A stretch of DNA of 35,015 nt from Rhodobium gokarnense (GTDB lineage Bacteria > Pseudomonadota > Alphaproteobacteria > Rhizobiales > Rhodobiaceae): contig NZ_JAOQNS010000020.1 of assembly GCF_025961475.1 (NCBI RefSeq), forward strand, positions 1 to 35,015, in the 5' to 3' direction. Below the pieces are notes generated by a model. The model had not been told where the DNA came from. It saw only the letters and a program-made list of their open reading frames with translations, and ran no database searches. This document shows, one piece after another, positions 1-35,015 of this stretch (its first letter is position 1; each line of letters begins with the position of its first letter). The translations under genes were made by a program, and so were the position numbers.

Positions 1-78
1 ATCGCAACCATTGACCTCAACCATACCCAAAACGATCATCAATGACTGTCAGCCATGTCCCCGAACACCTGTCAATCA

Positions 79-254
79 TCTCTCCGGGACATACACTTGA
101 GCCGGGGCCTATTGCCCGTCTCAACGCAGTATGTCGTCGGTTAGCGAAGGTGGGAACTTACCAGGACGAAGGCCGTGCCAAGCCCCGCAATGGACTACCG
201 TGCCGCGGTGGGCAATGGGTCCCGGCTCTCCGCTTCGCTCCGGCCGGGATGACG
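79..254. repeat. Dispersed palindromic repeat, copy 1
   Basis: A non-coding element of about 175 bp whose two ends are imperfect reverse complements. The left end has the CCGGGGCCTATTGCCC block and the right end has GGGCAATGGGTCCCGG followed by CCGGGATGACG (244-254). Very similar elements lie at 13838-14012, 14134-14248 and 14361-14522 in this window. The inner block CAGTATGTCGTCGG (127-140) recurs almost exactly at 14405. I infer a REP/MITE-like intergenic repeat. Open frames across it are by-products of high GC and are not genes. Confidence 0.75.
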
Positions 255-275
255 GCTGAGTTTGAAGCGGCACCT

Positions 276-638
276 ATCGAAGCCGTCAGGCTTCGCAAGG
301 CCGACCGGCCGCCGGCGCCCATGCGCCGCCCCGTCGGAGCCGCGAGCGATAGCGAGCCTGGCGTGAGACAAGAGATCGAAGCCACAAGGCTTCGCAAGGC
401 CGACCGGCCGCCGGCGCCGATGCGCCGCCCCGTCGGAGCCGCGAGCGACAGCGAGCCTGGCGTGAGACAAGAGATCGAAGCCTTCAGGCTTCGCAAGGCC
501 GACCGGCCGTCGGCGCCCATGCGCCGCCCCGTCGGAGCCGCGAGCGACAGCGAGCCTGGCGTGAGACAAGAGATCGAAGCCGTCAAGCTTCGCAAGGCCG
601 AACGGCCGCCGGCGCTCATGCGCCGCCCCGTCGGAGGT
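276..638. repeat. Tandem repeat, 99-bp unit, about 3.7 copies
   Basis: Direct repeats begin at 276, 375, 474 and 573, marked by ATCGAAGCC and then CTTCGCAAGG at 291, 390, 489 and 588, so the period is exactly 99 bp. Copies differ by a few substitutions and the last is partial. Because 99 is a multiple of three, several frames on both strands stay open and show a 33-residue repeat. No convincing start, ribosome-binding site or known family supports translation. It lies just downstream of the pccA stop codon, so it would be in the 3' untranslated part of that transcript if transcription runs on. Confidence 0.85.
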
Positions 639-700
639 TAGCGAGCGCAAGCGAGCGCTCAACCGTGAGACAGAAAACCCACTGTGAGCAAAAAAATCTT

Positions 701-2758
701 CTACTCAAACTCCATGATCACCGCGTCGACGGCGAGGCTGTCGCCGGGCTCGCAGGTGATCTTGGAGACGACGAGGTCGCGCTCGGCGCGGAGCACGTTT
801 TCCATCTTCATGGCCTCCACGATGGCCAGCGCCTCGCCCGCCTTGACCTCCTGGCCCTCCGTCACATTGAGCGAGACGACGAGGCCCGGCATCGGGCAGA
901 GCAGCATCTTGGAGGTGTCGGGCGGCAGCTTGATCGGCATCAGGCGGTCGAGCTCGGCCATTGTCGGGCTCATCACCCGGGCCGTCATGGCAAGGCCGCG
1001 CCAGGAGATGTTGTAGCCGTTCTGGACCGGACGGACCTGGGCCGTCACCTCGCGGGTCCCGACGGTGCCGAGCCACAGCGCCTCGCCGGGTGCCCAGTCG
1101 GAGCGCACGGTCATCGGCTTGACGTCCGCCTCGTCGAAGGTCAGGTCGATCTCGATCGGCACGGTCGGATAGCCTTCCACAAGCTTGACCGCCACATAGT
1201 CCTTTTCGTGGTGCTTGGAGTGGTCGAGCTCGCGCACGTCGCGCTCCAGCGACACCACCCAGTCCTCGCGCACCCGGCCGGTATGCGGGCGCAGCCGGCC
1301 CGGCAGGTGGTCGAAGCGCTCCTTGTTGATGAGTTCCACCGACAGCGCCACGGCGGCCAGCACCTTCTCCGTCTCCGCCGTCGTCGGGATGCTGGCAAAG
1401 CCCTCCGGATACTCCTCGGCGATGAAACCGGTGGAGAGATTGCCCTCGGTCCAGCGCGGATGCTGCATCAGACCGGACAGGAACGGGATGTTGTGCTCGA
1501 TGCCGTCGATCAGATAGGCGTCGAGCGCATCGGCCTGGGCATGGATGGCGCCGGCGCGGGTCGGCGCGTGGGTGACCAGCTTGGCGATCATCGGGTCGTA
1601 GAACATGGAGATCTCGTCGCCCTCTTCCACGCCCGTGTCGACCCTGACGGTCGCCTCGTCGCTGCGCGCCTCCTCCGGCGGGCGGCAGCGCACCAGCCGG
1701 CCGATCGACGGCAGGAAGTTGCGATAGGGATCCTCGGCATAGACCCGGCTCTCCACCGCCCAGCCATTGAGCACGACGTCGTCCTGGGTCAGCGTCAGCC
1801 GCTCGCCGTTGGCGATGCGGATCATCTGTTCGACGAGGTCGATGCCGGTGATCAGTTCGGTCACCGGATGCTCGACCTGCAGGCGGGTGTTCATCTCCAG
1901 GAAATAGAAGCTCTTGTCCTGGCCGGCGACGAACTCCACGGTGCCGGCCGAGTCGTAGCCGACGGCCTTGGCCAGCGCCACGGCCTGGGCGCCCATCTTG
2001 GCCCGCGTCTCCGCGTCGAGCAGCGGCGACGGCGCCTCCTCGACGACCTTCTGGTTGCGGCGCTGGATGGAGCATTCGCGCTCGCCGAGATGGATGGCGT
2101 TGCCGTGCTTGTCGCCGAGCACCTGGATCTCGACATGGCGCGGGTTCTCGATGAACTTTTCGATGAAGACGCGGTCGTCGCCGAAGGAGCTTGCGGCCTC
2201 GGACTTGGAGCGGGCGAAGCCGTCGCGCACCTCGTCGTCGGACCAGGCGACGCGCATGCCCTTGCCGCCGCCGCCGGCCGACGCCTTGATCATCACCGGA
2301 TAGCCGATCTCCCGGGCGATCTTGACCGCCTCGTCGGGCGAGCCGATGACGCCGAGATAGCCGGGCACGGTGGAAACGCCGGCCTCGGCCGCGACCTTCT
2401 TGGACTCGATCTTGTCGCCCATCGCCTTGATGGCGTCCGGATGCGGGCCGATGAAGACGATGCCGGCCGCCTTCAGCATCTCCGGAAAGCTCGCCCGCTC
2501 CGACAGGAAGCCGTAGCCGGGATGGACGGCATCGGCGCCGGTCTGCTTGCAGGCGGCGAGGATCTTGTCGGCAACGAGATAGGACTCCGCGGCGGCCGCC
2601 GGGCCGATATGGACGGCCTCGTCGGCCATCTCCACATGCAGGGCGTCCTTGTCGGCCTCGGAATGGACGGCGACCGTCTTGATGCCCATCGTCCGGCAGG
2701 TCTTGATGATCCGGCAGGCGATCTCGCCGCGATTGGCAATCAGGATCTTGTCGAACAT
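701..2758 (-). CDS. pccA: Propionyl-CoA carboxylase alpha subunit (biotin carboxylase and biotin carrier)
   Basis: This 685-residue cytosolic subunit uses ATP and bicarbonate to carboxylate its own biotin. The beta subunit then uses that carboxyl group to make methylmalonyl-CoA from propionyl-CoA. Visible motifs are the N-terminal ILIANRGEIACR, the glycine-rich ATP loop AGGGGKGM (about 161-168), the biotin-carboxylase core EMNTRLQVEHPVTE (288-301), and the C-terminal biotinylation motif EAMKMEN with the acceptor Lys at 651. Length fits the PccA family. The ATG at 2758 has a purine-rich AAAGGGATGGGA upstream. pccB lies upstream on the same strand at 5035-6567, separated by two unrelated genes. 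An acetyl-CoA or methylcrotonyl-CoA carboxylase subunit is the alternative, but the single-chain carboxylase/carrier layout and the paired pccB favour propionyl-CoA. Confidence 0.93.
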   Translation of the reverse strand: MFDKILIANRGEIACRIIKTCRTMGIKTVAVHSEADKDALHVEMADEAVHIGPAAAAESYLVADKILAACKQTGADAVHPGYGFLSERASFPEMLKAAGIVFIGPHPDAIKAMGDKIESKKVAAEAGVSTVPGYLGVIGSPDEAVKIAREIGYPVMIKASAGGGGKGMRVAWSDDEVRDGFARSKSEAASSFGDDRVFIEKFIENPRHVEIQVLGDKHGNAIHLGERECSIQRRNQKVVEEAPSPLLDAETRAKMGAQAVALAKAVGYDSAGTVEFVAGQDKSFYFLEMNTRLQVEHPVTELITGIDLVEQMIRIANGERLTLTQDDVVLNGWAVESRVYAEDPYRNFLPSIGRLVRCRPPEEARSDEATVRVDTGVEEGDEISMFYDPMIAKLVTHAPTRAGAIHAQADALDAYLIDGIEHNIPFLSGLMQHPRWTEGNLSTGFIAEEYPEGFASIPTTAETEKVLAAVALSVELINKERFDHLPGRLRPHTGRVREDWVVSLERDVRELDHSKHHEKDYVAVKLVEGYPTVPIEIDLTFDEADVKPMTVRSDWAPGEALWLGTVGTREVTAQVRPVQNGYNISWRGLAMTARVMSPTMAELDRLMPIKLPPDTSKMLLCPMPGLVVSLNVTEGQEVKAGEALAIVEAMKMENVLRAERDLVVSKITCEPGDSLAVDAVIMEFE

Positions 2759-2888
2759 GGACGTCCCATCCCTTTTTTAAGGCAATTGGTTTTCTCGCGT
2801 TTTAAGGGGTCGCAGGGACGTCGGCAACTCAGTCCTTTGACCAAGGCCCGCAACGGGCAGGATCAGAGACCCGCAACCGCAAAGCGCG

Positions 2889-3581
2889 TCAGAACAGGTA
2901 GCCGAAAGCCTCGATCTCGCGCCGGTACCAGCCGCCGACCATGGTCCGCGTGTGCTCGGTATAATAGCTGCGATAGTCGCCTTCGCGTCCGCCGGAGACG
3001 TTGCTGACCGGCAGGGAAACCCGGCCGGAAAGGCCGACGGCGTCGAGCACGGCAGCAAAATCTTCCGAAAGAAGCTCGTAGCGGCCGACGAAATCGAGCG
3101 CGATCGCATCGTCGATCGCGTAGAGATCGAAATTCTCCACATAGGCGCGCTTCGGATTGCGCAGGAAATCGTCGAAGGATGGCCGCGGCTCCTTCGACTT
3201 GGTCTTGTAATAGTACCAGGAGACCTGCCGGTCCCAGGGATTCCGCTCGAAACTGAACTTGTAATAGCTGTTCCAGATGTCCTCGCCCACATAGGCGCGG
3301 ACCCGCCAGGCCGGCATGTGCTCGTAAAAGCCGACGCTCGGGTGGTAGGCGCGCTCCGGGCGCCCCAGCAGGCGCTTGACCAGCGGGCGCTTCGGCACCA
3401 TCGGATGGTCCAGCCGCCAGTTCTGGGCCCGCTCGTCCTTCCTCACCTTCATCAAGGCCTTGGAGGCTGGCGTGATGACGTCGTCCGGGCCGCAGACCTC
3501 GCTGAGCGCCGCCTCGATGGAGGTCGAGGCGGTCTTGTAGGTCTTGATGTAGATGAAGCGGTGTTCGTGCGACAGGATCAT
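2889..3581 (-). CDS. Sulfotransferase family protein, paralogue 1 (inside the pcc locus)
   Basis: A 230-residue protein of the small bacterial sulfotransferase type (Sulfotransfer_2-like), predicted to move a sulfuryl group from PAPS to an unknown acceptor. The 5'-phosphosulfate-binding-like motif KTYKTASTS is at 13-21. The 3'-phosphate-binding-like motif ERNPWDRQVS is at 112-121. An invariant His at 88 (YEHMPA) could be the catalytic base. No signal peptide or membrane segment is seen. Four close relatives sit at 7134-10022. It lies 130 bp upstream of pccA and 238 bp downstream of the coiled-coil membrane gene, so it may be cotranscribed with pccA. The ATG at 3581 is supported by the MILSH start shared with its paralogues, but its ribosome-binding site is weak. 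The acceptor cannot be inferred. Confidence 0.85.
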   Translation of the reverse strand: MILSHEHRFIYIKTYKTASTSIEAALSEVCGPDDVITPASKALMKVRKDERAQNWRLDHPMVPKRPLVKRLLGRPERAYHPSVGFYEHMPAWRVRAYVGEDIWNSYYKFSFERNPWDRQVSWYYYKTKSKEPRPSFDDFLRNPKRAYVENFDLYAIDDAIALDFVGRYELLSEDFAAVLDAVGLSGRVSLPVSNVSGGREGDYRSYYTEHTRTMVGGWYRREIEAFGYLF

Positions 3582-3801
3582 CGCGGCAGGTCCGATCGGG
3601 CAAGAGCCGCTCGAGAGGCATCGGGGACACGCCGCCTCGCCGGAGGCGGCAGCACAAGCCCCCTCGTCTACCCCCTCGCCCGGCCGCCCGCAACCGGCAG
3701 CACGGCCGCAGGCCCCGGTTGCGACCCGGTGTCATCGTTCCGTTTCGTTGTGAGTCGGCAGGTTTTGCGACGCCGCGGCACTGGCCGTCCCGGCGCCGTG
3801 A

Positions 3802-3817
3802 AAGCCCGCGGGGGCTT
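3802..3817 (-). terminator. Possible weak terminator hairpin after the coiled-coil membrane gene
   Basis: AAGCCC (3802-3807) pairs with GGGCTT (3812-3817) immediately after the stop codon of the 3820-4527 gene. On the minus strand it is followed by TTTCACGG, so the U-tract is short. It may only attenuate. Confidence 0.3.
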
Positions 3818-3819
3818 GC

Positions 3820-4527
3820 CTACCAGGGCATGAACGAGTTCATGAACGACATCGGCCGCGAGACGGACTGGTTCATCACCGCCATGTCGTGGCGCATGCG
3901 CCCCATATCCGCCGTCATGTAGCTCATCTTGCCGTTCATCTGCACCAGCTCCTGGCGGATCTGGGTCATCTCCTTGATGTGCTCCATCTTCTTGTTCATG
4001 GCGACCATCTGCTCGTAGAGCGGACGCATGGTGTCGAGATTGGCCATCTGGCCGGTCATCTTGTCGGTGTGGCCGGCCATTGCCGAGACCCGGATCGTCA
4101 TGGCGTCCATGGTCTTGGTCATCTCCTCCATGGATTTGGCGAGCTCGGTCATGTGCACGCCCATGTCCGGGTCGAACCGCTCGGCGATCTGCCGGATGTC
4201 GTGTGTCAGGCTGTAGATGAGGAAGAAGCCATAGGCGAGCAGGACCACCATGCACAGGAGGGCCGGATAGGCGATGAACTCCCAGCGCCTGGCGCTACGC
4301 TCGAAGGAGGAGACGAAGCGCTCCAGCGCATGGACCGGCATCGTCACCGTGCGGCAGGGATCGTCGCCCCCCTCGCCCGGCGCCGCCTCGCCTGTCGCCG
4401 TCTCGCCCGATGACGCCTCGACAACGGCGTCCGCGGGAGCCTCGCTCGCGTCCGGACCGGATGCGGCGGCCCGCTGGCCGTCGTCGCTCGATGGAGTATC
4501 CGTGCTGGTGGTGCCTTTTTTCGCCAT
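3820..4527 (-). CDS. Methionine-rich membrane-anchored coiled-coil protein, function unknown
   Basis: A 235-residue protein. Residues 1-60 are Ala/Glu/Ser-rich and probably disordered. One membrane segment spans about 86-106 (AYPALLCMVVLLAYGFFLIY), and residues 110-235 form a long helical region. Of the last 114 residues, 24 are Met, and most fall on heptad core positions. Charge near the membrane segment (RSARRWEF before it) suggests a cytosolic N-terminus and a periplasmic coil, but this is an inference. I recall similar unnamed proteins in other proteobacteria but assign no function. It lies between pccB and pccA on the same strand, 507 bp after pccB. The ATG at 4527 has a good GGAAGGAAG ribosome-binding site. 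Confidence 0.85.
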   Translation of the reverse strand: MAKKGTTSTDTPSSDDGQRAAASGPDASEAPADAVVEASSGETATGEAAPGEGGDDPCRTVTMPVHALERFVSSFERSARRWEFIAYPALLCMVVLLAYGFFLIYSLTHDIRQIAERFDPDMGVHMTELAKSMEEMTKTMDAMTIRVSAMAGHTDKMTGQMANLDTMRPLYEQMVAMNKKMEHIKEMTQIRQELVQMNGKMSYMTADMGRMRHDMAVMNQSVSRPMSFMNSFMPW

Positions 4528-4933
4528 GGCCGCGCTTCCTTCCCCAAACCGGAACCGTCCGCCCGCCGGCCCGTTGCCGGCGCGCGCGTTCCGTTGTCGT
4601 TGTCAGCACGGCCCCGGCCTGTTTCCGGCCGTTACGTTGCGGCAATGCCAGAAGCCGCGCGATGGCTCCCGGGTCGGCGGGAGCGTTTCTTCGGCCGGGC
4701 GGCACCATCACGGGCACCTGGCGGCCATGCGCACGGCACGGGCGCCGTCACCCGGCGCCACCATGAATTATCATATAAGAAAACTTCTATCTGTTCAGCA
4801 AATATCAGCGTCATCCGGACGCACTGTTGCGCGGCGTTGCAGCCGCAACCGTCCGCCACGCGAAATCCCGAAGAGATTTCTTGCCGAAGCGCCCTGCAGC
4901 GGCCTCCCGAGGTGCCGCCGCCGGCCTGTCCCT
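4528..4933. other. Non-coding gap between pccB and the coiled-coil gene
   Basis: About 400 bp with no supported gene on either strand. The part nearest the coiled-coil gene is GC-rich. A markedly AT-rich island begins near 4763 and contains a candidate promoter (4772-4801). The rest of the gap, up to the pccB stop, is the hairpin repeat at 4934-5033. Confidence 0.6.
4772..4801 (-). promoter_or_regulatory. Candidate sigma-70-type promoter for the coiled-coil gene
   Basis: On the minus strand, TTGCTG (4801-4796) is followed after 18 bp by TATATG (4777-4772), in an AT-rich island. It would give a leader of over 200 nt before the ATG at 4527. The match to consensus is moderate only. Confidence 0.3.
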
Positions 4934-5033
4934 AAAGCGCTTTCCCAAAAAGTTGATAGACTTTTTGGATAAGAAATCGCGTCAAAACAAAGACCTAACG
5001 CATGTTGCGTGTTTCAGAAAAACCGCAACATGC
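4934..5033. repeat. Double-hairpin intergenic repeat abutting the pccB stop codon
   Basis: Contains the palindrome AAAGCGCTTT (4934-4943). It is followed by a 9-bp stem CCAAAAAGT / ACTTTTTGG (4945-4953 and 4960-4968), a linker with AAAACAAAGACCTAA, and a perfect 10-bp stem GCATGTTGCG / CGCAACATGC (5000-5009 and 5024-5033). The last stem ends two bases before the pccB stop codon. The linker and stems resemble a repeat I recall as common between genes in Rhizobiales. It may act as an mRNA 3'-end stabiliser or terminator for pccB, but no clear U-tract directly follows the stem. Confidence 0.6.
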
Positions 5034-5034
5034 T

Positions 5035-6567
<1,533 letters not shown>

Positions 6568-6811
6568 CGAGGCGCCCTATCCCTTTGTCTTCATGTGTTT
6601 GGGAATTCCTTAGCATACGCCAAAGGGGCGCAAAAGCGGGCCAAGCGCTTTGCCGGCTTCGCCTTTGGTCGGGGATACGCGGGTCGGCGCGGCGGATGTC
6701 CGGCATCGGGCGGCGTCGGCGAATGCATCGCTCGAAACATCGACTGATGCCGAACAACCGGGCAATGAAGGGGCGTATCTGTCCGCCCACCTCCATCTCT
6801 CTCAGGCGTCA

Positions 6812-6832
6812 TTGCCGTGCTTGACACGGCAA
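6812..6832. repeat. Hairpin repeat, TTGCCGTG / CACGGCAA
   Basis: An 8-bp stem TTGCCGTG (6812-6819) and CACGGCAA (6825-6832) with a short CTTGA-type loop, in the gap between pccB and the sulfotransferase array. A degenerate relative lies near 6869-6900 and a second hairpin at 6953-6973. The rest of the 6568-7133 gap shows no supported gene. Confidence 0.6.
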
Positions 6833-6952
6833 TCCATGAGGCCTTTCGGAACATTCTGTTGGTACCGCATGGACTGCCAGGTCAAGCCCAGCAATCCATA
6901 GGACCGTTGATATCAAACCGTTAAGCCGATGTTCGCCGCACGTCATCATGGA

Positions 6953-6973
6953 CCACCGGGTCAAGCCCGGTGG
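6953..6973. repeat. Hairpin repeat, CCACCGGG / CCCGGTGG
   Basis: An 8-bp stem CCACCGGG (6953-6960) and CCCGGTGG (6966-6973) flanked by CGTCATCATGG and TGACG, so the full element is a longer imperfect palindrome. It is 160 bp beyond the last sulfotransferase stop codon. It has no U-tract, so I call it a repeat, not a terminator. Confidence 0.6.
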
Positions 6974-7133
6974 TGACGCGGAGTGGGTGGGTGCCGGAGC
7001 GCGAAGGCCACAAGCCGGATCAGCGTGGCGGCAACCAACGGGCATTGACGACTTTCGGTCCTGCATGTGTGGAGGATATGGAAGACGCGGCTTTCCCACC
7101 CGCGCAAGGGTCGGCGATCAATGGCCGTTGAAG

Positions 7134-7823
7134 CTAAAACTCAAACCCGAAGGCCTCGATCTCGCGCTTGTACCATTTCGCCACCATCTCCCGCGTCTCG
7201 TCAGTGAAGTGCTGGCGGTAGTCGCGCTCGGCCCGGTGACCGGTCTTGGCGCCGGGGATGGCGTCCGGCGGCTCAAGGCCGAGCCGGTCGAAGATGCGGT
7301 CGAGGCCGGCCTGCATGTCGTGATAGAGGATGACATCGTCGGCGACGATGCGGTTGTCGATCGAGTAGATGTCGAAGTTCCGAAGCCGCACCCGGCGATC
7401 TTCGGAGTGCATGTACTCGGTGAAGCTCGGCCGCTCGGCAAGGTTCCGCGTGCGCCAGAAATAGATCGAGACCTGCCGGTCCCAGGGATTGCGCTCGATG
7501 GAAAACTTGAAATAGCTGTCCCAGATCTGCCGCCCGAGATAGCGCCGCATCGGCCGTGCCGGCATGTGGGCATAGTAGCCGGTCCAGCGCACGCCGGGGT
7601 TCTTGCCCTTCAGCGACTTGATCTTGCCGCGCAGCGGCCACTGCCACCACGGCCATTTGTAGTTCCGCGGCCCGTGGTCCGACCTCAGCGCCTCGTCCTC
7701 CGGCATCAGCGGCGTGACGATGTCCTGCGGCCCGCAATAGCGCGAGAACAGCACCTCCATGCTGGATCCGGCGGTCTTGTAGGTCTTGAGGAAGATGAAG
7801 CGGTGGCGGTGCGAGACGATCAT
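7134..7823 (-). CDS. Sulfotransferase family protein, paralogue 2 (last gene of the array)
   Basis: A 229-residue small sulfotransferase-like protein and the distal gene of the operon starting at rluC. PAPS-type 5' motif KTYKTAGSS is at 13-21, invariant His at 86 (YAHMPA) and ERNPWDRQVS at 110-119. The C-terminus ends in the shared REIEAFGFEF. The stretch 40-80 is rich in Trp and Lys and unlike its paralogues, so this part may set acceptor choice. It starts 53 bp after paralogue 3, the only gap in the array, and its ribosome-binding site is weak. A 49-bp segment (7468-7516) over the ERNPWDR region is identical to paralogue 4. Predicted cytosolic; acceptor unknown. Confidence 0.87.
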   Translation of the reverse strand: MIVSHRHRFIFLKTYKTAGSSMEVLFSRYCGPQDIVTPLMPEDEALRSDHGPRNYKWPWWQWPLRGKIKSLKGKNPGVRWTGYYAHMPARPMRRYLGRQIWDSYFKFSIERNPWDRQVSIYFWRTRNLAERPSFTEYMHSEDRRVRLRNFDIYSIDNRIVADDVILYHDMQAGLDRIFDRLGLEPPDAIPGAKTGHRAERDYRQHFTDETREMVAKWYKREIEAFGFEF

Positions 7824-7876
7824 GGTGGCGTTGTGTTCTGGGGCCCGGCAGAAGGAGCCTTTATGACAGAGGCGTG

Positions 7877-8575
7877 TCAGAACCGATAGCCGAAGGCCGC
7901 GATTTCGTCGCGGTACCAGCCGGCGACGATGTCGCGGGTCTTGTCGGTGTAATGGTCGCGGTAGTGGCGCCGGTCGGTGCGGGTCCCGCTCTTGGTCGCG
8001 GGAAGCTGCGGCGGGTCCTGGATGCCGAGCCGGTGGAACACTTCCGCGACGTCTTCGGCGAGGTGTTCGTAACGAATGACGAAATCGACGGCCGGCCGGC
8101 CGGCAAGGCTGTAGATGGAAAAATTGTCGACCTTCTTGCGCCAGCGCGGCGAGGTGATGAAGGTCTCGAATGTCGGCCGCTTGTCCGCCTCCGGGTAGCG
8201 CCAGTAATAGAGCGAGACCTGGCGGTCCCAGGGATTGCGCTCCACGGTGATCTTGAAATAGCTGCGCCAGATGCGCGGGCCGACGAGCCGCAGCACCTCG
8301 CGCGCCGGCACGTGGTTGAAATAGCCGCGCCCGCGCGTGTGCTGGCCAAGCAGCCGGCCGAGGACGCGCTCCGGCCGGTTGATGCGCATGCCCGGCGCCA
8401 GCCAGTTCTGGGCGTTCGGTCCCGGCAGTGTCTCGCGCATCGCCTCGTCGCGCGGGCTGACCCGGGTGAGGATGTCCTTTTCCCCGCAGATCTGCGACAG
8501 CGCCAGCTCGATGCTGGTGCCGGCGGTCTTGCGGGTCTTCAGGAAGATGAAGCGATGCTCATGGGACAGGATCAT
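7877..8575 (-). CDS. Sulfotransferase family protein, paralogue 3
   Basis: A 232-residue member of the array. KTRKTAGTS lies at 13-21, Cys30-Gly31 as in all paralogues, His88 in FNHVPA and ERNPWDRQVS at 112-121. The region 180-232 carries the family signature DYR-like HYRDHY, TRDIVAGWY and the terminal AFGYRF. Its ATG overlaps the stop of paralogue 4 by 4 bp (ATGA). A GGAGG ribosome-binding site lies seven bases before the ATG, inside the end of the upstream gene, which suggests translational coupling. No export signal is seen. Substrate unknown. Confidence 0.88.
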   Translation of the reverse strand: MILSHEHRFIFLKTRKTAGTSIELALSQICGEKDILTRVSPRDEAMRETLPGPNAQNWLAPGMRINRPERVLGRLLGQHTRGRGYFNHVPAREVLRLVGPRIWRSYFKITVERNPWDRQVSLYYWRYPEADKRPTFETFITSPRWRKKVDNFSIYSLAGRPAVDFVIRYEHLAEDVAEVFHRLGIQDPPQLPATKSGTRTDRRHYRDHYTDKTRDIVAGWYRDEIAAFGYRF

Positions 8576-9309
8576 GCGCCGGCCTCCGCCGGTTCTGCTG
8601 GCGTCACGGCCGCAACGCCGTCGAAGCTGAAGCCGAAGGCGGCGATTTCCCGGGCGTACCAGTCGCCGACCAGTTCCCGGGTCTCGTCGTCATAGTGGCT
8701 CCGGTAGTCTTCTTTCCTGGGCCGCGCCTTGGCCTTGGCATGCGGCAGCTCCGGCGGGTTTTCGATGCCGATCCGCGCCATTGCGGCGGCGAAATCCGCC
8801 GACAGTGTCTCGTAGCGCAGAACCTGATCGACGACGATTGTCCCGTCGATGCCGTAGATACGGAAATTATCGATCCGCGCCTTCCACCTCGGATCGATCA
8901 GCCAGGTCTTGAAGTCGGGCCGGGTCTTTGGATCGCGGCAGCGGTAATAATAGTAGGAGACCTGCCGGTCCCAGGGATTGCGCTCGATGGAAAACTTGAA
9001 ATAGCGGTCCCAGGCGCTCTGCCCGATCAGCCGCCGCGCCGGCCGCGCCGGCATGTGGTTGGCGTAGACCGCACCGATCGCCCGTGCGTTGGCACCGAGC
9101 ATCAGACGCAGCCTCAAATCGAGCGGCAACGTGCTCCGCGCCGGCTCCGTGTTCTGCGGCCCCCGTCCCTCGCGCAACGTCTCGTCCCGCCCGAGCCAGG
9201 TGATCACGTCGTCCGGCCCGCAGACCGTCGACAGCGCCAGTTCCACGCTGGTCCCGCCCGTCTTGCGGGTCTTCAGGAAGATGAACTGATGGGCGTGGGA
9301 GACGATCAT
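8572..9309 (-). CDS. Sulfotransferase family protein, paralogue 4
   Basis: A 245-residue member of the array. KTRKTGGTS is at 13-21, His85 in YANHMPA and ERNPWDRQVS at 109-118. After the usual AFGFSF end it carries an extra Ala/Glu/Pro tail of about 16 residues, partly encoded where the next gene's ribosome-binding site lies. Its ATG overlaps the stop of paralogue 5 by 4 bp and has no clear ribosome-binding site of its own, so it probably depends on coupling. It shares an exact 49-bp block with paralogue 2 (8957-9005 here). Acceptor unknown. Confidence 0.88.
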   Translation of the reverse strand: MIVSHAHQFIFLKTRKTGGTSVELALSTVCGPDDVITWLGRDETLREGRGPQNTEPARSTLPLDLRLRLMLGANARAIGAVYANHMPARPARRLIGQSAWDRYFKFSIERNPWDRQVSYYYYRCRDPKTRPDFKTWLIDPRWKARIDNFRIYGIDGTIVVDQVLRYETLSADFAAAMARIGIENPPELPHAKAKARPRKEDYRSHYDDETRELVGDWYAREIAAFGFSFDGVAAVTPAEPAEAGA

Positions 9310-10022
9310 GGGATGCGGGCCGGCGCCTCGAATGTGTAGCCGAAGGCGGCGATCTCGCGGGCGTAGATCCTGCCCACGGCCTCGCGCGTCTCGTCCGTAT
9401 AGAAGCTGCGATAGTCCCCGGCCCCGTCCGGCCGCACGCCCGTCTTGGCGTGCGGCAGCTCCGGCGGATCGGCAATGCCGAGGTCGCCGACGAAGGCCGC
9501 AAAATCCTCCGACAGCCGTTCATAGCGCAGGACCACGTCGGCGACGATCCGGCTCTTCAGGCTGTATATCTCGAAATTGTTGACCGGTTTGCGCCATTTG
9601 TCGGTCAGCACGAACTCCTCGAAGGTCGGCCGGGTGTCCGCCTTCTTGTAGAGCCAGAAATAGTAGGAGACCTCCCGGTCCCAAGGGTTCCGCTCAATGG
9701 ACACCTTGCGGTAGGCGTCGAACGTCTTCGCACCCGCCCGGTTCCGCACCTGCTCCGCCGTCATGTGGTTCCAGTAGCAGAGCCCGGCATGGCGGTCGTC
9801 GGCGCCCCAGAGTTTCTTCAGGCGCCAGAACCACGGCCGCCGGTCCGGCGGAATGTCGTAGTTGCGCGGCACATGCCCGGCATTCTTCACGTCTTCCTTG
9901 CCGGCAATCGGCGTCACCACATCGTCCGGCCCGCAGACATGCGACAGTGCCAGCTCCACGCTGGTGCCGGCGGTCTTCTTGGTCTTCAGGAAAATGAAGC
10001 GGTGCCGGTGGGAGAGGATCAT
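9306..10022 (-). CDS. Sulfotransferase family protein, paralogue 5 (first gene of the array)
   Basis: A 238-residue protein, the first sulfotransferase after the ATP12 gene. KTKKTAGTS is at 13-21, His86 in YWNHMTA and ERNPWDREVS at 110-119; the Gln found in all other paralogues is Glu here. It lacks the PAR that follows the His in paralogues 2-4, so it is the most divergent of the array in this region. Its ATG overlaps the ATP12 stop by 4 bp, with a purine-rich AAGGGGGG upstream inside the ATP12 gene. This joins the array to the housekeeping operon. A short APARIP tail follows the shared AFGYTF end. Confidence 0.88.
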   Translation of the reverse strand: MILSHRHRFIFLKTKKTAGTSVELALSHVCGPDDVVTPIAGKEDVKNAGHVPRNYDIPPDRRPWFWRLKKLWGADDRHAGLCYWNHMTAEQVRNRAGAKTFDAYRKVSIERNPWDREVSYYFWLYKKADTRPTFEEFVLTDKWRKPVNNFEIYSLKSRIVADVVLRYERLSEDFAAFVGDLGIADPPELPHAKTGVRPDGAGDYRSFYTDETREAVGRIYAREIAAFGYTFEAPARIP

Positions 10023-10807
10023 TCGCCCCCCTTCCCCGGTCGCAGCGCGTCGATGACGAGGACCGCGGCCTCGAACTCCGCCGCACGATGGGCGCGCCGC
10101 TCCAGCGCCTCCTCGTCGCGGCCCCAGAGCTGCATGTTCCAGTCCTCGTCCACATGGGCGGCCTGCCAGGCATCGGCCCCGGAAAGCTCGCCGTGCCAGA
10201 CCGAAAGCGCCAGCAGCGCCGAGCCGGTCAGCGTCGTCGCCACATGGAGGGCTGCCAGCGGCAGCGGGTCGACCGGCGCAAGGCTGTCGCGGATGGCCGT
10301 CAGCACCTCCGCGTTCTGGTCGACATGCATGACGCCTTCGGCGAGCGTGAACCGGCCCGCATAGCGTCCCTCGGCCCAGGCAATCACCGGATTCCAGAGC
10401 GCGTTCTGGCGCTCCACCAGTTCCTGCGGATTGCCGGCCCGATAGATGAGGAGGTCGCCGCCGGCATAGCGGGCGATCTCGCCGCGCACGGCATCGGCCT
10501 CGCGCGCAACCGCATCAAGGGCCGAATTGGCGAGCCGCGTCAGCGGCATCTTGCCCGGATCGATCACCGTCTCCTGCGCCGCCCATTCGGCGGCGATGGC
10601 CGCCGCGATCGCCCCATGCGGCACCACCAGCCGGCTGCCGGCCGGCGTGCGGATCGGCCTTCCGTCCAGCACCACCGCATGACCGTCGCCTTCTGCGACC
10701 GCCGCGGCCTCCTTGTAGAACCGCTTCGGCAGGTCGCGCCGTGCGTGGGCCCGGGCCTTTTCGACCGGGTCCTCGCCGTGCTGCGGCAGGTCGAAGAGAT
10801 CGCGCAT
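10019..10807 (-). CDS. ATP12-family F1-ATPase assembly chaperone
   Basis: A 262-residue protein of the ATP12 family, known in mitochondria and alphaproteobacteria as a chaperone that holds the F1 alpha subunit during ATP synthase assembly. Recognisable segments are RFYKEAAAV near the start, VVLDGRPIRTPAG, the AAIAAEWAAQETVIDP block, and the Asp/Tyr-rich GGDLLIYRA region. Length is usual for the bacterial family. Its start ATG shares one base with the stop of the HAD gene upstream, and its stop overlaps the first sulfotransferase. No ATP synthase gene is in the window. The family call is firm; the role is by homology. Confidence 0.9.
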   Translation of the reverse strand: MRDLFDLPQHGEDPVEKARAHARRDLPKRFYKEAAAVAEGDGHAVVLDGRPIRTPAGSRLVVPHGAIAAAIAAEWAAQETVIDPGKMPLTRLANSALDAVAREADAVRGEIARYAGGDLLIYRAGNPQELVERQNALWNPVIAWAEGRYAGRFTLAEGVMHVDQNAEVLTAIRDSLAPVDPLPLAALHVATTLTGSALLALSVWHGELSGADAWQAAHVDEDWNMQLWGRDEEALERRAHRAAEFEAAVLVIDALRPGKGGE

Positions 10808-11484
10808 CAGGCCACCCTTTCCCAGGCGAAAAGGTCCGAGACGGCCGGCAGCAGCGCGTCGAAACGGTCGATGATGGCCTCCGCGCCGCCCTCGGCCAGC
10901 CGTTTCACCGGGTGGTAGCCCCAGGAAACGCCGATCGCCCGCGCCCCGGCGGCCCGCGCCATCGCCATATCGAAGCCGGTATCGCCGACGACGACCGTGT
11001 TCTGCGGCTCCGCGCCGGTCTCGGTCATCGCATTGAGGATCATGCCCGGATGGGGCTTCGAGGGTGCATCGTCGGCGGTCTGGATGGAGGCGAACCGGCC
11101 GGCGAGCCCGTGGGCGGCGAGCACCGCATCGACGCCGCGCCGCGCCTTGCCGGTGGCGATCCCCAGCAGCACGTCGTCGCGGGCGGCGAGCGCATCGATG
11201 GCCGCCATGGCACCGTCGAACATCGGCTCGTGATAGGTCTTGTCCGTGCGCATCCGGAAGAAGGCGTCCTTGTAGGAGGCGGCGAGCACGGAGACCGGCG
11301 CATCCGGCGTCTTGCGCGTCAGCACCGAGAACGCCTCGTTGAGCGACAGGCCGACGATGGACAGCGCCACCTCGCGCGGCGGCACGCGCAGGCCGTTGGC
11401 GGCAAACGCCTCGCTCAGCGCGGCAAAGATCATGTCCTGCGAATCGACAAGCGTGCCGTCGCAGTCGAAGACGATGAGATACAT
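10807..11484 (-). CDS. HAD superfamily hydrolase, phosphoglycolate-phosphatase-like
   Basis: About 225 residues. Motif I FDCDGTLVDS at 6-15 supplies the nucleophile Asp7 and acid/base Asp9. Motif II is the GIATGK segment. The Lys of motif III is in SKPHPGM. Motif IV is VVGDTGFDM. A helical cap lies between motifs I and II, as in HAD subfamily IA. Substrate is likely a small phosphomonoester such as phosphoglycolate, but this is inferred. I chose ATG 11484 because homologues begin close to LIVFDCDG. A TTG at 11496, overlapping the upstream stop, would add four residues and is also possible. It lies in the rluC-ATP12 operon. Confidence 0.88.
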   Translation of the reverse strand: MYLIVFDCDGTLVDSQDMIFAALSEAFAANGLRVPPREVALSIVGLSLNEAFSVLTRKTPDAPVSVLAASYKDAFFRMRTDKTYHEPMFDGAMAAIDALAARDDVLLGIATGKARRGVDAVLAAHGLAGRFASIQTADDAPSKPHPGMILNAMTETGAEPQNTVVVGDTGFDMAMARAAGARAIGVSWGYHPVKRLAEGGAEAIIDRFDALLPAVSDLFAWERVA

Positions 11485-11492
11485 GGCCTTAC

Positions 11493-11795
11493 TCAATTCT
11501 CGTCCCGGTCCGGCGCGTCTTGGGGAACGCCATCCCGGGGCATTTTTTGGTCGTGGTCCCGCTCAAGCCGCTTCAGCCGTTCCTCGTGGTCGGCAACGCG
11601 GGCCTCAAGGAGGTCGTTGGCGCGGCGCAGCTCCGCGGCGAGTTCCGACAGCGCCTCGGCAGTCGCGTCGCTGCCGCGCGGCCGAAGCATCTTCGAGGCC
11701 CCGCGCCGCGACACCATAAAGGCACCGATAAGCGCCGTCACGGCCACCACGAGGGCAACGAAGATCGTCACCGAATAGCCGGCGCCCTCCATCAT
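11493..11795 (-). CDS. Small membrane protein with C-terminal coiled coil
   Basis: A 100-residue protein. One N-terminal membrane helix (about 7-27, VTIFVALVVAVTALIGAFMV) is followed by basic residues, then a charged helix about 47-80 (ELAAELRRANDLLEARVADHEERLKRL) likely to form a coiled coil, and an acidic Asp/Glu/Pro tail. I do not recognise a named family. It starts 21 bp after rluC with a strong GGAGGGG ribosome-binding site and ends overlapping the start region of the HAD gene, so it belongs to the same operon. The membrane helix followed by basic residues suggests a cytosolic coil. Confidence 0.75.
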   Translation of the reverse strand: MMEGAGYSVTIFVALVVAVTALIGAFMVSRRGASKMLRPRGSDATAEALSELAAELRRANDLLEARVADHEERLKRLERDHDQKMPRDGVPQDAPDRDEN

Positions 11796-11816
11796 CGTCC
11801 CCTCCGGACCGTGTCC

Positions 11817-12824
11817 TCAGCGTCCATCGTTCCCCTCCAGTTCCTCTGCCGCGTCATAGTCCGCCGGGTCGAGGCCGAGGAGATTGAAGGACTGCGCCAT
11901 GTGCGGCGGCAGCGGCGCCGTGACGTCGATGGTGCCGCCGGAAGGGTGCGGCATGACGATCCGGTGCGCAAAGAGGTGCAGCCGGTTCTGGATGCCGCCG
12001 GGCAGCTCCCAGTTCTCGACCCGGAAATATTTCGGATCGCCAACGATCGGATGGCCGATATGGGCGGTGTGGGCGCGAAGCTGGTGGGTGCGGCCGGTGA
12101 CCGGCTTCAGCATCAGCCAGGAGAGTTTCTGGCCGACCTGGTCGACGACGGAATAGAAGCTGACGGCGTGGCTTGCCCCGTCCGCGCCGTGGCGGCTGAC
12201 GCGCATGCGGTCGCCCTCCGGCCCCTCCTCCTTGGCGAGGTAGGTGGAGATGCGCCCGCTCGACGGCCGCGGCACGCCGGCAACGAGCGCCCAGTAGACC
12301 TTGTTGGTGTCGCGCGAGCGGAACGCCGTGGACAGGTCGCGTGCGGCCTTGCGCGTCTTGGCGATGACGAGGACGCCGGCCGTGTCCCGGTCGAGCCGGT
12401 GGACGAGCCGCGGCTTCTGGCCCTGGCGGTCGCGCATGCTGTCGAGCATCTTGTCGACATGGGTGGAAAGCCCCGAACCGCCCTGGACCGCAAGGCCCGC
12501 CGGCTTGTTCAGCACCATGACGTCGCGGTCTTCATAGAGCGTGATCGATTTGAGGTACGCCGCATCGTCGCCCGTCGGCTTTCGCGGCGCCTTGGTCGGT
12601 GCCTCGGCCGCCGCGACATCGCCGAGCGGCGGCACGCGCACGGACTGGCCGGCGGCGAGCCGGGTCGAGGTCTTGGCGCGCCCGCCGTCGACGCGCACCT
12701 GTCCGGTGCGCACGAGCTTCTGCAGCTGCGCGAAACCGATGCCGGGATAGTGCGTCTTGAACCAGCGGTCGAGGCGCATGCCGGCCTCGTCGCCGCTGAC
12801 GGACACGAAGTCGATGCCTGCCAT
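11817..12824 (-). CDS. RluC/RluD-type ribosomal large subunit pseudouridine synthase
   Basis: A 335-residue enzyme that converts specific uridines in 23S rRNA to pseudouridine. An N-terminal S4-like RNA-binding segment (DRWFKTHYPGIGFAQLQKL, RTGQVRVDG) precedes the catalytic domain. That domain has the RluA-family motif HRLDRDTAGVLV with the catalytic Asp, and GRTHQLRAH near the C-terminus. I chose ATG 12824 (MAGIDFVSV); the longer frame to 12851 would need a TTG start and adds nine unconserved basic residues. It is the first gene of the operon that runs through HAD, ATP12 and the sulfotransferases. Telling RluC from RluD needs alignment. Confidence 0.9.
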   Translation of the reverse strand: MAGIDFVSVSGDEAGMRLDRWFKTHYPGIGFAQLQKLVRTGQVRVDGGRAKTSTRLAAGQSVRVPPLGDVAAAEAPTKAPRKPTGDDAAYLKSITLYEDRDVMVLNKPAGLAVQGGSGLSTHVDKMLDSMRDRQGQKPRLVHRLDRDTAGVLVIAKTRKAARDLSTAFRSRDTNKVYWALVAGVPRPSSGRISTYLAKEEGPEGDRMRVSRHGADGASHAVSFYSVVDQVGQKLSWLMLKPVTGRTHQLRAHTAHIGHPIVGDPKYFRVENWELPGGIQNRLHLFAHRIVMPHPSGGTIDVTAPLPPHMAQSFNLLGLDPADYDAAEELEGNDGR

Positions 12825-12851
12825 GTCGTTTCGTCTCGATTGTCGCCGCAA

Positions 12852-12880
12852 GCGATATCGCGCCGGGGCCGTTTCGGCAA
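12852..12880 (-). promoter_or_regulatory. Candidate promoter of the rluC-ATP12-sulfotransferase operon
   Basis: On the minus strand TTGCCG (12880-12875) and TATCGC (12857-12852) are 17 bp apart, just downstream of the terminator at 12907-12937 and 27 bp before the rluC ATG. The -10 element is a weak match. The placement between a terminator and the first gene is what supports it. Confidence 0.3.
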
Positions 12881-12906
12881 GGACGCGGAAGCGTGCTGTC
12901 GCAACG

Positions 12907-12937
12907 AAAAGGGCGGCGGACCGTCTGGCCGCCGCCC
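12907..12937 (-). terminator. Rho-independent terminator after the crcB-small-protein pair
   Basis: On the minus strand a 9-bp perfect stem GGGCGGCGG / CCGCCGCCC (12937-12929 and 12919-12911) with a 9-base loop is followed by TTTTCGTT. It lies 56 bp beyond the stop of the small membrane protein and separates it from rluC. Confidence 0.8.
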
Positions 12938-12992
12938 GATCGTCAGATAGGCATGCCGGCCCTCCGCCGCCATGCCAACCTCACAAAATTCC

Positions 12993-13181
12993 TCAGAACC
13001 TCCTCAGGACGACGCCGAGGAAGATGAGGATGTAGGCGATGCCCAGCACCTCGAAGGTGTGGCCGGCAATGATGGGGCCGACAACCGGAATAGCAACGAT
13101 GGCGTATTTCACCAGGACGGCCAGGACCGCCAGGATCAGCGAAATCAGGAAGACCGGCCAGGTCGGTGCACTCAGATGCAT
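12993..13181 (-). CDS. Small hydrophobic membrane protein (62 residues)
   Basis: A 62-residue protein that is almost wholly membrane-embedded: one helix at about 9-30, a GPIIAGH turn, and a second helix at about 42-58 ending in LRRF. The start is ATG 13181, with a strong GGAGG ribosome-binding site at good spacing; upstream extension of the frame is not supported. It lies 121 bp downstream of crcB on the same strand and upstream of a terminator. I do not recognise a named family; function unknown. Confidence 0.75.
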   Translation of the reverse strand: MHLSAPTWPVFLISLILAVLAVLVKYAIVAIPVVGPIIAGHTFEVLGIAYILIFLGVVLRRF

Positions 13182-13302
13182 ATCAATTCCTCCAGAAAAT
13201 ACCTGTTTTTGGCGGCGCGACGGGACCATAGCCCCGTGACGCCACGACGACAGGGACACACAGGTTGTGCGCGATGTCGAGTGCGATATCGCCGCGTGGT
13301 GA

Positions 13303-13683
13303 TCAGCCGAGAGCGATGCGGATCGCCATCATGCCGACGAAGAGGCCGGTGATGGAGGCAAAGACCGACAGCACCACATAGAAGCCGGCCGATGCCATGG
13401 CGCCCCGTTCCATCATCACCGCGGCATCGAGCGAAAAGGCGGAAAAGGTGGTGAAACCGCCGAGGAACCCGGTGGCGATGAGGAGCCTCAGGTCCGTGTT
13501 GGCGGAGAATTTCAGCGCCAGCAGCTCCACGAAGATGCCCATCAAGAGCGAGCCGACGATGTTGACGGTCAGCGTGCCGAAGGGAAAGCCGGGACCGGCG
13601 AGCTTCAGCGAGGCCATGTTGACGAGGTGGCGCAGCGCCGCACCGGTGCCGCCGCCGAGAAAGACGAGGAGGATGTGCTTCAT
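13303..13683 (-). CDS. crcB: Fluoride ion channel CrcB/FluC
   Basis: A 126-residue inner-membrane protein with four hydrophobic segments. It exports fluoride as a dual-topology dimer. Family motifs are GGGTGAALRH (10-19), GTLTVNIVGS, and GFLGGFTTFSAFS, which holds the Phe and Thr residues that line the fluoride pore. Length is typical. The start ATG 13683 begins the usual MKHILLVFLGG. No fluoride riboswitch is visible upstream; that region runs into a dispersed repeat. It is followed by a small membrane protein and a terminator, so the two may form a short operon. Confidence 0.93.
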   Translation of the reverse strand: MKHILLVFLGGGTGAALRHLVNMASLKLAGPGFPFGTLTVNIVGSLLMGIFVELLALKFSANTDLRLLIATGFLGGFTTFSAFSLDAAVMMERGAMASAGFYVVLSVFASITGLFVGMMAIRIALG

Positions 13684-13837
13684 GGCTGCTTGCTAGCGCG
13701 CGATCCCGGATACCGCAAGCGCTTTGGCCACATGGCGGATTTGCGACAGGGTATTCCTTTGGTCGTTCCCGCCGACGCCACCCGACAGGCATCCAGGTTC
13801 CCACCGCGCAATTGACACCCCGCGCCAGTCACTCCGT

Positions 13838-14012
13838 CGTCATCCCGGCCGCAGCGAAGCGGAGAGCCGGGATCCATTGCCCCTATCAACGCAGTAGCCC
13901 CTCACGGCTCTTTAGAGGTGTCGCCCCAAGCAAGCGCTGCAAAGACCCACCGACGGCATGCCGTGTGGTGAGGGGCAATAGGCCCCGGGTCAGGTGTATG
14001 TCCCGGGGAGAT
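13838..14012. repeat. Dispersed palindromic repeat, copy 2
   Basis: Starts with CGTCATCCCGG (13838-13848). Its right end has GGGGCAATAGGCCCCGGGTC and then GTGTATGTCCCGGGG. Read in reverse complement, it matches copy 1 (79-254) at both ends, so the two lie in opposite orientation. Together with the next two copies it fills most of the 880-bp gap between crcB and the 74-residue protein gene. No gene is supported here on either strand. Confidence 0.75.
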
Positions 14013-14133
14013 GGCTGAGTTTGCGGCAGACGGAACGCATTTGACAGGAAAGGGAGACTGCCGTCAGCACCCTATGGATCGCCGCGTCGGCCTTACGGCC
14101 TCCTCGCGATAACGCTGATATAATTGAGAAGAT

Positions 14134-14248
14134 CGTCATTGCGAGCGCAGCGAAGCAATCCAGACAGCGGCCTCGCGAATCGCCGACGACATACCGTGGC
14201 GAGAGGGGCAATAGGCCCCGGGTCTCGCGATGCTCGCCCGGGGTGACG
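14134..14248. repeat. Dispersed palindromic repeat, copy 3 (short form)
   Basis: A shorter version of about 115 bp, from CGTCATTGCGAGCGCAGCG to CCGGGGTGACG (14238-14248). It keeps the ACATACCGTGGCGAGAGGGG and CAATAGGCCCCGGGTC blocks of the other copies. The left end has the CGTCATTGCGAGC form instead of the CGTCACCCCGG form, so this copy may be a hybrid or deleted element. Confidence 0.65.
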
Positions 14249-14360
14249 GGAGTCTGGGTGGCGACGGGAAGGCCAGTGTCCTAAACGTCAGCCTCCGAGA
14301 AAACATCCGCCGCGAACCAACTCGCGAGAATGGATCTCTCGCGCCAACACAAACCTCCGT

Positions 14361-14522
14361 CGTCACCCCGGCCCCCGAGCCGGGGCCTATTGCCCCTCTC
14401 GCCACAGTATGTCGTCGATGCCGAGCACGGTGCTGGCAAAGGCCTGCCCAACCCGCAACGGCATACCGTGCCGAGGCGGGCAATGGGCCCCGGGTCTCCG
14501 CTTCGCTCCACCCGGGGTGACG
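14361..14522. repeat. Dispersed palindromic repeat, copy 4, with 11-bp terminal inverted repeats
   Basis: The ends are perfect inverted repeats, CGTCACCCCGG (14361-14371) and CCGGGGTGACG (14512-14522), giving a 162-bp element. Inside are CCGGGGCCTATTGCCC and, at the other side, GGGCAATGGGCCCCGGGT, which also pair. It shares the CAGTATGTCGTCG block with copy 1. This is the cleanest copy in the window. Confidence 0.75.
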
Positions 14523-14564
14523 ACGGAGAGGGACGGAAAAGCGGAGCACCTCCCGACACCCCCC

Positions 14565-14789
14565 CTAAAACGCCCCGACCTGCTTCATGCGGATGAGCTT
14601 CAGGATCAGCAGCACGAACGGCCATGTGTGCCAGAAGAGATCGAAGATATCGATCGGCCGGCGCAACTGCCCCTGCATCAGCATGCGGACTTTTTCGACG
14701 ATATGCGGCTCCGGATAGAACGGCGCGAAGCCGAGGAGGAGCGCGATGAACAGCACCATCGGCAGGGAGATGTGATCGAGAAGATGCAT
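14565..14789 (-). CDS. Small two-helix membrane protein (74 residues)
   Basis: A 74-residue protein starting MHLLDHISL. Membrane helices are at about 7-24 and about 52-67. Between them is a loop with PFYPEPHIVEKVRML and RRPIDIFDLFWH. The conserved-looking PEPH and RPIDIFDL motifs recall small proteins often named 'RND transporter' by automatic annotation; that name has no functional support here. ATG 14789 was chosen because GGAGGG lies six bases before it, and the longer upstream frame is unsupported. It lies 89 bp after rarA with its own AT-rich upstream region. Confidence 0.75.
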   Translation of the reverse strand: MHLLDHISLPMVLFIALLLGFAPFYPEPHIVEKVRMLMQGQLRRPIDIFDLFWHTWPFVLLILKLIRMKQVGAF

Positions 14790-14808
14790 GGCGGCCCTCC
14801 GGCGCGAA

Positions 14809-14831
14809 GAATATAAGCATTCTCGAATATA
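14809..14831 (-). promoter_or_regulatory. AT-rich promoter or operator before the 74-residue protein
   Basis: A short AT-rich island in GC-rich DNA. GAATATA occurs at 14809-14815 and 14825-14831 as a direct repeat 16 bp apart, and ATTC-TC-GAAT (14819-14828) is an inverted repeat. It lies 20-42 bp before the start codon, where a promoter and repressor site would be expected. The regulator is unknown. Confidence 0.35.
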
Positions 14832-14878
14832 GATATCGGCCGCGTGGCGCAACCCGCGGGCGTGTCAGGGCGACGGCC

Positions 14879-16183
14879 CTACCCGCGCTCGGCCCGGAGC
14901 CGTGCCCAATAGTCGAGGCGTTTCTTCACCTCGCGCTCAAAGCCGCGGTCGACTGGCGCGTAGAATTCCTTGCGGCCGATTTCCGGCGGGAAATAGTCCT
15001 GGCCGGAAAAGGCGTCGGGTGCGTCGTGATCGTACTCGTAGCCGGCGCCGTAGCCCTCCTCCTTCATCAGCCTGGTCGGTGCGTTGAGGATGATCTTCGG
15101 CGGCGCCGGCGAACCGGTATCGCGGGCAAGGCGCGCGGCCGCGCCATAGGCCTTGTAGAGGGCGTTGGATTTCGGCGCCGTCGCCACATAGACGGCGGCC
15201 TCGGCGAGTGCCAGTTCGCCCTCCGGCGTGCCGATGAAGTCGAAGGCGTCCTTGGCGGCGTTGGCGATGACCAGCGCCTGCGGGTCGGCCATGCCGACGT
15301 CCTCGACGGCCGCGCGCATGATCCGGCGGGCAAGGAACATCGGGTTCTCGCCGGCGACCAGCATGCGGGCGAGATAGTAGAGCGTCGCGTCCGGGTCGGA
15401 GCCGCGCATCGACTTGTGGAGGGCCGAGATCAGATTGTAATGGCCGTCATCGCCCTTGTCGTAGATCGGCGCCCGGCGCTGGACGACCTCCACGAGCCGC
15501 TCCCGGTCGAACACCTCGCCCTCGCCCGCCGCGCGCCAGACGTCCTCGGCGAGCGTCAGCACGGCCCGCCCGTCGCCGTCGGCCATGCCGACGATCGCAA
15601 GCCGGGCATCCTCGTCGAGCGGCAGTTGCTCGCCGGTGACCTCCTCGGCCCGTTCCAGCAGCCGCTCCAGCGCCGGATCGCCGAGCGGCTTGAAGACCAG
15701 CACCTGGGCCCGGGACAGAAGCGCGGCATTGAGTTCGAAGGACGGATTTTCCGTCGTCGCGCCGACGAGCGTGACCGTGCCGTCCTCCATCACCGGCAGG
15801 AAGGCGTCCTGCTGTGCCTTGTTGAAGCGGTGGATCTCGTCGACGAAGAGGAGTGTTCCTCGCCCGCTGGCGCGCCGACCACGTGCCTCGGCAAAGAGTT
15901 TTTTCAGGTCCGCAACGCCGGAAAAGATCGCCGAGACCTGCTCGAAATGAAGGTCGGTCTCATGGGCGAGAAGCCGCGCGACGGTGGTCTTGCCGGTGCC
16001 GGGCGGCCCCCAGAAGACAAGCGAGCCGACGCCGCGCTTCGACAGCATGCGGGTGAGCGTGCCGTCCGGGCCGACCAGGTGATCCTGGCCGACGACATCG
16101 GCGAGCCGCTTCGGCCGCAGCCGGTCGGCAAGCGGGCGCGGCGCGTCGTTTTCAAGGCCGGCGGCGGCAAAGAGATCGGACAA
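14879..16183 (-). CDS. rarA: Replication-associated recombination protein RarA (MgsA), AAA+ ATPase
   Basis: A 434-residue cytosolic AAA+ ATPase related to clamp loaders and RuvB that acts at stalled replication forks. The N-terminal PLADRLRPKRLADVVGQDH precedes Walker A GPPGTGKT (59-66), Walker B LLFVDEIH (111-118) and sensor-1 GATTENPS. The C-terminal half has the RarA signature HKSMRGSDPDA. The start is TTG at 16183, preceded by GAGG at good spacing; no in-frame ATG is near. It begins 12 bp after the degQ-like gene, whose end region contains its ribosome-binding site, so the two are probably coupled. Confidence 0.94.
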   Translation of the reverse strand: MSDLFAAAGLENDAPRPLADRLRPKRLADVVGQDHLVGPDGTLTRMLSKRGVGSLVFWGPPGTGKTTVARLLAHETDLHFEQVSAIFSGVADLKKLFAEARGRRASGRGTLLFVDEIHRFNKAQQDAFLPVMEDGTVTLVGATTENPSFELNAALLSRAQVLVFKPLGDPALERLLERAEEVTGEQLPLDEDARLAIVGMADGDGRAVLTLAEDVWRAAGEGEVFDRERLVEVVQRRAPIYDKGDDGHYNLISALHKSMRGSDPDATLYYLARMLVAGENPMFLARRIMRAAVEDVGMADPQALVIANAAKDAFDFIGTPEGELALAEAAVYVATAPKSNALYKAYGAAARLARDTGSPAPPKIILNAPTRLMKEEGYGAGYEYDHDAPDAFSGQDYFPPEIGRKEFYAPVDRGFEREVKKRLDYWARLRAERG

Positions 16184-16195
16184 TTGAGCCTCGGA

Positions 16196-17647
16196 TTATC
16201 CCCGGAACGCCATGCGGATGAGCTGGCCGTTGCGGCTGATGACGATGCGCCAGGTGCGCGGATCGGACGCCGCAATGCCTTCAAGCTGGCGCGTCGTCCC
16301 GATGCGGTCGCCATTGACGTCGACGATGACGTCGCCGGGCAGGAGGCCGACGCTGGCCGCCGGCGAGCGCCGGTCGACGGCGACGATGACGACGCCCTCG
16401 GTGAGGCCCTTGAGGTCCAGTTCCTCGGCAACGGCCGGTGAGAGGTTGGCGACGGTGATGCCGGCAAAGGGCGAATAGCCATCGATCGCCCGCTCGTCGC
16501 GCGGCACGGTCTCCGGCGCCGGCTGCAACGCCACCTCGGCGACCATTTCGCGCCCGCCGCGCACGATGCCGAGCTTGGTCGTGCCGGAAATGCCCTTGGT
16601 GACGAACCGGTAGCCGAAGCTGTTCGGGCTGTCGACGGTGGCGCCGTCAACGGTGACGATGAGATCACCGACCTTGAGGCCGGCCGCTTCCGCCGGCCCG
16701 CCGGCAATGACGCCGACGACGAGCACGCCCTCCGGCCGGTCGAGGCCGAGGCTTTCGGCGATATCGGCCGTGACCTGCTGCAGCGAGGCGCCGAGCCAGG
16801 GCCGCTGCACGCTATCGCCGCCCTGGCGCGCGGATTCGGCAACGAGCCGCGCCATGTTGGAGGGGATGGCGAAGCCGATGCCGTTGGAGCCGCCGGAGCG
16901 CGAATAGATCGCCGTGTTGATGCCGACGAGGTTGCCGCGCATGTCGATGAGCGCGCCGCCGGAATTGCCCGGATTGATGGCCGCGTCGGTCTGGATGAAG
17001 AACTGGTAGTCGGAGACGCCGACCCGGGTGCGGGCAAGCGCGGAGACGATGCCCTGCGTCACCGTCTGGCCGACGCCGAACGGATTGCCGATGGCCAGAA
17101 CGATGTCGCCGACCTCAAGCCCGTCCGAATCGCCGATCGCCACCGACGGGAAGCTCTCGCCCTTCGGATCGCGGATCTTCAGGACCGCAAGGTCGGTCTT
17201 GTCGTCGTCGAGGATGACATCGCAGTCGAACTGGCGCTTGTCGTTGAAGGCGACCCGGACCTCCTCCGCGCCGCGGATGACGTGGTTGTTGGTGAGGATG
17301 ATGCCGTCCTTGGAGATGACGACGCCGGAGCCGAGCGAGCGCTGCATGCGGGTGCGCGGCCGCCCGTTCTCCCGATCGCCGAAGAAATGCCGGAAGAACG
17401 GATCGTCGAGGAACGGCGTCAGACGCTGCTGCTGGCGGACGACCTTTTGCGCATAGACGTTGACGACGGCCGGCGCGACCTTCTTGACGATGGGCGCGAA
17501 CGAGAGCCGCACCTCGGTCATATCCGTCGGCACCACCCGGTCGTCGGCCGCGGCGATGCGTGCTGCGCCGAGGCTGCCGGCCAGAACGAGGGTCGCAAGA
17601 ACGAGGGCGGCAAGAACTGTCGATCCGGAACGCCGGGATACCCGCAT
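16196..17647 (-). CDS. Periplasmic Do-family serine protease (DegP/DegQ type)
   Basis: A 483-residue periplasmic protease and chaperone of the HtrA family. An N-terminal signal peptide (basic MRVSRRSGS, hydrophobic stretch, likely cleavage after AAA) is followed by the trypsin-like domain, with the triad His122 (TNNHV), Asp152 (KTDLAVLKI) and Ser229 (NPGNSGGAL). Two PDZ domains follow, at about residues 250-350 and 390-483. I chose ATG 17647 because GGAGAG lies eight bases before it; ATG 17674 would add nine residues and has no such site. It is upstream of rarA and downstream of the Lrp gene on the same strand. DegP versus DegQ cannot be told. Confidence 0.92.
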   Translation of the reverse strand: MRVSRRSGSTVLAALVLATLVLAGSLGAARIAAADDRVVPTDMTEVRLSFAPIVKKVAPAVVNVYAQKVVRQQQRLTPFLDDPFFRHFFGDRENGRPRTRMQRSLGSGVVISKDGIILTNNHVIRGAEEVRVAFNDKRQFDCDVILDDDKTDLAVLKIRDPKGESFPSVAIGDSDGLEVGDIVLAIGNPFGVGQTVTQGIVSALARTRVGVSDYQFFIQTDAAINPGNSGGALIDMRGNLVGINTAIYSRSGGSNGIGFAIPSNMARLVAESARQGGDSVQRPWLGASLQQVTADIAESLGLDRPEGVLVVGVIAGGPAEAAGLKVGDLIVTVDGATVDSPNSFGYRFVTKGISGTTKLGIVRGGREMVAEVALQPAPETVPRDERAIDGYSPFAGITVANLSPAVAEELDLKGLTEGVVIVAVDRRSPAASVGLLPGDVIVDVNGDRIGTTRQLEGIAASDPRTWRIVISRNGQLIRMAFRG

Positions 17648-17735
17648 CTCAACATCTCTCCAATGAACGTTCATAACAGGACGGCCGGGCCGCCGCGTCG
17701 GCAGGGACTCAAGGGCGCCCTCTTCGTGACCCGGT

Positions 17736-18167
17736 TTAGCGCCGATCGAGCTTGGTCGACAATATCACGGCCGATTCCGATTTTTTTACGCCGTCGACGG
17801 CGAGGATGCGGTCGAGCACCTTGTCGAGATGATCGGTGGTCTGGGCGGCCGCGATGACGGCGAGGTCATAACGGCCGCTGACGGAGTAGACGGTCTCGAT
17901 CTCCGGCGTGCCCTTCAGCGCATTGGCGATGCCGATGGCATGGCGCTGGTCGATCTCCAGGAGCACGATCGCCCTGACCCCCGGCCGCTCGCCGGCGGCA
18001 AGCCGCACGTCGTAGCCGGCGATGACGCCGCTTTCCTCCAGCCGCCGCAGCCGGTCCTGCACCGTGGAGCGCGACAGGCCGAGCTTGCGGGCAAGGCCGG
18101 AAACGGACTCCCGCGCATTGAGGCGCAACAGCGCGATCAGTTCCTCGTCGCGACCTTCCGCGGCCAT
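17736..18167 (-). CDS. Lrp/AsnC-family transcriptional regulator
   Basis: A 143-residue DNA-binding protein. The N-terminal helix-turn-helix (about 10-50, ARESVSGLARKLGLSRSTVQDRLRRLEESGVI) is followed by the ligand-binding RAM domain with SVSGRYDLAVIAA. Such regulators sense amino acids and often control the adjacent divergent gene. Here that is the decarboxylase at 18349, with an inverted repeat between them. ATG 18167 was taken; a GTG at 18176 would add three residues, and neither has a strong ribosome-binding site. It is likely autoregulated. The effector is unknown, possibly ornithine or lysine given its neighbour. Confidence 0.9.
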   Translation of the reverse strand: MAAEGRDEELIALLRLNARESVSGLARKLGLSRSTVQDRLRRLEESGVIAGYDVRLAAGERPGVRAIVLLEIDQRHAIGIANALKGTPEIETVYSVSGRYDLAVIAAAQTTDHLDKVLDRILAVDGVKKSESAVILSTKLDRR

Positions 18168-18189
18168 GTCCCGCACCCCGTTTCGTCAT

Positions 18190-18230
18190 TTTGCCGAACG
18201 TGTCGGCGAAACTATCAAGCATTCGGCAAA
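18190..18230. promoter_or_regulatory. Inverted repeat in the Lrp-decarboxylase intergenic region (candidate operator)
   Basis: TTTGCCGAA (18190-18198) and TTCGGCAAA (18222-18230) are perfect 9-bp inverted repeats, 32 bp centre to centre, close to three helical turns. They lie between the Lrp-type regulator and the divergent decarboxylase, nearer the regulator. The spacing suits binding of two regulator dimers on one DNA face. Confidence 0.55.
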
Positions 18231-18348
18231 TCCGCAAAATCTATCGGCTTTTTTTCGCCATAGGGATCGGCGATCCTGAGAATCGTTCGCGGCGGCACCC
18301 GCACCCAGGACCGGACGTGCCGCTGCCCAGAAAAAACGAGGGGTCGGT

Positions 18349-19557
18349 ATGGATCGCAAGGCCGAGGTCGTGGCGTTCGACGCCACGCGTGCGCAGACGA
18401 CGCGGAGTCGTTACCCGGATGTCTTTCCCGATGTGGCCGCGCTGATCGCCGCGTGCGCGCCTGAGCATCCGACGCTCTGCTTCAGCCCGGCCCGCGCCCG
18501 CGCCTCCGCCAGAGCCTTCAAGGGTGGCTTTCCGGGGCTGACCACCTATGCCGTGAAATCAAACCCGACGCCGGAGCTGATCCGCGCCTTTTCAGCAGAA
18601 GGCATCACCGCGTTCGACGTCGCCTCCACGGTGGAGATGGCGCTGGTGCGCGGCGTCCTGCCGACGGCGGTCCTCCACTACAACAATCCGATCCGCTCCG
18701 ACCACGAGACCGACGTCGCACTCCATCGATTTGGCGCCCGCCATTTCGTCGTCGACGACCGGGAGGGGTTCGAGCGGCTCGCCGCCCATGTCACCGATCC
18801 GGCGACGGTCGAGGTGTCGGTGCGCATCCGCCCGGCCCGCAACATGGCACTGCACGATTTCCGCTCCAAATTCGGCGCCGAGCCGGAACATGCCGCCCCG
18901 CTTCTGGCCGAGATCGCCCGGCGCGGCTTTGCGACCGGCCTCACCTTCCATCCCGGCTCGCAATGCGGCGATCCGGCCGCCTTCGTCGCCCTCGTCTTCG
19001 ATGCCGCAGGTGTTGCCCGCGAGGCCGGCGTTGCGCCGCAAAGCCTCAATGTGGGCGGCGGCTTTCCGGCCCGCTACCGCGGCGGCGAGGCGCCGGAACT
19101 GGAGCGCTATTTCCGCGACATCGGCGATGCCTTCGCCCGCACCTTCGATCGCCAAAAGACCCGGCTCGTCGCCGAGCCCGGCCGCGCGCTCTGCGCTCCG
19201 ACCATGTCGCTGCTCGCCGAGGTCAAGCACCGGCGCGCCAATGGCGACGTCTTCCTCAATGACGGCATCTACGGCAGCCTGATGGAGCTTTCCCAGATCC
19301 CGATCGAGCCGCCGGTGCTGGTCCGCCGCGGCCCGCACATCCTCACCGGCCCGGCGACCCCGTCCCGCGTCTACGGCCCGACCTGCGACCCCCTCGACGT
19401 GCTGCCGAAGCCGGTATCATTGCCCGAGGACATCCGCCCCGGCGACCGCATCGAATTCGGCATGATGGGCGCCTACAGCTCGGCCACCATCACCAGCTTC
19501 AACGGCTATGGCCGCATCGAAACGGCGACGGTGGAGAGGATTCTGGGCGCCAGATAA
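18349..19557 (+). CDS. Fold-type III PLP-dependent ornithine/lysine-type decarboxylase
   Basis: A 402-residue cytosolic enzyme that decarboxylates a basic amino acid, probably ornithine to putrescine or lysine to cadaverine. The PLP lysine is Lys70 in YAVKSN. Other motifs are HPGSQC, the phosphate-binding VGGGFPARY, EPGRAL, and the catalytic-loop GPTCDPLD with Cys346 and Asp347. Length and fold match eukaryotic-type ODC in alphaproteobacteria. The start has GAGGGG five bases before the ATG. It is divergent from an Lrp regulator and converges on the PhzF gene only 9 bp away. Substrate choice between ornithine and lysine needs biochemical or phylogenetic evidence. Confidence 0.92.
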   Translation: MDRKAEVVAFDATRAQTTRSRYPDVFPDVAALIAACAPEHPTLCFSPARARASARAFKGGFPGLTTYAVKSNPTPELIRAFSAEGITAFDVASTVEMALVRGVLPTAVLHYNNPIRSDHETDVALHRFGARHFVVDDREGFERLAAHVTDPATVEVSVRIRPARNMALHDFRSKFGAEPEHAAPLLAEIARRGFATGLTFHPGSQCGDPAAFVALVFDAAGVAREAGVAPQSLNVGGGFPARYRGGEAPELERYFRDIGDAFARTFDRQKTRLVAEPGRALCAPTMSLLAEVKHRRANGDVFLNDGIYGSLMELSQIPIEPPVLVRRGPHILTGPATPSRVYGPTCDPLDVLPKPVSLPEDIRPGDRIEFGMMGAYSSATITSFNGYGRIETATVERILGAR

Positions 19558-19566
19558 AGAACCGGG

Positions 19567-20361
19567 TCAGTCCGGCAGCCGGATCTCGGCCTTCATGAAC
19601 GTGGCGGCCTGGCCGAAGAGCCGGACCCGATCGCCCGCGATCTCACAGGTGAGCGACCCGCCGCGGGCGGACGCCTGCCGCGCCGTCATCCGTGCCTTGC
19701 CGAGCCGTTCCGCCCAATAGGGCGCGAGCGTTGCGTGGGTCGAGCCCGTCACCGGGTCTTCCGGGATGCCGGCGCCGGGCGCGAAATAGCGCGAGACGAA
19801 ATCCGATACGGTGCCGCGGGCCGTAACGACGAGGCCGACCGGTCCGAGCCTGGCGATGGCAGAAAGGTCCGGCGAAAAGCCGGTCACCGCCGCCTCGTCG
19901 GCAAGCTCGGCAAAGAGATTCTCGAAATTTCGAAAGAGCGTCGCGCCCGCCGGCACCACATGGGCGACCTCCTCCGGCAGCCGCTCCAGCGGCTCCGGCG
20001 CCAGCAGCGGCACGTCGAGCGCATAGCCGTCTTCGGTCGCGGTGACGCGAAGGTCCCCCACCCTCGTCAAAAACCGCATCTCGCCCGCGATACCGTGCTC
20101 GCGCGCCAGCACATGGGCCGTGGCAAGGGTGGCGTGGCCGCAGAAGTCGACCTCCACGGTCGGCGTGAACCACCTGAGGTCCCAGCCGTCCCCCGATCGG
20201 CCATCCCCTGAGCGACAGGCAAAGGCCGTCTCGGCGAGATTGTTTTCCCCCGCGATCGCCTGCAGTGTTTCGTCGGCCAGCCAGCGATCGAGGATCAGGA
20301 CGGCCGCCGGATTGCCGCCGAACACCCGGTCGGTGAAAGCATCGACCTGGAACATCTCCAT
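19567..20361 (-). CDS. PhzF-family epimerase/isomerase
   Basis: A 264-residue protein of the PhzF/diaminopimelate epimerase-like fold. The start MFQVDAFTDRVFGGNPAAV, the probable catalytic Glu44 in NNLAETAF, the FCGHATLATAH motif, and the C-terminal EDPVTGSTHATLAPYW are family hallmarks. Substrate is unknown; most members outside phenazine clusters have no assigned role, and no phenazine genes are near. The ATG at 20361 is preceded by GGGGAGAA. A small SGDGR duplication near residue 51 is specific to this copy. It sits between the convergent decarboxylase and the ribosomal cluster terminator. Confidence 0.9.
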   Translation of the reverse strand: MEMFQVDAFTDRVFGGNPAAVLILDRWLADETLQAIAGENNLAETAFACRSGDGRSGDGWDLRWFTPTVEVDFCGHATLATAHVLAREHGIAGEMRFLTRVGDLRVTATEDGYALDVPLLAPEPLERLPEEVAHVVPAGATLFRNFENLFAELADEAAVTGFSPDLSAIARLGPVGLVVTARGTVSDFVSRYFAPGAGIPEDPVTGSTHATLAPYWAERLGKARMTARQASARGGSLTCEIAGDRVRLFGQAATFMKAEIRLPD

Positions 20362-20410
20362 CCGGTCATTCTCCCCTCTGACGGCACGCGCTCCGCGTGA
20401 TCGGACACGA

Positions 20411-20446
20411 AAAAGGCGCCGCCCGACAGCCCGGACGGCGCCTTTT
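20411..20446 (-). terminator. Rho-independent terminator of the ribosomal super-operon
   Basis: On the minus strand, AAAAGGCGCCG and CGGCGCCTTTT (11-bp stem, 20446-20436 and 20421-20411) enclose a loop of 14 bases, and the stem is followed by one more T. It is 34 bp beyond the rplQ stop. It could also work in the plus direction. Confidence 0.85.
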
Positions 20447-20479
20447 CAATTCTGACCTGAGCCCTGGGGCCGCCCGGCG

Positions 20480-20914
20480 TTACGCCGCGGCGCCTTCGGC
20501 CTCGAGCGTCTCGTCGACGTCGGCCGTCGGCCCGGAATCGGTGCCCTTGGCGGCCGGATCGCGGTCGACGAACTCGATGACGGCGAGCGGCGCGTTGTCG
20601 CCATAGCGGAACCCGGCCTTCAGGACGCGGGTGTACCCGCCGTTGCGCTCCTGGTAGCGCGGGCCAATGACCTCGAACAGCTTCTTGGCCATTGCCTCGT
20701 CGCGCAGTTCCGATGCCGCCTGGCGCCGGGCGGCGAGACCGCCCTTCTTGGCGAGCGTCACCAGCTTTTCGACGATCGGGCGAAGATCCTTCGCCTTCGG
20801 CAGCGTGGTGACGATCTGCTCATGCTTGATCAGCGAGGCAGACATGTTGGCGAACATCGCCTTGCGATGGCTCGGCGTGCGGTTGAGCTTGCGGCCCCGA
20901 GTGCGATGGCGCAT
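20480..20914 (-). CDS. rplQ: 50S ribosomal protein L17
   Basis: A 144-residue ribosomal protein and the last gene of the alpha operon. The start [20 protein letters not shown] and the [17 protein letters not shown] segment are diagnostic. The C-terminus carries an acidic Ala/Glu-rich tail of about 25 residues, typical of the longer alphaproteobacterial form. It follows rpoA after 57 bp and is closed by the terminator at 20411-20446. Confidence 0.97.
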
Positions 20915-20971
20915 GGCCCTGTCCCTTTCTTCGTGTTTACCCGTGCGGACGACCGTTCCGGTCCAGTCCGA

Positions 20972-22000
20972 TCAATAGTGGTGGTCTTCGTAGCGCTTGG
21001 CGAGCTCTTCGATGTTCTCCGGCGGCCAGTTGGTGACCTCCATGCCGAGGTGAAGGCCCATCTGCGCCAGCACTTCCTTGATCTCGTTGAGCGACTTGCG
21101 GCCGAAATTCGGCGTCCGCAGCATCTCCGCCTCGGTCTTCTGGATGAGATCGCCGATATAGACGATGTTGTCGTTCTTCAGGCAGTTGGCGGACCTGACC
21201 GAGAGCTCCAGCTCGTCGACCTTCTTCAAGAGCGCCGGGTTGAAGGCGAGCTCCGGAACCTGCTCTTCCTTGACCTCCTTGTCCGGCTCCTCGAAGTTCA
21301 CGAAGATGGACAGCTGGTCCTGCAGGATGCGCGCGGCATAGGCGACCGAATCTTCCGGCGACACCGAGCCGTTGGTCTCGACCGACAGCGTCAGCTTGTC
21401 GTAGTCGAGGACCTGGCCCTCACGGGTGTTCTCGACCTTGTAGGAGACCTTCTTGACCGGCGAATAGAGCGAGTCGACCGGGATCAGGCCGATCGGCGCG
21501 TCTTCCGGACGGTTGCGGTCGGCCGCGACATAGCCCTTGCCGGTGTTGACGGTGAACTCCATGCGGATCTCGGCGCCCTCGTCGAGGGTGCACAGCACGT
21601 GATCCGGATTGAGGATCTCCACATCGCCCACGACCTGGATATCGCCGGCGACGACGACGCCCGGGCCCTGCTTGCGCACGACCATGCGCTTCGGCCCCTC
21701 GCCTTCCATCTTGACGGCGATTTCCTTGACGTTGAGGACGATGTCGGTGACGTCCTCGCGCACGCCCGCAATCGAGGAGAACTCGTGCAGCACGCCGTCG
21801 ATCTGGACGGCGGTGACTGCCGCGCCCTGCAGCGAGGACAGAAGCACCCGACGCAGCGCGTTGCCGAGCGTCAGGCCGAAGCCGCGCTCCAGCGGCTCCG
21901 CGACCACGGTGCCGAGACGGTTGGCCTCATGCCCGGACTTGATGTCCAGCTTGGTGGGCTTGATCAATTCCTGCCAGTTTTTCTGGATGACCACGACCAT
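20972..22000 (-). CDS. rpoA: RNA polymerase alpha subunit
   Basis: A 342-residue subunit that seeds assembly of RNA polymerase and contacts regulators. The N-terminal domain has [10 protein letters not shown] and [17 protein letters not shown]. The C-terminal domain has the [19 protein letters not shown] helix and the end QMGLHLGM. A charged linker separates the domains. The frame starts MVVVIQKNW at 22000. A 7-bp hairpin (22055-22071) lies in the 110-bp leader between rpsK and rpoA. Confidence 0.97.
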
Positions 22001-22110
22001 ACCCTTTCAGTTTTTCCGGCGGCATCTGTCGATGCGCCACATATCAGTCGAAATGCCGGCGTCCCGCCGGCGGACCCGCGCCGCTCGGGGTCCCTTGCCG
22101 GATACGGCGA

Positions 22111-22500
22111 TCAGACGCGCCGGCGCTTGCGCGGCCGGCAGCCATTGTGCGGGATCGGCGTCACGTCGCGGATCGACGTCACGGTGAAGCCCGCGGACTG
22201 CAGTGCGCGCAATGCCGACTCACGGCCGGAGCCGGGACCGCGCACCTCGACCTCGAGCGTGCGCATGCCGTGCTCCATCGCCTTCTTGGCGGCGGTCTCC
22301 GCGGCAAGCTGCGCCGCGTACGGGGTCGACTTGCGCGACCCCTTGAACCCCATCGACCCGGCGGACGACCACGAAATGGCATTGCCCTGGGCGTCGGTGA
22401 TGGTGATCATGGTGTTGTTGAAGGTCGAATTCACATGGGCCACGCCCGACGTGATGTTCTTGCGTTCGCGGCGGCGAATCCGCGTTGCGTCTTTAGCCAT
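22111..22500 (-). CDS. rpsK: 30S ribosomal protein S11
   Basis: A 129-residue platform protein of the small subunit. [14 protein letters not shown] and the C-terminal [13 protein letters not shown] are characteristic. It lies between rpsM and rpoA as in most bacteria. Length and order are normal. Confidence 0.97.
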
Positions 22501-22601
22501 TGGCAGTCTCCGATCTCAGCACCGCCGTAGTGCCGGCGGCTCCACCGTAAATCGAAAGACGGCGCCGGAAAGGCACCGCCCTGTCGAAAACGTGATGTTG
22601 G

Positions 22602-22970
22602 TTACTTCTTCTTGCCGGCAATCGGCTTGGCCGGACCCTTGCGCGTGCGCGCATTGGTGTGGGTCCGCTGGCCGCGCACCGGCAGGCCGCGGCGATGCCG
22701 AAGGCCGCGATAGCAGCCGAGGTCCATCAGCCGCTTGATGTTCATCGCCACCTCGCGGCGCAGATCGCCTTCCACGATGTAGTCGCGGTCGATGATCTCG
22801 CGCATCTGGATGACTTCCGCGTCCGACAGCTCGTTGACGCGGCGCTCCGGCGCGATGTTGACGGCCTCGATGATGTCCTGGGCCTTCTTGGGGCCGATGC
22901 CGTGAATGTACTGCAGCGCAATCACGGTGCGCTTGTTGGTCGGAATGTTGACGCCAGCAATACGGGCCAC
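22602..22970 (-). CDS. rpsM: 30S ribosomal protein S13
   Basis: A 122-residue protein of the small-subunit head that contacts the P-site tRNA through its basic tail. [23 protein letters not shown] and the tail [18 protein letters not shown] are diagnostic. In many bacteria rpmJ lies just upstream; here there is none, and adk precedes it after a 202-bp gap with a promoter candidate. Confidence 0.97.
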
Positions 22971-23111
22971 GCTGTTTCTCCTTATGGAACGGCCGCCCTC
23001 CGGCGGTCGTCAATGCTCTGGGCACCGCGAACCAAGCACAACAGGATCGGCCCTCGGGTCCCTTTATGGGCTCCCAGCACCGATCGCTCACAGTGTCGCG
23101 AAGTGGTGCGG

Positions 23112-23140
23112 TTTTTAGCGATTCCGCAAGGGTCCGTCAA
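23112..23140 (-). promoter_or_regulatory. Candidate promoter for rpsM-rpsK-rpoA-rplQ
   Basis: On the minus strand TTGACG (23140-23135) and TAAAAA (23117-23112) are exactly 17 bp apart. They lie in the longest gap of this half of the ribosomal cluster, between adk and rpsM, about 140 bp before the rpsM ATG. The leader downstream contains a CCGCC/GGCGG hairpin near the ribosome-binding site. Confidence 0.55.
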
Positions 23141-23172
23141 CCGGCACCCCGCGAAAAACCTTCACGTCTCGT

Positions 23173-23744
23173 TCAGGCTGCCGCGTCGAGGATCGCGTCG
23201 ATCTCGGCGCCGACCTGGTCGACGGTCTGTGTGCCGTCGATCGTCTGCAGCATATTCTTGTCGCGGTAGTAGCCGATCAGCGGCTTGGTCTGGTTGTGAT
23301 AGACCGTCAGCCGCTTCTTCAGGGTTTCCGCATTGTCGTCGGCGCGCTCGCCGCCGGTCTCCCGGGCGCGCTTCTCGATGCGCTCAAGGAGGATCTCGTC
23401 ATCGACGTCAAGCAGGATGACCGCGTCGAGGCCGAGCCCCTTTTCCGCCATCACCCGGTCGAACGCCTCGGCCTGGGCGATGGTGCGCGGGAAGCCGTCG
23501 AGCATGAAGCCGTTAGCGCAGTCCGGTTGCTCGAGGCGCTCCGCGATGATGCCGACCACCACCTCGTCCGGCACCAGGTCGCCCCGGTCCATGATCTCCT
23601 TGGCCTTCAGGCCCACTTCGGTCTCTGCCTTGACCGCGGCCCGCAGCATGTCTCCGGTCGACAACTGCACGATGCCACGGTTTTCCACGATACGCTTTGC
23701 CTGGGTTCCCTTGCCGCTGCCCGGTGGCCCAAGGAAAATCAACC

Positions 23745-23748
<4 letters not shown>
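23173..23748 (-). CDS. adk: Adenylate kinase, short form
   Basis: A 191-residue enzyme that interconverts ATP plus AMP and two ADP. The P-loop [10 protein letters not shown] is at 7-16. AMP-binding segments ([17 protein letters not shown]) and the R-rich GGERADDN lid region are present. It lacks the long zinc-type lid and fits the short alphaproteobacterial form. Its ATG overlaps the secY stop by 4 bp, so it is translationally coupled to secY. Confidence 0.97.
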
Positions 23749-25076
<1,328 letters not shown>

Positions 25077-25282
25077 ACCCGTCTCCGCCTAAAACGGCAG
25101 CGGCGATCCTGCGATCGCCCCCACCGTCTTCCGTGTCATTTTTGCCGCCCTGCCCCTTGCCGGACCGGCGTCGGTTTCCCGGCGACGGTCAGGGGTTCCG
25201 GCGGAAAGGCTCAAGGTCCCAGAGATGAAGGACCCCGAAAGGACTGCGCCGACGCCCGCGTCCGGGGTGCGGCGCACCCGGA

Positions 25283-25777
25283 TCACTCCGCGTCCTTGGC
25301 GTCGCCCTTGGAGGTCTCCGGCGCAATCACCGTGACCTTGCCGCCGGCCTTCTCGACCGCCGCAATGGCGGCCTTGGAGGCGCCGGCGATCTCGAACGTC
25401 ACCTTGTCCTTCAATTCGCCGTCGGCGAGAAGCCGCACACCGTCCTTCGCGCGCCGCACGACGCCCGCCGCGACCAGCGCTTCGACGGTCACCGTCGCCT
25501 TCTTGTCGAGCTTGCCGGCGTCGATCGCCTGCTGCACCCGGCCGAGGCTGGTGACGTTGTAGGACTTGGCGAAGATGTTGCTGAAGCCGCGCTTCGGCAG
25601 GCGCCGGTGCAGCGGCATCTGGCCACCTTCGAAGCCCTTGATGGCGACGCCCTCGCGGGACTTCTGACCCTTGACGCCGCGTCCGCCGGTCTTGCCCTTG
25701 CCGGAGCCGATACCGCGGCCGACGCGCTTGGCGGTTTTCACCGCGCCGTCGTTGTCTTTGATTTCGTTGAGCTTCAT
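25283..25777 (-). CDS. rplO: 50S ribosomal protein L15
   Basis: A 164-residue large-subunit protein. [12 protein letters not shown], the Gly/Lys-rich [22 protein letters not shown] extension that reaches into 23S rRNA, and [18 protein letters not shown] are diagnostic. It has a short acidic C-terminal tail. It follows rpmD after 19 bp. Confidence 0.97.
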
Positions 25778-25796
25778 CGTCGTCTCCCGGTGCGCC

Positions 25797-25991
25797 TTAG
25801 TCTTCTTCGACGACGCGAACCAAATGCTGCACGCTGCGGATCATGCCGCGCACTTCCGGCGTGTCCTGAAGCGTGCGGCGGCGGTGCATTTTGTTGAGGC
25901 CGAGGCCGACAAGCGTCGCCCGCTGCTCTTTCGGACGCCGGATCGGGCTGCCGATTTGCTCGACCGTGATCGTTTTTTCAGTAGTGGCCAT
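25797..25991 (-). CDS. rpmD: 50S ribosomal protein L30
   Basis: A 64-residue large-subunit protein. [24 protein letters not shown] and [14 protein letters not shown] match the family throughout. It follows rpsE after 41 bp. Confidence 0.96.
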
Positions 25992-26032
25992 CAGATCGCT
26001 CCCGGATCAACTGGTGACGCGCGTGAGGGAAA

Positions 26033-26581
26033 TCAACCCTCGGTGACGTCGACGATATCGCGCCGACGCGCCTGCAGCGCCGAAACTTTGAGGCCGCGGC
26101 GGGCGGCGACCGAACGCGGGCTGTCTTCCCGCTTCAGCGCCTCGAACGTCGCGCGAACCATGTTGTACGGATTCGACGTGCCGAGCGACTTGGCGACCAC
26201 GTCCTGCATGCCGAGCGTCTCGAACACGGCGCGCATCGGACCGCCGGCGATGATGCCGGTGCCCGGAGGGGCCGCACGCAGCACAACCCGGCCGGCGCCG
26301 TGGCGCCCTTCCACGTCGTGGTGGAGCGTCCGGCCCTCGCGCAGCGGCACCCGGATCATGCCGCGCTTGGCAGCTTCCGTCGCCTTGCGGATCGCCTCGG
26401 GCACCTCACGCGCCTTGCCGTGGCCGAAACCGACCCGGCCCTTCTGGTCGCCGACGACGACCAGCGCCGCAAAGCCGAACCGACGGCCGCCCTTGACCAC
26501 CTTGGCAACGCGGTTGATGTGGACGAGCTTGTCGACGAACTCGCTGTCGCGGTCCTGCTCGCGCATGTCCTGTCTTGCCAT
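26033..26581 (-). CDS. rpsE: 30S ribosomal protein S5
   Basis: A 182-residue small-subunit protein active in decoding accuracy. The double-stranded-RNA-binding-like domain has [41 protein letters not shown], and the C-terminal half has [15 protein letters not shown]. Normal length and position between rplR and rpmD. Confidence 0.97.
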
Positions 26582-26620
26582 ACCGTTCTTCCGTTATCCG
26601 TTGCGCCCCGAACGGGACGA

Positions 26621-26977
26621 TCAGAAATCCAGGCCGCTCTCGCGGGCCGCATCGGCCAGCGCCTTGACGCGGCCATGGTAGATGTAGCCGCCGCGATCGA
26701 AGATGACCTGCTTGACGCCGGCCTCGGTCGCCCGCTCGGCAATCAGCTTGCCGACGGCCTCTGCGGCACCCTTGTCGCCGCCGTTCTTCAGCTTGTCGCG
26801 CATGGTCTTTTCCAGCGACGAGGCGGACGCGAGCGTGCGCCCGTTGCCGTCGTCGATGACCTGGGCATAAATGTGCCGACCCGACCGGAAGACGCTGAGG
26901 CGCGGACGCCCGTTGGCAGCCTTCTGGATCTGCCGGCGCACCCGGATGCGACGCTTGTTGAAAGTATTCTGAGCCAT
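26621..26977 (-). CDS. rplR: 50S ribosomal protein L18
   Basis: A 118-residue protein that binds 5S rRNA in the central protuberance. [29 protein letters not shown] and the C-terminal [20 protein letters not shown] are diagnostic. It lies 11 bp after rplF. Confidence 0.97.
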
Positions 26978-26988
26978 CGGTCTCGCGC

Positions 26989-27525
26989 CTACTTCTTCTT
27001 GCCTTCTTTGCGGACGATGAATTCGTCCGCATATTTGACGCCCTTGCCCTTATAGGGCTCCGGCGGCCGGTAATCGCGGATCTCCGCCGCCACCTGACCA
27101 ACCTGCTGGCGGTCGATGCCGGTAATCGTGACTTCCGTCGGCTTCGGGCACGCGATGTCGATGCCCTCCGGGATCGGATAGATCACGTCGTGGCTGAAGC
27201 CGAGCGCGAGCTGCAGGTTCTTGCCCTGCACCTGGGCGCGGTAGCCGACGCCGTTGATCTGCAGCTTCTTCTCAAAGCCGTCCGATACGCCGGTCACGAT
27301 GTTCGAGACCATGGTCCGCGACATGCCCCACATCGACCGGGCCTTCTTGTCGTCGGCGTCGACCGGCGTGATCTTGATGCCGTCGTCGGTCTTTTCCACC
27401 TTGCACGTATCGCTGACGGTAAAGGACAAGCTGCCCTTCGGACCTTTCACCGACACGGTCTGACCGTCGATATCCGCCGAGACCCCGCTCGGAACCGGCA
27501 CCGCTAATTTGCCTATCCGGGACAT
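26989..27525 (-). CDS. rplF: 50S ribosomal protein L6
   Basis: A 178-residue large-subunit protein near the factor-binding centre, with two alike domains. [33 protein letters not shown] and the C-terminal [11 protein letters not shown] are hallmarks. It follows rpsH in the usual order. Confidence 0.97.
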
Positions 27526-27573
27526 TTCACCAATCCGTGCTCTTCGTTGTTCCGTTGCCCTGCCCTTTGCGCC

Positions 27574-27972
27574 TTAGAAGACGCGGCAGAGCACCTCGCC
27601 GCCGACATTCTTGTCGCGGGCTTCGTGATCGGCCATCACGCCCATCGGCGTCGACAGGATCGACACGCCGAGGCCGTTGTGGATCCGCGGGATCGTCTTC
27701 ACCGAGGTGTAGACGCGCCGGCCGGGGGTCGAGACGCGCTCGATCTCCTGGATCACCGGCTGACCGTCGAAATACTTCAGCGAGATCTCGATTTCGGACT
27801 TGCCGCCGTCGAAGTCCACCGAGGTGTAACCCCGGATGAACCCTTCCGACTCCAGCACGTCGAGAACGCGCTTGCGCAACGTCGAAGCGGGCGTCGAGAC
27901 CGTCGACCGGCCGCGCATCTGCGCGTTCCGGATACGGGTCAGCATATCGCCCAGGGGGTCGCTCATCGACAT
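27574..27972 (-). CDS. rpsH: 30S ribosomal protein S8
   Basis: A 132-residue small-subunit protein that binds the central domain of 16S rRNA. In other bacteria it also represses the spc operon mRNA near L5. The start [18 protein letters not shown] at 27972 is preceded by AAGGAGA; a longer upstream frame is spurious. [19 protein letters not shown] and [10 protein letters not shown] close the protein. Confidence 0.96.
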
Positions 27973-27985
27973 GGATGCGTTCTCC

Positions 27986-28291
27986 TTACCAACTCGACTT
28001 GACCATGCCGGGCACCAGGCCCAGCGACCCGAGCTCACGAAGCGCAACGCGCGACATCTTGAGCTTGCGGTAGTAGCCTCGCGGCCGGCCGGTCACTTCA
28101 CAGCGATTGCGAATGCGCGTCTTGGAAGAGTTCCGCGGCAGTTCCGCAAGCTTGAGCTGCGCCTGGAATCGCTCTTCCAGCGTCAGCGATTCGTCCTTAG
28201 CCGCAGCCTTCAGGGCCTTGCGCTTGTCCGCGTATTGGTCGACGAGCTTCCGCCGCCGCTTGTTCTTCTCGATCGCGCTTTTCTTCGCCAT
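27986..28291 (-). CDS. rpsN: 30S ribosomal protein S14, zinc-free form
   Basis: A 101-residue small-subunit head protein. The start [16 protein letters not shown] at 28291 was chosen over a longer frame on family grounds. It has the C-terminal [19 protein letters not shown] but no paired CxxC zinc ligands, so it is the long zinc-independent type. It lies between rplE and rpsH. Confidence 0.96.
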
Positions 28292-28322
28292 ACCTTCGCC
28301 TCGTCGAAAAACCGTTGCCCGA

Positions 28323-28883
28323 TCACGTCCGGAACGGGAAATTGAACTCGCGCAGCAGCGCGCGCGCCTCGTCATCGGTCGTTGCCGTGGTGCAGACGAC
28401 GATGTCCATGCCCCAGATCTGATCGACCTTGTCGTAGTTGATCTCCGGGAACACGATGTGTTCCTTGATGCCGAGCGCGTAATTGCCCTGCCCGTCGAAG
28501 CTCTTCGGGTTCAGGCCGCGGAAGTCCCGAACGCGCGGCAGCGCGATCGTCACCAGACGGTCGATGAACTCGAACATCCGCGCCTTGCGCAGCGTCACCT
28601 TGCAGCCGATCTCCATGCCCTCGCGCAGCTTGAACGTGGCGATGGACTTGCGGGCCCGGGTGATCACGGGCTTCTGGCCGGCGATCAGCGCCAGGTCGGC
28701 GGCCGCCGACTTGACCTTCTTGGAATCGCCGACGGCCTCGCCGACGCCGATGTTCAGAACGACCTTTTCAAGCGCCGGAATCTGCATCGGGTTCTTGTAC
28801 CCGAACTCTTCCAGCATCTTGGTGCGCACGACGTCCGCGTAATGGGTCTTCAGCCGCGGCACGTAAGTGGTGGCTTCAGCCAT
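28323..28883 (-). CDS. rplE: 50S ribosomal protein L5
   Basis: A 186-residue protein that binds 5S rRNA and the P-site t[21 protein letters not shown]-like [36 protein letters not shown] and the end [14 protein letters not shown] identify it. Its ATG overlaps the last 8 bp of rplX, so it is coupled. Confidence 0.97.
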
Positions 28884-29193
28884 CGATCAAATCTCCCGAA
28901 CGCTTGGCGAACCGCACCTTCCGGCCATCGTCGAGGACCTTGGTCCCGATCCGCGTCGGCTTGTCGTCCTTGGGATCGGCAATCGCGATGTTGGACAGGT
29001 GGATAGGCATTTCCTTGGAAATGATGCCGGCTTCCTGGGTCGCGGTCTGGCGCTGGTGGCGCTTGGCGACGTTGATGCCGCGCACCACGGCGCGGTTTTC
29101 CTTCGGCATCATGCGGATCACTTCGCCGATGCGACCCTTGTCGCGCCCGGCGAGGACGACGACGCGGTCGCCCTTCTTGATCTTCAAAGACAT
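28876..29193 (-). CDS. rplX: 50S ribosomal protein L24
   Basis: A 105-residue assembly-initiator protein of the large subunit. The KOW motif is [20 protein letters not shown] near the N-terminus. The start is ATG 29193, sharing one base with the rplN stop; the longer open frame upstream is an out-of-frame shadow of rplN. It ends inside the start of rplE. Confidence 0.96.
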
Positions 29194-29561
29194 CACAGCA
29201 CCTCCGGTGCGAGCGAGATGATCTTCATATGCTGCTTCGCTCTCAGTTCGCGCGGCACCGGGCCGAAAATACGGGTACCGACCGGCTCTTTCTTGTTGTC
29301 GACCAGCACCGCCGCATTGCGATCGAAGCGGATGACGCTGCCATCCGGACGACGGATGTCCTTGGCGGTGCGCACGACCACGGCCTTCATGACCTGGCCC
29401 TTTTTCACGCGGCCGCGCGGGCTCGCTTCCTTGACGCTGACAACGATGATGTCGCCGACGCCCGCATATTTGCGCTTGGAGCCGCCAAGCACCTTGATGC
29501 ACATGACACGGCGCGCGCCGGAATTGTCAGCCACGTCGAGATTGGTCTGCATCTGAATCAT
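29193..29561 (-). CDS. rplN: 50S ribosomal protein L14
   Basis: A 122-residue protein at the subunit interface. [35 protein letters not shown] and the C-terminal [18 protein letters not shown] are typical. It overlaps rplX by one base and follows rpsQ after 64 bp. Confidence 0.97.
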
Positions 29562-29625
29562 GACTGCCCGCCTCGTAACTCTCTGCGCGCCTGCCGCTTA
29601 CCGGTCCCGGCGCTCTATTCCATTC

Positions 29626-29874
29626 TTACTGGTCGCCGGCCACTTCGGCCTTGACCACAACCCAAGACTTCGACCGCGAGATCGGCCTGCTTTCCTCGAT
29701 CGCGACCAGGTCGCCGACCTTGTAGGCGTTGTTCTCGTCATGCGCCTTGTAGTTCTTGGTGCGGCGCACGGTCTTCTTGAACAGCGGGTGCGTGAAGCGC
29801 CGCTCGACGCGGACAACCACCGTCTTGTCGCTCTTGTCGCTCACCACGACGCCATGAAGCAGCCGTTTCGGCAT
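29626..29874 (-). CDS. rpsQ: 30S ribosomal protein S17
   Basis: An 82-residue OB-fold protein that binds the 5' domain of 16S r[19 protein letters not shown] and [19 protein letters not shown] are diagnostic. It follows rpmC after 12 bp and is the last gene of the S10 operon in the classical scheme. Confidence 0.96.
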
Positions 29875-29886
29875 GAAGTTTCTCCG

Positions 29887-30087
29887 TTATGCGCTTTCAG
29901 CAGTGCGCTTCTCGCGCATGATGGTCTCGATCCTGGCGAGGTCGCGGCGAATCTGCCGGACGCGCGCCGTGTTCTCCAACTGACCCGTCGCCCGCTGGAA
30001 GCGCAGATTGAACTGCTCCTTCTTCAGCTTGCCGAGCTCATCGGTGAGCTGGTCGACGGTCATTGCTCTGACGTCACTTGCCTTCAT
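29887..30087 (-). CDS. rpmC: 50S ribosomal protein L29
   Basis: A 66-residue helical hairpin protein near the peptide exit tunnel, part of the docking site for trigger factor and [26 protein letters not shown] and [14 protein letters not shown] are typical. The start is ATG 30087 (MKASDVRAM); upstream extension of the frame lies in the rplP gene. Confidence 0.96.
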
Positions 30088-30115
30088 GGCCGTAACCCTT
30101 GTTCCTGTCGCGCCG

Positions 30116-30529
30116 CTATTCGGCGATGCGCTGCACGAACCGCGTGCGGATCGGCAGCTTCGCGGCACCGAGACGCAGCGCCTCGCGGGCGATCGGCTCG
30201 GCGACGCCGTCGATTTCGAAAACGATCCGGCCCGGCTTGACCCGGGCGGCCCAGAATTCCGGCGTGCCCTTGCCCTTACCCATGCGCACTTCGGTCGGCT
30301 TCTTCGACACCGGCACATCCGGGAACACCCGGATCCAGACGCGTCCGGCGCGCTTCATGTGGCGGGTGATGGCCCGCCGCGCGGCCTCGATCTGGCGGGC
30401 GGTGATCCGCTCCGGCTCCAGCGCCTTCAGGCCGTAGGAACCGAAATTCAGATCGGTGCCACCCTTGGCGTTGCCATGGATGCGGCCCTTGTGCTGCTTG
30501 CGAAATTTCGTGCGCTTCGGTTGGAGCAT
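30116..30529 (-). CDS. rplP: 50S ribosomal protein L16
   Basis: A 137-residue protein next to the A-site and peptidyl-transferase centre. [35 protein letters not shown] and [18 protein letters not shown] are hallmarks. Length and place between rpsC and rpmC are normal. Confidence 0.97.
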
Positions 30530-30572
30530 GGTCTCGCTCTTATTCTAGTCGTTCACCAACAGGCGTTTGTCG

Positions 30573-31298
30573 TCACGCAGCCCGGTCCCGGCGGCCACGG
30601 CCACCGCGGTCACCGCCGCCGCCACTTTCCTGGCTCTCGCTCGACCGACGCTCGGAAGCCATCGGATCGTGCTCCAGGATCTCGCCCTTGAAGATCCACA
30701 CCTTGACGCCGCAGCAGCCATAGGCAGTGCGCGCCGTCGCCGTGCCGTAATCGATGTCCGCGCGCAGCGTGTGCAGCGGCACCCGGCCCTCGCGGTACCA
30801 TTCCATACGGGCGATTTCCGCACCGCCGAGACGGCCGCCGCAGTTGATGCGGATACCTTCGGCGCCGAGCCGCATCGCCGACTGGACGGCCCGCTTCATG
30901 GCCCGGCGGAACGCCACGCGGCGCTCGAGCTGCTGGGCGATGGAGGCGGCCACCAGCGTGGCGTCGATCTCCGGCTTGCGCACCTCGACGATGTTGAGGT
31001 GGACTTCCGACTTGGTCATCTCGGCCAGCTTGCGGCGCAGCTTCTCGATGTCCGCACCCTTCTTGCCGATGACGATGCCCGGCCGTGCCGAGTGGATCGT
31101 GATCCGGCACTTCTTGTGCGGACGCTCGATGACGATCTTGGAAACCGCCGCCTGCTTCAGCCTGTCCATCAGGTAGCGCCGGATCTCCATGTCCTCATGG
31201 AGCAGCGAGCCGTACTCGCCCTTGTTGGCGTACCAGCGGGAATCCCAGGTGCGGTTGATGCCCAGCCGAAGCCCGACCGGATTGACTTTCTGACCCAT
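30573..31298 (-). CDS. rpsC: 30S ribosomal protein S3
   Basis: A 241-residue protein at the mRNA entry site. [14 protein letters not shown], the KH-domain loop [15 protein letters not shown], and [13 protein letters not shown] are family hallmarks. The C-terminal 25 residues are Ser, Gly and Arg-rich ([14 protein letters not shown]), an extension seen in alphaproteobacteria. It overlaps rplV by one base. Confidence 0.97.
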
Positions 31299-31678
31299 CA
31301 GGCGGTCTCCTCGACTTCGCGCACGACGATCGTCAGGTTCGAGAACGGCTTCTGGATCCGTCCCACCCGACCGCGCGCCCGCGGCTTCCAGCGTTTCATC
31401 ACCAGGGCCTTGCCGACGAAGGCTTCCGCGACGACGAGCGAGTCGACGTCGAGCTGGTGGTTGTTTTCCGCGTTCGCAATGGCTGACTCCAGCGTCTTGC
31501 GCACGTCGTTGGCGATGCGCTTGCGCGAGAACGTCAGGTCCGCGAGCGCCGCATCGACCTTCTTGCCGCGGATCATGCTTGCGACAAGGTTCAGCTTCTG
31601 CGGGCTGACCCGCAGCATCCGGTTCACGGCCTTGGCCTCGTTGTCGGCCAGGGACCGGGGGCTCTTCGGCTTGCCCAT
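31298..31678 (-). CDS. rplV: 50S ribosomal protein L22
   Basis: A 126-residue protein whose loop lines the exit tunnel, where macrolide resistance changes occur. [30 protein letters not shown] and the tunnel-loop [18 protein letters not shown] are diagnostic. ATG 31678 (MGKPKSPRS) was chosen; the longer frame upstream is a shadow of rpsS. Confidence 0.96.
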
Positions 31679-31680
31679 CG

Positions 31681-31959
31681 TTATCTCCTCTTGGCCTTCT
31701 TGTCGGCAGCGTGGCCGTAATAGGTCCGGGTCGGCGCGAACTCGCCGAACTTGTGTCCGACCATGTCTTCGGAGACCAGCACCGGAACGTGCTTCTGGCC
31801 GTTGTAGACGCCGAAGGTCAGACCGACGAACTGCGGCAGGATGGTCGACCGACGGCTCCAGATCTTGATCACCTCTTTGCGACCCGAGGAGGCCGCCTTT
31901 TCGGCTTTCTTCAGCAGATATCCGTCGATGAACGGACCTTTCCAAATGGAACGAGCCAC
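31681..31959 (-). CDS. rpsS: 30S ribosomal protein S19
   Basis: A 92-residue small-subunit head protein. [43 protein letters not shown] and [23 protein letters not shown] match throughout. It lies between rplB and rplV, with 2 bp to rplV. Confidence 0.97.
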
Positions 31960-31974
31960 TTCTTCCTGCCTCTC

Positions 31975-32808
31975 TTACTTCTTGCGCGCGTGACGGCTGC
32001 GCACGATGAACTTGTCGGTCGCCTTGTTGGACCGCGTCCGCTTGCCCTTGGTCGGCTTGCCCCACGGCGTCACCGGGTGACGGCCGCCGGAGGTGCGGCC
32101 CTCGCCGCCGCCATGCGGGTGGTCGACCGGGTTCATGGCGACGCCGCGAACCTTCGGCCGGATGCCGAGCCAGCGCGAGCGGCCGGCCTTGCCGAGATTG
32201 GTGTTGGCGTTGTCCGGATTGGACACAGCGCCGACGGTCGCAAGGCAGGCGCCGAAGATGCGGCGCTGCTCGCCGGAATTCAGCCGGATCGTCGCATAGC
32301 CCTGGTCGCGGCCGACGATCTGCGCATAGGCGCCGGCGGCGCGCGCGATCTGTCCGCCCTTGCCCGGCTTCATCTCCACATTGTGGATGATGGTGCCGAC
32401 CGGGATCGACGACAGCGGCATGGTATTGCCCGGCTTGACGTCGACGTTCTGACCCGAGATCACCTTGTCGCCGACGGCCAGCCGCTGCGGCGCCAGGATG
32501 TAGGCGAGCTCGTCGTCCTCATAGCGGATCAGCGCGATGAACGCCGAGCGGTTGGGATCGTATTCGATCCGCTCGACCGTCGCCGGCACGTCGAACTTGC
32601 GCCGCTTGAAATCGACGATGCGGTAGGTCCGCTTGTGGCCGCCGCCCTTGCGCGGCGACGTGTTGCGGCCGGCATTGTTGCGCCCGCCCGCCTTGGTCAG
32701 ACCCTCGGTCAGCGTCTTGACCGGCTTGCCCTTGTAGAGCTTGGAGCGGTCGACGATGACCAGCTGGCGCTGACCCGGCGTCGTCGGTTTGAATGTTTTC
32801 AGTGCCAT
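31975..32808 (-). CDS. rplB: 50S ribosomal protein L2
   Basis: A 277-residue protein needed for subunit joining and peptidyl transfer. [28 protein letters not shown] and the functional-centre [18 protein letters not shown], which includes the conserved His, are present. Normal length and basic C-terminus. Confidence 0.98.
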
Positions 32809-32821
32809 TGTTCTATCCGCC

Positions 32822-33115
32822 TCAGAGACCCGTCGTCACGTCGATGGAATGGCCTTCCACGAGGGTGACCACCGCCTTCTTGACGTCAGATTGCCGGCCC
32901 GGATGACCACGGAAGCGCTTCACCTTGCCCTTGCGCAGGATGGTGTTCACGCCCGAGACCTTGACCCCGAACAGCGCCTCCACGGCAGCCTTGATCTGGG
33001 GCTTGGTCGCGGTCTTGGCCACGTTGAAGACGACCTTGTTGGCCTCGGAGGCGTAGGTCGACTTCTCGGTGATGACCGGGCTCACGATGACGTCGTAATG
33101 CTTCAGGTCCGTCAT
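32822..33115 (-). CDS. rplW: 50S ribosomal protein L23
   Basis: A 97-residue protein at the exit-tunnel rim and main docking site for trigger factor. [19 protein letters not shown] and [17 protein letters not shown] are typical. Its start overlaps the rplD stop by 4 bp. Confidence 0.97.
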
Positions 33116-33732
33116 TTGAACCGCTCCTCGAGAGCGGCCACGGCCGCCTTCGTCAGTACCAGTGTGTCGCGCCGCAGGATGTCGTAGACGTTGGCGCCGG
33201 CAACCGGCAGCACGTCGAGATGCGGAATGTTGCGAGCCGCCATCGCAAAGCCCTCATTGAGCTCCGCACCGTCGATGACCAGCGCGCTGGTCAGGCCGAG
33301 GCCGCCGAGCTTCTCGCGCAGCGCCTTGGTCTTGGCCGCGTCCAGCTTGACGTCGTCGACGACGATCAGACTCTCGCCCCGCGCCTTTTCCGACAGCGCC
33401 AGCTTCAGGCCGAGGGCACGCACCTTCTTCGGCAGGTCGTGGGCGTGGCTGCGGACCACCGGCCCGTGCGCCCGGCCACCGCCGACGAAGATCGGCGCCC
33501 TGCGGCTGCCGTGACGGGCACCGCCGCCGCCCTTCTGCTTGCCGAACTTCTTGCCGGTGCGGGCGATTTCCGCCCGGCCCTTGGTCTTGTGCGTGCCCGC
33601 CTGGCGCTTGGCGAGCTGCCAGCGCACGACGCGCTGCAGGATGTCGCCGCGCGGCTCCAGGCCGAACACCTCGTCGGAAAGCGTCAGCGAACCCGCCGAT
33701 GCGCCGTCGAGCGTCTTTACTTCAATATCCAT
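33112..33732 (-). CDS. rplD: 50S ribosomal protein L4
   Basis: A 206-residue protein lining the exit tunnel; in E. coli it also represses the S10 operon. The tunnel-loop [21 protein letters not shown] and [21 protein letters not shown] are hallmarks. ATG 33732 shares one base with the rplC stop; a GTG one codon upstream is an alternative start. Confidence 0.97.
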
Positions 33733-34478
33733 CACGCAGTCTCCCCGGCGGTCTCGACCGCCTCGGCCTCGGCCGCGGCCGGAGCGCCGGCACCTTCGGG
33801 CAACCGGAACCTGCCGGGCGTCGGCACGTCTTCCGGAAGCGACTTCTTCAGCGCGTCGCGAACCAGGATCCAGGTGCCCTTGGCTCCCGGAACGGCGCCC
33901 TTGACCATGATCAGGCCACGGTCGGCGTCGGTCTTGACGACCTTCAGGTTCTGCGTCGTCACCCGCTCGTTGCCGAGCTGGCCGGCCATCTTCTTGCCCT
34001 TGAACACCTTGCCGGGGTCCTGGCAGTGGCCGGTCGAACCATGCGCGCGGTGCGAGATCGACACGCCGTGCGAAGCCCGAAGGCCGCCGAAATTGTGCCG
34101 CTTCATGGCGCCGGCAAAGCCCTTGCCGATCGAGGTGCCGGTAACGTCGACGAACTGGCCGGCGACGAAGTGATCGGCCGTCAGCTCTGCGCCGACGTCG
34201 ATCAGATTGTCCGGCGACACCCGGAACTCGGCCAGGCGGCGCTTCGGCTCGACCTTGGCGACCGCGAAATGTCCGCGCATGGCGCGCGGCGTATTCTTGG
34301 CCTTGGCGAGACCGGCGCCGAGCTGAACGGCGGTGTATCCGTCCTTGTCGTCGCTGCGATGGGCGACAACCTGACAGTTTTGAAGTTTCAGCACGGTCAC
34401 GGGAACGTTCTCACCGGAATCCAGGTAGATCCGGGTCATTCCGACCTTTTGTGCAATCACTCCTGAGCGCATTTCCAT
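33732..34478 (-). CDS. rplC: 50S ribosomal protein L3
   Basis: A 248-residue protein near the peptidyl-transferase centre. [36 protein letters not shown] (the loop of the family) and [13 protein letters not shown] are present. The C-terminus carries an Ala/Glu tail of about 25 residues ([17 protein letters not shown]) beyond the core. A start at the second Met, two residues later, is equally possible. Confidence 0.97.
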
Positions 34479-34499
34479 GCTTCCCCGGGTTAGTGCGGC

Positions 34500-34808
34500 C
34501 TAGAGCTTGATCTCGACATCGACACCGGCAGCCAGGTCGAGCTTCATCAAGGCGTCCACCGTCTGCGGCGTCGGATCGATGATGTCCAAAAGCCGCTTGT
34601 GGGTCCGGATTTCAAACTGCTCGCGCGACTTCTTGTCGATGTGCGGCGAACGGTTCACGGTGAATTTCTCAATCCGCGTCGGCAGCGGCACCGGGCCGCG
34701 TACCTGGGCACCCGTCCGCTTGGCCGTCGAGACGATTTCCTTCGTCGACGTGTCCAAGATGCGGTGATCGAACGCCTTCAGGCGGATACGAATGTTTTGA
34801 CCGTTCAT
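34500..34808 (-). CDS. rpsJ: 30S ribosomal protein S10
   Basis: A 102-residue small-subunit protein that also acts with NusB in antitermination. [54 protein letters not shown] and [12 protein letters not shown] are diagnostic. ATG 34808 fits the family; upstream extension does not. It is the first gene of the S10 operon and follows tuf after 63 bp. Confidence 0.97.
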
Positions 34809-34871
34809 GACCGAGTCCTTGAAAGATGCGGGCGGGGGCAAAGCGGCTCCCGCCGCATCCGTGGTTTCCTG

Positions 34872-35015
<144 letters not shown>

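Follow-up and report, generated by a model that had tools for sequence, protein, structure and literature searches.

Divergent sulfotransferase-family paralogues in a partly conserved slot between ATP12 and pccB in Rhodobium gokarnense

To our knowledge, the acceptor has been established for few sulfotransferases of bacteria. In one grouped case, the related glycopeptide enzymes Teg12, Teg13 and Teg14 are encoded in one cluster, and each modifies its own residue of a single aglycone (PMC11727664, excerpt). The synechan cluster of Synechocystis 6803 contains XssA and XssE, whose sulfotransferase role is linked to a sulfated exopolysaccharide (PMC8205485, excerpt), and in Vibrio sp. KMM 8419 a sulfated-capsule cluster holds PAPS-synthesis, sulfotransferase and glycan genes together (PMC11641403, excerpt). 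Our search of the literature on clustered sulfotransferases, by title and abstract start and with most subscription papers outside it, returned nothing on the array described here, and searches joining three of the four terms sulfotransferase, propionyl-CoA carboxylase, ATP12 and Hyphomicrobiales also returned none. The kind of enzyme is already known; the setting is unusual and partly conserved.

The array lies in a 35,015-nucleotide stretch of R. gokarnense DNA, the window, whose relevant features are as follows.

701..2758, minus strand: biotin carboxylase / PCC_BT gene (pccA-like), by profile search
2889..3581, minus strand: ST5, the fifth paralogue, 230 aa, inside the pccB-pccA interval
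3820..4527, minus strand: 235-aa protein flanked by ST5 and pccB, without a Pfam match
5035..6567, minus strand: carboxyl transferase gene (pccB-like), closing the array slot at its far end
7134..7823, minus strand: ST4, Sulfotransfer_2 protein, 229 aa, 53-bp gap from ST3
7877..8575, minus strand: ST3, Sulfotransfer_2 protein, 232 aa, overlaps ST2 by 4 bp
8572..9309, minus strand: ST2, Sulfotransfer_2 protein, 245 aa, overlaps ST1 by 4 bp
9306..10022, minus strand: ST1, Sulfotransfer_2 protein, 238 aa, overlaps ATP12 by 4 bp
9771..9905, minus strand: residues 40-84 of ST1, variable segment, likely on the acceptor side
10019..10807, minus strand: ATP12 chaperone gene, PF07542 match
10807..11496, minus strand: HAD-family hydrolase gene, by Pfam search
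11493..11795, minus strand: 100-aa protein without any family above its cut-off
11817..12851, minus strand: RluA-family pseudouridine synthase gene (RluC-like), by profile searches

Four adjacent minus-strand ORFs (238, 245, 232 and 229 aa) make up the array. The sequence-only reading of this DNA had reported three 4-bp ATGA overlaps and a 53-bp gap, and re-measurement gave exactly these junctions (-4, -4, -4 and +53 bp in order from ATP12 to ST4). It had counted four copies, however, and overlooked ST5, which brings the local number to five. Scans for promoters (1 promoter-like site, 1.5 expected) and terminators (11 terminator-like sites, 8.0 expected) gave nothing usable. Among 39 distinct window ORFs scanned, with cut-offs that varied between scans, no glycosyltransferase or PAPS-synthesis family was found; the earlier remark that the window has no glycosyltransferase, PAPS-synthesis or export gene holds for these 39, and the adjoining genes by which a sulfated-polysaccharide cluster would be recognized are missing among them. 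The right part of the window carries adk, secY, L6 and L3.

All five proteins match PF03567 (Sulfotransfer_2) over their full length at 30.1-42.3 bits (array proteins 30.1-39.7, ST5 42.3) against a gathering cut-off of 22, which bears out the initial sulfotransferase call. The suggested alternative family PF00685 (Sulfotransfer_1) gave no match at E up to 0.1 for the four array proteins or 0.01 for ST5 and is ruled out, and no NCBIfam model matches any of the four array proteins. The motifs noticed in the sequence-only reading are all present in these four: KTxKT[AG][GS][TS]S at 13-21, the putative PAPS loop, C30-G31, H86, ERNPWDR[QE]VS at 110-119 and an AFG[YF]xF end. All five paralogues retain the residues that a PAPS site should have. 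Lys16, which we take to be the equivalent of the known PAPS-loop lysine, occurs in 5/5 window proteins and 109 of 110 aligned relatives, and H86 and S119 in all 110; the columns of these three residues fall outside both patterns used to search out relatives. P113, R116 and S119 occur in 5/5 window proteins; among the relatives P113 is found in 108 and R116 in 81 (lysine in 23). Their spacing, P113-x-x-R116-x-x-S119, agrees with PXXRXXS, given as the PF03567 signature at the 3'-phosphate site (PMC11625862, excerpt). In a profile comparison meant to pair H86 with a Sulfotransfer_1 histidine, the alignment started past that histidine.

Structure models reached pLDDT values of 92.7 (ST1) and 93.9 (ST4). 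In a PDB fold search made with the ST1 model, all 50 of the matches listed are sulfotransferases by title or name, which is consistent with the expected PAPS-binding sulfotransferase-type fold, at weak E-values: the best is 1.1e-3, none is at E up to 0.001, and query TM-scores are 0.35-0.49. By sequence, the search for a solved close relative of ST1 gave one chance match (E 0.33), a profile of 110 rows picked up SULT-type chains with E-values no better than 0.0044, and the Sinorhizobium meliloti homologue had no solved relative at E up to 0.01.

We lean, cautiously, towards a reading in which ST1-ST5 are glycan sulfotransferases that depend on PAPS and differ in the acceptor position that each one modifies. 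The enzymes would be cytosolic, and probably soluble. Their donor would be supplied by a putative CysD and CysN/C encoded elsewhere in the genome, and would be bound by two elements, the loop K-T-x-K-T-A-G-T-S near the N-terminus and the 3'-phosphate site R-N-P-W-D-R-x-V-S. His86 may deprotonate the acceptor hydroxyl for a one-step sulfate transfer, with PAP removed by a putative CysQ. The acceptors would most likely be hydroxyl groups on a surface glycan or on its lipid-linked repeat unit, which would be sulfated at the cytoplasmic face and exported afterwards, and the variable segment 40-84 may set the position proper to each paralogue. The array would be made together with ATP12, so that its output would track the housekeeping transcript.

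The genomic context bears on both donor and acceptor. The genome encodes one APS kinase and has the means to make PAPS, with the synthesis genes outside the window. A run on another contig (C11) holds PF00459, PF01507, APS-kinase/GTPase, ABC-2 permease, GT2 and nucleotidyl-transferase proteins together with a PF03567 match. APS kinase (E under 1e-50) was found in 33/33 tested genomes with the subfamily versus 24/33 without it, a contrast that ignores kinship, the genomes without the subfamily having been taken in list order; the enzyme is widespread, in 11/14 control genomes. Some relatives lie in capsule, O-antigen or EPS clusters, including EPS clusters of Leisingera and Salipiger and a capsule-like locus on S. 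meliloti pSymB. Outside Alphaproteobacteria, PF00534 occurs in 18 of 136 near genes versus 2 of 95 far genes, and the glycosyltransferase neighbours come mainly from few lineages (Ectothiorhodospiraceae or Desulfobulbaceae account for 11 of the 15 loci in that gene cluster). In Alphaproteobacteria outside the pcc region, where near genes only were scanned, PF00534 occurs in 4 of 108; dehydrogenases and other metabolic genes equal or exceed it in frequency, and most neighbours are not glycan genes. The metabolic neighbours in Alphaproteobacteria, the glycosyltransferase context drawn mainly from few lineages, the weak fold E-values and the absence of HS2ST from the 50 matches listed together weaken the glycan reading.

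In a rival view, the five would act on small molecules or lipids and not on a polysaccharide, as cytosolic SULT enzymes do. At 229-245 aa the proteins are small, their Alphaproteobacterial neighbours are largely metabolic, and the fold search was led by an Alicyclobacillus sulfotransferase, SULT2A1, SULT1 enzymes and the glycopeptide enzymes StaL, Teg12 and Teg14. However, abundant SULT entries in the PDB probably favor their ranking, the sequence family is PF03567 and not PF00685, and some relatives adjoin glycosyltransferases, O-antigen ligase and polysaccharide export genes. We regard small-molecule or lipid acceptors as possible, if doubtful.

Divergence among the paralogues is informative about whether they share one task. 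Array pairs are 45-52% identical overall and all five paralogues 44-52%; within array pairs, residues 40-84 are 24-37% identical versus 49-57% elsewhere. The middle segment had been picked out as differing in each copy, and it does, at 18-37% identity between the five paralogues versus 84-98% between orthologues, where it is largely kept. It changes faster than the rest of the protein between orthologues of ST1 (87 vs 95%) and ST2 (84 vs 92%), and is therefore not specially protected in these two. Purifying selection acts on the ST genes (dN/dS 0.07-0.14 against Rhodobium orientis). On sequence divergence the array copies are old: recent tandem duplication is rejected by dS values of 0.67-0.94 between array paralogues and by the AU test, which rejects a tree that places the four array genes in a single Rhodobium clade (p-AU 0.0012). 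A dosage array, in which redundant copies kept by ATP12 coupling provide more of one activity, would fit the identical site residues in all five, a slot copy number of one to four and the lower conservation of the middle segment in ST1 and ST2, but is unlikely given the age and divergence of the five, the rejected single clade and the retention of that segment between orthologues.

The slot itself is kept in some relatives, so the lack of clustering that would have refuted the sequence-only reading was not seen. R. orientis has the same 4+1 copy set, and in three other families the ATP12-pccB slot holds one to three copies; four named families thus have an occupied slot, three of them with the 4-bp ATP12 overlap. 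The overlap with ATP12 is seen again in two further families. The overlaps are not fixed throughout, however: in R. orientis the first and second copies are separated by a 17-bp gap. That gap, the copy number that varies among relatives with the same slot and the site residues kept in every copy make it very improbable that the coupled genes encode the subunits of a single hetero-oligomer, which the matched amounts suggested by the 4-bp overlaps would otherwise favor. In a genome of the same genus (G001) both slots are empty, the subfamily is absent and APS kinase is kept, so the array is dispensable; the 235-aa protein at 3820..4527 is present there at 50% identity. Chance accumulation of mobile genes without a joint role, although consistent with these empty slots and with homologues on plasmids, can be set aside almost entirely in view of the recurrent slot and ATP12 overlap, the purifying selection and the lack of a phage match for ST1.

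By their labels, records of the subfamily span ten bacterial phyla as well as Marine Group II archaea, many of the records being metagenome bins, and three of eight listed plasmid records annotate the homologue as hypothetical. Its members come in sets of divergent paralogues. A phage origin was rejected on a search of a phage collection with ST1. A candidate constant partner, a family of 313-382 aa ('c5'), lies at most two genes from a sulfotransferase in 8 of the 9 loci that hold it and gave no Pfam match for the one member scanned; absent from the R. gokarnense genome and from G002, it is not needed here.

Compared with known systems, ST1-ST5 resemble the PF03567 family in matching its profile from end to end, in the lysine of the loop and in the PXXRXXS signature (PMC11625862, excerpt), and they keep a conserved histidine. 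The seed of that family is mostly chondroitin and heparan sulfate sulfotransferases, whereas the ST proteins are bacterial, have 229-245 residues and begin right at the PAPS loop. Like Teg12, Teg13 and Teg14, they are related sulfotransferases grouped together (PMC11727664, excerpt), but the Teg enzymes belong to the Sulfotransfer_1 superfamily and are encoded among their own pathway genes, while the array lies among housekeeping genes. Likened by description rather than sequence, XssA and XssE differ in lying within an almost complete EPS cluster, and the Vibrio sp. KMM 8419 cluster, as excerpted, resembles, again by description, the C11 gene set, with the array away from any such cluster. 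A shared donor site with different middle segments offers a practical route to the residues that choose acceptor position, and the set a way to seek new sulfated glycans in Hyphomicrobiales. We also raise, as a speculation that is rather unlikely, a combinatorial set in which four or five old paralogues each sulfate their own position of one surface glycan, constitutively through the translational tie to ATP12; if true, bacteria would have a counterpart to glycosaminoglycan sulfation patterning, encoded outside any glycan gene cluster.

The four genes that the sequence-only reading had placed behind ATP12 were recovered by ORF calls on the minus strand at the coordinates it gave, and its junctions (-4, -4, -4 and +53 bp going down from ATP12) proved exact; ST4 lies 566 bp from pccB. 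All four proteins carry the motifs it had named, and all four match PF03567 (Sulfotransfer_2) along their whole length, scoring 30.1-39.7 bits where the cut-off is 22. Of the two Pfam families it had named for checking, PF03567 is upheld, whereas PF00685 (Sulfotransfer_1) has no match to any of the four at E <=0.1; NCBIfam models likewise gave none at that threshold. The copy number of four has to be revised, because searching the own genome for the family turned up a fifth member, ST5, in the pccA-pccB interval of the window.

Sulfotransferase genes of the window and the flanks of ST5
7134-10022, minus strand: four-gene array ST1-ST4, between ATP12 and pccB
701-2758: pccA, one flank of ST5
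2889-3581: ST5, 230 aa, PF03567 at 42.3 bits, 44% identical to ST1 in a five-row alignment
3820-4527: 235-aa protein without a Pfam match, the other flank of ST5, then pccB

PF03567 matches the own genome 10 times at E <=0.001; nine of these matches are above the cut-off, and five of the 10 lie inside the window. A second tandem pair, with ORFs of 254 and 259 aa (L130:8348-9923, contig C4), consists of PF03567 matches of another kind. Genes for adenylate kinase, SecY, L6 and L3 occupy 23173-34478, so that roughly 13 kb separate the array from a ribosomal-protein operon.

A scan of named genomes yielded 142 relatives; the counts that follow refer to the 80 best, which lie in 77 loci. Copies between ATP12 and pccB occur in four of these loci: four copies in Rhodobium orientis, two in Prosthecomicrobium hirschii, two in a MAG labelled Pseudoxanthobacter soli and one in a Tepidamorphaceae MAG. 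The slot also holds three copies in G229 and two in G070, both from the genus group of P. hirschii (G105). Clustering and synteny with ATP12 extend beyond R. orientis. The 4-bp overlap with ATP12 recurs in seven of the eight rows examined (the window, R. orientis, P. hirschii, the Pseudoxanthobacter MAG, G119, G229 and G070), and in the Tepidamorphaceae MAG the two genes are 4 bp apart; G119 and the Pseudoxanthobacter MAG, with identical gaps, are probably the same organism. This spacing suggests that the array may be co-expressed with ATP12.

The second slot is occupied as well. In eight of the same 77 loci (L031, L042, L048, L051, L052, L054, L055 and L070) a copy lies upstream of pccA, and either nothing or only c5, a recurrent neighbour protein of 313-382 aa, was recognised between the two; tblastn for c5 covered L031, L042, L051, L052, L054 and L070. 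The eight copies and ST5 fall into one 28-row clade (support 100/99), which also contains copies from other places. The c5 protein lies within two genes of a sulfotransferase in eight of the nine loci that hold it, and the one member scanned had no Pfam match. Loci with c5 include L042:2301-3449, L052:9355-10353, L070:10795-11817, L061, L057, L075, L076 and L035. It is absent from the own genome and from R. orientis and present in G001, a same-genus genome that lacks the array. There the order is pccA, c5, the 235-aa protein, pccB, 113 bp and ATP12, and no sulfotransferase of the array's subfamily was found in either slot or elsewhere in the G001 genome. About 3 kb from its pccA, G001 encodes another kind of PF03567 protein, 414 aa long (L127:9257-10501, contig C4; 82 bits), near a protein with a weak, below-cut-off Glycos_transf_1 match.

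The 4+1 copy set recurs in R. orientis, where the copies are 90-95% identical to those of the window and dN/dS is 0.07-0.14. In both trees, one of 110 proteins and one of 50, each window copy joins its R. orientis partner first, with 100% bootstrap. ST1 clusters with the first-position P. hirschii copy (99/87 in the larger tree; 92/41, with two more rows, in the smaller), and many internal forks are weakly supported. A single clade uniting ST1-ST4 with their counterparts in R. orientis was rejected (p-AU 0.0012); this group came from the original finding, although the first tree had been seen before the test. Residues 40-84 share 18-37% identity among the five paralogues, against 48-57% for the remainder; between the two species, the same segment is 84-98% identical in orthologues, with dN/dS of 0.02-0.21. 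It evolves more slowly than the rest in ST3-ST5 and faster in ST1 (0.21 versus 0.09) and ST2 (0.15 versus 0.13), and these two cases count against a simple reading.

AlphaFold2 models of ST1 (110-row alignment, pLDDT 92.7) and ST4 (78 rows, 93.9) have an identical order of helices and strands, with small shifts. In a PDB search with the ST1 model (489 matches at E <=10), all 50 matches listed are sulfotransferases by title or name, but the best E-value among them is 1.1e-3, so that none reaches 0.001, and query TM-scores are 0.35-0.49; the fold class is thus clear and the kinship distant. Across 110 relatives, mean column entropy is 1.14 bits at residues 1-37 and 2.71 bits at 38-80. K16 is kept in 109 of them, and H86, R111, N112, S119 and Y153 in all. 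Because most relatives were collected through the patterns [ST][IVF]ERNPWD and MI[LV]SH[REA]H[RQ]F, conservation at residues 108-115 and 1-9 is inflated; K16, H86, S119 and Y153 are columns outside both. From this layout, K16 would be the PAPS-loop lysine and H86 the catalytic base, in agreement with the description given in PMC11625862. The assignment of H86 is also consistent with the loss of activity in HS2ST H142A, as described in PMC6094399. In a profile comparison with a Sulfotransfer_1 protein the aligned part starts after H86, which therefore lies outside it.

The gene content of the genome bears on the supply of PAPS. The own genome has a single APS kinase; the run that holds it also includes PF00459 and PF01507 proteins (presumably CysQ and CysD), an ABC-2 permease, GT2 and nucleotidyl-transferase proteins, an rmlA-like ORF recognised by eye and a PF03567 match. 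This APS-kinase/GTPase run (L132, contig C11:140000-157000) is likely a sulfated-glycan locus of the genome. Thirty-five genomes of the order match the subfamily at E 5.3e-59 or better, and all 33 of those tested have APS kinase at E <1e-50. Among 33 genomes without the subfamily, taken by handle order, 24 have the kinase, five give weak matches and four none (Fisher two-sided p 0.002, kinship ignored). Since 11 of 14 control genomes also carry APS kinase, the association is permissive evidence only.

Neighbourhoods bear on the acceptor. Near genes were those within two of a sulfotransferase, from our own crude gene calls, after setting aside the window, 11 pcc-region loci and seven near-identical kin loci. 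In 31 non-Alphaproteobacterial loci, 18 of 136 near genes match Glycos_transf_1 and nine match Sulfotransfer_1, versus two Glycos_transf_1 matches among 95 genes lying six to nine away (23 of those loci); the 25 families listed for these far genes, which reach down to one member, include no Sulfotransfer_1. The cluster of adjacent glycosyltransferases spans 15 loci, 11 of them in Ectothiorhodospiraceae or Desulfobulbaceae. In 28 Alphaproteobacterial loci, Glycos_transf_1 accounts for four of 108 near genes, and 3-hydroxyisobutyrate-type (four) and succinate-dehydrogenase-type (three) proteins recur. ST1 matches 79 plasmid records, all below 60% identity and 62 of them from Sinorhizobium; the three loci examined are EPS clusters of Leisingera and Salipiger and S. 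meliloti pSymB. The pSymB relative (L144:9001-9741, 33.5% to ST1), from a laboratory organism, adjoins KpsF/GutQ, an acyltransferase and an ABC transporter. Judged by some relatives elsewhere, a glycan is the better guess for the acceptor; the Alphaproteobacterial neighbours give no sign of it.

The subfamily has matches in 68 of 297 genomes of the order (E <=0.001) and in 16 of 385 in a sample of the class (E <=1e-25, own genome counted). Of the 77 loci from the best 80 relatives, 12 contain tandem runs (same strand, gaps <=120 bp), the longest of which has four copies. In a Sumerlaeota MAG, three copies stand in tandem and overlap twice by 4 bp (L060:7726-10021), an arrangement resembling that of the window. 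In a 1.4-Mb genome of the class, five copies were scored on a 12.4-kb contig (L141, G425:C15:1-12422) and one elsewhere; with a sixth similar ORF, recognised by eye and unscored, the contig holds two runs of three, some overlapping. Marine Group II archaeal MAGs also carry the subfamily (L088:10001-10705 and, as a tandem pair, L099:1128-2585).

Sequence and predicted fold class together support well the assignment of the array proteins as PAPS-type sulfotransferases, an enzyme kind that is already known. In the literature searched for them, we found no report of divergent sulfotransferase sets repeatedly placed behind ATP12. The divergence among the paralogues would fit a separate acceptor position for each, for which Teg12-Teg14 offer a precedent, being sulfotransferases with different acceptor positions according to PMC11727664.
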